Source: Defluviitaleaceae bacterium (GTDB lineage Bacteria; Bacillota; Clostridia; Lachnospirales; WQUN01). From it: DNA of 64,000 nt. Below the pieces are notes generated by a model, which saw only the letters and a program-made list of their open reading frames with translations, did not search any database and was not told the origin of the DNA. The stretch lies in assembly GCA_009779755.1 (NCBI GenBank), contig WRDO01000013.1, forward strand, positions 1 to 64,000, read 5' to 3'. Positions 1 through 64,000 of this stretch are shown piece by piece; within the stretch, counting starts at the first letter, position 1, and every line of letters starts with the position of its first letter. The translations under genes and the position numbers were made by a program.

Positions 1-116
1 GAAGGTTGCGAACTTTTTTGTTTTTATTATCGACCTTACTCAAACTTGCATGTTTGCTTGTGGATAACCGCGTTTGTAGACAGAGGTTTGTGGTTTGTCA
101 GGTTGTTGGGTAGAGC

Positions 117-254
117 CTAATTAACAGCACTATCTGCAAAAGTCATGTTGTTCGCATTCAAAAACGTCACAAAATCCAGCGCATTTACCAACATATCGCC
201 GCTTAACGCTCCCTTGATATGATTTTCCAATTCGATGTTTTGATTTGTAGACAT
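117..254 (-). CDS. Small ORF, 45 aa, probably a truncated hypothetical protein
   Basis: The frame opens at an ATG preceded by a good GGAGG ribosome site and encodes 45 residues beginning MSTNQNIELENHIKGALSGD and ending at TAG. The helix-rich text (LSGDMLVNALDFVTFL) reads like the N-terminus of a longer soluble protein, and the same frame stays open for about 26 codons after the TAG, so it may be a broken gene rather than a complete microprotein. I do not recognise a family. It has its own sigma-A-type promoter with a palindromic operator at the start point, so it is probably transcribed. The 116 bases beyond its stop, up to the window edge, show nothing I can name. Confidence 0.5.
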   Translation of the reverse strand: MSTNQNIELENHIKGALSGDMLVNALDFVTFLNANNMTFADSAVN

Positions 255-283
255 TCGTAATTCCTCCCGTTTAAAATTATAAA

Positions 284-296
284 TTATCGACGATAA
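284..296. promoter_or_regulatory. Palindromic operator TTATCG-A-CGATAA
   Basis: A perfect 13-bp palindrome lies directly downstream of the -10 box of the promoter for the small ORF, covering the expected transcription start. The same core and position occur at 2578-2596 in front of the HTH operon. I infer it is bound by the YozG-like regulator encoded at 1469-1708. Confidence 0.55.
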
Positions 297-325
297 ATCA
301 TAGCATTTCGTTGTATCAAGGTCAA
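297..325 (-). promoter_or_regulatory. Sigma-A-type promoter for the small ORF
   Basis: On the minus strand TTGACC (320-325) is followed by a 17-nt spacer and TATGAT (297-302). The predicted start near 290 falls inside the palindrome at 284-296, about 35 bases before the ATG. Confidence 0.55.
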
Positions 326-355
326 CGTGAAATCGGGGTAGTTTCCCGTCAAACA

Positions 356-539
356 GGGCGGCAGGGCGGGGGGATGTTCCATAAGCCGCGCCTACAAAAT
401 CGGACGATTAACGGCGAACGGGCGCGTTACGTGGTTGGCATCGGGTGCTTGCAACCGATGCAACCACTTCGCGCACGGAGCCGTTCATCGTTCGATTGCG
501 TTCAGCGCGGCGTTGGAACTTCCGCCCGCCCTGCCGCCC
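356..539. repeat. 184-bp imperfect palindrome (element A)
   Basis: Bases 356-444 and the reverse complement of 455-539 align along almost their whole length with scattered mismatches and small gaps. The outer 25 bases match at 23 positions, and the inner arms 431-444/455-467 match over 13 bp with one bulged G around a 10-nt loop. The whole gene-free stretch between the small ORF and the lipoprotein gene therefore folds as one long hairpin. Overlapping ORFs on both strands are by-products of this symmetry: both read an RT(I/M)NG-like peptide. It may act as a terminator, a structured RNA or a non-autonomous mobile palindrome. Compare elements at 16036, 16351, 19945 and 8274. Confidence 0.65.
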
Positions 540-564
540 GGGGCAACACAGAAAAAACAACCCC

Positions 565-1479
565 TTACCAATTGATCCGCGTAACCCATTTATCCAATAC
601 GCCGTTGCCGTTTTCGCGGAACGTTTGCATCCATTCGTCGTCCGGTTCATATAGGGCGCGGATCACGGGATTGTTCAATCGGGCGTCACGGTGCGTTTCG
701 GCGATGAAGTAAACGGTTGCGGGCAGCGGGGTTATTTCCTCCGGCATTTCGTGCGGCAGGTATTCCGCGCGTCGGATAACGTTGCTTTCCGCGTCCATTT
801 GCAAGACCACGATACGTTCGGGCGGATGCATGACGGCGATACCAAGCTCCACGGAAACGGATAACGTTTGGGAAACGCCGTTTTCCGTTATCGTCCGGCT
901 TTCCTCCATGCGGAAGGACTGGGTGCGCCCTTCGAATTCCCAAGAAATCCGTGCAGCCGTTACCGACGACCCGCCGTGCCCGATGTATACACGCCTATCC
1001 GCCGTTTGGTAAACGGGGTTGAACCTGAAAACCGCATCCGCCAGCCGTGGGCTTACGGTAAGCGTGCCCGACAGGGTTTTACTTATATCGTTATCCGAAA
1101 TATGCGTGTGCATGGTATCGCTCACGATACCCGGGCCGACTTCGGCGAACGATGTCGTCACGGAACCCGTGCCGTACGCATCCTCGTATTCGTATTCCAG
1201 CGTCCCCACGAAGAAGGGGATGCCCTCGATACCCGGGAAAGTGAAGGGACCCGTCCCTTCAAAGACGGCATATATACGCTCGTTGCCGAAAAAGGCGTCG
1301 TGATTTCCCACCGTAACGAAGAAACCCATGAATATGTCCTCAACGGGCCGCTCCCATCCGCTGTATTCCCGCGCCAATCGGCAAGATGTCAGCGACAAAA
1401 AAATAATAATTGACGCAACGGCAAATACACAACGGCGTAAATACTTCCCAAGCGGATGCATAATATTTTTATCTTTCAT
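565..1479 (-). CDS. Secreted lipoprotein of unknown function
   Basis: This 304-aa protein has a basic N-terminus, a hydrophobic segment (about residues 17-32) and a clear lipobox, LTSC, so Cys33 should be lipidated and the protein held on the outside of the membrane. The rest is beta-rich with no motif I recognise. It is the last gene of a leftward operon: its ATG lies inside the final codons of the HTH gene and uses a GGAGGAGG site there, so the two are translationally coupled. Its place with a membrane protein and a repressor suggests an envelope-linked function under that repressor's control. The function is unknown; the gene and lipoprotein calls are firm. Confidence 0.8.
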   Translation of the reverse strand: MKDKNIMHPLGKYLRRCVFAVASIIIFLSLTSCRLAREYSGWERPVEDIFMGFFVTVGNHDAFFGNERIYAVFEGTGPFTFPGIEGIPFFVGTLEYEYEDAYGTGSVTTSFAEVGPGIVSDTMHTHISDNDISKTLSGTLTVSPRLADAVFRFNPVYQTADRRVYIGHGGSSVTAARISWEFEGRTQSFRMEESRTITENGVSQTLSVSVELGIAVMHPPERIVVLQMDAESNVIRRAEYLPHEMPEEITPLPATVYFIAETHRDARLNNPVIRALYEPDDEWMQTFRENGNGVLDKWVTRINW

Positions 1480-1708
1480 ATGATTCCTCCTCCGTCGTAT
1501 CCATGATTCCGTCGAACCGCAGGATATCCCCCACTTCGCATTGCAAATGCCCGCAAATCCGATTAAGCGTACCGAAGCGTACGCCCCGCGCTTTGCCGCT
1601 GCGTAGAATCGACAGGTTGGCCTCGGTGATGCCGATCAACGCGCACAGTTCCTTCGAGGTCATTTGCCGCGCCTTTAACGCTTCGTCCAAATATACCCGT
1701 ATCGCCAT
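1469..1708 (-). CDS. Small XRE-family (YozG-like) HTH transcriptional regulator
   Basis: The 79-aa protein is almost entirely one helix-turn-helix domain of the Cro/C1 type: LDEALKARQMTSKELCALIG, then ITEANLSILRSGKARGVRF, then TLNRICGHLQCEVGDIL, which is the YozG pattern (PF13443-like). Such small regulators are often encoded with DUF2975-type membrane proteins, as here. I chose the ATG at 1708, which overlaps the TGA of the upstream membrane gene by one base; a GTG one codon earlier is the alternative. It probably represses its own operon through the palindrome at 2578-2596, and possibly the small ORF through 284-296. Confidence 0.85.
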   Translation of the reverse strand: MAIRVYLDEALKARQMTSKELCALIGITEANLSILRSGKARGVRFGTLNRICGHLQCEVGDILRFDGIMDTTEEESYER

Positions 1709-2565
1709 CACACGAAGCCCTCGTTTTCATCCTTTAAGGCCTTACCCTGCACGATATAACGCGCGAACAACAACGCACCCGTCACAAAGAGGATCGGCAC
1801 CAGCGGGAACATGATTTCGATATGGATGTCACTCAAACGCGCGGCGAACAGGAATTGTCCTATATTAAAGGACAGCACCGACACAAGCGTTACCGCCAGC
1901 GCAACGGCGCACACGCGGGACATCCTTTGGGCTGTGCTGACGCTCCCCTCGCCGTAAGCGTCGTCCCGCATAGCCGCGGACAACCGCAGCGCGGCATGGA
2001 CAACCCAAATATTCAACGCGTTAGGAAGGATGTCGATCAAATGCCGCCCCACTAAAAAAACAGCGTCGATACCCGATCGGGTATTCCCCGCCGCCGCAAA
2101 CAAATTAACCAAACCCGTGATAACCGCAACAGCCAACACCGCGACCAAAACGGACAATAATAACCGAAAATACCGCGCCAATGCCCCTTCCCCCGCCGCC
2201 AAAACCCGCCTTACGAAGCGTAATAACCCATAAGCCGTTACCACGGACCAAATCGCGCCGCCCATCAGCATATGCCCTACCGCGGGTGGGAACATCCGCA
2301 GATTGCCTGTCATCGCGCCGGGGTTAACCATGTAATACATCACCGCAAACAATAAAAACCCCAACGCGGCGAGTAAAATATCCTCGGGGTAAGACCCCCG
2401 TTTGCGGACAAGAACCGCGAGTATAACAAAAGGCGAAAGTCCTATCGCCAAATAAATCGCCCAAGCGATTACATTCCCCGCGCCGCCGGAAAGGGACAGC
2501 CAACGCAATCCCGCTCCCACGGGAGCGAAGGGGAACGCGAGTGCATACGTAAACAGTTCCGCCAT
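1708..2565 (-). CDS. Multi-pass membrane protein, DUF2975-like C-terminal half
   Basis: This 285-aa protein has about seven or eight hydrophobic segments. The C-terminal half contains an amphipathic LPNALNIWVVHAALRLS segment and ends GALLFARYIVQGKALKDENE, which resembles the end of DUF2975 membrane proteins that pair with YozG-type regulators; it is longer than the usual roughly 160-200 aa of that family. An upstream in-frame ATG exists, but the ATG at 2565 has a strong GAGGAGG site and clears the operator, so I use it. First gene of the operon with the HTH regulator (1-nt overlap) and the lipoprotein. Function unknown, perhaps sensing or transport at the membrane. Confidence 0.75.
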   Translation of the reverse strand: MAELFTYALAFPFAPVGAGLRWLSLSGGAGNVIAWAIYLAIGLSPFVILAVLVRKRGSYPEDILLAALGFLLFAVMYYMVNPGAMTGNLRMFPPAVGHMLMGGAIWSVVTAYGLLRFVRRVLAAGEGALARYFRLLLSVLVAVLAVAVITGLVNLFAAAGNTRSGIDAVFLVGRHLIDILPNALNIWVVHAALRLSAAMRDDAYGEGSVSTAQRMSRVCAVALAVTLVSVLSFNIGQFLFAARLSDIHIEIMFPLVPILFVTGALLFARYIVQGKALKDENEGFV

Positions 2566-2577
2566 ACAGACCTCCTC

Positions 2578-2596
2578 ATTATCGTTTAACGATAAT
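2578..2596. promoter_or_regulatory. Operator palindrome ATTATCGTTTAACGATAAT
   Basis: A perfect 9-1-9 palindrome sits between the -10 box and the ribosome site of the membrane protein-HTH-lipoprotein operon, just at the predicted start of transcription. This placement suits repression by the operon's own HTH protein. Confidence 0.65.
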
Positions 2597-2603
2597 TTTC
2601 TCA

Positions 2604-2632
2604 AAGATACCGCAGTAAGCACCGTATGTCAA
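2604..2632 (-). promoter_or_regulatory. Sigma-A-type promoter of the HTH operon
   Basis: On the minus strand a consensus TTGACA (2627-2632), a 17-nt spacer and TATCTT (2604-2609) precede the operator palindrome. Confidence 0.7.
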
Positions 2633-2673
2633 CCATTAAAGGGGCATTCCGCCACATATTCGACACATTTTCG

Positions 2674-2701
2674 TGTGACAATCCCATCCGCTTGGTATAA
2701 T
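2674..2701 (+). promoter_or_regulatory. Extended -10 promoter for the GH9 operon
   Basis: TGGTATAAT (2693-2701) is a perfect extended -10 element; TGTGAC (2674-2679) is a weak -35 at 16 nt. The GTG of the GH9 gene lies 38 bases downstream after a GGGGGA ribosome site. Confidence 0.6.
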
Positions 2702-2739
2702 ATCCCTGTACTTCCACATTCCGTTAAGGGGGATTCAAC

Positions 2740-4269
2740 GTGAACGCGATCCGCATCAACCAACTGGGCTACCGCCCCGACGACGTTAAGAAAGCGACGG
2801 TTACCCTAAACGCCAAAACCTTCCGTGTCCAACGTTCATCGGATCGTTCCGTCGCTTACGAAGGTACCGTCGGCCCCGCCCTCCACGACGCCCCCTCGGG
2901 GGAAACCGTTCGCGTGGCCGATTTCTCCGCGCTTACGGAGGAAGGGACGTATATGCTGTACGTCGGTGATACCCCGTCTTATCCCTTCCGTATCAGCGAT
3001 AACCCCTACGACGGCTTGCGTGCCGCGCTGTTGGGGTTTTTTCATTACCAAAAATGCGGCGTGGACCTTGATTGCGGCATTTGGTCGCACCCCGCCTGCC
3101 ATACCTCACTTGCCACAGTTTACGGCACGGAAATAAAAAAGGATGTTTCCGGCGGCTGGCACGACGCGGGCGATTACGGGCGGTATGTCGTACCCGCGGC
3201 GAAGGCCGTGGCCGATTTGCTCCTCGCCCACGAGCTTGCGCCCAAACCGGATGCCGAATTGCTCGACGCCGTGTGGTTTGAATTGGAATGGATGCTTAAA
3301 ATGCAGGACGAGGAAACGGGCGGCGTTTACCACAAGGTCAGCTGCCACCACTTTAACGCGCTGGACGAAATGCCCCACAACGAACGGGCGGAGCTTGTAC
3401 TGTGCCCCGTTACTTCGACGGCGACGGCTACCTTCGCCGCTGTGATGGCTATGGCTTCACGCTTCTGCCCCGATAAAAAGGAACGTTTGTTATCCGCCGC
3501 GCAAAACGCTTGGGACTGGCTCACCGCCAACCCCGACGCGCCGATGTTTAAGAACCCCGAGGGGGTATTCACGGGGGGTTACGGCGACCGAAGCGACAAG
3601 GACGAGCGTTTTTGGGCGGCGTGCGAATTGTTTGCCGCCACGGGCGGCGAAGCCTTCCACGATTACATCAAGTCCGATGAAATCCACACCGGCTTGGGCT
3701 GGAACCAAGTGGGGACCTACGGTATCGTCGCCTACCTTTACCACGCCAAGGACCGCGCGGACGCCCCGCTCACCGCCCGCATGGAGGAGACGCTCCTCAC
3801 CGTGTGCAGGCAAATCATGAACCCCTATAAAAACGACCCCTACGGCGTGTCGTTGGGGGACGAATACCGTTGGGGCAGTAACATGACCGTGGGGAACCAC
3901 GCGATGACGTTATTATTGGCGCGCCCCTTTACTAAGCACGCCGCCGAATACACCCAAGCCGCGCTCGACCATTTGCATTACCTGCTGGGGCGCAACCCCG
4001 TTTCGTACAGCTATATCACGGGCTTCGGCGCGAACCCCGCGCTTTACCCGCACCACCGTCCCTCCGTGGCGATGGGCCAAGCCGTACCGGGTATGGTCGT
4101 GGGCGGGCCGAACAAATTCACCCAGCAGGACCCCGCGCTTAAGGAGCACTGCACGGGTTTCCCGCCGTCGAAATGTTATGTGGACCACAAGGACAGCTAT
4201 TCGGGTAACGAAATCACGATCTACTGGAACTCGCCGGTTTATTTTATGGCGGCGGTTTTGGACATATAA
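2740..4269 (+). CDS. Glycoside hydrolase family 9 glucanase, cytosolic
   Basis: The 509-aa protein starts with GTG after GGGGGA and opens with the CelD_N-type immunoglobulin-like domain (about 1-85, IRINQLGYRPDDVKKA), followed by the GH9 catalytic (alpha/alpha)6 barrel. The GGWHDAGDYGRYV motif carries the catalytic base aspartates, and GNEITIYWNSPV near the C-terminus carries the proton-donor glutamate. GH9 enzymes cleave beta-1,4-glucans with inversion. There is no signal peptide, so it should act in the cytoplasm on imported cello-oligosaccharides or related glucans rather than on solid cellulose. It is the first gene of a rightward operon with a small membrane protein and an ABC exporter. 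Confidence 0.93.
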   Translation: MNAIRINQLGYRPDDVKKATVTLNAKTFRVQRSSDRSVAYEGTVGPALHDAPSGETVRVADFSALTEEGTYMLYVGDTPSYPFRISDNPYDGLRAALLGFFHYQKCGVDLDCGIWSHPACHTSLATVYGTEIKKDVSGGWHDAGDYGRYVVPAAKAVADLLLAHELAPKPDAELLDAVWFELEWMLKMQDEETGGVYHKVSCHHFNALDEMPHNERAELVLCPVTSTATATFAAVMAMASRFCPDKKERLLSAAQNAWDWLTANPDAPMFKNPEGVFTGGYGDRSDKDERFWAACELFAATGGEAFHDYIKSDEIHTGLGWNQVGTYGIVAYLYHAKDRADAPLTARMEETLLTVCRQIMNPYKNDPYGVSLGDEYRWGSNMTVGNHAMTLLLARPFTKHAAEYTQAALDHLHYLLGRNPVSYSYITGFGANPALYPHHRPSVAMGQAVPGMVVGGPNKFTQQDPALKEHCTGFPPSKCYVDHKDSYSGNEITIYWNSPVYFMAAVLDI

Positions 4270-4281
4270 GGAGGAAAACCC

Positions 4282-4569
4282 GTGACGGTAAATATCGGCT
4301 TTAACACCGTGGAGTGGGCTGAGGCTATCGACCTCATCGTCCGATTGCTGCCTGTTATTATCCCCATCGTAATCATACAAATGGTGCTGATGATAACCGC
4401 GATCGTAAGCCTTGTACGCAAACCCAACCCCATGAACGAAAAAATCCTGTGGCTTTTATTGATCCTGATCGTCAATACGATCGGTCCTGTCGTGTACTTC
4501 GCCGCGGGTATCAATTACTTGGACCAAAAACACGCCGAACGGGAGGACATGCAGGATGGACAACGATAA
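4282..4569 (+). CDS. Small PLDc_N-like membrane protein
   Basis: This 95-aa protein begins at a GTG 12 bases after the GH9 stop, behind AAGGAGG. It has two strongly hydrophobic segments (about 20-45 and 55-78) joined by a short positive loop, then a charged tail. The layout and the P-N-P...WLLLILIVNTIGPVVYF pattern match the phospholipase-D nuclease N-terminal (PLDc_N) membrane domain, which occurs alone next to GldA-type ABC ATPases in many Firmicutes. Its end overlaps the start of the ABC ATPase by 14 bases, so the two are likely co-translated and may belong to one transporter complex. No enzymatic residues are expected in this domain. Confidence 0.8.
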   Translation: MTVNIGFNTVEWAEAIDLIVRLLPVIIPIVIIQMVLMITAIVSLVRKPNPMNEKILWLLLILIVNTIGPVVYFAAGINYLDQKHAEREDMQDGQR

Positions 4570-5551
4570 GACATCCGCCGTGGCGGCACATAACCTGACC
4601 AAGCGATACAAAGGCTCGTTGGCTAAAGGTGCCGCGCCCGCCGTGGATAACATCCGTATATCCGTCCCCGTCGGCTGTTGCTGCGGTTTTTTGGGTAAGA
4701 ACGGCGCGGGCAAGACCACTACGCTTAAGATGCTGGTCGGTCTTAAGAAACCTACCGCGGGTGAGATTTCGATCATGGGTGCGCCGCAGGTATTCGGCGG
4801 GCGGAAGCAGCTGCCGTTCGGGTATCTGCCTGACGTTCCCGGTTTTTACCCGTATATGACGGGAGCGGAGTTCCTCACCTTCTGCGCGAAATTGTGCGGC
4901 ATCCCCTCGGATAAACGCCCCGCACGCGTAAAGGAGCTGCTCGACCGTGTGGGCTTGGGCAGGGCGCGCGGCAACATCGGCGGCTATTCCCGCGGGATGA
5001 AGCAGCGTTTGGGTATCGCCCAGGCGTTGGTCAACGACCCGAAGGTCATCTTTATGGACGAACCCATTTCCGCGTTGGACCCCATCGGGCGGCGCGACGT
5101 GACCGAAATCATCCGCGGCCTTAAGGCAAGCGGCGATTGTTCGATCATCTTCTCCACGCATATCCTGGCGGACATAGAGGAAGTCTGCGATTTTGTCCTG
5201 ATCATCGAAAAAGGCAAGATCATGGCACAGGATTATTTGCCTAATCTGAAAACGAAATACAAACGCGACGAAGCGGAGGTACGCTTCCACGAAGCCGAAG
5301 CGGCGCGGAAATTCGCGCAAGCCGCGGAAGACAGCGAAAACGGCTTACGGCTTGAAGCCACGAACCCCCTCTCCTTCGCCGTACGCTTACCCGAAGGGAT
5401 AGGGGAAAACGCGCAGCATTTAAGCCGCCGCGTCAACGCCCTGCTGCACACGCATGGGCTCCCCATCGAGAGCTACACCGCGCACAACCCCACCTTGGAG
5501 GACATATTCTATGCCGCCATCAGCGCAAACGTTGAAGGAGGTACAAAATGA
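4556..5551 (+). CDS. ABC transporter ATP-binding protein
   Basis: A 331-aa ABC ATPase of the CcmA/GldA-like exporter group. Visible motifs are Walker A GKNGAGKTT, the signature SRGMKQRLGIAQAL, Walker B VIFMDEPISALDP and a switch histidine in FSTHILADIEEV. A C-terminal extension of about 100 residues follows, as in drug and lipid exporters of this type. Its stop overlaps the permease start (ATGA). It should power the permease encoded next, giving one ATPase plus one six-helix permease per half-transporter. Substrate is not evident. Confidence 0.92.
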   Translation: MDNDKTSAVAAHNLTKRYKGSLAKGAAPAVDNIRISVPVGCCCGFLGKNGAGKTTTLKMLVGLKKPTAGEISIMGAPQVFGGRKQLPFGYLPDVPGFYPYMTGAEFLTFCAKLCGIPSDKRPARVKELLDRVGLGRARGNIGGYSRGMKQRLGIAQALVNDPKVIFMDEPISALDPIGRRDVTEIIRGLKASGDCSIIFSTHILADIEEVCDFVLIIEKGKIMAQDYLPNLKTKYKRDEAEVRFHEAEAARKFAQAAEDSENGLRLEATNPLSFAVRLPEGIGENAQHLSRRVNALLHTHGLPIESYTAHNPTLEDIFYAAISANVEGGTK

Positions 5552-6324
5552 ACCACTACCTCGTTTTCCTTGAAAAAGAACTGACCGAAAATATCCGCAC
5601 CAAAAAGATGTTGGTACTGGTCTGCGTGTTCTTTTTCTTCGCGTTTACCGGCCCGCTGTTCGCGCGGTATATGGCGGAGATCTTCGAATTCCTGCTGCCC
5701 GCCGCCGAAGCCGAACAATTTATGGCGTTGTTCCCCGCGGCAACATGGACGGACAGCTACGTTCAATTTTATTCGAACCTTTCGCAGATGGGCGCGATCG
5801 TGATCATCTTTATGTTTATGGGTTTGGTCCTGCGGGAAAAACGCAACGTCACCGCCGACCTCGTATTTTGCAAGGGCGTTTCACCCACGCCGTTTATCTT
5901 GGCGAAGTTCACCGTTTCCTCGGTTATATCGTTATTGTGCTTGATGCTCGCGATCCTGATCAATTACGGTTATACGGTGTTCCTCTTCGGCGAAGGCGGG
6001 CGGATCGGTTATGTATTGGCGGGCGCGGCGGCGTTCGGCGTATTCCTGACGATGCTTATCGCATGGGTCGTCCTCGCTTCAACCCTCGCGAAAAGCACGG
6101 CCATCAGCGCGACGTACGGATTCCTCGGTTTTTTCGGTATGCTGACCCTCAGCGCTTTACCCCGTATCGGGCGGTTTTTACCCACCGGTCTGATGACGCA
6201 TAACGTTTCGATAACGATGGGGGATTTTTACCCCGACTTCGCCGCGCATATGGGTATAGCGGCGGGGATGACGCTATCCTTCCTCGCGTTGGCTGTTTAT
6301 CTGTTAAAAAGGCAAGAATTATAA
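5548..6324 (+). CDS. ABC-2 type permease
   Basis: This 258-aa membrane protein has about six transmembrane segments: an N-terminal helix after a charged stretch (FLEKELTENIRTKKMLVLVC), a long exposed loop, then five helices ending YLLKRQEL. This is the ABC-2 exporter permease layout. The start overlaps the ATPase stop by four bases and has a GGAGG site. Likely partner of the preceding ATPase and possibly of the PLDc_N-like protein. Confidence 0.87.
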   Translation: MNHYLVFLEKELTENIRTKKMLVLVCVFFFFAFTGPLFARYMAEIFEFLLPAAEAEQFMALFPAATWTDSYVQFYSNLSQMGAIVIIFMFMGLVLREKRNVTADLVFCKGVSPTPFILAKFTVSSVISLLCLMLAILINYGYTVFLFGEGGRIGYVLAGAAAFGVFLTMLIAWVVLASTLAKSTAISATYGFLGFFGMLTLSALPRIGRFLPTGLMTHNVSITMGDFYPDFAAHMGIAAGMTLSFLALAVYLLKRQEL

Positions 6325-6349
6325 CCATTAAAACGAAGGAGTTGTTTCC

Positions 6350-7702
6350 ATGCCTACCCTTCACGCGTATTTGTTGCCCCATCCGCCGCTTGCGTTGCCC
6401 GCCATCGGGCGCGGCGAGGAAAGGAAGATCAGCAAAACCCTAACCGCCATGGACGAAGTAGCCGCCGGGATCGCCGCCCTCGCACCCAAGACGATACTTT
6501 TTATATCCCCGCACGCTACGGTGTACGGGGATTATTTTCATCTCGCTCCCGGGGAAGGGGCGTCAGGTGATTTTTCGCGCTTCGGGTTCGGCGATTTGAA
6601 GATGTCCGTGGAATACGATGTTGAAATGGCGGCCGAAATCGCACGGACCGCCGAAAAACACGGTATCCCCGCAGGCATAAAAGGCGAACGCGACCCGGCG
6701 TTAGATCATGGCGTGATGGTGCCGCTGTGGTACATCCGCCGGCGTTACGAGAACTTTAAGGTCGTGCGGATATCACCGTCAGGTATGCCACCCGAAGCGC
6801 ATTACCAAATGGGGTGGTGTATCGCCGAAGCGGTCGGAAACGCTTACAAGAACGGGGACGCCCCCGTCGTTTTAATCGCAAGCGGCGATTTGTCCCATGC
6901 GCTCGCCGACCGCGGACCGTACGGCTACGCGCCCGAAGGACCCGCCTTCGATCAAATCCTTTGCGATGTATTTTCCGCGGGTGACTTCCAAGCCTTATTC
7001 GATAAGGCCGCGCCCATACGGGATAAAGCCGCCGAATGCGGCTTCGCCCCTTGCATAATGCTGGCGGGGTATTTCCATGGGACGGAAACCGAATCGCGGT
7101 TATATTCCTATGAAGGACCCTTTGGTGTGGGTTACGCGGTGGCGGGTGTGACAGGGGAACGTTGCGAAACGATCGCGCCAGACGCTTTTCCTTCCCCCGT
7201 TTCCCCTACCGCCCTAGCGCGCCACGCGTTGGAAAACCGCGTATTGGGCCGCCCCGCATCCCTCCCGCCGAATTTATCGCCCGAACTCACAGGTCGCCGA
7301 GCCGGGGCATTCGTTTCGTTGCACATGTACGGTAACCTGCGCGGCTGCATCGGTACCATCGCGCCCACCTGCGATAACCTTGCGCTGGAAATCATGCAAA
7401 ACTCCGTATCCGCCGGCTTACGCGATACCCGCTTCAACCCGATTACCGCCGCAGAATTGCCGCACCTCACTTATAAGGTGGACGTACTTTCCGCGCCCGA
7501 GCCGATTTCCGCGCCGAATGAACTGGACGTACAACGTTACGGCGTAATCGTCACCAACGGGTATCGGCGCGGTTTGCTTTTACCCAACCTCGACGGCATC
7601 GACTCCGTTGAACAACAGATCATGATCGCCATGCAAAAAGCCGGCATTCACCCGTCGGAGCCGATCGAATTGGAACGCTTCGAAGTGGTCAGGTATGAAT
7701 GA
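6350..7702 (+). CDS. AmmeMemoRadiSam fusion: Memo-like (B) plus AMMECR1 (A) domains
   Basis: The 450-aa protein joins two families usually annotated together. Residues 1 to about 270 are Memo-like, related to class III extradiol dioxygenases: LLPHPPLALPAIGRG, FISPHATVYGDYF, LDHGVMVPLWYI and ASGDLSHAL, with conserved histidines that could bind a metal. Residues about 285-450 are AMMECR1, with the hallmark LRGCIGT. AAGGAG precedes the ATG. The downstream radical SAM gene overlaps by 8 bases, completing the AmmeMemoRadiSam set. The biochemical role is not established; redox or metal-linked modification of a target has been proposed in general terms. The fusion itself occurs in several anaerobes. 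Confidence 0.92.
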   Translation: MPTLHAYLLPHPPLALPAIGRGEERKISKTLTAMDEVAAGIAALAPKTILFISPHATVYGDYFHLAPGEGASGDFSRFGFGDLKMSVEYDVEMAAEIARTAEKHGIPAGIKGERDPALDHGVMVPLWYIRRRYENFKVVRISPSGMPPEAHYQMGWCIAEAVGNAYKNGDAPVVLIASGDLSHALADRGPYGYAPEGPAFDQILCDVFSAGDFQALFDKAAPIRDKAAECGFAPCIMLAGYFHGTETESRLYSYEGPFGVGYAVAGVTGERCETIAPDAFPSPVSPTALARHALENRVLGRPASLPPNLSPELTGRRAGAFVSLHMYGNLRGCIGTIAPTCDNLALEIMQNSVSAGLRDTRFNPITAAELPHLTYKVDVLSAPEPISAPNELDVQRYGVIVTNGYRRGLLLPNLDGIDSVEQQIMIAMQKAGIHPSEPIELERFEVVRYE

Positions 7703-8591
7703 TGGCGAAATCGGATTGACCCGCTGCCCGATTTGCCCGCACGCCTGCGCCATACCCGAAGGCGGGACGGGTTATTGCGGCATCCGCACGAACAAAGGCG
7801 GACGCATCCGATCCGAAACCTACGGCATCGTATCCGGCATCGCGCTTGACCCCATCGAAAAAAAGCCCTTGCGGCGGTACCGCGAGGGCTCGATGATTTT
7901 ATCCGTCGGAGGGTATGGGTGTAATCTGCGTTGCCCGTTCTGCCAAAACAGCCATATCGCGGCTACCGCGGGGGTAGACCGCGAAGCGATTCGTGCCATG
8001 ACGCCTGTTACGCCCGCCGAACTCACCGCGATGGCTGTCAAATATATACCCAAAGGCAACATCGGCGTCGCTTATACGTACAACGAACCGCTGATCAACT
8101 ACGAATACCTCCTCGATTGCGCCAAGGCCGTACGTGAAGCGGGCCTAAAGAATGTACTCGTTACCAACGGCTTGATCAACCCCGAGCCGCTGGAGGTCTT
8201 GCTTCCCTACATCGATGCGATGAACATTGACCTTAAGGGGTTTACGGAGGATTTTTACAGTCGTATGGCGGGGCGCTCCGTTTCGGGCAATAAAAATTCC
8301 CCCGAAGGGGGAGCGTCTTTTCTTGATACGGTGAGGGATACGATTGCACGCGCGTATAACCGCTGCCATATCGAGGTCACGACATTAATCATTCCCGATG
8401 AAAACGAAACCCACATCGAACCCATCGCGCGATGGTTGTCCGAACGTTCGCCGGAGATTCCTTACCATATCTCCCGCTTTTTCCCGCGGCACCGTTATGC
8501 GGACAGGGAACCCACACCGCCGCAAACCATCCATACCCTCGCGCAGACCGCCCGCAAATACCTTAAGCATGTATACGCGGGTAACCTTTGA
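7695..8591 (+). CDS. amrS: AmmeMemoRadiSam system radical SAM enzyme
   Basis: The 298-aa protein belongs to the pyruvate-formate-lyase-activase-like radical SAM group. The cluster motif is CNLRCPFC in GGYGCNLRCPFCQNS, and an N-terminal cysteine group CPICPHACAIPEGGTGYCG is typical of the AmrS family. TYNEPLINYE and the NIDLKGFTEDFY segment fit the barrel. An oddity is a 14-codon palindromic stretch at about residues 194-207 (8274-8315) between GFTEDFYSRMAG and FLDTVRDTI, absent from what I expect of the family. It overlaps the Memo-AMMECR1 gene and ends 7 bases before the converging Hpt gene. Target unknown. Confidence 0.9.
   Translation: MNDGEIGLTRCPICPHACAIPEGGTGYCGIRTNKGGRIRSETYGIVSGIALDPIEKKPLRRYREGSMILSVGGYGCNLRCPFCQNSHIAATAGVDREAIRAMTPVTPAELTAMAVKYIPKGNIGVAYTYNEPLINYEYLLDCAKAVREAGLKNVLVTNGLINPEPLEVLLPYIDAMNIDLKGFTEDFYSRMAGRSVSGNKNSPEGGASFLDTVRDTIARAYNRCHIEVTTLIIPDENETHIEPIARWLSERSPEIPYHISRFFPRHRYADREPTPPQTIHTLAQTARKYLKHVYAGNL
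8274..8315. repeat. 42-bp in-frame palindrome inside the radical SAM gene (element E)
   Basis: Two nested inverted repeats, CGCTCC/GGAGCG outside and TTCGGG/CCCGAA inside, form a hairpin of exactly 42 bases (14 codons). It encodes RSVSGNKNSPEGGA, a low-complexity, loop-like peptide. Length, GC-rich arms and codon-preserving size suggest a small palindromic insertion like those in recD2. Confidence 0.5.
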
Positions 8592-8598
8592 TTCCCGA

Positions 8599-8955
8599 TC
8601 AGGATTCCTTAGCCACGAAATCCGCGATCGCATCGATTACGACCGCGACCAATTCCCCCAGTTGCGGCACCAAATGGCTTGCGTCTTGTTCCTGTTTGGC
8701 AAGGACTTCCATTTCCCCCGAAAGTTTGGAAAGCGTGGGGAAACCCAAATTCCCCGATGTCCCTTTAATCGCGTGGGCGGCGAACACGATGCGTTCATGG
8801 TCCCCGGATTTGATCGCTTCCATTACCTCGTCCGCCATTTGCCGTACCTTAAACCGCCCGAGCATGGTAATGTAGAGCTTTTTGTTGTTCATTATCCGTT
8901 TAATACCCTCCGCCGCGTCGATGTGGGGCAGGTAGGCTTCGTAATTATCCATCAT
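8599..8955 (-). CDS. Stand-alone histidine phosphotransfer (Hpt) protein
   Basis: This 118-aa protein is one Hpt four-helix domain. The phospho-accepting histidine lies in [15 protein letters not shown] (about residue 63), with the usual K-G-S/T-N-G pattern around it. It would relay phosphate between hybrid kinases and response regulators; the two hybrid kinases at 32694-39081 already carry their own Hpt domains, so its partner is unclear. The ATG overlaps the gyrA stop (ATGA), an odd operon position for a signalling protein. A second ATG follows immediately. Confidence 0.85.
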
Positions 8956-11510
8956 TCATCGGTCCCTTCCGATTCGTTTTCATTTTCCGCGTCCCGTTCC
9001 GAAGCGGCGTGGGCGGGATCATCGCTTTTCGCGTCGTTTTCACCCGTAACGGAATCAACGATCCCGTTCGCCCCATCCACGATCTTCGCCAGCGCCACGA
9101 CGGTTGTCCCTTCGTCCATTTGAATCAACTTTACCCCTGAGGCGTACCGCCCCTGTACGCTGATATCCGCTATACGGATACGGATGATCACGCCTTCGGA
9201 GTTGATGAGCATCAGTTCATCGTTTTCGTTGTCCCGTCCGCAGGCGGTGATGCCCACCAGCGTCCCCGTGCGTTCGCCGGTCTTATATACGATGATACCC
9301 AAACCGCCCCGACTCTGCCCGCGGCAATCCGCCAAGAGCGTGCCCTTGCCGTACCCTTTGGAGGATACGAGTAAAACCTGCTCGTCGGCTACGGTCGCGC
9401 CTACTACGCGGTCACCCGTGCGCAGCTTGATGCCGCGGACGCCCGAAGCCGTACGCCCCATCGAACGTACCTGTTCCTCGGCGAAGCGTATGGCGCGTCC
9501 CCTTTCGGTGGCGATAAATATTTCGCGCTGACCGTCGGAACGTAATACCGCGATTAAACCGTCGTCCTCGCGTATCGTCAACGCCGTGAGGCCCGATTTA
9601 TTGATATTCGCAAACGCGGAGAGGCGTGTACGCTTCACCACGCCGTTACGCGTCACCATAATCAGGTATTCGTCGTTTTCCGCGGTATGGGTCGAGATCG
9701 GGATCATGGCGGCGATCGTTTCGCCGCCGTTTAAGTTAAGCAAATTGACAAGTGCCATGCCGCGTGCGGTCCTTCCCGCGAGGGGTATCTCGAAGGCGCG
9801 CATACGGTACACGCGGCCGAAGTTGGTGAAGAATAATATTTGGTCGTGGGTGCTGGATACGAACAAATCCTTCACCCAGTCCTCCTCGCGGGTCTTTACG
9901 CCCACCACGCCGCGCCCGCCCCTGCCTTGGGCGCGATAGGTATCAAGGGGGAGGCGTTTGATGTAATTCAAATGCGAAAGGGTAACGACCGATTCCTCTT
10001 CGTCGATCAGGTCCGCGTCGAGGATTTCGCCCACGTCATGCAGGATGGCGGAGCGGCGTTCGTCCCCGAAGCGTTTTTGTACGGCGGTGATTTCCTCCGC
10101 GAAAACTTCCAACAGGCGATCGTCGCTGGCGAGGATATGGCGCAGCTCGGTGATTAGTGTCATAAGTTCGGCGTATTCTTTTTCGAGGCGGTCCTTTTCC
10201 AATCCCGTAAGAGCACGTAAGCGCATGTCCACGATGGCTTGTGCTTGGATATCTGTAAAGCCGAAACGTTCGATTAATTTTTCCTTGGCTTCGTTGGCGT
10301 CCGCGCTGGCGCGTATCAAGGCGATGATTTCGTCGATATGGTCGAGCGCTTTGAGTAAGCCTTCTAATATATGCGCGCGGCGTTCGGCTTTATCCAAGTC
10401 AAATTGCGTACGGCGCGTGATGACGTCTTTTTGATGGACGATGTAGTGCTCGATGAGTTCGGCGAGGTTCAATATCTTCGGCTCGTTATTCACGAGCGCG
10501 AGCATGGTGATGCCGTAGCTTTGCTGGAGAGAGGACATTTTATAGAGCTGGTTTAATATCACGTTGGCGTTGGCGTCGCGGCGCAGCTCGATGACGATGC
10601 GTACGCCCATGCGGTTGGATTCGTCGCGGATATCGGTGATGCCTTCAACTTTCCGTTCCTTTACGAGGTCGGCGATCTTTTTCACGAGCTCGGCTTTGTT
10701 CACCTGATACGGCACGGCGGTGACGCGGATTTGCTCGCGGCCGCTTGCGCCCGGCATGGGTTCGATCTCCACATCCGCACGCACCACCACGCGCCCGCGG
10801 CCCGTTTTATAAGCCTCGCGTACGTGCGCCGTACCCAGCACCGCGCCGCCCGTGGGGTAGTCGGGAGCCTTTACGATATCGATCAACGTCCCCAGCGACG
10901 TTTCCTTGCCCTCGCGCATGTCGGCCACGCGCGTCAGTATGGCGTCGATCACGTCTTTTAAGTTGTGCGGCGGGATATTTGTGGCCATACCCACGGCAAT
11001 ACCCGTGGAACCGTTGACCAGCAGATTCGGGAAACGCGCGGGCAATACGGACGGTTCCTGATACGAGCCGTCGTAGTTGTCCACGAAGTTGACCGTTTCC
11101 TTGTCGATATCCTGCAGCATTTCCATGGAAAGGCGCGTCAATTTCGCTTCGGTATAACGGTCGGCGGCGGGGTCGTCCCCGTCCATGGAGCCGAAGTTGC
11201 CGTGGCCGTCCACCAACGGATACCGAATCGAAAAATCCTGCGCCATACGCACCATCGCGTCGTAGATCGCCAGATTACCGTGGGGATGGTAATTACCCAT
11301 CGTGTCGCCCACGATCTTGGCGGACTTACGGTACCCGCCGCCGGGGTTTAAGTTCAATTCCTTCATCGCATAGAGGATGCGGCGATGCACGGGCTTAAGC
11401 CCGTCGCGTACGTCGGGCAACGCGCGCGCGACGATAACGCTCATCGCATAAGCGATGAAGGACTCCTGCATTTCACGGGTTATGTCAACATTTTTAATAC
11501 GGTCGGCCAT
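8952..11510 (-). CDS. gyrA: DNA gyrase subunit A
   Basis: The 852-aa protein has the breakage-reunion domain with active-site tyrosine 119 ([12 protein letters not shown]) and a C-terminal beta-pinwheel that includes a GyrA-box, QGRGGRG, which separates gyrase from topoisomerase IV. It ends in an acidic tail. With GyrB it supercoils DNA using ATP. The quinolone-determining segment reads [10 protein letters not shown] instead of the usual HPHGDSAVYD/E, so the equivalents of E. coli Asp82 and Ser83 are Asn79 and Leu80. Leu at this serine is the classic resistance change. It lies 38 bases after gyrB with a GGAGA site and is on the leading strand leaving oriC. Confidence 0.97.
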
Positions 11511-11548
11511 GGTTGTCTCCTATAATGTATTGTTGGAAAGGCTTTCTC

Positions 11549-14582
<3,034 letters not shown>

Positions 14583-15755
14583 CTAAGCGGGGCCCCGCAG
14601 GGGTACGATGAGGTATTTTTGGTCATCCAGCCAATTCTCCGGGTAGCTTCCGTCTTCTCCGACTTCGTCGGGCAAACCGCGGACGGTGCACGCGCTCTTC
14701 GGCCCGGAAAATTTTATTACGACCCTTTCTTCTTCAATGACCCGAAGGGCATCAATGATATAACGCGGGTTAAAATAGATGGTCAAATCCTGCCCGTCGG
14801 TACCGCAGGGTATTTCGTCGTGGGCGTGGCCGCGTTCGGCGGTATGGGCGGTGACGGTCAGTTCGTCATCCTTTATCTCCATTTTGATGGGGATCAGCTT
14901 ATTTTCGCCCGCTACGAGGAGTGCGCGTTCCAACGCGTTAAGGAGCTCCGCCCGCCCGATGGTCAGTACCGTATTAAAGTCTTCGTTGAATATCTGGTCG
15001 TAACGGATAAAATCACCGACCAGCAAACGCGAAACGAACGTAAAATCATGCGTGTCGAACACCACGCGGTTTTCGGTAAAATAAAACACCACTTCGGTTG
15101 AATCGTCGTTGGGCAGCACACGGCTCAATTCATGGAGCGCACGCGCGGGGATTACCGCCGAGTGGTTATGGTTCTCAAGCGTCGCGTACGGGAATTTATA
15201 CGAACGGTACGAAATCCGGTGCATATCCACGCTCACGACTTGCAAAAGTCCCTTTTTTATCTCAAACAATTCACCCGTTAGGATCAGCTTGCTTTGGTCC
15301 ATCGACACGGAGAATATCGTTTGCCTGATCATATCCCTCAATTCGGTAGCCGGAACCCTGTAGCGTACGCTTACGTGTTCGAGCTCCTTTTCGGGTATCA
15401 GCGGAAACTCCTCGCCCGGTAAGCCGAATATCTTCATCTTCGCGCGGCCGCAGGTAACCTCCGCCACGCCTTTGTCATCCACCTCTATGCAAATAAAATC
15501 ACCCGGCATCTTGCGCACGATGTCCGTGAACAGCTTCGCGTTAAGCGCGATCATACCGGGTTTCTCCACGTCGGCTTCAAGCACCGCCGTGGTTATGCTC
15601 ATTTCCAAATCATTGCCGCACAACGTAAGCCCTTTGTCCGTACGGGTATATAGCAGCACGCATTCCAAAATCGGTTTGGTTGTACGCGCGCTTACGGCAC
15701 GCCCCACCAAGTTCAACCCTTCCAGCAATATCCCTTTGTCGCAATTGAGCTTCAT
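14583..15755 (-). CDS. dnaN: DNA polymerase III sliding clamp (beta subunit)
   Basis: The 390-aa protein begins MKLNCDKGILLEGLNLVGRA and runs through the three clamp domains, ending YLIVPLRGPA, close to the family C-terminal VMPMR/L pattern. I use the ATG at 15755 with a GGGGAAA site; a longer ORF reading reaches 15854 but has no family similarity. The dimer encircles DNA and tethers the polymerase. It sits downstream of dnaA across a 756-bp gap that contains DnaA boxes and two palindromes, and it leads straight into recF. Confidence 0.96.
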   Translation of the reverse strand: MKLNCDKGILLEGLNLVGRAVSARTTKPILECVLLYTRTDKGLTLCGNDLEMSITTAVLEADVEKPGMIALNAKLFTDIVRKMPGDFICIEVDDKGVAEVTCGRAKMKIFGLPGEEFPLIPEKELEHVSVRYRVPATELRDMIRQTIFSVSMDQSKLILTGELFEIKKGLLQVVSVDMHRISYRSYKFPYATLENHNHSAVIPARALHELSRVLPNDDSTEVVFYFTENRVVFDTHDFTFVSRLLVGDFIRYDQIFNEDFNTVLTIGRAELLNALERALLVAGENKLIPIKMEIKDDELTVTAHTAERGHAHDEIPCGTDGQDLTIYFNPRYIIDALRVIEEERVVIKFSGPKSACTVRGLPDEVGEDGSYPENWLDDQKYLIVPLRGPA

Positions 15756-15819
15756 AATTTCCCCTTTCCGACTCAACGATGGTTTTATATACATAATTAT
15801 ATTTAAAGCAGTAGCAGTA

Positions 15820-16010
15820 ATAGGGGCTGTGGATTGGTGGAAAAGTGCCTCCAAGCCATATATATCATACCTTTACCCTGTTGAAGAAGCTGTCGAAAAC
15901 ACAGGGACAACCATTCAAAATATCCACACATTCCACATGGTTTATTATACCTTAAATTTATCCACATTTCATCTGTTTTCGTCCACATATATTTCAACAG
16001 TTTTTCCACA
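15820..16010. other. DnaA-box cluster between dnaA and dnaN (oriC, part 1)
   Basis: A consensus box TTATCCACA lies at 15958-15966, with near-consensus boxes ATATCCACA (15920-15928), TCGTCCACA (15979-15987) and TTTTCCACA (16002-16010). Weaker inverted copies (TGTGGATTG, GGTGGAAAAG) lie at about 15826-15845. The AT-rich stretch 15939-15960 among the boxes is a candidate unwinding element. No gene lies between 15756 and 16511. Confidence 0.75.
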
Positions 16011-16035
16011 GGTTTTTGTAGGTTGCTTGTAAACT

Positions 16036-16218
16036 CCTCGCGGGCGGAACAGCGCGGCGCGGGTTGCTTTGTTATATGTTTCCCGCTGTGTATCGGGCGC
16101 TTGGAAGGTAGTGGGTTCACTTTCACTTGAAGGCGAAGTCGCGAAAGTGAACCCACTACCCTCCAAGCGACGAAGCGTAACGTGCCCTCGATAGGCCCGC
16201 GCCGTTCCGCCCGCGAGG
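16036..16218. repeat. 183-bp imperfect palindrome (element B) in the dnaA-dnaN gap
   Basis: Outer arms match over about 22 bp (CCTCGCGGGCGGAAC at 16036 against its reverse complement ending at 16218). The inner 26-bp arms flanking a loop near 16127-16145 match with a single mismatch (GGTAGTGGGTTCACTTTC core). The middle of the arms has diverged. Its loop is the reverse complement of the loop in element C, over the core GCGACTTCGCCTTCAAGT. It adjoins the DnaA boxes. Confidence 0.7.
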
Positions 16219-16350
16219 TTGCACGGAAGACGGGAGGAAAGACGCCGAGGACTGTGATAATAATAAAAAATGCGATATTTCCGGGTTTTTTGATAATAAC
16301 GGTAAAAGTTTTTTATTCGCCTGATAATAACGAGGGTATGTCATCTTCAC

Positions 16351-16492
16351 CGCCGGGGCGAGGGTGTTCTCCCGTTAATGCCTTGGGTGGTAAGAGAGGG
16401 GGTTCCGCTGAGCGACTTCGCCTTCAAGTGAAGCGGAACCCCCTCTCTTATCACCCATCCGTGAGCCTTGGCGGAGCACCCTCCCCCCGGCG
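16351..16492. repeat. 142-bp imperfect palindrome (element C) downstream of dnaA
   Basis: Outer arms begin CGCCGGGGCGAGGGTG and pair with 16477-16492. The inner arms TAAGAGAGGGGGTTCCGCT (from 16390) pair perfectly with the matching bases ending near 16450. The loop is the inverted copy of that in element B. Element C begins 20 bases from the dnaA stop codon, so it could also serve as its terminator. Confidence 0.7.
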
Positions 16493-16511
16493 TTCGTACA
16501 CATAGCGGGCA

Positions 16512-17840
16512 CTACTCCCCTTTTATCGTCTTTTCCAATTCAGCGATAACTTCACGCAATCTTTCATCATATTCGAGTTCCGCGGCTATTTTTTCGCAGG
16601 AATGGATGACGGTTGTGTGGTCGCGGCCGCCGAATTGCTTGCCTACGTCGGGCAGGGATACTTCCATCAGCTTGCGGCACAGGTACATGGCTATTTGGCG
16701 GGGGAAGACGATATTTTGGGTACGGCGGCGGCTGTTTAGTTCTTCCGGGGTGAGGTTGAAGTGGGTGGATACGATTTTTTGGATATAGGGGACGGTGATT
16801 TCCGGCGGGATGTGGCCTTTTAGCTGGTCTTTGAGGGCGGTTTCGGCCAATTGGAGGGAAATGGGGACGTTGGAAAGGCGGGCATAGGCGGTGATTTTAT
16901 TGAGCGCGCCTTCCAGATCGCGGATATTGGATACGACGTTACGCAGGATAAATTCCTTGACGACGGCGGGGATGTCCAGGTTTTCGCGGCGTAGTTTTTT
17001 TTCGAGGATTGCGGCGCGGGTTTCGTAGTCGGGCATGGTGATATCGACTTGAAGCCCCATGGAGAAACGTGAGGTCAGGCGGTCCTCGAGCCCGGCGAGT
17101 TTGTTTGGGGGCAGGTCGCTGGTGATGACGATTTGCTTGTTGTTGTTATAGATATCGTTGAAGGTATGGAACATTTCCTCTTGGGTGGATTCCTTACCTT
17201 CCAGGAATTGTACGTCGTCTATCAGGAACAGGTCGCAGTCGCGGTATTTGTATTTGAATTGCAACGCGGTTTGCTCCCTCAGGGCGGTGATGAACTCGTT
17301 GGTGAATGTTTCCGACGAAACGTAACGTACCTTCATGTCGGGGAAGTTTTCGCTTACTTGGTTCCCGATGGAGTGGATGAGGTGCGTCTTGCCCAAGCCT
17401 ACGCCGCCGTACAGGAATAAGGGGTTGTACCCCTCCGCGCCGGGTGTTTCGGACACGGCTTTGGCCGCGGCGAAGGCCAGTTGGTTGCATTTTCCCTCCA
17501 CGAAGGTTTCGAAGATATAGCGGGACGATAGGTTCGTCTTGTTATAGTTATCGTTCCTCTTACGGGCGGGGCCGGATTCGGAGAGGTCCTCGGGTGAAAT
17601 GATGCGTACCTCCAAGGCGTCGAAGCCGACATCCGCCGCTTCGCAGAGGCAACGGGTGATATCGAATAAATACCGTTTAACGATCGACGGTTTTTGGAAG
17701 TCGTTGGGGGTCTTGAGGAAGACGACCCCGTTATCGTACGCATGGGGCGTAAGCGTCTTGATAACGGTCGTATAGGTAGCTTCGGTGACGACGTCACGCA
17801 ACAGGTTCGCCGCTTTTGCCCAAATCGTGCCCAGATCCAT
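16512..17840 (-). CDS. dnaA: Chromosomal replication initiator DnaA
   Basis: The 442-aa protein has an N-terminal helicase-loading domain (to about 85), a short linker, an AAA+ ATPase with Walker A GGVGLGKTHL and Walker B LFLIDDVQFL, and the C-terminal DNA-binding domain with GGRDHTTVIHSCEKI. It binds DnaA boxes and opens oriC. Boxes lie on both sides of the gene (15820-16010 and 17861-17996), the bipartite layout known from Bacillus. The ATG has a GAGGTTT site. Boxes in its own promoter region suggest autoregulation. Confidence 0.98.
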   Translation of the reverse strand: MDLGTIWAKAANLLRDVVTEATYTTVIKTLTPHAYDNGVVFLKTPNDFQKPSIVKRYLFDITRCLCEAADVGFDALEVRIISPEDLSESGPARKRNDNYNKTNLSSRYIFETFVEGKCNQLAFAAAKAVSETPGAEGYNPLFLYGGVGLGKTHLIHSIGNQVSENFPDMKVRYVSSETFTNEFITALREQTALQFKYKYRDCDLFLIDDVQFLEGKESTQEEMFHTFNDIYNNNKQIVITSDLPPNKLAGLEDRLTSRFSMGLQVDITMPDYETRAAILEKKLRRENLDIPAVVKEFILRNVVSNIRDLEGALNKITAYARLSNVPISLQLAETALKDQLKGHIPPEITVPYIQKIVSTHFNLTPEELNSRRRTQNIVFPRQIAMYLCRKLMEVSLPDVGKQFGGRDHTTVIHSCEKIAAELEYDERLREVIAELEKTIKGE

Positions 17841-17860
17841 AAGAAACCTCGCTTTTCGAT

Positions 17861-17996
17861 TTATCCACAGCGCTTTCCACAGGCTGTTGATAAATAGCCG
17901 TTTATGTAGGCTTGTACCCGTTGATTATAGCAAAAAAAAGCGGCGATTTCCACAGGCCGTAAACAGGTTTTACCGCGGTTTCCACAACGGCTCCAC
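17861..17996. other. DnaA-box cluster upstream of dnaA (oriC, part 2)
   Basis: The dnaA-recD2 divergent gap (17841-18039) holds TTATCCACA (17861-17869) and near-matches CTTTCCACA (17873-17881), TGTTGATAA as an inverted box (17885-17893), ATTTCCACA (17946-17954), GTTTCCACA (17978-17986) and a weak GGCTCCACA just after. Genes run away from this region on both sides, as expected at a bidirectional origin. Confidence 0.75.
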
Positions 17997-18002
17997 AGGC
18001 AG

Positions 18003-18033
18003 TTAACAGAATAATCAACACATATGATACAAT
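18003..18033 (+). promoter_or_regulatory. Candidate promoter of recD2, possibly leaderless
   Basis: TTAACA (18003-18008) and TACAAT (18028-18033) are separated by 19 nt. The recD2 ATG begins 7 bases after the -10 box, about where transcription should start, and there is no Shine-Dalgarno sequence. Confidence 0.4.
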
Positions 18034-18039
18034 CCTTAT

Positions 18040-20460
18040 ATGGACAACATACAAAGCTCGCACCAACTCGAAGGCACGGTGGAAAACGTCATATACCATT
18101 CGGAGGACAGCGGCTTTTCGGTGTTCGTGTTGCGTATGGAAAACGATGAACCGCAGCTCGACCTTACGCAATACATGGGCGAGGAAGAAGGCTGCATCAC
18201 CTGCACGGGTTTCTTCCCGAATTTGTATGAGGGGGAACGTTTACATATCGGCGGGCGGTTTACCAACCACCCGCGTTACGGCTGGCAGATACAAGTGGCG
18301 CACGCGCGGCGGCTCGCGCCCACCGGATTGTCCGCCATCGAAAAATATTTGGCAAGCGGCGTAATCAAGGGTATCGGGGAACGTACGGCCAAGCGTATCG
18401 TGGCACGTTTTGGCGCGGATACGTTCGACGTCATCGCCAACGAACCGGAGCGCATTTCATCGCTCAGGGGTATTTCGCTTAAGATGGCGTTAAAATTCTC
18501 CGAGGCGTTCCACGCGCAAAGCGACCAGCGGCAAGCGATATTATTCCTGCAGGAATACGGTATATCCCCAAACATGGCGATGCGCATCTATAAAAAATAC
18601 AAGGACGAAACCGTCGAGCTCGTACGTACCAACCCTTTCCGCTTGGCGGACGATATCGACGGTATCGGGTTTAAGACCGCGGACGCCATCGCACGCCGTT
18701 TGGGTTGCGAGCCGCACGCGCCGGAGCGTATATCCGCCGGCGTACGTTTCCTTTTGTGGGAGGCGTCCAACGAGGGGCATACTTACCTGCCGCAATCGGA
18801 GCTCCTTCGGTTAACCCGCGAATTGTTGGGCGTGGACGCGTCCCTTATCGAGAACGAATTTACCCGTATGCAAATGGACCGTTTTATCGTGCGCGAAATC
18901 CCTCCCGACGCGGGGGAGCCGCTCGTTTTTGTCAGCGCGCTTTTTTATGCGGAGGGGGGCGTTGCGCGCCAATTGATGTCGCTCGCGGCGGCGCACGGGG
19001 AATGTTTCGACATGGAAGAAAACAGCTTGCACCGGGAATCGGCGCAGGTGGGTGATATCTCCCTTTCGTTGGGGCAGGCAAAAGCGATTGAAGCCGCCAT
19101 GACGCAAGGCGTGCTCGTCATCACCGGCGGGCCGGGTACGGGCAAAACAACGGTAATCAATACATTAATCGGGATGTTGGAAAAATCGGGGCAGACGGTA
19201 ATCCTCGCCGCACCCACGGGCCGCGCCGCCAAGCGTATGACCGAGGCGACGGGGCGGGAAGCGAGGACGATCCACCGCATGTTGGAAGTTTCGTTTATCT
19301 CGCCCGATTCACGCCGTATGGTGTTTAATAAAAACGACGAAAACCCGTTGGAGTGCGATGTCCTGATCGTGGACGAGGCGTCCATGATGGACATCCTGCT
19401 AATGTCCAACCTGTTAAAAGCCGTGGCTGTGGGTACGCGGCTTATTTTGGTGGGTGACGTGGACCAATTACCCAGCGTGGGCCCGGGCAACGTATTAAAG
19501 GATGTTATCAACAGCGGTTCGGTCGAGGTCGTACGCCTAACGGAAATCTTCCGCCAAGCGCAGGAAAGCGCGATCATCATGAACGCCCACCGCATCAACC
19601 AAGGCCAATACCCTGAAATCAACCAAAGGGAAAAGGATTTCTTCTTCGTCAAGCGCAACCGCCCGGAGGATGTGGCCGAAACGCTCCTCGACCTCGTAAC
19701 CAACCGCTTACCCGCGTTCATGAAGCTGGATATAAAAAACGACATCCAAATCCTCACCCCCATGCGCAAGACTCCGCTGGGCGTACAGCGATTAAATATA
19801 TTGTTACAAGCCCGTTTAAACCCGCCCGCACCCCATAAAAAAGAACGCGAATCCGGCACGACGATTTTCCGCGAAGGCGATAAGGTGATGCAAATCCGCA
19901 ACAACTACGACGCCGCGTGGGAACAAATCGCTTACGATACCCCCATAACACGACGGGGAACGGGGGGGATGCCGCAGGGGGCATCGCTTCCCGCGGGGGC
20001 GACTTTCACAGAGCCCCAAGGGAAGCGATCCCCCGAAAGGCTAATCCCCTCCGCTCCCCCCCGCGTTATCGACCGCGGCGTCGGCATTTATAACGGCGAT
20101 ATGGGTGTGATCACCGAAATCGACGAGGACGCGGGTTGCATGACCGTGTTGTTTGACGATAACCGCCGCGTGGAATATGAATTTTCGCAGCTGGACGACC
20201 TCGAGCTCGCTTACGCCGTGACGGTGCATAAATCGCAGGGCAGCGAATACAAGGTCGTCGTTATCCCTATCTTCGGCGGGCCGCCCATGCTGCTTTCGCG
20301 TAACCTTTTATATACCGCCGTTACCCGCGCGCGTGAGTTGGCCGTCCTTGTGGGTTTGCCCGAAACCATGCACCGCATGGTGGACAACGATAAAGTGATG
20401 GCACGACACACCGCGTTGGCGCGGCGGCTGCGCGAGCTGTATGAAATACGGATGACATGA
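18040..20460 (+). CDS. recD2: RecD2-type ATP-dependent DNA helicase
   Basis: The 806-aa protein has the RecD2 N-terminal OB-like domain, tandem helix-hairpin-helix segments (IKGIGERTAKRIVARFG, IDGIGFKTADAIARRLG), then a superfamily 1B helicase core: Walker A GGPGTGKTT, Walker B VDEASMMD, DVDQLPSVGPG and a C-terminal AYAVTVHKSQGSEY motif. RecD2 is a 5'-3' helicase used in repair in bacteria without RecBC. Between NNYDAAWEQ and GIYNGDMGVI about 40 residues (636-677), rich in Pro and Gly, are encoded by a long DNA palindrome and look inserted. The ATG lacks a ribosome site. It overlaps comFC by four bases. Confidence 0.93.
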   Translation: MDNIQSSHQLEGTVENVIYHSEDSGFSVFVLRMENDEPQLDLTQYMGEEEGCITCTGFFPNLYEGERLHIGGRFTNHPRYGWQIQVAHARRLAPTGLSAIEKYLASGVIKGIGERTAKRIVARFGADTFDVIANEPERISSLRGISLKMALKFSEAFHAQSDQRQAILFLQEYGISPNMAMRIYKKYKDETVELVRTNPFRLADDIDGIGFKTADAIARRLGCEPHAPERISAGVRFLLWEASNEGHTYLPQSELLRLTRELLGVDASLIENEFTRMQMDRFIVREIPPDAGEPLVFVSALFYAEGGVARQLMSLAAAHGECFDMEENSLHRESAQVGDISLSLGQAKAIEAAMTQGVLVITGGPGTGKTTVINTLIGMLEKSGQTVILAAPTGRAAKRMTEATGREARTIHRMLEVSFISPDSRRMVFNKNDENPLECDVLIVDEASMMDILLMSNLLKAVAVGTRLILVGDVDQLPSVGPGNVLKDVINSGSVEVVRLTEIFRQAQESAIIMNAHRINQGQYPEINQREKDFFFVKRNRPEDVAETLLDLVTNRLPAFMKLDIKNDIQILTPMRKTPLGVQRLNILLQARLNPPAPHKKERESGTTIFREGDKVMQIRNNYDAAWEQIAYDTPITRRGTGGMPQGASLPAGATFTEPQGKRSPERLIPSAPPRVIDRGVGIYNGDMGVITEIDEDAGCMTVLFDDNRRVEYEFSQLDDLELAYAVTVHKSQGSEYKVVVIPIFGGPPMLLSRNLLYTAVTRARELAVLVGLPETMHRMVDNDKVMARHTALARRLRELYEIRMT
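19945..20069. repeat. 125-bp imperfect palindrome in frame within recD2 (element D)
   Basis: The left arm from ATAACACGACGGGGAACGG pairs with the right arm ending at GTTAT (20069). The inner arms GGGGGCATCGCTTCCC and GGGAAGCGATCCCCC differ by one bulged base. The composition (G runs then C runs) is unlike the flanking recD2 sequence, and the frame stays open through it. The encoded peptide falls just before the conserved YNGDMG motif, a surface loop in RecD-type helicases. Confidence 0.65.
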
Positions 20461-21143
20461 ACTTCCTCGATTGGTTTTATCCGCCCGCGTGTATGGGTTG
20501 CCGTACGTTGCTCCCGCTCAGCGACAAGCGTCGTTGCGCCGTATGGTTGTGTACGGAATGCGAAGCGTTGATCGAACCGTCGGAAGGTGGGCTTCAGGCC
20601 CATGCGGCCCGATATCCGAAAACGGTTCACTTTACGCAAAACGATTCCGCCTTTGCGTATGACGGGATATTGCGCGACATCATCCGCGACGTAAAATTCC
20701 GCAACAAAAAAAACCACGCCCGTGCGCTTGGCCGTTTATGGGCGGATATATTGAAGAAAAGGATTTCGTTTACCGATGTGACCCTCGTCCCGGTCCCCCT
20801 GCACCCCAAGAAGGAACGCGGCCGCGGCTTTAATCAAGCGGAGATATTGGCGCGGGAATTATCAAAGGGTTTGAATCTCCCCGTACAAAATACCTTGATC
20901 CGCGTAACCGACACACTACCCCAAGCCGGATTGCCTCCCGCGCAAAGGATTGAAAATGTTGCTGATGCATTTCGTATCGCGCCGCGTTATAATATAAGGG
21001 GTAAATCGTATATCATGGTAGATGATATCTTCACCACGGGCGCGAGCTTAAACGAATGCGCCCGCACGTTGCTGGACGGCGGCGCGCGCGAGGTGGCGTG
21101 CCTGACGCTGAGCGTTTCATTAAAGAAGGAGGATGGGGTATGA
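20457..21143 (+). CDS. comFC: ComFC-like phosphoribosyltransferase-family competence protein
   Basis: The 228-aa protein begins with a four-cysteine zinc-ribbon-like segment (CMGCRTLL...CAVWLCTEC) and ends with a type I phosphoribosyltransferase fold whose PRPP loop reads MVDDIFTTGASLNE. LVPVPLHPKKERGRGFNQA is the other family hallmark. ComFC acts in DNA uptake or transformation, with a mechanism not fully settled. It overlaps recD2 (ATGA) and the next gene (ATGA), so the three form a tight operon. Confidence 0.92.
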   Translation: MNFLDWFYPPACMGCRTLLPLSDKRRCAVWLCTECEALIEPSEGGLQAHAARYPKTVHFTQNDSAFAYDGILRDIIRDVKFRNKKNHARALGRLWADILKKRISFTDVTLVPVPLHPKKERGRGFNQAEILARELSKGLNLPVQNTLIRVTDTLPQAGLPPAQRIENVADAFRIAPRYNIRGKSYIMVDDIFTTGASLNECARTLLDGGAREVACLTLSVSLKKEDGV

Positions 21144-21523
21144 ACGAACAAAAATATACCGGTCCCGAACGCAGGAGCCGGCCGGATTGGATGGTCAAAG
21201 GGGCGACGGTACTTAACGTGATCGCGTGGTTATTGACGTCCGTATCGCTTTTGGCCATCGACATCGCCTCCCCCAACCTGGATAATATGTTCACCCATTA
21301 CTTCGATACCGTCGAACGCAGCGTGTGGGACGAGTTTTGGATATTGATGGCGTATATCCTGTTGGTTTTGTCGGTGGTGGCCTGTTTGACGTCATTTATT
21401 TTCCACATCATGCGAAAGCGCAGGAAAACCGATAAACTGAGGAAATCCATCGTTATTATCGGTGCGTTGACACTGATAGGGTTCGCCTTGTTTATTTACC
21501 GCTTCGGGTTCCAACTTTTTTAA
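21140..21523 (+). CDS. Two-helix membrane protein of unknown function
   Basis: The 127-aa protein begins MNEQKYTGPERRSRPDWMVK at an ATG that overlaps the comFC stop and has a GGAGG site; a longer reading upstream lies inside comFC. It has three hydrophobic stretches (about 20-42, 70-93, 105-125) with a basic RKRRKTDKLRKS loop before the last. No family is obvious to me. It sits between comFC and flgM, so it may be co-expressed with either cluster. Confidence 0.7.
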   Translation: MNEQKYTGPERRSRPDWMVKGATVLNVIAWLLTSVSLLAIDIASPNLDNMFTHYFDTVERSVWDEFWILMAYILLVLSVVACLTSFIFHIMRKRRKTDKLRKSIVIIGALTLIGFALFIYRFGFQLF

Positions 21524-21532
21524 CCGAAAGGC

Positions 21533-21560
21533 TAATATTATACGTTTTGCCTGACGATAA
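21533..21560 (+). promoter_or_regulatory. Candidate SigD (sigma-28) promoter upstream of flgM
   Basis: TAATATTA (21533-21540), a 12-nt spacer and GACGATAA (21553-21560) resemble the flagellar sigma-28 consensus TAAAGTTT-N11-GCCGATAA; the -10 differs at one base. It is placed to drive flgM and the late flagellar genes. Confidence 0.45.
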
Positions 21561-21611
21561 TAAGTTAGAAGCAATAGAATGCGTTTATTTGCTTTGAAAG
21601 CAGGGATGGCT

Positions 21612-21899
21612 ATGGACATGAGGATTTCAGGCGCGTACGGTGTTTACAAGGCGCAGCCCGTACAAAAGACGTCCGCGAGCACATACGTGAAGGGCGCGGC
21701 CAAGACGGGTTCCGTCGACAGCGTTTCCTTCAGCGCGGTGGCGAATGAGCTTAACGTTGCGCGAAAGGCGTTGAGGGAGATACCTGACGTACGCGAGGCA
21801 CGCGTCGTCGAGCTTCGGGAGCAATTGAATTCGGGTACGTATCAAGTCAGCGCTTCCGATATCGCCGCGAGGATCTTCGGCGTAGCCTCGGATAAATAA
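21612..21899 (+). CDS. flgM: Anti-sigma-28 factor FlgM
   Basis: The protein is about 95 aa. The N-terminus MRISGAYGVYKAQPVQKT and the C-terminal sigma-binding helices (VDSVSFSAVANELNVARKAL, VVELREQLNSGTYQVSASDIAARI) match FlgM, which holds SigD inactive until the hook-basal body can export it. Several ATGs lie close together (21579, 21606, 21612, 21618); I choose 21612 because family members begin just before the MxI motif. It heads the late flagellar cluster and is followed by an intrinsic terminator-like hairpin. Confidence 0.88.
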   Translation: MDMRISGAYGVYKAQPVQKTSASTYVKGAAKTGSVDSVSFSAVANELNVARKALREIPDVREARVVELREQLNSGTYQVSASDIAARIFGVASDK

Positions 21900-21970
21900 C
21901 GTATAAGCGGGATTGCAGGGAAGCGTTCCGCACATATACAAGGAAAGTACAAACACAAGGATGTTATCCA

Positions 21971-22012
21971 AACTCTTCCGCTCCGGCAGCCCCGGAGGGG
22001 GGGAGTTTTTTG
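21971..22012 (+). terminator. Intrinsic terminator-like hairpin between flgM and flgN
   Basis: AACTC/GAGTT outer pairs and CTCCGG/CCGGAG inner pairs enclose a 5-nt loop, with G-U and C-G pairs between, followed by six T. No new promoter is visible before flgN, so it may only dampen read-through. Confidence 0.6.
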
Positions 22013-22048
22013 TTCCAAAAATTAAAGGCATAAAAAGGTAGGAAACAC

Positions 22049-22543
22049 ATGGCCGGGATGATAAACCAACTGATCGATATCTTGGGCGAACAAGCAAACC
22101 GTTGCGAGGAGCTTTTGGGCCTCGCGAAGGAAAAAAAGGATGTCATCGTCAAAAATGACGTGGAGGAGCTCCAAAAGATCACCGGCCTCGAGAATATGGT
22201 CATCAGCCAAAATAACCGGCTGGAAAAACAACGCATCGCGCTGGCCGCCGATATCGCCGAAGTATTGGGTAAGCGGGGACAGGTACTTGACATCGCCGCC
22301 CTGATCGAATGCATGGAGGGCCAACCCCAACAGCAACCCCTGCGCGAAGCGGGTAATCGCCTGCGCACCGTCATCAACGCGCTGAAGGAAGCCAATGACC
22401 TGAACAACACGCTGATACAAAACGCGATTGACTACGTGGAATATTCGCTCAACGTTATCCGTACTTCGGATAAGCTAACCGGGCCGGAATACCCGGACAA
22501 CATCAAAGGGGACGCATACGGCTTGTTCGACGCCAAAAATTAA
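22049..22543 (+). CDS. flgN: Flagellar export chaperone FlgN
   Basis: The 164-aa, mostly alpha-helical protein (MINQLIDILGEQANRCEELLGLAKEKKDVIVKND...) has the FlgN coiled-coil pattern and a C-terminal YVEYSLNVI segment. FlgN binds the C-termini of FlgK and FlgL in the cytoplasm and delivers them to the export gate. The start has AGGTAGG. It directly precedes two flgK and two flgL copies, so one chaperone may serve four clients. Confidence 0.88.
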   Translation: MAGMINQLIDILGEQANRCEELLGLAKEKKDVIVKNDVEELQKITGLENMVISQNNRLEKQRIALAADIAEVLGKRGQVLDIAALIECMEGQPQQQPLREAGNRLRTVINALKEANDLNNTLIQNAIDYVEYSLNVIRTSDKLTGPEYPDNIKGDAYGLFDAKN

Positions 22544-22582
22544 GAATTCTTTACATAAGCGGGAAAGGAGGGGGAACGCTGC

Positions 22583-24709
22583 ATGGGTTTTTCGGGTTTG
22601 AGTATCGCGACCAGCGGCTTGCGTAACGCACACGCCAACTTGGGTGTAACCGGCCACAATATGGCCAACGCCGAGATACGGGGCTTTTCGCGCCAGCGTA
22701 TCGTGCAGAAGGAATCTTTTGTGTGGGACCGCGGCGTAGCCCTCAACGGCGACCGTATGATTGTGGGTATGGGCGTGGACCGCAACGCCGTGCAACAGCT
22801 CCGTAACGAATTTTTGGACTTTACATACCGTACCCAAGTGGGGCGATTGGGTTTCTATTCCACCCTAGCTGCCGCCGGGCGCGAAATCGAAAATATGCTG
22901 GGCGAACTGCACGGCGCGTACAACTTCCAAGGCGTGGTCAACGAGATGTGGTTCGCCATACAAGAGCTTTCACGCCATCCCGACGGCTTCGCCACGCGGC
23001 AGCAGCTCCTTGCCACGGCGACCTCGTTTATAAATAAAGCCCGCGAAGTCTATTTGGGTTTGGTGGAGGAACAACATAACCTCAACCACCAAGTCATCCA
23101 AACCGTAAACGATATCAATACCCTCGTAGGCGAGGTAAACCGTTTAAACGATTTGATACGGCGCAGCGAAATGGCGGGCGACAACGCCAACGACTTCCGT
23201 GACCAGCGTAATCTGATCTTAGATCAATTGGCCGAGCTTATCCCCATCGACGTGCGCGTGGATTCCCAAGGCAATTATAATATCCTCACCCAAGGGCACG
23301 AATTATTAAACGGCGGCAACCAATCGCTGATCGGCTTACGTTTCGCCTCCGCCGAATTTAACTTCGTTATCCCCGTGCTGGGTACGGAAGGGCAAACCAT
23401 CGGCGCCGATACCCCACCCGACCAATTCATCAACTTTATGCATTTGCGCCCGATGGACAACGCCAACGGCAACGACTTCGGCAAGTTAAACGCTTTATTG
23501 TTGGCGCGCGGTATGGCCCCCGCGAATTATATGAGCAGTGAATGGCCGCCGCCGTTGGAACGCTTGGCGGCGATGGGGGAAACGTTGGCCAACGCATGGG
23601 CCGATGTGGATGGGAGCTTAGTGGACGCGGTAACGTTGGCGGCCGCTTTCCCACCCGGCGACTTCCTGCGGGACGCCTTCGAAGCCGCACAAGCAAACCC
23701 GGACGACCCCGCCTTATGGATCGCTTTTAACGACGCCGTTGCGGCATTTATGGAAGACCCCGCAAATAACGACCCGCCAACTCCGCAATATATCGCGTTA
23801 CAAAACGCCGTTTCCGATATCGGTCCCCTGTGGGCACGCATCCAATCCGCCCAAAGCCGTTACCAACTTTTTGAAGCCCACCTCGCCGAAAACCTTGAAG
23901 CCGAAGAATTTAATTACCAACTCCATCTTTGGAGCGTCCAATACGGTATGATCCCCCGCGTACAGCAAAACCTGGACGGCATCTCCAACGCCATGGTCAC
24001 CATGCTCAACGATGCGCTGACCGGACGGCTGCGTGAAGTAAACCCGACGTACAACCCCGAAGACCCGTCCAACCCGCTCCCCGGCCATCCCAACTACGAA
24101 CTGTTGGGCGGCGGGCGCTACCGTTTTGTGTTCGCTTGCACCGACGATACCCGCCCCGGTTATCCGCACAATTATGCGCAACCGTGGAACCTGAACAGCG
24201 AGCAGGGCGGCGTACCGTTGTTTATCCGCCGTTACGCCTACGGCGACATACCGGTAAACCCGGCCGATATCAATTCCCTTTATTCGATTGAAAACCTGAT
24301 GATCAATCCCGCTTTGTTGCAACCGGGCGGGCATAACCTGCTCGCTTTGTCCCTGGACCGTGACACGGTAAACGATACGCGTGTGTTGGAAGCCTTACAA
24401 AACGCATGGCGCGCCAACGCGGGGCCCTACACCGTGGAAATCGGCGGCAGCCAACACCGCGTGCAAGACGCGTACATCCGCTTGGTGGGGCAGATCGCCA
24501 CCGATGTCAGCGAGGCGATGGGTTACGTGGAGGCGCAACGCGTCCAAGTGATCCAAGCGGACAACCAACGGATGGCGATCAAGGGCGTTTCCATGGACGA
24601 GGAGCTGGCCGCGATGCTGCGCTTCCAATACGCGTTCCAAGCGGCGTCGAGGGTCATCAACGTAATCGACTCCATGATAGACGTGATCATACGTATCGGC
24701 CGCGCTTAA
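22583..24709 (+). CDS. flgK: Flagellar hook-associated protein 1 (FlgK), copy 1
   Basis: The 708-aa protein has the flagellar rod/hook N-terminal motif (SGLSIATSGLRNAHANLGVT, then GHNMANAEIRGFSRQ) and the matching C-terminal helix (GVSMDEELAAMLRFQYAFQA ... VINVIDSMIDVII) that pack together in the filament axis. FlgK is the first junction protein between hook and filament. It is about 200 residues longer than Bacillus FlgK; the extra sequence is in the surface-exposed middle (roughly 280-480). GGAGGGGG precedes the ATG. A second, diverged flgK follows after 31 bases. Confidence 0.92.
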   Translation: MGFSGLSIATSGLRNAHANLGVTGHNMANAEIRGFSRQRIVQKESFVWDRGVALNGDRMIVGMGVDRNAVQQLRNEFLDFTYRTQVGRLGFYSTLAAAGREIENMLGELHGAYNFQGVVNEMWFAIQELSRHPDGFATRQQLLATATSFINKAREVYLGLVEEQHNLNHQVIQTVNDINTLVGEVNRLNDLIRRSEMAGDNANDFRDQRNLILDQLAELIPIDVRVDSQGNYNILTQGHELLNGGNQSLIGLRFASAEFNFVIPVLGTEGQTIGADTPPDQFINFMHLRPMDNANGNDFGKLNALLLARGMAPANYMSSEWPPPLERLAAMGETLANAWADVDGSLVDAVTLAAAFPPGDFLRDAFEAAQANPDDPALWIAFNDAVAAFMEDPANNDPPTPQYIALQNAVSDIGPLWARIQSAQSRYQLFEAHLAENLEAEEFNYQLHLWSVQYGMIPRVQQNLDGISNAMVTMLNDALTGRLREVNPTYNPEDPSNPLPGHPNYELLGGGRYRFVFACTDDTRPGYPHNYAQPWNLNSEQGGVPLFIRRYAYGDIPVNPADINSLYSIENLMINPALLQPGGHNLLALSLDRDTVNDTRVLEALQNAWRANAGPYTVEIGGSQHRVQDAYIRLVGQIATDVSEAMGYVEAQRVQVIQADNQRMAIKGVSMDEELAAMLRFQYAFQAASRVINVIDSMIDVIIRIGRA

Positions 24710-24740
24710 AATTATTATATTCCGTTAGGGGGTTCGCGAT

Positions 24741-26645
24741 ATGCGCTCCGCATTTTTTCCGTTTCATGTAGCCGTGTCGGGGTTGCACGCAGCCCGCGCC
24801 AATATGAACGTCGTCGGTCACAACATCGCCAACGCCGAGATTCCCGGCTTCTCGCGCCAGCAAACCGTACAGCAAGCGGCGCTCCCGTTGCATTTGCGCG
24901 ACGGACGCGGTATGTACGGTACGGGCGCGAATACGACCGCCATAATCCAAAACCGCAATAAATTCTTGGATATGAAGTTTTGGCACCAACGCGCCATCCT
25001 GGGCGAACACACCACAAAGACAACCCACCTTTCTTTCGTCGAAACCGTATTCAACAACCTGCCGGGTGCGGGCGTATTAAGCTCCTTCGAGGATTTCTTC
25101 GGGCGGATGCGTGACCTACACGGCCACGCGCCCGCCGCCACCTTCCGCACCAACGTGATCACGGGGGCGGATGCCCTCGCCGAAATGGTGCGCCACAACG
25201 CACTGGCCTTGCAACGCCAGCAAATCGACATCAACCGCGAACTGGCGGACGTGGTGACGATCATCAACAGCTTGGGTTCGCAGATCGCATCCATCAACCG
25301 CCAAATCGCCGACTTCGAACGCGACGGCTCAAACGCAAACGACCTGCGTGACCGCAGGAACCTATTGATCGACGAGCTTTCGCAATACGTAAACGTGGAC
25401 GTGATCGAACGCGATTTCTCCACTTCCGAATCCCCCAACGACCGCCGAACGACGGTACGCATCAACGGTTACGACTTCGTGCGGCACGACCAATTCACCG
25501 GGCTCGAGCTGGTACCGCGCCAATCGGGTCAACGCCGCAACGAAATGGACGTGGACGGCTTGTACGACTTGGCTTTTTCGGGCGGGCAGGGTTCCTTTGA
25601 TATTTACAACCATGCCTTGCGGGGGGTATTGCGTGGTTTGGTCGATTTACGGGACGGCAACAATTCGGTCACTACCATGCCGACCGTGGCGATATGGCCC
25701 CCGGGCTTCCATACGAACGCGCCGGATTTATGGACGGGGCAATGGCCCGCGCCGACATCCACCGACTTCCCACCCACTGTGTTCGCCGCCACCGACGCCG
25801 AAAGGGCCGAAGCCATCGCGCGCTTTAACCCAAATGACCCCGCGACGTGGCCTGTCAGTACCCAGCGCGAGCAATTCGGCGGCGTAACGAGCAATTACAA
25901 GGGTATCCCCTTTTATATGAACCAACTCAACCACTTGGTACGGACCTTCGCGCGCGGCATCAACGAGGGTTTGGACGCGCAGTTCCGCCAAATCCCCGGC
26001 GCGACGGGGCACATCAACGGCTTTGACATCAACGGCGAAAACCGTTCGGCTTTGTTGTTCACCTACACGCGGGAAAGCGACGCGCTAACGGCGACCGCGG
26101 GCGTGGGCGGCAACACCAACCGACTGCCGCTGTACCGTACGCCCGCGGGCAACCTCGTGACCGATAATGCAAGCGGGCTCAACACCCGCGTCGAGGATGC
26201 GCTGGGTGTCCCCGTATACGTGATGGATCTGAGCGGCATGAACGCCCTTAACTTCACCGTCAACCCCGAACTGGTACACAACAATTCCCTACTGGCCACA
26301 TCAAACCATCCCGACCAAGGGGAATCGAACAATCAAGTCATCCAAGGCTTCAGCTTGGTGGGGACGTTCCCGCACCTCTTCCGCGAAGGGCGGCTGGAGG
26401 ATTTTATCATCGCGATCAGCGACCACTTGGCCATCGATACCAACCAAGCGCTCAACTTCGCCTTGAGCTTCGATGAAATCACCATGCAAACGCACAACCA
26501 ACGATTGTCCGTCAAGGGCGTGGACATCAACGAGGAAATGATGGACCTCGTACGTTTTAACGCGATGTTCCAAGCGGCGTCGAAACTGATCAACGTAATC
26601 GATACGGTTTACGACACCCTAATCAACCGATTGGGTTCGTTCTAG
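24741..26645 (+). CDS. flgK: Flagellar hook-associated protein 1 (FlgK), copy 2
   Basis: The 634-aa paralog repeats the FlgK signatures: SGLHAARANMNVVGHNIANA and EIPGFSRQQTVQ at the N-terminus, and KGVDINEEMMDLVRFNAMFQ ... LINVIDTVYDTLINRLG at the C-terminus. The conserved ends align with copy 1 but the middle differs in length and sequence, so this is an old duplication. It has its own AGGGGG ribosome site and runs into flgL copy 1 after 9 bases. Two FlgK types could form alternative or mixed hook-filament junctions, or more than one filament type. Confidence 0.92.
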   Translation: MRSAFFPFHVAVSGLHAARANMNVVGHNIANAEIPGFSRQQTVQQAALPLHLRDGRGMYGTGANTTAIIQNRNKFLDMKFWHQRAILGEHTTKTTHLSFVETVFNNLPGAGVLSSFEDFFGRMRDLHGHAPAATFRTNVITGADALAEMVRHNALALQRQQIDINRELADVVTIINSLGSQIASINRQIADFERDGSNANDLRDRRNLLIDELSQYVNVDVIERDFSTSESPNDRRTTVRINGYDFVRHDQFTGLELVPRQSGQRRNEMDVDGLYDLAFSGGQGSFDIYNHALRGVLRGLVDLRDGNNSVTTMPTVAIWPPGFHTNAPDLWTGQWPAPTSTDFPPTVFAATDAERAEAIARFNPNDPATWPVSTQREQFGGVTSNYKGIPFYMNQLNHLVRTFARGINEGLDAQFRQIPGATGHINGFDINGENRSALLFTYTRESDALTATAGVGGNTNRLPLYRTPAGNLVTDNASGLNTRVEDALGVPVYVMDLSGMNALNFTVNPELVHNNSLLATSNHPDQGESNNQVIQGFSLVGTFPHLFREGRLEDFIIAISDHLAIDTNQALNFALSFDEITMQTHNQRLSVKGVDINEEMMDLVRFNAMFQAASKLINVIDTVYDTLINRLGSF

Positions 26646-26654
26646 GAGGTATTT

Positions 26655-28130
26655 ATGCGCGTAACCAACTCAATGATCTACGGGAACTCGCTTAATAATA
26701 TTTGGCGCAACGTAAAGCACATCAATGGCCTTGCGCAGCAAATCGAGACGACGAAACGTATACAGCGCCCTTCCGACGACCCGATATTGGCGGCACGGGC
26801 GATGCGCTACCGCACGATTCTGTCGGAGACGGAGCAGTTCCTGTCCAACGCAAACAGCGGTATGGCATGGATGGATGCAAGTGAAGCGGCTTTTATGAAC
26901 CTGTTAAACGAAAACGACGCGGCCTTGCAGGAAATCAACCGCCGTTTGGTCGCCGCGTCGAGCGGCACGCACGAATTGGCCGACCGCTTGGCCATGGTGA
27001 AGGAAATGCGTGAATTCTTCGATCAGATTTCGTTGGAAATGAACCAAACGTACATGGGGCGTTTCGTTTTCTCCGGTTTCTACACCAACCAGCCGCCGAT
27101 ATTAAATACGGACATGACCGACCGCAGCTTCGTGATTACCCAACAAATCGGCAGGAACCAAATCCAACAGGTGCGTTCCTTCCAAAATATGCCGCCCGAC
27201 GGCCGTCTGCCCGAAGTGTATACCTTTAACGTCATCAACCTGCCGTATCGGGGCGTGGATTCGGATGCGTTGGAAATCCCGGGCTTTACCGTCATACGGC
27301 GAAGCATCCACGACGAGGATGCCTACACGCCGACGGCGACGGACGAATCGACGGGACTCCCCGTCATCCACTTCATCCCCGAAACGGGCGAGCTGATCAT
27401 GCACGCGGATACCGCCGAAGGTTTCCCGCGGAGCCTTGACATCCAATACCGCGTGGACAACCCCAAAAAAGGCGAACCGAACCCCATCGTATACTTCCAT
27501 ACAAGGGAAGTGGGATGGAACAACACCCACGATAACGGCGACGGTACCTTTGGCGCGTGGCTCCCGTTGGAACCCGTTTCCACCCATACGTACAATACCG
27601 ACGGTCACCAAATCCGTATAGAAATGGCCCCGTCGAACCATATAACGATCAATTCATTGGCTAAGGAAATTTTTACGCCCGCGATGTACGCGGATTTGCT
27701 TGCGCTTTTCGAGTTTGTGGAGAACCTGCCGGTCAGCGACCCGCGCGCCGTGGAGGCTTATTTTAAGGACTTGGGTTATGTCGGGCAAAACCTGACCGAC
27801 GAAGTAAACAAATTTATGTCCGACGAGGCTGCCCGTGTGCAGGACGTACTGCACACCCGTTTTTATCATATGCTGGGCGTATTTTCGCGGCATAAGGACA
27901 TCGTGCAGCGGGAGCATACGAGTTTGGGATCACGCATGAACCGGATCGAAATGATCTCCGTACGCTTGGAGGAAGAGGAAATCAACTACACGGCGTTGCT
28001 TTCCGCCAACGAGGACACGCAATTGCAGGAAGCCATCATGCGCTTAAACGCGGGTGAAGCGGCCTTTAACGCCGCACTGCGGGCGAACGCGATGATCGTG
28101 CAGTTATCGCTGGTAAACTTTTTGAGGTAG
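26655..28130 (+). CDS. flgL: Flagellar hook-associated protein 3 (FlgL), copy 1
   Basis: The 491-aa protein begins MRVTNSMIYGNSLNNIWRNV and ends with the flagellin-like helix LNAGEAAFNAALRANAMIVQ ... LVNFLR, the FlgL layout. MNQTYMGRFVFSGFYTNQPP is the conserved beta-hairpin region. FlgL is the second junction protein on which flagellin is built. It is about 190 residues longer than Bacillus FlgL because of an insert at roughly 190-330 whose text (DAYTPTATDESTGLPVIHFI, PETGELIMHAD) recurs in copy 2. An AGGAGG site precedes the ATG. Confidence 0.92.
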   Translation: MRVTNSMIYGNSLNNIWRNVKHINGLAQQIETTKRIQRPSDDPILAARAMRYRTILSETEQFLSNANSGMAWMDASEAAFMNLLNENDAALQEINRRLVAASSGTHELADRLAMVKEMREFFDQISLEMNQTYMGRFVFSGFYTNQPPILNTDMTDRSFVITQQIGRNQIQQVRSFQNMPPDGRLPEVYTFNVINLPYRGVDSDALEIPGFTVIRRSIHDEDAYTPTATDESTGLPVIHFIPETGELIMHADTAEGFPRSLDIQYRVDNPKKGEPNPIVYFHTREVGWNNTHDNGDGTFGAWLPLEPVSTHTYNTDGHQIRIEMAPSNHITINSLAKEIFTPAMYADLLALFEFVENLPVSDPRAVEAYFKDLGYVGQNLTDEVNKFMSDEAARVQDVLHTRFYHMLGVFSRHKDIVQREHTSLGSRMNRIEMISVRLEEEEINYTALLSANEDTQLQEAIMRLNAGEAAFNAALRANAMIVQLSLVNFLR

Positions 28131-28140
28131 GTGAACGGTC

Positions 28141-30060
28141 ATGACAAGATTAACGACATCAATGATGAACAATACGACGCTGATGCACATCAACCGCAAT
28201 ATGCGTAATTTAGACACGATTATCCGCCAGTTGGAAACGACCAAGAAGGTGAGCCGCCCGTCGGACAATCCGCTGGTCGCCAGCCGCGCGCTTAAGTTCC
28301 GCTCAAGCGTAACGGAGATCCAACAGTTCCGCCGTAACGTGGAGTTCGGCCAATCATGGATGGACGTGACCGAATCGTCCTTTATCAATATCATGGACAA
28401 CCAATTACAGGAAATCCGCCAACTGCTGGTGGCGGGCGCGAACGGTACGTACAACATCGACAACAAGACGACGATGATCGCGCAGATACGCGAGCTGACG
28501 GATCATATCGCCACGTTGGAAATGAACCAAACCTACGCGGGGCGTTACGTGTTTTCGGGTTTCCGTACCGACGAGCCGCCCGTGTTTAACGCGCAGAACA
28601 ACAGGCGTTTCGTCATTACCCAGCATTTTAACCTGTCGGACGTGGACAGGACTTCTTCCTTCCAACGATTGGGGCCGGATGCCGCCACGAGTTTACCCGT
28701 AGCGCACAAGGTCAACGTGGTGCGCCTTGCGTACCGCAACCCCGATACCGTACCCGTGGTGCCGGGCTTCCATGTCGTGCCGAAGAGTATCAACGACGCG
28801 GACGCGTACCTGCCCCCCGCGACGGACGAAGCGACGGGCCTGCCCGTACTTCACTTCATCCCCGAAACGGGCGAATTGGCGATGCACGATGATATCGCCG
28901 CCGTATTCCCACGGGAAGGGATCGCCGTCACGTTCGAAAAGGCGGGATTTTCGCGCGGGGAGTTAAACCCTGCCGTGTACTTCACCTCCCGCGAAATCGT
29001 CAACGAAACGCCCGAAAGGCCCGACGCCGACCGCGTATACCAAATCACGCAATATTTTTCACGTATGGCGGGTACGGCGGTGACCGTCGGGGCCAACGAT
29101 TACTTCGAATTCGAATTGGCGTATGACGCGTCCTTCCTAAACCCGAACGACCCCGAGGCGTTGCGCCCCGTATTACCTCCCGGCGCGGTTATCGAACCCC
29201 CCGCCGCGGCGGGCGACCCGTATACCGTACGCATCCCTGCGGCCTTCTTTGACCATAACAGAAACGTATCGGTTTCATACAACGTAGTCATCGACCATGT
29301 GCCCGCCGACCTTACCGGGCTCGACCCCAACGACCCCGCAGACGCCGATGACATTGCCGCGGCGATCGCCGCCGCAAACGCCGCCACGCTGGCGCTAACC
29401 GCCGACATCAAAACCGACCTGCGCGTGCAGGGTGTTATGCTTATGCGCGCGTCCGAACCGGGCGTCATCCCCCTCGTACCGATACCCATCGACCAAGCCG
29501 AACGCAACCGTTCCTTTGACATGCGCGACCAACGCATGACCGTCGAAGCCGCTTCGCATACGCACGTACCCATCAACGCGCTCGCCAAGGACGTATTTAC
29601 TGCGGAAATGTTCTCCGATTTGCGGCGGTTCATCGAATTCGCCGAGGGATTGGTTATTTCCGACGAAACGGAATTAAAGCGGCGCCTCGCCGCGCCCCCG
29701 CACAACCATACCGACCCGGAATTAAGCGACATCGCCTCGCGGCAGCTTATCGACGAGCGTGCGATCGCCAACGATGCGCTTTTTACCCACTTCAACAACA
29801 TGCTTTTCCTCATCGACCGCCACGCCGACCAAGTCACCCGTGAGCACACCCAACTGGGCGCGCGGATGCAACGCTTGCAAATGCTAAGCAATCGCTTGGA
29901 ACAGGACGAAGTAAGTTATGAACGCCTGACGAGTGACAATGAAGATACCGACATGTACCGCGCCGTTATGCTGCGCATGAACGCGGAGGCGGCGTTCCAA
30001 GCCTCGCTCCGCGCGAACTCGGGCGTCATACAGATGACGCTGGCGAACTTCATTGGATAA
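28141..30060 (+). CDS. flgL: Flagellar hook-associated protein 3 (FlgL), copy 2, with extra insert
   Basis: The 639-aa paralog starts MTRLTTSMMNNTTLMHINRN and ends LRANSGVIQMTLANFIG. It carries the same central insert as copy 1 (DAYLPPATDEATGLPVLHFI, PETGELAMHDD) plus about 150 further residues (roughly 300-445) including an Ala/Asp-rich stretch AADADDIAAAIAAANAATLA-like in composition. It follows copy 1 by 10 bases. At more than twice the usual FlgL length, most of the added mass would be on the outer face of the junction. Confidence 0.92.
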   Translation: MTRLTTSMMNNTTLMHINRNMRNLDTIIRQLETTKKVSRPSDNPLVASRALKFRSSVTEIQQFRRNVEFGQSWMDVTESSFINIMDNQLQEIRQLLVAGANGTYNIDNKTTMIAQIRELTDHIATLEMNQTYAGRYVFSGFRTDEPPVFNAQNNRRFVITQHFNLSDVDRTSSFQRLGPDAATSLPVAHKVNVVRLAYRNPDTVPVVPGFHVVPKSINDADAYLPPATDEATGLPVLHFIPETGELAMHDDIAAVFPREGIAVTFEKAGFSRGELNPAVYFTSREIVNETPERPDADRVYQITQYFSRMAGTAVTVGANDYFEFELAYDASFLNPNDPEALRPVLPPGAVIEPPAAAGDPYTVRIPAAFFDHNRNVSVSYNVVIDHVPADLTGLDPNDPADADDIAAAIAAANAATLALTADIKTDLRVQGVMLMRASEPGVIPLVPIPIDQAERNRSFDMRDQRMTVEAASHTHVPINALAKDVFTAEMFSDLRRFIEFAEGLVISDETELKRRLAAPPHNHTDPELSDIASRQLIDERAIANDALFTHFNNMLFLIDRHADQVTREHTQLGARMQRLQMLSNRLEQDEVSYERLTSDNEDTDMYRAVMLRMNAEAAFQASLRANSGVIQMTLANFIG

Positions 30061-30111
30061 GGCTTTAACGGATTAAAACATAAAACCACCTATAAGAAAG
30101 AAGGATGTATT

Positions 30112-30573
30112 ATGCAAGTAGTGGAGACTAAGCATTTCGGTAAGTTGGAGTATGACCCCGCGGAAGCGCTTACCTTCCCTTCGGGTCTGCCGGGCTACCC
30201 CGAGGATAAGCGTTTCCTGCTGTTGGATATGGAGGAAACGAACAACACCTTCTTTTGGCTGCAGAGCCTTGACGACGGTGACGTATGCTTCCCCATGATG
30301 GATGTGTACAAGGCAATCCCCGATTACGACCCGTGCGTGGACCCCGAAGAATTAAACGACTTGGGTCCTATCAAGGGCGCGACGTTGGAAATTTACAATA
30401 TCACCGTCATCCCCGAGGAAGTGGCCCAAACCCGCGTAAACCTGCGTGCGCCCGTCATCATCAACCGTGCGGCGCACATCGGTAAGCAGGTAATTTGCGC
30501 CAACGAGGATTATTCCATCCGCTACTACGTGATGGAAGACCTAAAGCGTATCAACACGCAAGAGGTCGCATAA
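30112..30573 (+). CDS. fliW: Flagellar assembly factor FliW
   Basis: The 153-aa protein ([20 protein letters not shown] ... [20 protein letters not shown]) is FliW. In Bacillus FliW binds CsrA and flagellin alternately: free flagellin releases CsrA, which then blocks flagellin translation. Here it precedes csrA with a one-base overlap, the conserved pairing. GAAGGA lies before the ATG. No flagellin gene follows in this window; the csrA gene instead meets a restriction-modification module. Confidence 0.95.
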
Positions 30574-30794
30574 TGCTCGCCCTTACACGAAAGAAATCGG
30601 AATCCATCATGATCGGCGACCAAGTGGAAGTGGTCGTGCTCGGCGTGAGCGGGGAGCAGGTGCGCTTAGGCATCATCGCACCCAAGCAGGTAACCGTACA
30701 CCGCAAGGAAGTGTATGAACAAATACGCGACGAAAATAAAGAAGCCACCCACAGCGTGCAAGCGGCTTCGTTACGGGATTTCATCAAGAGCTAG
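30573..30794 (+). CDS. csrA: Carbon storage / translational regulator CsrA
   Basis: The 73-aa protein begins [20 protein letters not shown] and contains [20 protein letters not shown], the RNA-binding beta-sheet of CsrA. It binds GGA motifs in mRNA leaders, typically at the flagellin ribosome site. The ATG lies in the fliW TAA (TAATG), so I discard a longer upstream reading. Its 3' end converges on the methyltransferase gene with 15 bases between. Confidence 0.95.
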
Positions 30795-30809
30795 ACGATC
30801 GGAAAACCG

Positions 30810-31769
30810 TTAATGATGATTCATGTATCCATGTAAATCCAATGATAGTTGGTATGTGCTGTCTTCTATCCGTTTTTGGGCGATTGAGGCAAAGGTTTCG
30901 TTTATTTCTATACCGATATAATGGCAGTTAAGGTTTTTAGCTGCCAGGCAAGTCGTTCCGGAACCGGAGAACGGGTCAATAATAATTGACCCTTCTTGTG
31001 TTACGAGGGATATGAGGCATTCCATTAACTTCAAAGGTTTTTGCGCAACGTGTAACCCATGATCATTTTTATCATAACCTACTGATAAAATATTTGAATT
31101 CACCGTATTTCCGGAAGGTGAACCATGAGTGCTGTATATTGGGAGGGCGTTCTCATTCCAAGCCCCGACGCTATATTTTATTACGTTGTCCGCCAACGTC
31201 CCGCCTGTTGTGTAAGGTTTTTGAAACCATAAAATAGGTTCAAACAACGGGCGTAGGTTCGCGACGCGCCAGCCTTCCCAATCGTTTGCATGCTTACCGT
31301 CGCCGCGGCGTTTGTATATTTCCGAAATCCGCTGCGCGCGGTGCGGTGCGGAGGCTTTTTCCCACGCTAGCATATCCTTAAACGTAAAACCCGCGTCTTC
31401 AAGAGCGGTAATACACCTGTGCGCGAAGCGCCGTCCGGCAAAAACGAGAGCGGACGCTCCCGGTTTTAATACCCTAAGCCAATCCGCTGCCCAAGACGAA
31501 CACCATTCCTGATATTCCATAGGTATTTTCTTGTCAGCGCTGCTCCAACCGTTGAGGGGTTTTCCGCGGCGTTTGAATAACGCGCCGCCGCTGGTTTGAG
31601 CGGCGGAAGACCCCCCCAAAGCGGAATTCGTGTTATTATGCAATATATCCCAATCACCATAACATATTCCGTATGGGATATCGGATATAATGGCATGGGC
31701 AAATTCATCAGGCAGCGTTTTCAATAATTCAACGGAATTTCCGCAAACGATGCTATCCAATTCAACCAC
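30810..31769 (-). CDS. DNA methyltransferase of a HindIII-type restriction-modification system
   Basis: The 319-aa protein has a catalytic motif SDIPYG (D30-Y33, an Ile variant of DPPY) near the N-terminus and the S-adenosylmethionine motif DPFSGSGTTCLAAK near the C-terminus, the beta-class order. It should methylate adenine at N6. The neighbour is a HindIII-like nuclease, so AAGCTT is the predicted site. It starts at a GTG that overlaps the nuclease stop by 8 bases. The pair lies between csrA and the kinase operon and is a probable acquired insertion. Confidence 0.9.
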   Translation of the reverse strand: MVELDSIVCGNSVELLKTLPDEFAHAIISDIPYGICYGDWDILHNNTNSALGGSSAAQTSGGALFKRRGKPLNGWSSADKKIPMEYQEWCSSWAADWLRVLKPGASALVFAGRRFAHRCITALEDAGFTFKDMLAWEKASAPHRAQRISEIYKRRGDGKHANDWEGWRVANLRPLFEPILWFQKPYTTGGTLADNVIKYSVGAWNENALPIYSTHGSPSGNTVNSNILSVGYDKNDHGLHVAQKPLKLMECLISLVTQEGSIIIDPFSGSGTTCLAAKNLNCHYIGIEINETFASIAQKRIEDSTYQLSLDLHGYMNHH

Positions 31770-32631
31770 GGCTGATACCTTTTATGAAGGAATCGATTTG
31801 CCGGATTTTCTCATCGATTTTTTTAGCCTTTATTAATTCCGATATCGCTTTTTCACGTGTATAGGCCTTTATTTCTTTACGTTCGCTTTTCCAATAATCC
31901 TTTTCTTCCTTACCCCTTTTCGTAATGCTTTGAATGTATGTTGATAATGCCTTGTCAAATTCGGCTTGCATACAACCGGTAACAGATAATAATAATTTAT
32001 CAAAATCCTTAATGAAACACTTCTTTTTTTCAGCCACCACTACCTTGTGCGATAATGATTTGCCGAAACCCCATAATACCGAAAGATTAACTTCTTCATT
32101 TTCCTTTATTTCGTGGGTCAGTAAAAATATCAAATGCTCCCAACTTAAAAGACACACATTATTATCGATGGCTTGCGCATAAATTTGGCTTTGCGCGCGC
32201 GGGTATTGGAAATAGGGGGAACACAGAACGGCATAATCATTATCCTTGCGCCAACCGGATAACGCGCTTACCTTAAAATCCTTTTGGTTCTTTGCCGTAC
32301 GGCTCAACCGAAAGGCTTTCGCATCTGCGACAAGCGTATAACCATGGATAATCGATCGCGCGATTACGTCAGCGGAATCCGCCCTTTCGGATATGATCGT
32401 TGATTTTAAGCCCAACTCGCGAAATGCGCGCGACAAAATTGCATCGGACGCCTTCGCGAATAGTTTTTCCTCCGTCGAATCGTGGTTTATGACTTCCGGA
32501 ATGGTTCCTATTTGCGAAACCAAATCCAATATATTATTAGAGGCGGAAATAAACGAATTCAACTTTTCAGTGGCATTAAAGAAACCGTCATTTGCGTATT
32601 TCATAATTAAACTAATTAATTCACTAAACAT
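31762..32631 (-). CDS. HindIII-family type II restriction endonuclease
   Basis: The 289-aa protein is close to HindIII over its length from my memory of that sequence, with the catalytic segment VADAKAFRLSRTAKNQKDF (Asp103-Ala-Lys105) nearly identical, and EKLFAKASDAILSRAF, YFQYPRAQSQI, LSWEHL and IDSFIKGI in the expected order. It should cut A/AGCTT and is checked by the adjacent methyltransferase. The gene is visibly more AT-rich, with AT runs and simpler codons, than the flanking kinase and flagellar genes, which supports horizontal transfer. The start has AAGGAAA about 10 bases upstream. Confidence 0.93.
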   Translation of the reverse strand: MFSELISLIMKYANDGFFNATEKLNSFISASNNILDLVSQIGTIPEVINHDSTEEKLFAKASDAILSRAFRELGLKSTIISERADSADVIARSIIHGYTLVADAKAFRLSRTAKNQKDFKVSALSGWRKDNDYAVLCSPYFQYPRAQSQIYAQAIDNNVCLLSWEHLIFLLTHEIKENEEVNLSVLWGFGKSLSHKVVVAEKKKCFIKDFDKLLLSVTGCMQAEFDKALSTYIQSITKRGKEEKDYWKSERKEIKAYTREKAISELIKAKKIDEKIRQIDSFIKGISRG

Positions 32632-32693
32632 ATACCCATATTTCCTTCCGTTGATGTACGCTGTAAACGGTTTTCCGTGAATATTGAACCCAC

Positions 32694-35030
32694 CTATTCG
32701 GTAAGCAATGTAGGGCCGTACCGTTCCAACGTTGCGTTGAGTTCGGTTTCCAGTGCCTTGAGTTGGGCATCATCCGGCAGGGACGTGCCTTCGGTAAAGA
32801 CGTTTTCCACGGCGGCGGCGGCGACTTGCAGGTTATATTCATGGATTTGCCCGGCTACGCTTTTGAGCGTATGGGCGATGCGGTGGGCCAGCTTGCGGTC
32901 CTTGGCTTCGATCGCGCTGATCAATTCGGCGTAGGTTTCGCGGTTGGTCATGGCGAAGTCAGCCTTGAATGTGGTCAGCATCTTTTCGGCTTCCGCGTTA
33001 TGTTTTTTCGTATCGACGGGGGTAAGGGCCTTTACGGGGATGTATCGCTTCAGGCATTGCCACAATTCCTGTGAGGTGTAGGGTTTGCTCAGTACGTCGT
33101 ACATACCGCTGGCGCGGTAGAGTTCGAGGTCTTGGGACATGATATTGGCGGTTAAGGCGATGATGGGTGTCCTGACACCCATCTTTTTCATGAGCGGCGC
33201 GGTTTTGAACCCGTCCAGCACAGGCATGTGGATGTCCATGAAGATGAGGTCGAAGGGTTTCTCCTGATTGCGTATCCGTGTGGAAATAATATCAATGCCT
33301 TCCTTACCGTTGTTGGCGATTACGGTTTGGAGCCCTACGCGTATAAGGTGGTCGCTGATCAGGTTTTGGTTAAGGACATTATCCTCGCATACCAGAACCT
33401 CACCCACGAATTCGGGCATTTCCACTTCCTTCCCGTTTTTCCCGCTTGCGACATCGTCCATCGTGCGGAAGGTAAGCTCGAAGCTGAAGCTGGAGCCTAC
33501 CCCCGGCGTGCTGTTAAGCATCAGGGTACCTCCCATCATTTCGATGAGGTTCTTCGAAATGGGGAGCCCCAAGCCCGTGCCGCCGTAGTTGCGCGTGATG
33601 CTGGAATCCGCTTGCGTAAACGGGTCGAAGATTATCTTCGCTTGCTCGGGGGTGATGCCGATGCCGTTGTCCTTTACTTGGAAGAAGAGGGTCGTTTCTT
33701 CCGCGTTTGTTTCCTTAACCGCGCAAAGCAGCTCGACAGCCCCTTCCTTGGTGAATTTGATGGCGTTGGTTAAGAGGTTCATGATGACTTGGTACAGCCG
33801 GAAGCGGTCGCCGATCAACAGCTTACCCTTCAACGGCTTAAGGTTGATTTTAAACTCCAATCCCTTTTCGATGATATCGGGCAGGACGACGGACTGGCAG
33901 CTCATAAAGACTTCCTGCAGGTTAAAGGGCTCCTGCTCCAGTTCGATCTTGCCGGATTCGATCTTGGAGATATCCAATACGTCGTTGAGGATGTGCAATA
34001 AAAGTTTCGTGCTTTTTTCGATCTTGCGCAGGTACAGCTTGCAATCGTGGGCGGCGGTTTCGTCGGGGGCGTCAAGCGCCAATTCGGCGAAGCCGAGGAT
34101 ACTATTCATGGGTGTGCGTATCTCGTGGCTCATGGTGGCGAGGAAGTGGCTCTTCGCTTTGTCGCGCTCCTCGGCGATTTCGGCGCGGCGCATTTCCTCA
34201 ATGGCGGCTTTCTGCTCGCGCAAATCCCGCGCATAACCCGCGATGATGGGTTCGCCCTCCAGCATAACGCGTACCATGGTGACTTCCACGGGTAAGTCAC
34301 TGCCATCCAGGGATTTATACATCCATTCGTAACGTACATAACCCTCTTCGAATGCCCGACTTAAATATTCCATTTCCAATTCACGCGAAAGACGTCCGCA
34401 GGGTTGGAATTCGGGGATGATTTCCAATGATTTTGCCCTGTATTCCTCCTTGTCCTTCGCCCCCGCCAACTCCATCGCCGCTTGGTTGCAATCGATGATC
34501 AGGCAATCGCGCCCCATCAGGCGGCACGCGAAAGGCATGGAGTCCAGCATCAGCTGAAGGCGTTCCTTACCTTCGCTCTTCACCTTTGCCACTTCGTCCA
34601 TCAACATATCCAAATCGTTGGAATAATCCTTAACCGCGTCCTTTACGCGCATGTACAGGATTTGGTTGGATATACGTTTTTGCAGCAGCGGGCCGGAGAA
34701 GGGCTTCGCAATGTAGTCCACCGCACCCAAACTGAAGCCCATGCGCTCATTTTCCTCATCCGCCTTGGCCGTGAGGAAAATAACGGGGATATCCTTATAA
34801 CGCGGGTCGGCCTTTAACCGCTTAATCGTTTCGAAGCCGTCCGTCTCGGGCATCTCCACGTCAAGCAGTATCAGGTCGGGGATGTCGTGCTCCAAGTTCT
34901 CAAAGAGTGTCGCCGCCGTCTGTACGGTGTACACCTTATAGAATGGTTGGAGCAGGGTCTTCCCTTGGTTTAGGGTGGCGAGGTTGTCGTCCACCAAAAC
35001 GATTTTGTGGCGCAGCGTCGGGTTGTTCAT
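32694..35030 (-). CDS. Hybrid sensor kinase REC-PAS-HisKA-HATPase-REC-Hpt, cytosolic
   Basis: The 778-aa protein has a receiver at 9-125 (phospho-acceptor Asp57 in LLDVEMPETDG), a coiled segment, a PAS domain (about 160-275), HisKA with His302 in FLATMSHEIRTPMN, an ATPase with GIGITPEQAK and GGTGLGLPISK, a second receiver (LIFMDIHMPVLDG) and a C-terminal Hpt with His720 (RIAHTLKSVAGQI). No membrane segment. It can run a full phosphorelay alone and likely takes phosphate or signal from the kinase encoded just upstream, whose stop lies 4 bases before its ATG. No DNA-binding output is present. Confidence 0.93.
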   Translation of the reverse strand: MNNPTLRHKIVLVDDNLATLNQGKTLLQPFYKVYTVQTAATLFENLEHDIPDLILLDVEMPETDGFETIKRLKADPRYKDIPVIFLTAKADEENERMGFSLGAVDYIAKPFSGPLLQKRISNQILYMRVKDAVKDYSNDLDMLMDEVAKVKSEGKERLQLMLDSMPFACRLMGRDCLIIDCNQAAMELAGAKDKEEYRAKSLEIIPEFQPCGRLSRELEMEYLSRAFEEGYVRYEWMYKSLDGSDLPVEVTMVRVMLEGEPIIAGYARDLREQKAAIEEMRRAEIAEERDKAKSHFLATMSHEIRTPMNSILGFAELALDAPDETAAHDCKLYLRKIEKSTKLLLHILNDVLDISKIESGKIELEQEPFNLQEVFMSCQSVVLPDIIEKGLEFKINLKPLKGKLLIGDRFRLYQVIMNLLTNAIKFTKEGAVELLCAVKETNAEETTLFFQVKDNGIGITPEQAKIIFDPFTQADSSITRNYGGTGLGLPISKNLIEMMGGTLMLNSTPGVGSSFSFELTFRTMDDVASGKNGKEVEMPEFVGEVLVCEDNVLNQNLISDHLIRVGLQTVIANNGKEGIDIISTRIRNQEKPFDLIFMDIHMPVLDGFKTAPLMKKMGVRTPIIALTANIMSQDLELYRASGMYDVLSKPYTSQELWQCLKRYIPVKALTPVDTKKHNAEAEKMLTTFKADFAMTNRETYAELISAIEAKDRKLAHRIAHTLKSVAGQIHEYNLQVAAAAVENVFTEGTSLPDDAQLKALETELNATLERYGPTLLTE

Positions 35031-35034
35031 TGTT

Positions 35035-38000
35035 TCATACCTCCGTATCCGGTATAAAGGCGGTTAATTCGTCTTTAATATTTTTATATTTCCCTTGATC
35101 CAATTTTTCACGCAGGCGTTCAATCAAGCCGCCGTCGTTTGTGTAGGTATAGCCTTCGATGTCGTCCATCGCTTCGTCCATCCCGTCGATATCAAAAACG
35201 GCGCAGGCGGCGGCTAGCCTTTTGAGCAAAGCGGCGTCGGGTTTTTCCTTGGCGGGTTTATCGACGACGATACCGCCCGACAAAGCGGAATGGATATCGG
35301 ATAAAAGCGTCGTAATCAATCCGATGAAGGCGGGGTTGTTTTCACTTACGTAATAAAGGTTATGGACCAACGCCGCTTTTTCCAGCGCCGCGGCCAAATC
35401 GCCCACTTCCGACGCGAAAATGCCGTAGGCGGAGCCCTTGATGCCGTGGATCGTTACGGCGTACACATCGAGGTTGTCGCGGGCAACGGTCTTTATTATC
35501 TCCAACAGCGGGCGCGTATTCCTGACGAAGGATTGGAGGACCTTGATATACGCTTCCTCGCTGTAGCCAAAGTGGGCGATACCTTTGGCGATATCCAAGC
35601 CGGGTATGGCGGGCAGGCGTTGCTTATCCTTGCCGCGGCGGATTTCCGCGGTAATGATCCTGCGGGGGAGCTTCATTTCCTCATCCCTGTTTCGCACCCA
35701 TCGGCGCAGAACATGGTCAAGCCTTGCCAAGTCGATCGGTTTGGGGATGAAGTCGGTGAAGCCTTTAAATAAAAACATTTCCTCGTTACCTACGATGGCA
35801 TTGGCCGTTAACGCAATGATCGGGACAAACCTCGCATAATCGGAATCGATGGCGCGTATGTGTCTGACGGCGGTTATACCGTCCATTTCCGGCATCATAT
35901 GGTCCATAAAAACGGCGTGGTATTTTATATCGGGGTTGCTCATCGCCTCGATGGCTTGACGGCCGCTCGTAACGCAATCGGCGGTTATGCCGTACAATCC
36001 CATCAACCCCTTCGCCACGTCGAGGTTGGTCGGGTTGTCGTCCACCAATAAAACCCGCGCATAAGAGAGGTTGATCCGTGACATCTTTGCGCTCTCAAAG
36101 CGTTGTACGGCGTAATAGCTGTTTTGCTTAAGGCTTTCCGCCACTTCGGGGCCGATGACCGTATCATCAACGAACCCTTGGCGCAGGTAAACGGTAAAGG
36201 TACTCCCTTTACCATATTCGCTTTCCGCCGTAATATTTCCACCCATCATTTCCGTAACCTTCTTGGAAATGGAGAGCCCCAGCCCCGAACCTTCGGTGCG
36301 GCGGTCCCTTCCGTTTGTTTCATCTTCCTCCAGCCTGCCGTACAGGGTAAACAGCTTGCCGATATCCTCCGGTTTGATGCCCGCGCCCGTATCCTTAACC
36401 CACGCGGTCAACCATACGTCGCCTTTCTTGCGTTCGCACCGTATACCCAGCTCGACGGTGCCTTCCTTCGTAAATTTAAACGCGTTGGACAGGAGGTTGG
36501 AAAGCAATTGCTTGATACGCAGCTCGTCCCCATACAGGTAACGGGGCAGATCGGGCCCGATGTCCAGCACCGGCTCGATGGGTTTTTCACCGATGTACAA
36601 AATGCTTTGCGTAATCGCGTCGTTGAGCAAATCGGCGACGTCGTACTTGCGCGGGTTAAGCTCCAGCTTGTCCGCTTCAATTTTGGAGATATCCAGGATA
36701 TCGTTTATCAGGTTAAGGATCGTTTCGCCCGAGCGGAATACCTTAACCAAATTGGTATGCGTGTCATCGTCCAGCGGCACCGTTTCGAGCGTCAGTTCGG
36801 TAAGGCCGAGCACGGCTGTGAGGGGCGTGCGGATTTCATGGCTCATATTGGTGAGGAAGTTTGATTTTGCTGTGGACGCGGCTTGCGCGGCTTCTTCGGC
36901 TTTTTTGCGGTGGGTCATGTTATACGCGACCCCGGCGATACCCAGTACCTTTTTGTTCCCGTCGCGCATCGGGGCGGCGATGATTTCGTAGAAGCCCGTT
37001 TCACCCTTTGCGTCGGTTATGTACTTCTCCACGGAGATGGGGCGGTTTTCGGTCACGATCGTGAGCTCCGTTTCCAAGTAATCATGGACGACCGCCGCGA
37101 GGGAGGGATACTCATACCCGCGCTTGCCGATGATATCGCCTTCATCACAACCAAAATGCTCCTCGAACTTTTTGTTCACACGGAGGAAGAAATTGTCCAA
37201 ATCCTTTACGAACAGGATTTCCGGTACGGAATCGAAGATGATTTCCATCAATGACTTTTCCACCGTGAGCGCTTGTTTTAAGCCGTCTTTTTGCTTATTG
37301 TGCCTTCGGTTGATCAGCAGGAAAACGCCGCTGCCGATAATCAATAAAGCGGTGACGGCCATCGCCGACACCAACGCGAAGAAGAATTGCGGATTGGCCT
37401 CGCGGATACCGGGTATGCGGTTGATTACCTCGGCGCCGACGGGTAAATCCTTCGCGCGGATGCCGAAGGCGTCCAACTGCGCTTGATCGAACACCCAACG
37501 GTTAAACGCGCCGGAATCATAAATAATCGGGATATCCTCCACGTTGTGGCCGTCCAATATCCGCCGCAGCATATCGGCGATGATAAAGCCGTATTGCACG
37601 TAATCCATATGAAGGCCGCCCACGGCGTTGTAAGCGATGGTCGTACAATAAAACGAAGCGATCGGGACATTCGCGTGCCGCCCTAATAAACGCCGTGTTT
37701 CGCCGAGGGAAAAATACTGGTGCGCACCGTCAACGAAATAGGAACCGACCAATACCAAACTGTTATGCGGCAGGGCGCCGATCCGTTCCATAAGGGCGGG
37801 GGCTTCGATATTTTCGCTATAGTAGATATTCAAGCGGGAGGCTAAGGGGCGCAATTGGCTTTCGATGGAATGGCGGTATTGCAAACCCTCGGGGGTAAAA
37901 TCGTTGACCACAAACAACGTCAACGTATCGGGGAACAAATCCAAAAAGGCGTTCACCGTTTCGTACGCGGCGATCGTTTTCACGATGCCCGTAAAGTTAT

Positions 38001-39081
38001 ATTGTTGGTAATGCTCGGCGATCGTGGCGTGGGATTCCTCGCTGATGCCGTAGAACAGTACCGGCGTGTTGCGGAAGAACAGGTAATAATAATCTTTAAG
38101 GAATTCCAACGCGGGGTCGCCCGAGACGATCACCGCCGCGATGTTGCGGGAGACGATATCGGCCCTGAGCAGGGATGCGATGTGCGCCATGGTATGCTCC
38201 CCGCGCGTAAAGCGGTTGGCGTCGATGTTCACCGTTATCCATTCGACGGATTCGTCGTCCTCGAAGCGCGAACGCAGGGCCTCGCTGAATTGATCCTCGC
38301 GGCTGAGCTCGACGCTTGATGAAATAATATGTAGAACCGTTTGCCTGGGGTTTAGTTCCGGTAACGCCAAGTCGGAGAGGATGCGGCTTGCGCTGCCGTC
38401 GGCGAACATACGCTCAAGCGCCCCGTTGAGCCTTGGGGCGAGGGCGGCGTGTTTTTCATTCAGGTAAATATGTATGGGTAAGGTATGTACTTGGCCGATT
38501 ATTGTTATATTGTAGCGTTCGCCGATATTTTCGTGGTCGCGTTCGGCAAGGACAGCCACGTCGTAATCGCCGTTTTCCAAGCCGTTAAGTACGGCCCTTT
38601 CGGTGGGGCGCTCGATCACCGTTGCGCCTTCGGGTATGTTTTCCGGTATAAACGTGCGGTTCTCGAGTATCCCTACGGTAAGACCGTCAAGCTCCGCCCA
38701 CGTATTTACGCTCAGCGTGCTGCCTTCCCGCGCGAATACGCGTACGTTGGTATTCTCAATGGCGATCGGGAGTTGTATCAGGCCGGTATATGTATGGTGG
38801 AGATCGGGATAACCCGTGGTCAGGCCGTCGATAAAACCTTCGTTGGCTTGCGTATAACCCTCCCTGATGATGGGGCTGACGAAATCGACGCTGTACCCCA
38901 GCGACCGAAGCGCGGCGTACAGCAATCGGTTGGTGGAAATGGGTTCGTTATTGGGGGCGGCGATGACCAAATGGTTCGGGGCGGTATCGTTTGGATATAC
39001 GGCGGGCGCACCGAAATAAGCAACCGAAAAAAAAGCGGTAAGGGAAAAGATAAAATATGAAAGAATCCGATTGTTTTTCAT
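35035..39081 (-). CDS. Membrane hybrid sensor kinase with two periplasmic-binding-like sensor domains
   Basis: The 1348-aa protein has an N-terminal signal/anchor (9-28), an extracellular SBP_bac_3-like domain (about 36-240), a second binding-protein-like domain of the ABC_sub_bind type (about 245-560), a transmembrane helix (567-592), PAS (610-720), HisKA with His748 (FLTNMSHEIRTPLT), HATPase, one receiver (AVFMDHMMPEMDG) and a C-terminal Hpt (TIHGIKGSAYG). It should sense a small extracellular ligand. It is transcribed with the cytosolic hybrid kinase downstream, from an extended -10 promoter at 39116-39124, and lies just downstream of the giant adhesin's terminator. Confidence 0.92.
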   Translation of the reverse strand: MKNNRILSYFIFSLTAFFSVAYFGAPAVYPNDTAPNHLVIAAPNNEPISTNRLLYAALRSLGYSVDFVSPIIREGYTQANEGFIDGLTTGYPDLHHTYTGLIQLPIAIENTNVRVFAREGSTLSVNTWAELDGLTVGILENRTFIPENIPEGATVIERPTERAVLNGLENGDYDVAVLAERDHENIGERYNITIIGQVHTLPIHIYLNEKHAALAPRLNGALERMFADGSASRILSDLALPELNPRQTVLHIISSSVELSREDQFSEALRSRFEDDESVEWITVNIDANRFTRGEHTMAHIASLLRADIVSRNIAAVIVSGDPALEFLKDYYYLFFRNTPVLFYGISEESHATIAEHYQQYNFTGIVKTIAAYETVNAFLDLFPDTLTLFVVNDFTPEGLQYRHSIESQLRPLASRLNIYYSENIEAPALMERIGALPHNSLVLVGSYFVDGAHQYFSLGETRRLLGRHANVPIASFYCTTIAYNAVGGLHMDYVQYGFIIADMLRRILDGHNVEDIPIIYDSGAFNRWVFDQAQLDAFGIRAKDLPVGAEVINRIPGIREANPQFFFALVSAMAVTALLIIGSGVFLLINRRHNKQKDGLKQALTVEKSLMEIIFDSVPEILFVKDLDNFFLRVNKKFEEHFGCDEGDIIGKRGYEYPSLAAVVHDYLETELTIVTENRPISVEKYITDAKGETGFYEIIAAPMRDGNKKVLGIAGVAYNMTHRKKAEEAAQAASTAKSNFLTNMSHEIRTPLTAVLGLTELTLETVPLDDDTHTNLVKVFRSGETILNLINDILDISKIEADKLELNPRKYDVADLLNDAITQSILYIGEKPIEPVLDIGPDLPRYLYGDELRIKQLLSNLLSNAFKFTKEGTVELGIRCERKKGDVWLTAWVKDTGAGIKPEDIGKLFTLYGRLEEDETNGRDRRTEGSGLGLSISKKVTEMMGGNITAESEYGKGSTFTVYLRQGFVDDTVIGPEVAESLKQNSYYAVQRFESAKMSRINLSYARVLLVDDNPTNLDVAKGLMGLYGITADCVTSGRQAIEAMSNPDIKYHAVFMDHMMPEMDGITAVRHIRAIDSDYARFVPIIALTANAIVGNEEMFLFKGFTDFIPKPIDLARLDHVLRRWVRNRDEEMKLPRRIITAEIRRGKDKQRLPAIPGLDIAKGIAHFGYSEEAYIKVLQSFVRNTRPLLEIIKTVARDNLDVYAVTIHGIKGSAYGIFASEVGDLAAALEKAALVHNLYYVSENNPAFIGLITTLLSDIHSALSGGIVVDKPAKEKPDAALLKRLAAACAVFDIDGMDEAMDDIEGYTYTNDGGLIERLREKLDQGKYKNIKDELTAFIPDTEV

Positions 39082-39115
39082 TTGGGATACCCCTGTTCCA
39101 AACGCTTCACGTTAA

Positions 39116-39124
39116 TGTATACCA
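39116..39124 (-). promoter_or_regulatory. Extended -10 promoter of the hybrid kinase operon
   Basis: On the minus strand TGGTATACA is a good extended -10 element, about 35 bases before the ATG at 39081. No convincing -35 box is present, as often with this type. A second TATAAT-like box lies about 25 bases further upstream. Confidence 0.45.
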
Positions 39125-39190
39125 TATTTTTTTATCAAAGGCTAGGAAATTATAGGTGATTTAATTGAAAATCGCCTGTCGGCAAAGGAA

Positions 39191-39223
39191 AAAGGTATGG
39201 CGCGGAATTGACGCCATACCTTT
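39191..39223 (-). terminator. Strong intrinsic terminator after the giant adhesin gene
   Basis: A perfect 12-bp stem AAAGGTATGGCG/CGCCATACCTTT with a 9-nt loop is followed on the minus strand by TTTCC-type pyrimidines. It lies 22 bases past the stop codon. Confidence 0.75.
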
Positions 39224-39244
39224 AATCCCGTTTACCCGTTCGTC

Positions 39245-42200
39245 TTATTTGCGGTATTTCTTCTTCATGAGTTTCATCGCGGTACCCAACAGCACCATGG
39301 ATAACCCCGCACCGAATAATATATGGTTTCCGGGGGTTTCACCGGTCGTCGGCATCGCGAGGTTGGGGATGGAAGCGGGTGGCTCCCATCCCCCCAGCGG
39401 TACATCCCAATCCTCGAAATACCATTCATCTTCGTCGTCCCAGCACCAATTTCCTAACGGGACACCCATATCGTCAAATTCCATAAAATAGATTTCGTCG
39501 CCGTCTGTCATGGGCACCAGAATATTGCCCGGCACCGTTGGGACGGGCGGGACATACGGATTTGAACCGCCGGGTGTATCCGGATCGGGTTGGGTCCCCG
39601 TAAAGTCAAAATGGGGGTAGCTCTCAGGTGTAAAGCCGTCCGGGAATATGATGATATAAGGCGGCGGCGTGGGGGTCGGCAGAGGCTCGGGTGAAGGTGA
39701 GGGCTCCGGCTCGGGTGAAGGCTCGGGTGAAGGCGGGTCTTCCGGTTCCGGCTCGGGCGTCGGGGTTGGTGATGGTTCCGGAGAGGGTGAAGGTGAAGGT
39801 GAAGGTGTCGGCGGGTCTTCGGGATCCGGAGTTGGTGACGGCTCGGGTGAAGGTGAAGGCGTCGGCGGGTCTTCGGGTTCCGGCGTCGGTGAGGGTTCCG
39901 GTGAAGGTTCCGGTGAAGGCTCCGGGTCTTCTTCGGTTATCGGTATTATGGGTATGGGGGTAGGTCTCGGCCTCGGCCTGGGCAAAGGTCTGGGGGTCGG
40001 TTGCGGTGTGGGGGTCGGCGCGGGGGGAGGATTATAACGGTTGGTGAATACGATCCCGTCATTCGGATGATGAATAAAAGCAGCCATCAATCTGCGGAAT
40101 GAAGGCATGAAGAAAAATCCGTCAAAATCGACCAGCGGAACCTCAACTTCATTAAAGATTTCAAAATCGCCGTTTTCATCATCGTCATCATCATTTTGGT
40201 TATCGATGTCATCTTCGTCGGTATCTTCGTCTTCATCATCTTCGGCGTCGGCATCGTTATCAGCACCGTCTTCATCACCTTCGGCGTTGACATCGTTATC
40301 GGCATCGTTGTCGGCATCTTCGTCTTCATTACCTACGGCGTCTTCGGCGTCTTCATCTTCGTCATCATCATCATCGGGGGTTGCCTGAGGAAGCACCGGA
40401 GGCATTATCGGGAAGTCGTCCTCTTCGATAAAGACATTGACGGACAATTCATATATGGTGCTGTCGTAGGTAATGTTCGCATCCCCCGTGGCTATTTCAA
40501 TGACCCGGTAGTTATGGGTGCCGACCCGGTCCTCGGAATAATAGAGGGTGAAGCTGAAGCTGCCGTTCGCGTCATTGGAGGTTGTTGCGAGCTGCCTGCC
40601 TTGGGCATCCAGCAAGTGGAAGAGGAATTCCCCTTCGCTTAAATCCCTGCCTTCAAGCACCTTGGTACCGTTGATAACGATGGACGTATCCTCCAGATCG
40701 CAGGGGGTATAGGTGTTGACAAACCTGATCCCGTCCGTGCCGTAATCGATTACGGTTAAAGGAGCCAGCACGTCGTCGGCCCTTGACAGTTCATCGATAC
40801 GGTACGTAAGGTTGCCGTTTTCTTCCGTTACTTCCACCGTTATGAAATACTTGACCGTATCGTAAATGAATTCGGGATGGTTGATCCGATTCTCTTCTAT
40901 CCTGAATCGGTATGTCCCGGGTTCGGTGAAGGTAATGGGGGCAAAGGTAAAGTCACCCGTACGGTTGGTTTGGCCGGCGGTCACGGGATTGGCTGTTTCC
41001 ATATCCGTGACGTTGAAGGTAAACATCGGGAGCGTTCCCGGGGCGTCAACCCCGTACTCGGCAGCGACGGTTTTGTTTGCGACCAGAATTAATTGGATGG
41101 GGTCAAAGACCGGCGGCGGCGGCGGGGTATATTGATTATTAAAAATCATGGGCCACTCGATGCCGTAGTCGCTGTCGTAGTTGGTGGAGGTCCGCTCCAG
41201 TGTGAGTACAAGCTCTCCGTTGATTTCTTTTTCCACTTCATCGATTTGAATGATGACCCATTTATCGTCTTCGTCATAGGTCATGCCTTCAATCCGTTGG
41301 TCCGCCGCCGGCGGCATTTCGCGGATGATGAAGTAATGAAGCCCCGCTTCGTTGATGAGGATGGGCCCGTCAAAGACGAGATTACCCGCCCCGTTGCTGT
41401 AACCCATGATTTCCGGTTCGGGGTGGAGCTCGTTGGTTTCTTCGTTTAAGCGGTATACGGCGAAGTCGAATACCCAGCTTGGGTCATAATCCGCAAGGCT
41501 GTTGGGGGCTACCCCGTTGACCTTCTTAAGCCCGGTCAGCTTAACCTCAATGCTGTCGTAGCTGCGGGGGGCCCTGTCGGAGGTATTAAAGAATTTCATC
41601 TTCGGGCCAATATCCAATTGAGCCGTTCCGTCTCTGCCGAAAACATAATCCGTTTCGTCCGTTCCGTCCGGCCCTTCCCCTGCATAGGTAGTGGAAACCC
41701 ATGACAGGGAGCCGTCCCCGTTGCGTTTGACTTCGATTTCGATGATATGGGTGATATTGTCAAATTCCACGGTGTAATGCGCGGGATAACGGCCGCCCGG
41801 GTTTTCCGTTACTGTAAATCGATGGGTTCCGGCGGCGGTTATTTCGATGGGGTCAAAGAAGATAACGCCCCATTGGTCATTGCTGCCGGTTGATACGATC
41901 CTTGAATCCTCGTCCCTGACGGTGAAGTCAAACACCCAGTACGGACCGGGAACTTCACCGTTCACCATTTTTATCCCGTAAATGGGTATAAAGAGGGGAT
42001 CGGGTATTTGGGTGAAGGTATTGGTTATGGTGATGCTGCCGTGCATGTTATCCGCGGCAATGATTTCCACGTCGGGGCTGTAGAAGGCAGTCCACCCTGC
42101 CGGCCCTTGCTCAATGACACTGTAGATATATCCGGGTTCCAAACCCGTAAACGTAACGTTCCCGTTATTAACAACGTCGATGAAGAGGAATTGCCCCGTC

Positions 42201-45200
42201 GCTTCCCAGTTATCCCAATAATCGTCGCGCGTCCGATCGGTAAGCGCAAGTTGATCGGGTCTGATACGGACCAAATCGACACGGATGTTCCCGCTTGCGG
42301 GTACGTCGGCGTCCACCCATTCCTTATACACGTCGATGCTGCCTAATGCGGTATAACGGTTGGTAATCGTAATAGCTCCGGTGATGGGCCCGTCGCCGGG
42401 AATTGCGGTCAACACATCGCCGTCCGTCGGCGTCCAATCCGTCAGATTCGTTTTTTCGATGACGGAGTAGGAACGTCCCGGTTCCAGGTCATTAAAGACA
42501 ACGCTCCAATCGTGGGGGCCCAGCACTTCGGTGATACCCGAGGGGATACCGTCGATAACCAGTTCCACCACGATCTGCTCATAAGGTGTCGGCGCGCCTT
42601 CCCATACCTTGGTGACTTCAATGGCATCCGGGGCATACGTGTTCAGGAATTTCAGCATTTCCGGGTTATATACCCCGTTTATCTCCGTGGTTGTCATCAC
42701 GCCGTTGACGGACCTGTATATATGGGTGATGACCGCGTGGGTCGTTGGCTCGTGGGTGACGCGTACCCTCAGCCATACCGGGTTTTGTTCAATCACCCAA
42801 GAAGCTCCGGGGTCGCGTTCCGTTATCCTGAAGAAGAAGTATTGGTCGTGTTCCTCCAAAAGCAGCCAGGTAATCGCTTCAAAGGCGAATACCTTACCGT
42901 CGGAAGTACCCGTGGTGGTCGCGGTCGAGGTAATTCCGTCCGCTACCGCGGTATCGTTAATCGTCCCGATCGTTTGCCCGCCGGGTATGCCGACCACTTC
43001 CACCAAATCAAAGGTGAAGGTGGTGCTGACGGGATTGCCGCGCAGGATTTCAAGCTCTTTTACCCCTTCGATAGCCAAGGAGGTCTTGCCTTTTTCGATA
43101 TTATCGAAGGCGTTTGAGAAGCGGCGGAATTCGGTATTCGCCGCCAAGGGAGCATCCGCTTCGGCTTTCCATTCGTCCCCGTCCCACCAGTATTGGCTGA
43201 ATTGCCCGGTTATCGGGTCGGACGTCAGCTTTACGAACAATACGGCGCGGTCGTGGGTCCAGCCGTTCCAATGGGGCCCGGAGGTTTCGTTGGGATTTTC
43301 CGTCAGACGGAAGTAATAGGTCCCCCGTTCCATGTTGGGCAGGTTGTAACTGACTTGGGACGTGGTGGCCGTACGTGCGTTTTGGATACGCGCTTCTCCT
43401 GCGACCAGCACCGAATTGTCCGCGGGCATGGCGCGCATGTAAATGGGATTATCGGTTAGGTCGCCCGTATCCGATACGGGGTTAAGTTCCCGCAGGGTAA
43501 AGGCAAAGCTCCTGCTCGGCGGGGGTTCGGACAGCCCTGTGGTCGGGGAAGTCAGCACCGGATAGAGCTTATAGAAGCTGATGGTCGCGGAGCCAAGGAA
43601 GTAGGTGTTGATAAAGGCACCGTCATCGGGGGTCATGGTAGTGGCATCCGCCAAGGGTTGGCCGTTACGGTAAACCTTGCTTAAGTCAACGGATTGCCAC
43701 TCGTGGGGAGCGATAACCAAGTTGTTATAACCGTGGGCCAGTTCGCCTCCCGTGGTTACGGTGATCTTTAATACCCGATAGGCATCGAGTATCCAACCGC
43801 CCGCCGTACTGCCCGCGGGCATCCTTTCTTCCAGCAGGAAGTAATATTCACCCGGTTCGGAGAAGGTAAGGGAGAAGTCGTGGCTCCCGTTGCGGCCCAT
43901 ATCCGTAATCTTGGTTTCCGTTCCGTTTACGGTAAAGGTATCGTCGTCGTTTTTGACGAGCGCGTGGCGGAAGAAAGCGAAGTTAATGGCGGGGGGAGCG
44001 CTCCCAACGACAGTTTTGGTGATGTTGACGGGGTCGGAGGTTTTCGGGAGGAAGATGTTAATGAAGTTATCCTCCGACGGAATGTCGGTGTACAGATCGG
44101 TCGTGGTGTTTAAGCCGATTCCGTTGATGAAGATATCCTCCAAGGCCGCCGAAATATACGATTGACTGATTTTGGTCAGCATACCGTTGGCGCCGTAGTC
44201 GATTTCCGCTTTCAGCAAGCGGTATCTGTCATACACCCAATCGTTGCCGACGGTGGTACTCGTTTCTTCTATTAAATAGTAGTAAGTCCCCGGGGCGGTG
44301 TAGGTGATATTAATATTGCCCGTAACGGGGTTGTTTCCGGCGGAAGCGGTAGGCTTTAAGGGGTTTGCCTGCGCCCAAGTACCGATGCCGTTATATTGTT
44401 CCGTAACTTCATTATATTCTAATTCGATGTATCTGAAGGTGTAGGTCGTTTCGAATTGGGCGGCGGTGAGGGTGCCTCTGCTCCGTACTTCCTTACCGTA
44501 GACAAGGTCAATGCCCGCGCCGTAGTACACATTAACGAAGGTAGCGTCACCTTCCACGGTTGGGGGCGTATCGGGGAAGAAGGCGCTGAGGTTGGCGGGC
44601 AACCATTCGACAACGGCGCGAAGTATATGGGTGGTTGGGTCGTTATTAATCGCTATCCGCAGCACCCGGTATCTGTCGTATCTCCAGCCCGCGGGTGGGG
44701 TACCCAATTCCTCGATTAAATAATAGTGGGTACCGACCCCTTGGAATTCCATAGCAAAGGAAGCGGAACCTTTGTCGGTAATCAGGTTAACCGCAAGGTC
44801 AATGGGTAGGATTGTGCCCGGCGTCGCGGCGGTGATTACGCCGTCCGTTCTGACGATGTGTGACAGTTCCCTTACCGCGAAGTTGTAGGTGCCGAAGCCG
44901 GACGCAATGCCCCGTACTTCCTTGCTTACGGGTACGGTTACGATAATGCGGCTGTAGCGGTTGATGAAGACGTTATTATCGGCGGAAAAAGAGGAAGGGC
45001 TGCCCGCCGCGTACCATGCATGGTATGCGGCAAAGTTCACCACCGTACCCCCGTGGTTGAGGGAGGGGATGGCGTACACGGGCGCGGAAGCGACTAAGCT
45101 GTCGGTAGTTTCATCGAAGGTTACTTCAACCTTGGCGATTCTGAAACGGTCATATTCCCAGCCCGGCGGGATGCCCGTGATCGGTACTTCCTCTTCGATT

Positions 45201-48200
45201 AAGAAATAATACGAGCCGGGTTGGTAGAAGGTGACGTTGAAGCTGTGGTTTTCCCTGCCGCTTTCCCCTACGGCGTTGGGGGACAGGGAGGCACTCGAAT
45301 TCAACACCGCCGTTGGGCTTACGGTAAAGGCACCCGGGTCACCGTCGATGGGAAACACGTTAAAGCGGTAGGAACGTACGGTATGGGATGCCGCTCCGGC
45401 CCCGGCGATTTCCTTATAATAAGTAAACGTGGCCGTAACGCTGTCAAAGCGGTTGACGAATACGTTGTTGTCGGGGGCAAAGACAAGGCCGTCGGCTGCG
45501 AATGTGATGCCGCTAAGGATAACATTCCCCGCCGCGTCCGCCTTCGGAGCCGCGTAGGCAACGGAGGCGTTTAATTCTTGAAGACCGTAGGAGTTGGAGG
45601 CGTTTTTGTTTTGGACGATTTCCCCGTCCTCGGTCACGGTGATTTTGGCAATCCTGAAGCGGTCATAAGTCCAACCGTCCGCCGGTGGTTCGGGCACGGT
45701 TTCTTCAATGAGGAAGAAGTGCTCGCCCGGCTCAAAGAAGGTGAAGTTGATTAACGCGCTCGGCGTCCGCTGACCCGCTATTTTTTGGATGATTTGGGTG
45801 GCGTTGGTGTTTTCGATGGGGGTACCTTGGCGGGTAAAGCTCCATACCCCGTTATCTTCCGTCGCGTCCAGGGCGTAGACGTTAAACGCGAAATTTCCGG
45901 AAAGATTGTTGTTGGGGGCGATTTCCTTAAAGAATTCGATTTGGGTGCTGACCCTGCGGTAGGCGTTTTCGTATTCGTTGCTTGCGGGGAGGTGCCCGCC
46001 GCGGAAGCGGTCGTAGTACGCGATGTCCGCGGGCAGCAACATGGAGCTGACATCGCTTATGGGGACGGATATCCATGAAACGGTTTGCGTCCCGCCGCTT
46101 ACGACGACCTGCATCACACGGAAGCGGTCATACGTCCAGCCGTTGGCTTCCTGTCCGGTTGCCGACAATTTTTCCTCCACCAGGAAATAATACGTGCCGT
46201 CCGCCGTCGGCACCCCGGAGAGGGGTACTCCGATCCAGCGCCTCGGCACCTCGTCGCTGGGCATCATGTTGCCGATGTCGCGGAGGGTGTCGGCTACGGG
46301 AGCAAAGGCCGCGCCCGGTTCGGGTCTGGCGATTTGCTGCATTTGGAAGTAATAACGGGTGCTGTAGTTGATTTCGTGGCTTTGGGTGCCGAACACATGC
46401 TTGTAAAGCACGGGGCCGTAGCCCGGGCCACCGACAAGGGAGCGGTTAACGAAGGTTCCCGTAGGCGGGGTCCATCCGGCGGGACGGGTCCCTTCGGCCC
46501 TGTAGAGTTCCAATATATTATCAAAAGGAGGGTCCAGCCCCCCCGGTGCTGCCGACAGCCCGCCGATCTCCGCCAGGTTAACGGATATAAAAGCAACGGG
46601 GTTGCCGGGCTGTTCCGGGTCGTCGGGGTCCGTCAGGGGATGGGTCATCAGTTTACCCACACCGTAAGGGAAGCCGCCGCCGTGCTGTATAACGTCGATA
46701 TGGAGCACACGGAAGCGGTCGTAATGCCATGGCTGGTCATCGGGCAGGGGGTTGGTTTCCCACAACAGGAAATAATAATCCCCGGGTTCGTAGAAGGTCA
46801 GCTCATGCCTTGCGTCAGGCACCGCGTGCATGACTTCGTCATCACCCCACGTATCGATGGAGGCAAGGTCAAACCACGCGCCCGCTCCGGTAAAGGTACC
46901 GTCTTCGTTTTTTAATAAACGGTGCCCCATGAAGTTCCACGTATGGGCCGCGGAGGAACCCAGTACCTGTTTGCTGTAATTCAAAACGACGGTGATGCTG
47001 TCGTAGAAGTTGACGAAGGTATCGTTATCCGGGGTTTTACCGTCGGGATACAGGTCATTAAACCTCGGGTCCTCCTGCGCCAAGGGAATGTCCGCCAAGT
47101 CAACGGATATCCATTCATGCTCGGCGGGTTCAACCCCGTCGGGGGTGGGGGTAATCATCAATACGCGGTAGCGGTCATAAGTCCAACCGCCGGGAGGTGT
47201 GCCTGCGGGCAGCCTTTCACGCACGAGGTAAAAATAAGGTTCATCGGATTGGGCGATGCCGAAACGCAGGGGGGTAAACCCGCTGAGGCTCCCGTCCCCG
47301 TTAACCTCCACGGTGATGGAAAAACTTTCGGTATGGATATCGCTCCATACGTCGTCCCCGCGGTATGCCGTCCATGAAGTGCCGTCTTGTCGGATACGGC
47401 GGAGGTCAAAGTCGAAGGTGCGCCCGACGGACGGTAAATCCGCAGGTTCCACCCCCAAAACGGTTTTGTTGACAATCACGGCGTAGGAAACGTTGTCGTT
47501 GGTGTTGACGAAGTTACCTGCCTTATCCGCTTCGGTTGAGACGGCGAAGCCATGGGCAACCAATCCGGTCGTTATGAGCGGCTGTAAGTCATAGTCAATC
47601 CATTCCGCCGTCGCTTTCAAGTAATCAATGATACCGCCGCTGTCGCTCAAATTCGGCGCGACGGTAACCCGCAGTACCCGATAACGGTCATAAACCCAAC
47701 CATCGGGGATGGGAGCGGGTACTAGTTCCTCCACCAAATAATAAAATACCCCGGCGGTTGTGCCGATCGGCAAGGAGAAGGACTGCTGACCGAAGATAGT
47801 CCCGTGTTCGGGGTCCGTAGCTACCGTAATGGGGTTAATGGGGACGATAGCGCCTATCTGTGCGCCGGTTTGGTGGTCGAATTGACGGTATTGGAATTCG
47901 AACGTGGCTCCCGGGGAGGCACCCTCACCGATTACTTTTTTGGTATATTCGACGTTGACGGAGGGGATGTTGATATAGGTGTTGGCAAAGGTGGAATTGC
48001 CGGGGATGATATTATCGGGATATAAACCGCCCAAATTTATTCCCGCGACAAGGTTGTTGCCGGTTAGGGTATGCGCGGTCCAGGTAATTTCGTATTTGAG
48101 CGCGTATTGCATAACCCCGGAGGCGTTGGCCGTGACGGGGCGGTTGGAATCTTCGCTGACGACGATTTCAAGTATTCTGTAACGGTCAAAGCTCCATCCG

Positions 48201-50347
48201 CGTCCGTTGGTGGCGGGGTTGTTAATGGCGGTGGGGATGTTTTCCTCCACGAGGTATCTGTGGGTCCCTATGCCGAGACCGGTAAGCGTAAAGCCGCCGT
48301 AATTGGCGGATTGCCCGGTTAGGGTATTAACGGTCGCGGGGGTTGCGGCGGTTACCCAGCTGACTGACATGGCGTTGGTGGTATTGTTCAGCTTCGCGTA
48401 CCGGAAGCTGAAGGACGCAACCGCCAGATTATGATCGGCGGGCCAAGTCCCTTGTACGACCTTGTTAAACGTAACGGGCACGCTGATGGTCAGGGGACGG
48501 TAACCGTTGGTTATCCGGCGGAAGCGGCTGTCCGCACCCGCGAATATCACGGCGTCATTGTTGTCGCTGTCAGTGTCGTCAATGTCGTTGTCATCATCTT
48601 CGTCTTCGTCATTGTCTTCATCGTTGTCTTCGTCGTTCTCTTCGTCATTCACCGGAGGCAGGAGAGGAATCCAATCGCCGGTAGTTATGCTGCCGTGCTT
48701 AAACCAAAATTCGGTCGGTGTATCGCCGTTAAACACTTCCACCCGCATAAAACGGGGAACGGTGTCCGTTATCCATCCGGCGTTCGGCACGGGAGAGGCG
48801 GGGATGGTTTCACGTATGCGGAAGTAATGCACCCCGGCCGGTAAATCCAGTTCGAAGGTTACCGCGTTGCTTAAGTAGGGGTTGGCGTTCGTTCCGTCTG
48901 CCCCGTCCGCCGTCCAGTTCATCGGGACATTGGCGGCAACGGTCCCCCCTACGGTACGGGTGGCGTTAAAATAGCCGGAGGAGCCCGTAAGGAATACGTT
49001 CCCGTTGACGTCCACTTTATCGATGTTAAACACGAAGGTTTGGTTCAACACGGTTCCGGTGGGCAGTTCGCCTACGACGGCTTTGTAGAATTCCGGCGTG
49101 GTAAGGACCTTACGCACGTTGGATTCCAGCGAAAAGCTCAGGAAGGGGGCGCCGAATTGGGCGTAACCGGTGATAATGGGTTGGAACTCCGTGGTTGAGG
49201 TGTTGTGGAGGTTCCTCAGCACATGGCCGCGAATGCTTCCGTTGGCCAAGGTCAGGTAATTGGCGGGTTCCTCGATCCTGACGCTGACCTCCCCCACCCC
49301 AAAGATATACAACTCGGCACCGGGAGCGAAGGAAACGCCGTTGGTAATGTTGTTGACCCTGTGGGCTGCCGAGGTACCGTTGATGTACACGGAAACATCG
49401 GTGCCTGCGGTTACGGTCAGCAGGAGGTTTTCGGTTCGGTTGTTTAAGTAACCCGTGCGGCTGACGGACAGGGCTTTGGTTTCCGGGTTATAAATGGCTT
49501 GCAAACCGGATATGCCCGACGGGGAAGCCGAGGTGTGTACGTATTCTTGGGTCATTTCCAAGAGCCTTTCGGCTACCTTGGTATAAAAATCAAGGGGTAA
49601 AGTACCGATATCGCCGCTCAGGTATGCGCCGTCCGGGTCACGGGGGTCTCCCAGCAAGCGGTCCTTGACAAACCCGATATTGCGGGGCTCCCACCTTTCG
49701 ATGTCGGTGACGAGATGCCATGTACTTCGGTTGGCGGGGTCAAATCGGACGGCCGCGGTATAGGTCGGGTCAAGGGCGAGCCGCATGGCGTCCTCGAAGG
49801 ACCATACAAACCCGGTCATAATGACCAGCCGCATTTCCTCCGTGACGTTGACACCGAACATGCGGTTAAATTCCGCAAGTTCAAGCATCGCCCCGTACCC
49901 GGAGCTGGCCAACGCGACAGCCAAGGAAGTGGCGTAATGGTTGGGGCCCCAAGGGAGGTCCGCGCGGTGGACGTGGTTGTCATGTGGGGGCAGCAGATTA
50001 TAATTCATACAAAAGGCGAGGAGCGGATGCCCTTGTATCTGCTGTCCCGGAAGGCCGGGCCTGATGACAAAACGGGCGTCCAGGAACGCGTAATTGTCAA
50101 AACGCGAGGAAACCGTATGGTCCCGATCCATACCCAACGCATCGTAGCTGTTAACGGGATCGTTGTTACGGTAGGCGAATTCCGATGTAAACAAGATGAG
50201 CTCCGGTTCGGTATACCCCGCGTCAATCACGTACCGCGTGGGTAGGAACCCCAAGGCAATTACGGTAAATAAGGCCGCAACCACCATAAACATGCCCGAC
50301 TTTCTGATGAAACCGTACCCTTTTTGGGTTTTAGAAGAATTAAACAC
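39245..50347 (-). CDS. Giant (3700 aa) wall-anchored surface protein with pilin-isopeptide-type repeats
   Basis: I start at the GTG (MFNSSKTQKGYGFIRKSG) behind GGAGG; longer readings lack a ribosome site. Order: signal segment; thioester-like domain (about 80-190; Cys113 in AFCMNY, but Thr178 where Gln is expected before Trp182); about 13 repeats of roughly 120-180 aa, each ending with a GWxYDRYRVLKITV-type strand after a YYFLIEE-type motif; two Cna-B-like domains (VTKVWEGAP, DVYKEWVDAD); four more canonical pilin-type domains; an Asp/Glu/Asn-rich linker; a (P-E-P-S/T) wall-spanning stretch; a VPLG-W module; MPTTG (3665-3669), a hydrophobic helix and KKKYRK. Probably covalently anchored by a sortase; Lys-Asn isopeptide bonds are inferred. 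Role likely adhesion. No sortase lies nearby. Confidence 0.9.
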   Translation of the reverse strand: MFNSSKTQKGYGFIRKSGMFMVVAALFTVIALGFLPTRYVIDAGYTEPELILFTSEFAYRNNDPVNSYDALGMDRDHTVSSRFDNYAFLDARFVIRPGLPGQQIQGHPLLAFCMNYNLLPPHDNHVHRADLPWGPNHYATSLAVALASSGYGAMLELAEFNRMFGVNVTEEMRLVIMTGFVWSFEDAMRLALDPTYTAAVRFDPANRSTWHLVTDIERWEPRNIGFVKDRLLGDPRDPDGAYLSGDIGTLPLDFYTKVAERLLEMTQEYVHTSASPSGISGLQAIYNPETKALSVSRTGYLNNRTENLLLTVTAGTDVSVYINGTSAAHRVNNITNGVSFAPGAELYIFGVGEVSVRIEEPANYLTLANGSIRGHVLRNLHNTSTTEFQPIITGYAQFGAPFLSFSLESNVRKVLTTPEFYKAVVGELPTGTVLNQTFVFNIDKVDVNGNVFLTGSSGYFNATRTVGGTVAANVPMNWTADGADGTNANPYLSNAVTFELDLPAGVHYFRIRETIPASPVPNAGWITDTVPRFMRVEVFNGDTPTEFWFKHGSITTGDWIPLLPPVNDEENDEDNDEDNDEDEDDDNDIDDTDSDNNDAVIFAGADSRFRRITNGYRPLTISVPVTFNKVVQGTWPADHNLAVASFSFRYAKLNNTTNAMSVSWVTAATPATVNTLTGQSANYGGFTLTGLGIGTHRYLVEENIPTAINNPATNGRGWSFDRYRILEIVVSEDSNRPVTANASGVMQYALKYEITWTAHTLTGNNLVAGINLGGLYPDNIIPGNSTFANTYINIPSVNVEYTKKVIGEGASPGATFEFQYRQFDHQTGAQIGAIVPINPITVATDPEHGTIFGQQSFSLPIGTTAGVFYYLVEELVPAPIPDGWVYDRYRVLRVTVAPNLSDSGGIIDYLKATAEWIDYDLQPLITTGLVAHGFAVSTEADKAGNFVNTNDNVSYAVIVNKTVLGVEPADLPSVGRTFDFDLRRIRQDGTSWTAYRGDDVWSDIHTESFSITVEVNGDGSLSGFTPLRFGIAQSDEPYFYLVRERLPAGTPPGGWTYDRYRVLMITPTPDGVEPAEHEWISVDLADIPLAQEDPRFNDLYPDGKTPDNDTFVNFYDSITVVLNYSKQVLGSSAAHTWNFMGHRLLKNEDGTFTGAGAWFDLASIDTWGDDEVMHAVPDARHELTFYEPGDYYFLLWETNPLPDDQPWHYDRFRVLHIDVIQHGGGFPYGVGKLMTHPLTDPDDPEQPGNPVAFISVNLAEIGGLSAAPGGLDPPFDNILELYRAEGTRPAGWTPPTGTFVNRSLVGGPGYGPVLYKHVFGTQSHEINYSTRYYFQMQQIARPEPGAAFAPVADTLRDIGNMMPSDEVPRRWIGVPLSGVPTADGTYYFLVEEKLSATGQEANGWTYDRFRVMQVVVSGGTQTVSWISVPISDVSSMLLPADIAYYDRFRGGHLPASNEYENAYRRVSTQIEFFKEIAPNNNLSGNFAFNVYALDATEDNGVWSFTRQGTPIENTNATQIIQKIAGQRTPSALINFTFFEPGEHFFLIEETVPEPPADGWTYDRFRIAKITVTEDGEIVQNKNASNSYGLQELNASVAYAAPKADAAGNVILSGITFAADGLVFAPDNNVFVNRFDSVTATFTYYKEIAGAGAASHTVRSYRFNVFPIDGDPGAFTVSPTAVLNSSASLSPNAVGESGRENHSFNVTFYQPGSYYFLIEEEVPITGIPPGWEYDRFRIAKVEVTFDETTDSLVASAPVYAIPSLNHGGTVVNFAAYHAWYAAGSPSSFSADNNVFINRYSRIIVTVPVSKEVRGIASGFGTYNFAVRELSHIVRTDGVITAATPGTILPIDLAVNLITDKGSASFAMEFQGVGTHYYLIEELGTPPAGWRYDRYRVLRIAINNDPTTHILRAVVEWLPANLSAFFPDTPPTVEGDATFVNVYYGAGIDLVYGKEVRSRGTLTAAQFETTYTFRYIELEYNEVTEQYNGIGTWAQANPLKPTASAGNNPVTGNINITYTAPGTYYYLIEETSTTVGNDWVYDRYRLLKAEIDYGANGMLTKISQSYISAALEDIFINGIGLNTTTDLYTDIPSEDNFINIFLPKTSDPVNITKTVVGSAPPAINFAFFRHALVKNDDDTFTVNGTETKITDMGRNGSHDFSLTFSEPGEYYFLLEERMPAGSTAGGWILDAYRVLKITVTTGGELAHGYNNLVIAPHEWQSVDLSKVYRNGQPLADATTMTPDDGAFINTYFLGSATISFYKLYPVLTSPTTGLSEPPPSRSFAFTLRELNPVSDTGDLTDNPIYMRAMPADNSVLVAGEARIQNARTATTSQVSYNLPNMERGTYYFRLTENPNETSGPHWNGWTHDRAVLFVKLTSDPITGQFSQYWWDGDEWKAEADAPLAANTEFRRFSNAFDNIEKGKTSLAIEGVKELEILRGNPVSTTFTFDLVEVVGIPGGQTIGTINDTAVADGITSTATTTGTSDGKVFAFEAITWLLLEEHDQYFFFRITERDPGASWVIEQNPVWLRVRVTHEPTTHAVITHIYRSVNGVMTTTEINGVYNPEMLKFLNTYAPDAIEVTKVWEGAPTPYEQIVVELVIDGIPSGITEVLGPHDWSVVFNDLEPGRSYSVIEKTNLTDWTPTDGDVLTAIPGDGPITGAITITNRYTALGSIDVYKEWVDADVPASGNIRVDLVRIRPDQLALTDRTRDDYWDNWEATGQFLFIDVVNNGNVTFTGLEPGYIYSVIEQGPAGWTAFYSPDVEIIAADNMHGSITITNTFTQIPDPLFIPIYGIKMVNGEVPGPYWVFDFTVRDEDSRIVSTGSNDQWGVIFFDPIEITAAGTHRFTVTENPGGRYPAHYTVEFDNITHIIEIEVKRNGDGSLSWVSTTYAGEGPDGTDETDYVFGRDGTAQLDIGPKMKFFNTSDRAPRSYDSIEVKLTGLKKVNGVAPNSLADYDPSWVFDFAVYRLNEETNELHPEPEIMGYSNGAGNLVFDGPILINEAGLHYFIIREMPPAADQRIEGMTYDEDDKWVIIQIDEVEKEINGELVLTLERTSTNYDSDYGIEWPMIFNNQYTPPPPPVFDPIQLILVANKTVAAEYGVDAPGTLPMFTFNVTDMETANPVTAGQTNRTGDFTFAPITFTEPGTYRFRIEENRINHPEFIYDTVKYFITVEVTEENGNLTYRIDELSRADDVLAPLTVIDYGTDGIRFVNTYTPCDLEDTSIVINGTKVLEGRDLSEGEFLFHLLDAQGRQLATTSNDANGSFSFTLYYSEDRVGTHNYRVIEIATGDANITYDSTIYELSVNVFIEEDDFPIMPPVLPQATPDDDDDEDEDAEDAVGNEDEDADNDADNDVNAEGDEDGADNDADAEDDEDEDTDEDDIDNQNDDDDDENGDFEIFNEVEVPLVDFDGFFFMPSFRRLMAAFIHHPNDGIVFTNRYNPPPAPTPTPQPTPRPLPRPRPRPTPIPIIPITEEDPEPSPEPSPEPSPTPEPEDPPTPSPSPEPSPTPDPEDPPTPSPSPSPSPEPSPTPTPEPEPEDPPSPEPSPEPEPSPSPEPLPTPTPPPYIIIFPDGFTPESYPHFDFTGTQPDPDTPGGSNPYVPPVPTVPGNILVPMTDGDEIYFMEFDDMGVPLGNWCWDDEDEWYFEDWDVPLGGWEPPASIPNLAMPTTGETPGNHILFGAGLSMVLLGTAMKLMKKKYRK

Positions 50348-50534
50348 AAAAAACACCTCCGTTACCTTAACGATTGACATCATGTCTACGGTTATATAGA
50401 AAATAAACAAAAATATCGCTGGTTTTAAACGGATCGGTTATGAGGGGGGTACCACGCCCCTTTTTGTTGAATTTGCCTCTTTTTTAGGTATTTATGTACT
50501 GTACACAAGGCATAAAAAACACCTTCTCACCAAT

Positions 50535-50564
50535 ATAATACAGTGGTTTTTTATGGAAAGTCAA
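50535..50564 (-). promoter_or_regulatory. Promoter for the giant adhesin
   Basis: On the minus strand TTGACT (50559-50564), an 18-nt spacer and TATTAT (50535-50540) form a near-consensus promoter, giving a leader of about 180 nt before the GTG. The leader includes the small palindrome TGTACTGTACA (50495-50505) and a G-run/C-run hairpin near 50440-50465; I could not match it to a known riboswitch. Confidence 0.6.
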
Positions 50565-50590
50565 TATACCGCGAAAATACGTAATACACA

Positions 50591-50606
50591 CAAAAGTATA
50601 CTTTTG
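50591..50606. promoter_or_regulatory. 16-bp perfect palindrome CAAAAGTATACTTTTG between the divergent adhesin genes
   Basis: It lies in the 389-bp divergent gap, next to a candidate rightward promoter (TTGCGC 50604-50609, 18 nt, TATATT 50628-50633) and 27 bases upstream of the leftward -35. The position suits a shared operator for both surface-protein genes; this is inference. Confidence 0.4.
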
Positions 50607-50736
50607 CGCACATAAATTCCGTAAAAATATATTTTATTTTCGTATGATACGCGCTGAGTTGTTGTGCTATAAATGTTTCATGGGTTATTTGCAGGGTTTT
50701 TTAAAAGGTTTCATGGTCAAGCAAGGGGGTTATATT

Positions 50737-53700
50737 GTGAAAACAAAAAATCAAAGTCGGAACAGCCTGCCGAAGCGGGCTTTAAGCGTACTGCTTTCGC
50801 TGCTGTTGGTATTCGGGGGAACGGTTACATATAACGAAATTGTAGCGGCTGACCTTCCGCCGGAGTATTCGCTTTATGTTGTTGACACTTACGGCAGTTT
50901 TATCGGGGACGCGGTTCAATCCGGCGTTTTGCCTGACGCGAGCGGCGAGATTGTGTTCTACATCCCCGACAACCCCGGCTGGCACGCGGTGGTTGAATCG
51001 GGCGGCGGTATCGAACCCTTGTATGTCTATGTTGACGGGAGCGGTACGGTCATTAACACAATGAGGCAATCCCACTTCGTCAACCCTGCGGCAGCGGCAC
51101 AAAACAACCAAAGCAACCAAAACAGCCATGACTACACGGTGCAATGGGTCGGCGGCGGTCAGTCGGCATATGTTGCTTTAATTGCTTACGATGAAAGCAG
51201 CCTTGAAGCATGTAAGATATATTGCGGCTTTTGTGATTGGGATCCGGATTGTGAGGATTGTAAATATTGCGAAAATCCGGCGGAATGTTATCACTGTTTG
51301 GTACACATCAGCTACGCCGGGTCCGATGGCATGACATTGGCTACCCAAAGGTTTATGACAAAAATGCCGGAAGGGGATATGCTCTCATTTTGCGCGGACT
51401 TGGGTGCGCTTTCCACAAGCGGTATTTATGAAATTGACTTTACCAACCACGGCTTCGATTCTTATCAAGTGACTTATATCATAGCGGTGTTTGATTTTTT
51501 ACACGAACGGTACGGCGGGTTTTTCGGCGAACACGGCAAAGCGATTGCCCAAGTCGTTTTGTGGAATTTGTTGATTGAAGCAGACGATGCTCCTTATATC
51601 AGGGACTTTTTTGCGGGTAAAAACACCGTGCGGGTGGAAGGACACAGCAGTTGGTGGACCAAAGAATACAATAATCTTCTAAACCACCTGCTCGCTAATC
51701 GTGACTATTATATCAACAGGTATAACGCGAAAAAGCAGAACGGGCTTGGCCCCTATGATGTTGCCGGCATTGTTTTTATCAAGGGCACCGGTTACAGCGA
51801 TGCCGAAAGAACCGAGGAAATTACCGACTCCAAAATGCAGCAGCGTCAAATGGTCGTGCTGTACGGTAGGGATATGAAGGTTGTCGCCGGCAGCAATGAC
51901 CTTCTTGACGTTCGTTTTATACCGCGTCCGTTTGATGTCGCTACCGGTTCTGTCGAAGTGCTGAAGAGGGAATTTTGCGCGGACGGTCAACAACTGATAA
52001 ACGAAAGAACGGAACAAATCATCACCAGAGCCGACTCCGTGACGATGGGGTTAACGCCGACAGGCGGGAACAACGATTTTAATTACGCGCAGGTTTATGT
52101 GGAGGAAGTTAAGGCGATGCCCGACGGTATTGACTTTGATATAATCCACGGAAACGGGAAGAAAAAAGTCGGAACGGCAAATATACAGATAATAGAGGAA
52201 GACGGCAGGGACAGGATAAAGTTTACGATACTTAACTGGTCAGCAAACGCCAAGAAGTGGGATGTTTTGGCATGGACCAGGATTCCGCAAACTAATCTGA
52301 ACCCGCTGACGTCGCACCCGTATACGGGCTCTACCGTGACTATCGACTGCCCCGTACCGAGGGATGGATGGGTCGCCGTTTATTTCCACGGGCAGGGTCT
52401 TGAAACCGTGGAGTACGTTGAGTTTGCGGTGGACTTTGAGTTCCAAATACTGAGTATGCCTTTAATGATTCCCGTGCCCATTGACGAAAACAACATAACG
52501 TTCAGAAGCGAGGACGGAAAAATAATATCGAACGGCGGCTCGATCCTTAACGGTTCCCAAGGCACGTTTACGCTAAAAAACGGCATTGCCGCGACCATCA
52601 GCGGTCTCAAGCCCGGTCAATACCAAATAATTGAAAAAGTAAACGACGCTTATATAACCACAATCAACGGCTCCGATAACCCGAGCAATTCAACGACCAT
52701 TTCGGTAAACGCGGACGGGATTGCGGAAGTGGTTTTCGAAAACAAATGGCGCACAACCAACGACGGGCAGATTAAGGTTATGAAAGGGCTGACGGGATAC
52801 CCCGAAGATTGGGATATAGACGATAATTCGGTGTTTTATATAAAAGCGTGGGATATCAGTAATAATAGATATCTTTCGTTCAGCTCAGTGCCCGAACCGA
52901 ACGGCGCGTATAAGTTTGTTGACGGCGATTACGGCGGCACAGCCATAACCGAAATTCCCTTAAGCGTCAACGACCCCGCGGTATTAACGAATCTGCCGGA
53001 GGGTTTCGGATACAGGATAGAAGAAGTCAGGGCGGAGGTACCTGTCGATTCTAATTATTGGATGGTGTCTTATTCCGCTACCAACGCGGAAATACTGACA
53101 AAAAATGAACAGCTGATTGTGACCGTAACCAACGATTATAAGCACAGCGTCGGAAATATAGAAATCCGCAAAGAGCTTGACGGCGATTGGGGTTCATGGA
53201 AAGTAGACGAAGATTACGAATTCATAGCGAGGGTTTGGGACTCAACGGACGGGAACTACCTGATATTCAAAGCGGACGAAGACGGAAATGCCATTCCCGA
53301 AGCGGACGGAACTTATAAAAATATCGGGCATCTCAGGTGTGAACACACCACTTGCCCGACAAGGGTTTGTGAAGGGGAAAACAACGCTGTCCATTATACC
53401 GTAACAGAGGCTGTCGGCAGCCTTTATACAACCAACATCCCTTTCAGCGCAAATAATCCGGCCGTATTAACCAACCTGTTCGCGGCGGGGCATTATTATC
53501 GCGTTGAAGAGGTTACGGACGGAAAAGTATATAAGGATTTTGTGGACGTGTCGTACTCCATCCAAAATGTGGTGGAAATCGACAGGATGAACACATTCGT
53601 CGTGACGGTAACCAACACATTCGATAAACAAATATTGAAACCCGGCTTCGCGTCGGTCAGCATTGAGGGTAACAAGATTATCGAAGGAATATACACAGGT

Positions 53701-56700
53701 CCCGCGGTGCCGTTCCACTTCTACGCGGAACAAGTGGACGGAATGGGCAGCGAAAATCGTGTTTCCCCCGGTTTAAGCGCTAACGATACCGTTTACGGAG
53801 AAGGCAGATACGCTATTAATATTGACAATTTAAGCGTCGAAAACAGTCCGTATTATTTTCTTATAAGGGAAGCGGACCAAAGCGGGCTTGGATGGTTATA
53901 TGACAACCACAGATACTGGGTGCAGATCGATGTTACGGACAACGGCGACGGAACCGCTTCCGCAAATATCACGGGGGAAAGCGGAAGCCCCGACTTTACG
54001 AATTATTATGAATATGTTCCGGGTGTGACATCGGTCGCGATACAAGGTACAAAATTTATTGAAGGTACGTATTTGGGTCCACGGATAACCTTTACGTTCA
54101 CAGCGGAGCAAGTAGAAGGAATGGGCAGCGATGATTTGGTTCACGAAGGCATAATCGAAACGGGAACCGTTTCGGTTACGCGTGAAAACTCGGAGGATTT
54201 CGCGATAACCATTAACGATCTGACCGAGGGTACGTATTATTTCAAAGTAACGGAAAATAACGGAAGCGGTGACGGATGGATTTCCGATAAAAACGCTTAC
54301 TGGGTAGAAATTACCGTTACGGACAACGGTGACAGCACCGCTGCGGCGGAAGTTAAAGGCAACGGCATTTACTTTACGAATATCTACGAACCGAGCAGCA
54401 CTTTCATTGTTATTTCGGGTGAAAAATTCATCGAGGGCGGTTATACGGGCCCCGATATACCGTTTATCTTTAACGCGGTCCAAGTGGACGATATGGGCAG
54501 CGAAACGGAAATTCCCTTCGGTTTGAGCGGTACGGACACCGTGTACGGCGAAGGTCGCTACAGCATTGTAATAAACAATCTGACCGCGGCGGAAAGTCCG
54601 TATTATTTCATGGTAACGGAGCGGGACCAAAGCGAGTCCGGATGGACATACGACAACCACAAATATTGGGTACAGGTTAATGTAACGGATAACGGGAACG
54701 GTACCGCCGCGGCAGCGATAGCAGGTGAAAGCGGAAGCCCCGATTTCAATAATTATTACAGATACGATGAAGGAATCACGACGGCCGTTATAATGGGTAA
54801 TAAAATTATCACCGGTTCATATTCCGGTATGCCGAGAACGTTTAAGTTTAACGCGGTGCAGGTAACCGCGATGAACAGCCATGAATTGATTCCGGACGGA
54901 AAAAGCGGCACGGGTACCGTATCGGCGGCGTTCGGCAACGCAAACGCATTCGCCGTAAACATCGCGGGTTTGACCGCGGGTATGTATTATTTCAGGGTTA
55001 CCGAGGAAAGCCCCGAAAACGGCGGCGGATGGACGTATGACAGAAACGCGTATTGGGTGCAGATTGCCGTTACGGACAACGGGAACAGCACGGCGACGGC
55101 GGTTATAACAGGAAACCATTTAACCTTTTCAAATAACTATACGGTAAGCAACGCGTCAATTACACTTACGGGCAACAAAACCGTCAACGGCTTGTATACA
55201 GGCCCTCCGATACCGTTTGAATTTAACGCGGTTCAAGTGGTTTCGATGGGCAGCACAAGTGAAGTCGCTTCCGGTTTGAGGGGTTCGGACACCGTAAACG
55301 GCGCGGGTATGTATGCGATTGAGTTTGATAATCTGACCGTAGGCACATACTTCTTTATGATAACGGAGGTTGACAAAAGCGGATACGGCTGGATATACGA
55401 TGACCATAAATATTGGGTACAAGTCACCGTTACCGACAACAACAACGGTACTTCCTCGGCGACTATTACCGGGGTGAGCGGAAGCCCTGACTTTATCAAT
55501 TATTATGAACGTGTACCGGAGGTAACGACGGCAATAATCACGGGTAATAAAATTATTAACGGTACGTATTCGGGCGCCCCGAGGACCTTCACGTTCAGGG
55601 CTGACGAAGTTGACGGAATGTACAGCGATAACGTAATCAGCGGTAGAAGCGGTACAGGCACCATTACGGTGTCAAAAGAGACTTCGAAACCGTATGCCAT
55701 CAGCATTAACGGGCTGACGAGCGGCACATACTATTTCAGGATAACGGAAGTCAACAACAGCGGAAACGGATGGATATATGACACGAATGTTCACTGGGTG
55801 GAAGTCATAGTAACGGAAAACGGCTACGGCATTAACGGCGGCGTTGCATTCAGCGGCGATGAACTGTCAAATGGCGAGGACGAAGACGAACCGTCAGATA
55901 TTGAGGACGAAGACGAACCGTCAGATAACGAAGACGAGGACGAACCGTCCGATAACGGGGACGAAAATGATGAACCCGAACCGGATGATGAAAACGGTGA
56001 TTATTTAACATACGATATAAACAACAACGGGGATGACATTGAAATCACGGACGATGAAGTGCCTTTGTCCGGTTGGGACGGCGCGGCACCTAACGGAGGA
56101 AACGGTGCTAAAGCGGTTATCCTCGGTAACGGTGTTGATTTTACGAACACATACGCGGTTTATGACAACGCGTCGGTTGTCATTTCGGGCAGAAAGATTA
56201 TTGAAGGCCCGTACAGCGGTCCCGACTTACCGTTTACATTCAATGCGGTTCAAGTAGGCGCGATGGGCAGCGAAGCCGCCGTTTCGGGACTTGGCGGAAC
56301 GGATACTGTATACGGCGAAGGGCAATATTCAATCACTGTATCTAATCTGTCCATGGTAAACAGCCCGTACTTCTTTATGGTAACCGAGGTTAATCAAGAT
56401 GATGCAAACTGGACGTGTGACGGTCATAAATATTGGGTGCAAGTTACGGTAACCGATAACGGCGACGGTACGACAAGCGCCGACATCACGGGAGCTAGCG
56501 GCAGTCCCGACTTTACGAATTTCTACCGTATGGATGAAGCGGTTACATCAGCCAACATCACGGGCACAAAGAACATTACGGGTATATATTCCGGTGCCGC
56601 GGTAACCTTTACGTTTAACGCCGTTCAAGTGGAATCCATGAACAGCCGTGTTGAAGTTGCGGACGGTAAGAGAGGCACGGGAACAGTTAAAGTAACGAAT

Positions 56701-57933
56701 GAGCAAACGAAACCCTTTGCCATCGGCATCGGCGGATTGACTGAGGGTATATATTACTTCATGGTTACGGAAGATGAAGACAGTTTAACCGGATGGAAGC
56801 ATGACAGCGGTGCTTATTGGGTACAGATTAATGTTACGGATTTGGGAGACGGGACGGCTGAAACGGAAATCATCGGCAGCCCGGTCTTTGAAAATCGGTA
56901 TGCCCCCGAACCGGGCCTCGCGTCCGTAAGTATACCGTTGGAAAAACGTATAACCGGCGACACGCCTCCCGCCTTCCCGCCGTTTACGTTTAACGCAGTC
57001 CAAACGACGTCAATGGGTACGAATAATACCGTATCCGACGGGTTGACCGGCTCCGCGGTTATGACAGACTCCGGTACATTTGCGATTAATATAAATAATT
57101 TGGCCGTGTCGAACAGACCGTATTATTTTATGATTACGGAAGAAGACCAAAGCGACGGCAACTGGACATATGATTCAAGCATATACTGGATTCAAGTTTC
57201 CGTAACGGATAACGGCAACGGTATTGCAACCGCGGTTATTGTCGGTGAAATGGGAAGCAGAATTTTCACAAACCAATATAACGAACCGATTATACCGACG
57301 CCGATACCGGCTGCCGAAGTAACGCCGACACCGACACCGGACCCCGAAGTAACACCGGATCCCGAGGAAACACCTGATCCCGAAGAAACAACCGATCCCG
57401 AGGAAACGCCTGATCCCGAGGTAACACCCGACCCCGAAGAAACGCCGACGCCGACACCGGAGCCTTTGGTGGAGCTTGAAGATCCGGATGTACCTACCGC
57501 CAATATATATTTTCCGGAAGGTTTAACACCGGAAGATTTTCCGGGTATGAATTTCGAGGGATTACAGCCTGACCCGTATACTCCGGGCGGCACTGACCCC
57601 GGTGTTCCGCCGGTGCCGAATTATTCGGGAAGTCAGCTGATGCCTATGATGGATGACGACGGGTTTATATATTTCATCGAATTTGATGATATAGACGTTC
57701 CGTTAGGTGAATGGTACTGGGATGATGACGATTTTTGGTTCTTTGATGATTGGGATGTTCCTTTGGGAGCATGGGATTCGTCGGAGGAAGAAGATTCCGA
57801 AATGCCTGAAATGCCTATGCCGAAAACCGGTCAAGTCACCGTAACGCACATTATGTTCAACACGGGACTGTACATGATATTGGCAGGTGTTTTATTAAAA
57901 ATAATCGGCAAGAGAAAGATAAGAAGGATTTAA
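50737..57933 (+). CDS. Large (2398 aa) wall-anchored surface protein with thioester domain and nine alternating repeats
   Basis: Start GTG (MKTKNQSRNSLPKRALSV) with AAGGGGG; a reading from 50644 has no ribosome site. Order: signal peptide to about residue 37; an eight-cysteine cluster (159-187); a thioester domain with Cys219 (LSFCADLG) and Gln272 (AIAQVVLW), able to form a covalent bond to host amines; three Cna-B/prealbumin-like domains; nine repeats of about 120 aa alternating between two subtypes (YGEGRYSI...YYFMVTE...YDNHKYWVQV and GTGTV...GTYYFRVTE); a (P-D-P-E-E-T) linker; the VPLG-W module; MPKTG (2361-2365), helix, KRKIRR. Repeat six contains an acidic insert with four EDEDEPSDN-like units. 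Likely adhesin; divergent from the 3700-aa protein. Confidence 0.92.
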   Translation: MKTKNQSRNSLPKRALSVLLSLLLVFGGTVTYNEIVAADLPPEYSLYVVDTYGSFIGDAVQSGVLPDASGEIVFYIPDNPGWHAVVESGGGIEPLYVYVDGSGTVINTMRQSHFVNPAAAAQNNQSNQNSHDYTVQWVGGGQSAYVALIAYDESSLEACKIYCGFCDWDPDCEDCKYCENPAECYHCLVHISYAGSDGMTLATQRFMTKMPEGDMLSFCADLGALSTSGIYEIDFTNHGFDSYQVTYIIAVFDFLHERYGGFFGEHGKAIAQVVLWNLLIEADDAPYIRDFFAGKNTVRVEGHSSWWTKEYNNLLNHLLANRDYYINRYNAKKQNGLGPYDVAGIVFIKGTGYSDAERTEEITDSKMQQRQMVVLYGRDMKVVAGSNDLLDVRFIPRPFDVATGSVEVLKREFCADGQQLINERTEQIITRADSVTMGLTPTGGNNDFNYAQVYVEEVKAMPDGIDFDIIHGNGKKKVGTANIQIIEEDGRDRIKFTILNWSANAKKWDVLAWTRIPQTNLNPLTSHPYTGSTVTIDCPVPRDGWVAVYFHGQGLETVEYVEFAVDFEFQILSMPLMIPVPIDENNITFRSEDGKIISNGGSILNGSQGTFTLKNGIAATISGLKPGQYQIIEKVNDAYITTINGSDNPSNSTTISVNADGIAEVVFENKWRTTNDGQIKVMKGLTGYPEDWDIDDNSVFYIKAWDISNNRYLSFSSVPEPNGAYKFVDGDYGGTAITEIPLSVNDPAVLTNLPEGFGYRIEEVRAEVPVDSNYWMVSYSATNAEILTKNEQLIVTVTNDYKHSVGNIEIRKELDGDWGSWKVDEDYEFIARVWDSTDGNYLIFKADEDGNAIPEADGTYKNIGHLRCEHTTCPTRVCEGENNAVHYTVTEAVGSLYTTNIPFSANNPAVLTNLFAAGHYYRVEEVTDGKVYKDFVDVSYSIQNVVEIDRMNTFVVTVTNTFDKQILKPGFASVSIEGNKIIEGIYTGPAVPFHFYAEQVDGMGSENRVSPGLSANDTVYGEGRYAINIDNLSVENSPYYFLIREADQSGLGWLYDNHRYWVQIDVTDNGDGTASANITGESGSPDFTNYYEYVPGVTSVAIQGTKFIEGTYLGPRITFTFTAEQVEGMGSDDLVHEGIIETGTVSVTRENSEDFAITINDLTEGTYYFKVTENNGSGDGWISDKNAYWVEITVTDNGDSTAAAEVKGNGIYFTNIYEPSSTFIVISGEKFIEGGYTGPDIPFIFNAVQVDDMGSETEIPFGLSGTDTVYGEGRYSIVINNLTAAESPYYFMVTERDQSESGWTYDNHKYWVQVNVTDNGNGTAAAAIAGESGSPDFNNYYRYDEGITTAVIMGNKIITGSYSGMPRTFKFNAVQVTAMNSHELIPDGKSGTGTVSAAFGNANAFAVNIAGLTAGMYYFRVTEESPENGGGWTYDRNAYWVQIAVTDNGNSTATAVITGNHLTFSNNYTVSNASITLTGNKTVNGLYTGPPIPFEFNAVQVVSMGSTSEVASGLRGSDTVNGAGMYAIEFDNLTVGTYFFMITEVDKSGYGWIYDDHKYWVQVTVTDNNNGTSSATITGVSGSPDFINYYERVPEVTTAIITGNKIINGTYSGAPRTFTFRADEVDGMYSDNVISGRSGTGTITVSKETSKPYAISINGLTSGTYYFRITEVNNSGNGWIYDTNVHWVEVIVTENGYGINGGVAFSGDELSNGEDEDEPSDIEDEDEPSDNEDEDEPSDNGDENDEPEPDDENGDYLTYDINNNGDDIEITDDEVPLSGWDGAAPNGGNGAKAVILGNGVDFTNTYAVYDNASVVISGRKIIEGPYSGPDLPFTFNAVQVGAMGSEAAVSGLGGTDTVYGEGQYSITVSNLSMVNSPYFFMVTEVNQDDANWTCDGHKYWVQVTVTDNGDGTTSADITGASGSPDFTNFYRMDEAVTSANITGTKNITGIYSGAAVTFTFNAVQVESMNSRVEVADGKRGTGTVKVTNEQTKPFAIGIGGLTEGIYYFMVTEDEDSLTGWKHDSGAYWVQINVTDLGDGTAETEIIGSPVFENRYAPEPGLASVSIPLEKRITGDTPPAFPPFTFNAVQTTSMGTNNTVSDGLTGSAVMTDSGTFAININNLAVSNRPYYFMITEEDQSDGNWTYDSSIYWIQVSVTDNGNGIATAVIVGEMGSRIFTNQYNEPIIPTPIPAAEVTPTPTPDPEVTPDPEETPDPEETTDPEETPDPEVTPDPEETPTPTPEPLVELEDPDVPTANIYFPEGLTPEDFPGMNFEGLQPDPYTPGGTDPGVPPVPNYSGSQLMPMMDDDGFIYFIEFDDIDVPLGEWYWDDDDFWFFDDWDVPLGAWDSSEEEDSEMPEMPMPKTGQVTVTHIMFNTGLYMILAGVLLKIIGKRKIRRI

Positions 57934-57972
57934 GCGATTTCATAATAAATAAAAACGGGAAGGAAAAATTTT

Positions 57973-58485
57973 ATGAGATTAATATTGGGTATTGTTATTT
58001 TAACCGCCGGATTAATTTTACTGCAGCTTGTAAACGGGGATTTAAACGTCAGTTTAATTGTGGATAACTTTATTGACGGGCCTTCGTTAATAATAATTGC
58101 TGTCGCAATAACGGGTACGATTGTTATATACGGAAAAGGCAATACCTTTCGCACGGGAATAAAAATCGCCTTTAACCAAAAAGGCGATATCAGTAAACCC
58201 GAAATTGAAAATGCTTTAAACCTGTTTACTCTGTTAAAGAAAAACGTGCTTTGCGCAGGTGTTTTGTCCTTTTTAATTACGTTAATACCATTCATGTCAC
58301 ATTACGGAAGAAGTAATTTATATGGGATTAATCAATCCTTGTATAATGAAGTTTCCATGTTCTTTATCGTATTGCCCGTATCATTGGTGGGTGTATATTA
58401 TTCGTTTTTGGTTATTTTTATCCTAATCAACCCTGTTATCGCTATCCTTAAAAGACATTTGATTGAAAAGGCCGACCTGTCATGA
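57973..58485 (+). CDS. Membrane protein with MotA-like N-terminus
   Basis: The 170-aa protein has about four hydrophobic segments. The first 70 residues (ILGIVILTAGLILL, then NFIDGPSLIIIAVAITGTIV) resemble the opening of MotA-type stator proteins, whose FIDxPSLxIVxGGT segment is distinctive; the rest does not contain the MotA charged loop or proline pair that I could recognise, so it is not a full stator. GGAAGGA precedes the ATG, 39 bases after the adhesin gene, so co-transcription is likely. It converges on the GH43 gene. Function unknown. Confidence 0.7.
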   Translation: MRLILGIVILTAGLILLQLVNGDLNVSLIVDNFIDGPSLIIIAVAITGTIVIYGKGNTFRTGIKIAFNQKGDISKPEIENALNLFTLLKKNVLCAGVLSFLITLIPFMSHYGRSNLYGINQSLYNEVSMFFIVLPVSLVGVYYSFLVIFILINPVIAILKRHLIEKADLS

Positions 58486-58580
58486 TGATCCCTCCCGATT
58501 ATTTTTTTACGCAGGAAATAAACCGCCGCTCCCGCCGCGCTTAACAGCACCGGCGTAGCGGGTCCGTTCGGGAGACTCAC
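58477..58580 (-). pseudogene. Possible cut-off wall-anchor tail of the GH43 protein
   Basis: Directly after the GH43 TGA, the -1 frame reads SLPNGPATPVLLSAAG then AAVYFLRKK, i.e. an LP-x-G-like motif, an Ala/Leu-rich helix and a basic end, which is the shape of a sortase sorting signal. The junction CCGTGAG joins the two frames by one base. The frame continues about 30 codons beyond the basic end into the opposite gene, which weakens the case. Confidence 0.4.
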
Positions 58581-60625
58581 GGGTCGAACACCACGCGGTA
58601 GGTTTTTACCATACCGTTGTAATCGAAAGCCACCGACGCGGTGCCGTGGGGGGAGTCGATTTGGGTAATGGAGATTCCCACCGAGGGGTCGTTGGCGGAG
58701 GCGGTCAGCACGGGTGCGTCCGTCACATGCGGCGGCACCGTTATTACCACTTCGTAAATGTCATAACCGGTAATCCCGTTGACGGCTGTGGAACGCAAGG
58801 GATGGGCGGGCAAAACAAGGGGTTCGCCGTCCACGAAAATATCCACGGCGGGGGGGACGGGGCGTACAATCTCACGGGAATCCGAGCTGAAACCCAACCC
58901 GATAAAATCAAATAACGTGCCTAAACCCCCGTCCGCCGCGATAAAAACGGCGTTTTTTTGGTTTAAATGCTCCACATGCTGCGCCACGTCAACGGAAAAC
59001 CGCGTTGTCTCCTGAGGGGAATCGGCGGGGACTTCTATAACGCCGATGGGTTGTCCGCCCCATGCTTCCGTATCCCAAGGGCCGTCCAGCCATACATGTA
59101 TCGTAAACGCGTTAGCGGTACGGGGCGTAATGTACAGGTTAAAGCGTGTGTTATCTCCCGGTTGGGTACCTTCAAAGGGCGGCAAGCCGCGTTCGGTTTG
59201 GGCCGAACCGCCGAAGCCGAAATGATGGAAACCCACGATATGCCCGTCGGATACGCCGACGACGGGTTGGTGGTTATCCCAAATATCCCATGCGTCTTGT
59301 AAGGTTTGGGGGTGGGAGAAAAAACTTGCGATGCCCGCCGAATAATAACGGAAGGGGTCCAATCCGAATATTCGGAAACCCTCCGACGTCACTTGAGCCC
59401 CGGTGTATTCATGGTTGTCAGCGGCACGGGCCGTCCGTATAAGGTTTTTCGCGAAGGGGTCATAAGCACGGATGGTTACGCGTCCGCCGTCCGCCACCGA
59501 TTTTTTATCCCATTCTATGTGAACGGGGGCAACCATGGCTTGCCGCGAGTAACCAAACCCCCGCGGTGCCCGGTGATAAAACACATACCATTGGCCGTTT
59601 ATTTGTTCCAAACCGCCGTGGGTGTTGTGAGCGGAACCGGAAGTGCGCAGGGCGGAACCGTCCCGATTCAACACCGGCGCTCGGGAATCCACCAGAACGC
59701 CGCCCGCGCGCCAAGGGCCCAGCGGGCTGTCGCCGAACATGTAGCGCAGGGTGGAATTAGTGCTGCCAAGCCCGTAATCCGGGCCGGAAAATCCACTGAA
59801 CACAATCACATACTTATTGCCCGCACGCCGTATGGAAAAGGCTTCGAAGTAATTAAAACGGGTCAAATTCTCGTCGGGGAATATATGGGGATACACCGTA
59901 CCCTGCGGGTCGCGTATGTTCCCGTAGGAATGGCCTGCGGGTATAAAATGATTGATAACCTCCGTCCCCGGGCGTAGGGTGTACATGGTATTTTGGTCCA
60001 GTTGGGCGGCGTTGGCGCGTTGGAAACCCCAGTAGGCAAAAGCACGGAAGCCGATTTCGTAATCGGGGTCGGCGGGGTCGTCAATCTGCTCGATGTAGAC
60101 GCTTGGGTCGAAGCCCAATAAACTGCCGTCATGGAGCCGCCCCTCGGGGGTAACATTAATCGGGGTGAAGGAACCGTCGGGGCGGTCGCTTTTCGCCACC
60201 ATACCTTCCCGCCCCGGGCCTCGGCTGTGCGGGAATAAATAATAGGATCGGGTACCGTCGCGGCGGTTCACCTCTACCAAGTCGGGGGCGTACATCACGT
60301 CCCACAAATCTGTCAACGGGTCGCGGAAGGTAAATACCGGCCCGTGGTCCCGCCAATCGGAAAGGTCTTCCACCGGGGCTGACCAAATGCGGATATCCGA
60401 TCCGCAGTAACTGTCAAAACGTACGTCGTGAGAGCCGATTATATATATCCGATACCGTCCGGGGTTGTCCGGGTCTTCAAACACCCGGGGTTCGCCGTCC
60501 GGCAAATGCTCCCACAAGGGCAGATAAGGATTTTGCGCGGATACCGACATGGTAGAAATCATGCTCATAAGAATCGCTCCCAAAAGTGCCTTCAGCACTG
60601 TATATATGTTGCAACATTTTATCAC
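58577..60625 (-). CDS. Secreted glycoside hydrolase family 43 enzyme
   Basis: The 682-aa protein begins at a GTG with AGGAAGG in the permease tail. It has a signal peptide (ALLGAILMSMISTMSVSA, cut before Gln), a GH43 five-bladed propeller with LPDGEPRVFEDP, YIIGSHDVRF, MYAPDLVEV, the acid Glu in NYFEAFSIRR and SAHNTHGGLEQINGQWYVFY, then beta-rich C-terminal domains (about 400-682) that may bind carbohydrate. GH43 enzymes remove arabinose or xylose from plant polysaccharides. It is the last gene of the GntR-ABC operon, 3 bases after the permease. Its C-terminus stops short of a wall-anchor-like sequence in another frame. Substrate cannot be fixed from sequence alone. Confidence 0.88.
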   Translation of the reverse strand: MIKCCNIYTVLKALLGAILMSMISTMSVSAQNPYLPLWEHLPDGEPRVFEDPDNPGRYRIYIIGSHDVRFDSYCGSDIRIWSAPVEDLSDWRDHGPVFTFRDPLTDLWDVMYAPDLVEVNRRDGTRSYYLFPHSRGPGREGMVAKSDRPDGSFTPINVTPEGRLHDGSLLGFDPSVYIEQIDDPADPDYEIGFRAFAYWGFQRANAAQLDQNTMYTLRPGTEVINHFIPAGHSYGNIRDPQGTVYPHIFPDENLTRFNYFEAFSIRRAGNKYVIVFSGFSGPDYGLGSTNSTLRYMFGDSPLGPWRAGGVLVDSRAPVLNRDGSALRTSGSAHNTHGGLEQINGQWYVFYHRAPRGFGYSRQAMVAPVHIEWDKKSVADGGRVTIRAYDPFAKNLIRTARAADNHEYTGAQVTSEGFRIFGLDPFRYYSAGIASFFSHPQTLQDAWDIWDNHQPVVGVSDGHIVGFHHFGFGGSAQTERGLPPFEGTQPGDNTRFNLYITPRTANAFTIHVWLDGPWDTEAWGGQPIGVIEVPADSPQETTRFSVDVAQHVEHLNQKNAVFIAADGGLGTLFDFIGLGFSSDSREIVRPVPPAVDIFVDGEPLVLPAHPLRSTAVNGITGYDIYEVVITVPPHVTDAPVLTASANDPSVGISITQIDSPHGTASVAFDYNGMVKTYRVVFDP

Positions 60626-60628
60626 ATT

Positions 60629-61339
60629 TTATATCGCCTTCCTCGCGAATAAAAGGACGTTAAGCGTGTAAACCGCAAGGCCCAGCCCAAGGCACGCGGC
60701 GATTTGCGCAAACGCGTTGGGGTGGAAGATGATCAGGTTAAAGAACCATACCAACGCCGCGCGTAAGGGCGCGATGGGTATAAACACGGCGATGATTGCG
60801 ACGATCAGCACATCCGCCACCCAGCCGTACCATTTATCCTGCGCGGCGGAAAGCGTATGCAGTACCGACGCGAGCAGGAACAAAAACGCGAATTGTTGGA
60901 AGAAAGCGATTACGGCTCCGTTCTCTATCCAGCCGAACCAATGCACCACGTCCAGCGTGCCGCCCGTATTGATTACCGAAACCATAAACGTATCATACGT
61001 CAAAAACATAATGATGCTCGCAAGCGATATAACGGCGGCTATCACCAAATGGTTGACCAAACAACCGACGAAGAAGTCCGTGCGTTTCGCGCCGAGGTTC
61101 ATCATCTTTCTAAAATTAAGGAGGGGGATAAAGACCGCGGCCAATATCGGAAGCAGGAACAGATAGTTTCCGATGCTGACCGACGTACCGTCCCATTGAG
61201 AATAGACGCCCGAATAATGCAGGATCAAGAACACCGCGTCCTGTATCAACATACATCCCAAAACGATGGCCGTGATGATATACGCGAGTTTTAAGTTACG
61301 GAAATTCGTCTTGGCGACGACGAGCGATTTATTTAACAT
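60629..61339 (-). CDS. ABC-2 type membrane permease
   Basis: The 236-aa protein has about six hydrophobic segments (AYIITAIVLGCMLIQDAVFL, YLFLLPILAAVFIPLLNF, LVIAAVISLASIIMFL, FFQQFAFLFLLASVLHTL, VADVLIVAIIAVFIPIAPLR and the C-terminal helix), the exporter permease layout. It overlaps the ATPase gene upstream by 11 bases. Together with the ATPase and the GntR regulator it resembles the YtrA-type operons that respond to envelope stress in Firmicutes; the substrate is unknown. Confidence 0.85.
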   Translation of the reverse strand: MLNKSLVVAKTNFRNLKLAYIITAIVLGCMLIQDAVFLILHYSGVYSQWDGTSVSIGNYLFLLPILAAVFIPLLNFRKMMNLGAKRTDFFVGCLVNHLVIAAVISLASIIMFLTYDTFMVSVINTGGTLDVVHWFGWIENGAVIAFFQQFAFLFLLASVLHTLSAAQDKWYGWVADVLIVAIIAVFIPIAPLRAALVWFFNLIIFHPNAFAQIAACLGLGLAVYTLNVLLFARKAI

Positions 61340-62177
61340 TTCCCTTACCTCCTACCAAGCGTATGAAGAAATCCTGCAACGACATGCGCTCGGTCGAAAC
61401 GCCCTGCGGCAGGGTGAGCCGTTCGCCGTACACATACGCCGCCATTACGCTGCCTATCGTCGTCGTACCCATGCAGTTGACGGAGCTCAACAGCGGCGAC
61501 ACGAGGTTCGTCGGCCCCGTCAGCGTATAAGCGTTTTCGTCGATTTCTTCGATGCCCGCTTCCATCAGGATTTTGCCGTTGTTAATGATGATGAGGCGTT
61601 CCGTTACCTTCGCGATTTCGTCGATCAGATGGGTGGATACGATGATGATGCGCGGGTTCTTTTCGTAGCTTTCCACAAGGAGCGTGTTAAACTGGTCGCG
61701 CATGATCGCGTCGAAGCCGAGGGTCGGTTCGTCCAGCAAAATCACCTTCGAATTGTTCGACAGGGTGATGATGGTTGTAAGCATCGTTTTCATACCGAAG
61801 GAAAGCTGCTTAAATCTTTTGTTCAGCTTCAACTCGAAGCGTTCCGTCATTTCCCTTGCGAAGTCGCGGTCGAAGCCGTCCTGTAACGCGGCGGCGGTAT
61901 CGATCAGGTCGGATACCTTCATGTTAAACTGCGCCGACCCGCTCTCGATAAAGTTGACGCACTCCGGCATACGGCTTGTGGAAACGGTCTTGCCGTTTAC
62001 AATAATTTCCCCGCCGCTTGCGCCGATATGGCCCGCGATGAGCTTCATAAAAGTCGTCTTGCCCGCGCCGTTACGCCCGAGCAAACAATAGATGCCGTTT
62101 TTGTTGATCCTTATCGAAACGCGGTCAACGGCCGCCACGTCCTTGTATTGCTTGGTTACGTTCCTGAATTCAATCAT
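61329..62177 (-). CDS. ABC transporter ATP-binding protein (YtrB-like)
   Basis: The 282-aa ATPase has Walker A GRNGAGKTTF, a signature region KQLSFGMKTMLTTIITLSNN (degenerate LSGGQ), Walker B VILLDEPTLGFDA and the switch His in IVSTHLIDEIAKV. The order regulator-ATPase-permease and the divergent signature fit YtrB-type exporters. It overlaps the GntR gene by 8 bases and the permease by 11, so the operon is tightly coupled. Confidence 0.92.
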   Translation of the reverse strand: MIEFRNVTKQYKDVAAVDRVSIRINKNGIYCLLGRNGAGKTTFMKLIAGHIGASGGEIIVNGKTVSTSRMPECVNFIESGSAQFNMKVSDLIDTAAALQDGFDRDFAREMTERFELKLNKRFKQLSFGMKTMLTTIITLSNNSKVILLDEPTLGFDAIMRDQFNTLLVESYEKNPRIIIVSTHLIDEIAKVTERLIIINNGKILMEAGIEEIDENAYTLTGPTNLVSPLLSSVNCMGTTTIGSVMAAYVYGERLTLPQGVSTERMSLQDFFIRLVGGKGNVK

Positions 62178-62535
62178 GTTCGCTTACCCCTTTATTTTTT
62201 ATCGCACGGACCAATTCGTCCATGGAGATGTTGAGCGTTTCCGCTTCCTTTATTAACGCGCCGAGTCTTTCGTTAAAAAACGCGTTCCTTCGGCGTTCGG
62301 TTATCCTTTCGCGCGCGCCGGGCGCCAAGCACATGCCGATCCCTCTTTTCTTATACAAAATACCAGCGTCAGCCAGCTTGCCGATCGCTTTGACCGCCGT
62401 CGTCGGGTTGACGGTATACACCTTTGAAATCTGCGTCGTGGAAATAATCATGTCGTCCGCCTCGTACACGCCCCTCACGATGTCGCCCTCAATGATCTCC
62501 ATGATTTGCATAAATACCGGTTGGCTGTCGTTCAT
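62170..62535 (-). CDS. GntR-family (YtrA-type) transcriptional regulator
   Basis: The 121-aa protein has an N-terminal winged helix of the GntR type (PVFMQIMEIIEGDIVRGVYE, ISTTQISKVYTVNPTTAVKA, LADAGILYKKRGIGMCL) and a short C-terminal dimer helix pair, the YtrA subgroup without a ligand domain. I start at the ATG of MNDSQPVF with a GAGGTGAGG site; 17 upstream residues of the longer reading lie over the operator. It probably represses its own operon (ABC transporter and GH43) through the inverted repeats at 62560-62606. Confidence 0.9.
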   Translation of the reverse strand: MNDSQPVFMQIMEIIEGDIVRGVYEADDMIISTTQISKVYTVNPTTAVKAIGKLADAGILYKKRGIGMCLAPGARERITERRRNAFFNERLGALIKEAETLNISMDELVRAIKNKGVSEHD

Positions 62536-62559
62536 CGTTATCCTCACCTCGCTGCGCAA

Positions 62560-62606
62560 CGTATGTGAGTTAGTGATGCAACTCATTAACCTTACTATAA
62601 CATACG
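62560..62606. promoter_or_regulatory. Inverted-repeat operator and -10 box of the GntR operon
   Basis: Outer arms CGTATGT/ACATACG (62560-62566, 62600-62606) enclose inner arms TGAGTT/AACTCA (62566-62571, 62580-62585). A minus-strand -10 box TATAGT lies at 62594-62599; no clear -35 was found. This is a plausible autorepression site for the GntR protein. Confidence 0.5.
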
Positions 62607-62654
62607 TGACTTCGTTTGCGATAGTTTATATAATACGTTTAATGCAAAAACCCT

Positions 62655-62699
62655 CCGCGACCGTTCCAAAGGAAAACGGCGCAAAGGGCTTGGTCGCGG
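62655..62699 (-). terminator. Terminator-like hairpin after the XRE-like gene
   Basis: CCGCGACC pairs with GGTCGCGG across about 29 nt that also contain a smaller inner pairing. On the minus strand it is followed by AGGGTTTTTG. It lies 19 bases beyond the stop codon. Confidence 0.5.
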
Positions 62700-62717
62700 G
62701 AAAGGTGAAAAATAATC

Positions 62718-63137
62718 CTACATTATCGAAAACCCGTGTTTACCCAACAATTCATCGGTATCCGTAAGGTTGAAATTATTTTCGATCGCAAATTTTAGGA
62801 TGGCGTCCTTTTTGTGGCGTACGTAGAAGCCGCCGTACCCCGCGGTTTTTAACAACCGTTCGCAGTTTTCCAACGAAAGGCTCAGTCCGAAGGACAGCTT
62901 GACGACGATATCCCGCGCGGGGCGTTTTTCACCCCGAAGCAGGTCATAGAAGTAGGGCACGCTGACGAACGCGTCGGCGATGATCTTCGCCTTGGTTTTT
63001 CCGCTTTCGGCGATGAACGTCTTTAAAAGGCCGTAAAAATTTTTATCGTCGAATTCGTCCTCGTTCGTTTTTATGTAATGATGGATGTTGCGGGAACGCT
63101 TCAACTCGAAATCCAGCTCGTCGGTTTTCTTATGCAT
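62718..63137 (-). CDS. XRE-like helix-turn-helix protein divergent from the kinase
   Basis: The 139-aa protein has a helical N-terminal part (DFELKRSRNIHHYIKTNEDE), then an HTH-like core KTKAKIIADAFVSVPYFYDL and LLRGEKRPARDIVVKLSFGL, where the L-R-G-E-K-R-P phrase is typical of XRE recognition regions, and a C-terminal segment LSLENCERLLKTAGYGG. GAGGTGAG precedes the ATG. It is divergent from the Ser/Thr kinase gene with only 40 bases between the starts, which suggests that it regulates or is a substrate of that kinase. Confidence 0.75.
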   Translation of the reverse strand: MHKKTDELDFELKRSRNIHHYIKTNEDEFDDKNFYGLLKTFIAESGKTKAKIIADAFVSVPYFYDLLRGEKRPARDIVVKLSFGLSLSLENCERLLKTAGYGGFYVRHKKDAILKFAIENNFNLTDTDELLGKHGFSIM

Positions 63138-63177
63138 ACGCTCACCTCAAACCGACTATATCACGCGGAGGGTAAAA

Positions 63178-64000
63178 ATGGAATTAGCGGGATATACGGT
63201 CATCGAAAAGCTCGCCGCCTGCGACGATAAAACGTTGTATCTAATCAAGGACGAAAGGGGCATCCCGTACGTCCTTAAAGTTTTCGCCAAGGCGTACAAA
63301 TTCCCTCTTTATGAAAATTTGGCGAAGCTGGCGCACATCAATATGCCGCGTATCCTCGAAGCGGTGCCGCTTGAGGATTCCTTTTACATCATCGAAGAGT
63401 ACATAGAAGGTAAGACATTAAAGGAAATATTGGCTGACACGGGCGCGCTCGGCAAGGGGGAAGCCTTGCATATCCTGTATCAATTGTGCGACGCCTTGGC
63501 GTACCTGCACAGCCAACCCACGCCCATCATCCACCGTGACATTACGCCCGCCAATGTAATCCGAATGCGTGACGGGCGCGTTAAATTATTGGACTTCGAC
63601 ATCGCCCGCGAATACAAGAAGGACGAAGTAAGGGATACCGAAGTGGTCGGTACCAAACCCTACGCTCCGCCGGAGCAATACGGCTTCGCCCAAAGCGATC
63701 ATCGAGCGGATGTCTACGCGCTGGGCGTATTGCTGACGGTTCTGCTGACCAATACGTACGACCCGCGGCGGATAACCGATACGCACCTAAAGCGGGTGGC
63801 TCTGCGCTGTACAGCCATCGACGCGAACAAACGATATAGGAACGTAAAACAACTAAAAAAACGGCTTTCGCCCTCCCCCATAAACCGGTACATCGGAATG
63901 GCTGCCGCTGCGGTTTGCATAGGGCTTGCGGTTTTATCCATCGTTTTGTATACGCCTTCCCGTGTTGCTTACCTTTCAACGTTTCACAGCGCGGCGACTT
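63178..64000 (+). CDS. Atypical membrane Ser/Thr protein kinase (partial, runs off the right end)
   Basis: From an ATG with GGAGG the frame is open for 274 codons to the window edge. A Hanks-type kinase fold is evident: ATP-binding Lys34 (YVLKVF), EEYIEGKTL hinge, catalytic HRDITPANV (Asp121), metal-binding DFD (Asp139, in place of DFG), GTKPYAPPEQYGF activation segment and DVYALGVLL. The glycine-rich loop is missing at the N-terminus. A transmembrane helix follows (about 241-260), so an extracellular part is expected beyond the edge. Such kinases often control envelope or sporulation processes. Divergent from the XRE-like gene. Confidence 0.9.
   Translation, partial: MELAGYTVIEKLAACDDKTLYLIKDERGIPYVLKVFAKAYKFPLYENLAKLAHINMPRILEAVPLEDSFYIIEEYIEGKTLKEILADTGALGKGEALHILYQLCDALAYLHSQPTPIIHRDITPANVIRMRDGRVKLLDFDIAREYKKDEVRDTEVVGTKPYAPPEQYGFAQSDHRADVYALGVLLTVLLTNTYDPRRITDTHLKRVALRCTAIDANKRYRNVKQLKKRLSPSPINRYIGMAAAAVCIGLAVLSIVLYTPSRVAYLSTFHSAAT

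Follow-up and report, generated by a model that had tools for sequence, protein, structure and literature searches.

A tandem pair of anciently diverged flgK genes and a younger flgL pair suggest a composite hook-filament junction in Clostridia

The analysed window, a stretch of 64,000 nucleotides from the genome of a Defluviitaleaceae bacterium (class Clostridia), carries two flgK and two flgL genes in a single operon. The reading that we favor, with a probability of roughly 55%, is that one flagellum is built with a composite hook-filament junction containing two specialised FlgK proteins together with two FlgL proteins, most likely as stacked rings. This reading rests on the old and single origin of the two FlgK types (K1 and K2), their fixed gene order, their joint retention, purifying selection, type-specific residues, and the presence of a single set of hook, cap, and export genes. 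From these features we infer that both FlgKs are used jointly in one flagellum; the preference for stacking over mixing of the subunits and the order of the rings are proposed with less assurance. The genes of the locus are the following.

21579..21899, + strand: flgM, anti-sigma-28 factor, 106 aa (PF04316, 1.8e-16; TIGR03824 above cut-off)
22049..22543, + strand: flgN, FlgK/FlgL export chaperone, 164 aa (PF05130, 1e-25)
22583..24709, + strand: flgK1, K1-type FlgK, 708 aa (TIGR02492, 231.9 bits, cut-off 170.75; K1 clade in tree)
24741..26645, + strand: flgK2, K2-type FlgK, 634 aa (TIGR02492, 240.2 bits, cut-off 170.75; K2 clade)
26655..28130, + strand: flgL1, 491 aa (TIGR02550, 170.3 bits, cut-off 127.2; L1 clade)
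28141..30060, + strand: flgL2, 639 aa (TIGR02550, 175.0 bits, cut-off 127.2; L2 clade)
30112..30573, + strand: fliW, flagellar assembly factor, 153 aa (PF02623, 5.4e-34)
30573..30794, + strand: 73-aa gene known from its translation, which we take to be csrA-like from its sequence pattern and position

The operon order in the window is flgM-flgN-flgK1-flgK2-flgL1-flgL2-fliW. The original prediction of two full-length flgK and two flgL genes in the order K1-K2-L1-L2 was borne out, as all four are complete open reading frames with no internal stops and pass the cut-offs of curated NCBIfam families. They are separated by intergenic gaps of 31, 9, and 10 bp, and flgL1 is preceded by AGGAGG. The FlgK_D1 helical domain (PF22638) and the rod-type C-terminal domain (PF06429) were detected above cut-off in the products of both flgK genes. 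The further claim that the ends of the copies are alike while their middles diverge was confirmed for both pairs by pairwise alignment, which yielded identities of 34% across the first ~225 and 30% across the last ~150 amino acids for K1 and K2, and of 45% across the first ~290 and 39% across the last ~200 amino acids for L1 and L2. The nearest relatives of flgK2 are found in seven metagenome-assembled loci, whose K2 proteins are 53–79% identical in the best segment; the respective genomes are presumably derived from termite guts. AlphaFold2 models of K1 and K2, calculated from 5 and 8 alignment rows, had mean pLDDT values of 41.4 and 33.8, respectively, and were too poor for use.

Phylogenetic analysis of the FlgK copies, which had been proposed as a check, separated K1 and K2 into two distinct clades. 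In a tree of 135 FlgKs, thinned to one row per genus and two in the own family, the K1 (60/60) and K2 (60/60) proteins were placed wholly on opposite sides, the support of the split itself being 77. In a 77-row tree that included 12 FlgKs from outside the class, K1 and K2, with 26 rows each, were recovered as separate clades with SH-aLRT values of 98 and 96, respectively; the window genes fell in the K1 and K2 clades, and the outgroup did not form a single clade (two rows misplaced). The trees are quick ones with SH-aLRT values and no bootstrap, and the split or truncated pairs of genomes G172, G233, G237, and G217 were omitted from the 135-row tree as well as from the column counts described below. 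Since the split received a support of 77 and the outgroup is not a clade, the root and the attachment of single FlgKs are unsure. The grouping of hosts is much alike within the K1 and K2 clades, and the stem branches of K1 are longer than those of K2 in the 77-row tree. Profiles built from the tree rows assigned all first genes of the tandem pairs to K1 (83/83) and all second genes to K2 (83/83), and this assignment was right for the 23/23 and 23/23 genes that were absent from profile building. The total separation of both types in the tree indicates that the duplication is old and was a single event, and the sequence data fit an origin of K1 and K2 from one early flgK duplication within the class, with the order of the genes fixed since. 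In the class, single-copy FlgKs are mostly placed on the K2 side, but this placement is weakly supported; that of G516, which has a long branch, is located among the outside FlgKs. Two single FlgKs of family f47 carry W81, a K2 mark, and K1 may have been lost in this family; these K2-like single FlgKs suggest that K1 is apparently dispensable in evolution.

Within the own family, the FlgK_D1 domain was found in 31 of 38 genomes, 30 of which carry exactly two, and the only genome with a single domain is 71% complete. Two family members without the domain (G204 and G249) do show flagellin and FliD matches, so that FlgK may be absent just from their assemblies; G101, a genome of the own genus, was found to be without FlgK, flagellin, and FliD. 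On the class level, 144 of 391 genomes contain the FlgK domain, of which 71 have two, 2 have four, and 71 manage with one, the latter being a counterpoint to a composite junction. Beyond the class, a search of the phylum, read by eye, recovered one FlgK from most genomes and two or three from about two dozen. For an analysis of gene order, 101 loci were fetched from 98 genomes; as these were picked from hit lists, they are not a random sample. Two FlgK genes on the same strand were present in 83 of the 101 loci, always with the K1-type gene followed by the K2-type gene. Such pairs occurred in 28 of the 32 own-family loci (the other four stem from two genomes whose loci are each divided between two contigs), in 43/43 loci from other families of the order except f17, in 0/6 loci of f17, and in 12/20 loci from other orders of the class. 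The gap between the paired genes was smaller than 150 bp in 77/83 cases, the commonest gene order across the fetched loci was flgM-flgN-flgK1-flgK2-flgL-fliW, and flgN and flgL flanked the K1 and K2 genes in almost every locus. Given its presence in 71/144 class genomes and 83/101 fetched loci, the flgK pair is not rare and, moreover, had previously been published for Eubacterium/Roseburia; the supposed rarity of the arrangement holds for the flgL pair alone, as far as searched. Pseudogenisation of one copy in relatives, which had been named as counter-evidence, was not encountered for flgK, both copies being open in 83/83 pairs (contig ends aside).

Both FlgK copies and L2 are under purifying selection, with dN/dS values against G109 of ~0.16 for K1, ~0.11 for K2, and ~0.11 for L2; L1 was compared with G027 only, and dS is saturated in this comparison. 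Residue columns were counted over 81 K1, 81 K2, 13 single FlgKs of the class (with G516 omitted), and 12 outside FlgKs. Position 81 is occupied by W in 72/81 K2, and by R in 78/81 K1, 12/12 outside FlgKs, and 11/13 class single FlgKs. The D of an SxDEE motif near the C-terminus is conserved in 80/81 K1, 13/13 class single FlgKs, and 12/12 outside FlgKs, and the same position in K2 contains N in 53/81 and D in 17/81. The flgK2 product of the window bears the K2 marks W81 and D595/N597. In alignments, the D of the SxDEE motif corresponds to D519 of Salmonella FlgK, which is described together with Q111 and Q118 as a residue at the FlgK-FlgL contact by Einenkel et al. (2025; PMC12221982). The positions of Q111 and Q118 do not clearly separate K1 from K2, and of these three Salmonella contact residues D519 alone distinguishes the types. 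K1 resembles an FlgL-facing FlgK at this position, which hints at the order hook-K2-K1-FlgL, although one position cannot settle it; this pattern would place K1 beside FlgL, contrary to a simple colinearity with gene order. When the columns that are conserved among single FlgKs are considered, 7/8 of those retained by K1 but not by K2 are located at the ends, and 5/6 of those retained by K2 but not by K1 are located in the middle part, but these counts are post hoc, with thresholds and cut set after inspection, and have no weight as a test.

Under the composite junction model, an old tandem flgK duplication early in the class would have yielded two proteins that were kept side by side and specialised, and the same would have happened later to flgL in one clade of the family. 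FlgN encoded in the operon, for which we infer a role in FlgK/FlgL export from the known function of its family, would aid the export of both FlgKs and both FlgLs, which would then be built into each flagellum. Each paralog would most likely form a separate ring of about 11 subunits, and the joint would consist of hook - FlgK - FlgK' - FlgL - FlgL' - filament. Extended to other organisms, this scheme would predict a three-ring junction (FlgK, FlgK', FlgL) in many Clostridia and a four-ring junction in the clade with doubled FlgL, each ring being a specialised paralog, a generalisation to which we give somewhat less than an even chance. The junction of Salmonella, as presented by Einenkel et al. 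(2025; PMC12221982), consists of a ring of 11 FlgK subunits on top of the hook, followed by a ring of 11 FlgL subunits beneath the filament. It is made of the same two families, but with one FlgK and one FlgL, whereas two genes of each, known from sequence, are present here. According to the modelling reported there, FlgK stacked on FlgK clashes and multilayered FlgK is inherently unstable, and a double layer of FlgL is free of clashes (PMC12221982). The FlgK clash is the most serious argument against stacked rings, and a three- or four-ring junction would be at odds with this modelling.

The main rival to stacked rings, which we regard as unlikely although it survives better than the other alternatives, is a heteromeric junction that is not taller, with K1 and K2 sharing one FlgK layer of 11 subunits and L1 and L2 sharing one FlgL layer. 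If the FlgK clash modelled for Salmonella holds here, such a mixed single ring is likelier than stacking, as it sidesteps the clash (PMC12221982), and the FlgK_D1 helical domain is common to both types. However, 11 sites are an odd number and ill suited to strict alternation, and a change at an FlgL-contact residue that affects K2 only is easier to understand if both types have different axial neighbours. In stacked rings, the K2-specific changes could lift the FlgK-on-FlgK clash.

That the doubled proteins act within one flagellar system is indicated by the remaining flagellar genes of the genome, which is 97.7% complete in 91 contigs. It encodes one full copy of FlhA (the other match has 19 bits and is below cut-off), one FliD above cut-off, and one long FlgE-like hook frame of 578 aa, besides which the FlgE search recovered frames of 262, 275, and 149 aa and the two FlgKs, rod-type proteins included. 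A second FlhA, a second hook, or a second cap, as expected of a dual flagellar system, was thus not found in the genome search, and the single FlhA, FlgE, and FliD suggest that the doubled FlgK and FlgL belong to a single type of basal body and hook. With four flagellins encoded in the genome (1588, 1718, 1046, and 272 aa), the filaments could still be of mixed or variable composition. The original prediction had offered two interpretations. Two kinds of filament are disfavoured by the single FlhA, FlgE, and FliD, despite the four flagellins; of the suggested signs of a second filament, more than one flagellin gene was found, but just one fliD. The other interpretation, a junction with more than one type of FlgK and FlgL, emerged as the likely one, as two diverged full-length copies of each exist and none is pseudogenised.

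The flgL pair has a different history. L1 and L2 form two clades inside the own family (SH-aLRT 98 each) and group with FlgL, apart from flagellin-like rows. L1 and L2 lie between flgK2 and fliW in ten genomes, that of the window included, which belong to genera g1, g3, and g6, and G233 contains L1 plus the start of L2, cut by the contig end. Four genomes of the own genus are flagellated. Their operons contain L1 and L2 in G000 and G027, and L2 alone in G109 and G221; elsewhere in the genome, G109 and G221 have L1-like genes, and G027 has a third FlgL copy. In most other genera of the family, the operon holds a single FlgL wherever the contig extends far enough to show it. As judged from these sequences, the flgL doubling is younger than the flgK doubling and restricted to a single clade within the family. 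With regard to the loss of a copy in relatives, the picture for flgL1 is mixed, as the operon copy is missing in two genomes of the same genus, but both keep an L1-like gene elsewhere. A link between the numbers of FlgLs and flagellins was unsupported, since G225, with 12 Flagellin_N matches, has a single FlgL in its operon.

The very unlike lengths of the four flagellins and the varying copy number and place of FlgL among relatives would be compatible with alternative junctions, in which either K1/L1 or K2/L2 is used per flagellum, perhaps matched to flagellins or growth states. This is improbable, since only 31, 9, and 10 bp separate the four consecutive genes, hook, cap, and export gate are single, and relatives with one FlgL keep both FlgKs. 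We assign a still smaller probability to the possibility that one FlgK left the junction for a new task, such as that of an adhesive or a secreted protein, at the cell surface or in the medium. The length and sequence of the middle part vary among relatives, with K2 reaching up to 996 aa in the family, and K1 is the longer-branched type; however, the FlgK_D1 domain and the conserved, rod-like ends are retained in both types, flgN and flgL flank the two genes in almost every locus, and both FlgKs are gone along with flagellation in G101, the sole genome of the same genus without FlgK. It is very unlikely that the copies are redundant or serve a dosage effect without any functional division between them. 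Tandem duplicates are common and both proteins are FlgK by profile, but K1 and K2 are just 34% identical in their conserved N-terminal part, have an old single origin, and conserve type-specific residues.

Two consecutive non-identical flgK genes were described by Neville et al. (2013; PMC3720852) for Eubacterium/Roseburia, where they reside in the flgM-flgN locus of 5/6 genomes, as in the window. That account notes the pair only; its main text does not name flgL, and neither a phylogeny of the pair nor a mechanism was found there. The flgK pair was thus already known as an annotation, to which the present analysis adds the class-wide spread, the single old origin, the fixed order, the type-specific residues, and the younger flgL pair. 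In the parts of the literature covered by our search, nothing was found on how a tandem FlgK pair works, nor was a tandem flgL pair within one flagellar system. More than one flgL per genome likewise occurs in Shewanella piezotolerans WP3, which has polar and lateral flagella, but according to that study (PMC5178100) these copies belong to two flagellar systems, whereas here one FlhA, FlgE, and FliD serve all.

The hook-filament junction is regarded as an invariant adaptor of two rings. If both anciently duplicated FlgKs are in use in half of the sampled FlgK-bearing genomes of the class, this adaptor would be an evolvable assembly, and the question is directly testable because the cultured gut bacteria Roseburia and Eubacterium carry the pair. 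Surveys that count ‘FlgK’ as one protein per genome blend two orthologous groups. The main text of the work on giant flagellins (PMC6248924) does not name FlgK, and its passages on FlgL concern the distinction of FlgL from flagellin; three flagellins of the window's genome exceed 1000 aa and belong to the same size class as the proteins described there.

The window's own genome encodes four flagellins, all of which carry both the N-terminal and the C-terminal flagellin domain, and one filament cap protein of the FliD type, on the following contig stretches (L-numbers):

L187:3934-8700, (+), flagellin, 1588 aa
L188:215-3355, (-), flagellin, 1046 aa
L189:2386-7542, (-), flagellin, 1718 aa
L190:4111-4929, (-), flagellin, 272 aa
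L191:3580-8451, (-), FliD-type cap protein with FliD_N and FliD_C, 1623 aa

The 1588-aa flagellin has a long middle that is rich in proline, glycine and histidine and contains repeats such as NPPxGEPGHV. In the cap protein, FliD_N and FliD_C are terminal and are separated by a long stretch; in family relatives, open frames at strong FliD_N matches span ~580-1300 aa, a range that includes one frame truncated by a contig end.

The window itself also contains a very long open frame:

39245-50410, (-), open frame of 3721 aa with a TTG start

It has three matches to FctA/Spy0128-like isopeptide domains and probably encodes a giant surface protein.

FlgK2 comprises 940-996 aa in genus g3 of the same family (L085-L094), compared with 634 aa in the window. 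The widest gap among the 83 flgK1-flgK2 pairs, 4356 bp, was found in genome G040:

L085:8991-13279, (-), two genes between flgK1 and flgK2

These encode proteins of 309 and 1120 aa that appear to be non-flagellar. Genome G467, a single contig of 5.5 Mb, carries two separate flgK1-flgK2 pairs (L161, L162) with ~2.4 Mb between them.

Follow-up and report, generated by a model that had tools for sequence, protein, structure and literature searches.

Divergent genes for two giant, probably wall-anchored proteins with isopeptide-type stalks in a Defluviitaleaceae bacterium

The closest described systems are the TIE proteins (thioester, isopeptide, ester; PMC4450167, PMC6194298). P1 and P2, the products of two giant genes in the 64,000-nt stretch of DNA analysed here (the window), resemble them in having an export signal, a head with candidate Cys and Gln residues, a stalk of tandem intramolecular isopeptide domains and a C-terminal sorting signal. 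They differ in that the head is not detected by Pfam as a thioester domain (TED), the ester-domain motif HxDxxDxxQ is absent, and the sorting signal is MPxTG, in a 137-aa tail with VPLGxW repeats. The giant adhesin of Mobiluncus mulieris, with 7651 aa and 51 Ig-like domains, is similar to P1 and P2 in that a single gene encodes a giant stalk, cross-linked within the molecule, and a putative TED towards the N-terminus, but it combines ester with isopeptide domains and has twice the length, whereas P1 and P2 have only isopeptide (FctA/CnaB) types (PMC10619420). The fold and the Lys/Glu/Asn triad of the pilins Spy0128, FctA, FctB and PitB (PDB 3b2m, 5ttd, 7w7i) recur in each stalk unit of P1 and P2. 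Those pilins are, however, short pilus subunits, whereas a single chain here has as many as 19 units, and the sortase examined does not score as class C. Fibrillar adhesins with CnaB-like stalks have been surveyed (PMC12617251), and share with P1 and P2 the Pfam stalk families (FctA, DUF7601) and the predicted bond residues; that survey used AFDB, which stops at 1280 aa, and proteins as long as P1 and P2 fall outside it.

P1 and P2 are a further example of this known kind of adhesin. We consider it likely that both are single-chain, giant, TIE-like fibrillar adhesins, anchored to the wall, with isopeptide stalks and with heads at the tip. The first-pass annotation had also described wall-anchored isopeptide adhesins, a reading well supported by the FctA matches, the triads, the model of P1 unit 8 and the MPxTG tails. 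P1 and P2 extend giant cross-linked adhesins to a lineage of which the nearest named genome was obtained from a soil-feeding termite's gut.

Gene structure and stalk domains

The two divergent genes, 11.1 and 7.2 kb long as first annotated, span exactly 39245-57933 in the ORF list and its translations. Their main features outside the heads and tails are as follows.

39245..50347, minus strand: P1 gene, 3700 aa from GTG 50347 (the ORF list begins at TTG 50410)
50737..57933, plus strand: P2 gene, 2398 aa from GTG 50737 (the ORF list begins at ATG 50644)
50532..50564, minus strand: P1 promoter-like site, TTGACT-18-TATTAT, conserved in the relative G004
50221..50347, minus strand: P1 N-terminal hydrophobic export signal region, judged by eye from the sequence, boundary approximate
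40028..49099, minus strand: P1 stalk, 19 isopeptide-type domains (13 long FctA-like, 2 CnaB/DUF7601-like, 4 FctA-like)
51931..57285, plus strand: P2 stalk, about 12 isopeptide-type domains (1 DUF7601-like, 2 CnaB-like, 9 FctA)
48536..48685, minus strand: acidic (D/E-rich) insert inside P1 stalk unit 1 (sequence)
40151..40390, minus strand: acidic (D/E-rich) insert inside P1 stalk unit 19 (sequence)
55849..56043, plus strand: acidic insert inside P2 FctA unit 8 (sequence)

G004 is Defluviitaleaceae bacterium Lab288P1bin109 (WQZS01000004.1), a termite-gut MAG of the same genus and the nearest genome with a P1. The P1 start at GTG 50347 lies directly 3' of the ribosome-binding site GGAGGTG and matches the ATG start of the G004 orthologue; GTG 50737 of P2 is preceded by AAGGGGG and followed by a typical basic-hydrophobic export signal. 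The GTG starts were preferred because of these ribosome-binding sites and, for P1, the ATG of the orthologue, and the starts in the ORF list are probably too far upstream. No riboswitch or other RNA family reached threshold upstream of P1. N-terminal hydrophobic signals, judged by eye, are present in both proteins, which would be exported by this route.

Pfam FctA (PF12892) matched P1 at 5e-73 (243.9 bits, eight stretches) and P2 at 2.4e-86 (286.9 bits, nine stretches), against a cut-off of 22.1; the NCBIfam model strep_pil_rpt agrees. P1 was divided into 19 units, of which two short ones are CnaB/DUF7601-like, and P2 into 11 FctA/CnaB-like units plus one DUF7601-like domain. The positions of the triad are a Lys in strand 1, a Glu in YYFxxxE and an Asn in the last strand. 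All three residues were found in 12/12 long units of P1 and in 19/19 units of P2 and P3, a third protein that is described below. When the 12 P1-type units of P1 were aligned with 12 from its G004 orthologue, only five columns were invariant (K9, F26, E83, W94 and N160), three of which are the triad. Because the units were cut by eye, close to the Lys and Asn residues, this alignment of the triad is partly built in. A Lys falls in the first strand of 19/19 P1 units, although Lys makes up only 1.9% of P1; by a simple estimate that leaves the freedom in choosing unit boundaries out of account, the probability of this by chance is about 1e-13. An independent check is that a profile of the P1-type units alone found Spy0128 (3B2M; E=2.6e-4) with Lys and Glu in register.

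An AlphaFold (AF2) model of P1 unit 8 (pLDDT 70.8, pTM 0.73) was compared with known structures. The top Foldseek matches were all Spy0128, FctB and PitB pilins (3b2m, E 2.2e-6), and VIA gave a Z of 10.7 against FctB 5ttd, with an rmsd of 3.0 over 113 residues. As modelled, P1 unit 8 matches a CnaB-like fold. The assignment of the stalk units of P1 and P2 to CnaB-like pilin isopeptide domains of the FctA/Spy0128 type is well supported. In each stalk domain, an isopeptide bond between Lys and Asn would be expected to form autocatalytically, with the Glu as catalyst.

The FctA hits, the triads and the fold of unit 8 agree with the pilin-isopeptide-type and Cna-B-type domains first proposed for both proteins. 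That proposal had been made to depend on Lys/Asn/Glu triads and on export, and the triads and N-terminal signals are both present. The size of the domains was underestimated at about 120 aa: the units of P1 average about 155 aa, which gives 19 stalk domains and not the 30 or so that the smaller figure implies. The Spy0128 domain is 4.5-5 nm long. At that length per domain the stalk of P1 would reach about 85-95 nm, near but below the 100 nm that it had been thought to exceed. The arm would be stiff and protease-resistant, of this length in P1 and of about 55-60 nm in P2, and would present the N-terminal head at its tip.

P1, P2 and P3 are all very acidic (pI 4.1-4.4). This acidity, together with the D/E-rich inserts, could fit an alkaline gut; acidic wall proteins are common, and for that reason no claim of adaptation is made.

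N-terminal heads

The features of the heads are given below.

49100..50220, minus strand: P1 N-terminal head, candidate class II-like thioester domain (motif only)
51325..51882, plus strand: P2 head core, candidate class I-like thioester domain, shared with P3
51211..51297, plus strand: insert with eight Cys in the head of P2 (CKIYCGFCDWDPDCEDCKYCENPAECYHC), not present in P3

The TED motif [YFL]C-hydrophobic-polar, which holds the bond-forming Cys, has been described, as has a TQxx-hydrophobic-W helix motif which is not essential (PMC4450167). The first is present as FCMN in P1 and as FCAD in P2 and P3, and is a short motif that is weak alone. The second appears with one change in P2 and P3 (AQVVLW) and with two in P1 (MTGFVW). 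P1 has only three Cys in 3700 aa, and it is C113 of the head (50009-50011) that sits in the [YFL]C motif. Two candidate Gln residues follow it, at 170 aa in GLQAIY and at 276 aa in TEFQPIITG; the latter, Q389 (49181-49183), is kept in the G004 orthologue, as is C113. In P2 the candidate Cys is C219 (51391-51393), and the candidate Gln lies in QQRQMVVL near 51847-51849. The heads of P2 and P3 resemble each other (37-41%), and both have the motif QQRQ(M/L)(V/L)V 152-156 aa after the Cys. The eight Cys of the P2 insert lie in a run of 29 aa that shortly precedes the candidate Cys of the thioester. The Gln of TQxxPhiW was also considered as the thioester Gln and was rejected, since published TEDs put the bond-forming Gln in a later strand.

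Searches with profiles gave little. Neither head matched the Pfam TED family at E<=10, and the TED profiles had no match in the genome to which the window belongs. Against PDB sequences the P1 head profile had no match and the P2/P3 head profile had only unrelated chance matches. When the heads were aligned by hhalign with TEDs of relatives, FC and AQVVLW of P2 and P3 fell in register and the P1 head aligned elsewhere, in neither case significantly. Thus none of Pfam, PDB sequences and hhalign links the heads significantly to an adhesion or thioester domain already known. Among 392 genomes of the order, the weak matches of the P2/P3 head profile that were inspected are a LacI-type regulator and an unrelated large protein, and viral contigs held no relative of either head. 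A single-sequence AF2 model of the P2 head (pLDDT 38) was of no use.

It is plausible from the motifs that the heads are thioester domains, and the chance of a thioester in at least one of them is about evenly balanced. The competing explanation is that P1 and P2 are stalked adhesins whose heads bind non-covalently and have no thioester, the head Cys being structural or, in P2, part of a loop stabilised by metal or disulfides. The lack of any TED profile match is as expected of such heads, and in P1 so are the MT in place of TQ in the helix motif and a candidate Gln which, at 276 aa from the Cys, is further away than in the solved TEDs described. P2 and P3 argue against it, since the combination of FCAD, AQVVLW and a Gln 152-156 aa downstream is close to the class I spacing of SfbI (Cys109-Gln261; PMC4450167). 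We put non-covalent heads at a little short of an even chance. In the TIE-like reading that we prefer, the probable target of the heads would be a surface or a polymer of the gut, and a Cys-Gln thioester may make the attachment covalent. Should the heads prove to be thioester domains, bacteria that attach covalently would also be known among the symbionts of insect guts.

The shared tail, a third protein and a linked sortase

The C-terminal regions of P1 and P2, and a third protein encoded on a contig other than that of the window, have these features.

39656..40027, minus strand: P1 Pro-rich wall-spanning linker (sequence)
39248..39655, minus strand: conserved C-terminal tail of P1, with VPLGxW repeats; its sorting signal, MPTTG, is at 39341-39355 (comparison)
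57502..57930, plus strand: P2 conserved C-terminal tail with sorting signal MPKTG at 57817-57831 (comparison)
L028:7573-12381, other contig: P3, third tail-bearing paralogue, 1602 aa

The last 137 or so aa of P1, P2 and P3 are 53-54% identical to one another and end in MPTTG, MPKTG and MPSTG, respectively, followed by a hydrophobic stretch and a basic end. P1 and P2 have the export signal, LPxTG-like motif, hydrophobic stretch and basic end of a sortase-anchored wall protein. MPxTG is not the canonical LPxTG, and variants of the first residue are frequent in related tails. In the whole genome the tail is found on exactly these three proteins. The C-termini that P1 and P2 had been noted to share thus mark a set of proteins and not a pair, as P3 carries the same tail. 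Elsewhere in the family and order, genomes have weaker versions, most of which end in MPQTG. Remote VPLGxW/MPxTG tails were found on 17 large proteins in G002, of the same genus, and on six in G011, of the same family, which suggests expansions of wall proteins with one common address tail.

As annotated at first, no sortase or pilin polymerase lies beside P1 and P2: the window has no sortase, and the four of the genome are all on other contigs. A candidate for the sortase which that annotation proposed to locate was found in a gene that overlaps that of P3, and is conserved in G004. Among five genomes of the same genus, two have both a close tail and this sortase, two have neither, and G002 has the remote tails and no orthologue of the sortase. 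From the gene overlap and these five genomes, it seems probable that the P3-linked sortase joins P1 and P2 to the wall by their MPxTG signals. Two of the other three sortases are class D/E-like and could be the anchoring enzymes instead. The result is a concrete tail-sortase pair for testing, with three surface proteins on two contigs, one address tail and a sortase gene that overlaps P3.

Pilin-type domains and a sortase gene overlapping that of P3 would also be in keeping with P1 and P2 as pilin subunits that a class C sortase polymerises into pili. We regard this as very improbable. Neither protein has a YPKN-like pilin motif, P3 having only a loose match, IYPD, and single chains of 1600-3700 aa are long enough to span tens of nm by themselves. 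The P3-linked sortase, the one examined in this respect, matches the general sortase family and reaches no class cut-off; it scored 82.5 against the class C profile, far below the cut-off of 160. It has one N-terminal hydrophobic segment and none at the C-terminus, and since it is without a C-terminal membrane segment it does not look like a pilus polymerase.

Comparison with a termite-gut relative

Lab288, in the name of G004, denotes Labiotermes labralis, a soil feeder (PMC7024585), and the MAG is from a sample of the gut compartment P1 (not to be confused with protein P1). The same paper reports that this compartment yielded 79% of Defluviitaleaceae MAGs, and calls it highly alkaline. We infer that the organism of the window also lives in a termite gut.

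G004 is the only other genome of the genus with a P1. This orthologue is 82% identical and colinear, and the flagellar genes and two hybrid histidine kinases keep the same order at the locus. At the nucleotide level the two genomes are homologous across P1 and its promoter as far as about position 50570 of the window; the homology ends before P2. The P3-linked sortase is kept in G004 (70% identical) between the same neighbours, without P3. No P2 head was found there, and only one tail-bearing protein. P2 was found in the genome of the window only. The best reading of this pattern is that P1 and the sortase form an older or shared core, because both are kept in G004 where P2 and P3 are absent, and that P2 and P3 are accessory, being either gains of the window's lineage or losses in that of G004. 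As such, P2 and P3 would use the same route of anchoring, with heads that differ.

As originally suggested from their C-termini and a shared promoter region, P1 and P2 would make up a two-component adhesion system; such a dedicated pair would be co-regulated from a promoter region that acts in both directions. They are indeed neighbours that diverge from start codons 389 bp apart, and their tails are closely similar. The comparison with G004 does not support this, since P1 and its promoter are retained there without P2; the homology ends just beyond the promoter, which therefore predates the junction with P2. P3, whose gene is elsewhere in the genome, moreover has the same tail and a P2-like head. 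A dedicated pair is quite doubtful on this evidence. A further proposal is a lineage-specific kit for covalent adhesion in the termite hindgut. It would comprise three giant fibres with different heads and one unlinked sortase that reads the 137-aa VPLGxW/MPxTG tail as an address label, with class I-like thioesters in P2 and P3, a class II-like one in P1, and the eight-Cys loop of P2 just before the reactive Cys. Taken as a whole this is unlikely, if less so than the dedicated pair.

Other features were seen near the locus and elsewhere in the genome. Between flagellin and the hybrid histidine kinases, the window has genes for a HindIII-type restriction endonuclease and an N6/N4 methylase (30810-32631), which by comparison with G004 are a clean insertion of some 2 kb. 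Two flagellin-like genes are adjacent at 26655-30060, and blastn suggests that a colinear counterpart of the one at 26655-28130 is missing from G004. The hybrid histidine kinase at 35035-39081 is beside P1 in both genomes. Its 600 or so N-terminal residues have no Pfam match and resemble an extracytoplasmic sensor of the binding-protein type, and it could sense a ligand related to the role of P1. On contig C10 of the same genome as the window, a separate FctA-repeat gene (L029:7625-10366) is broken just after a GAAACG microsatellite (9839-9904), and FctA sequence resumes in a second ORF; this may be a phase-variable gene, a pseudogene or an assembly error.
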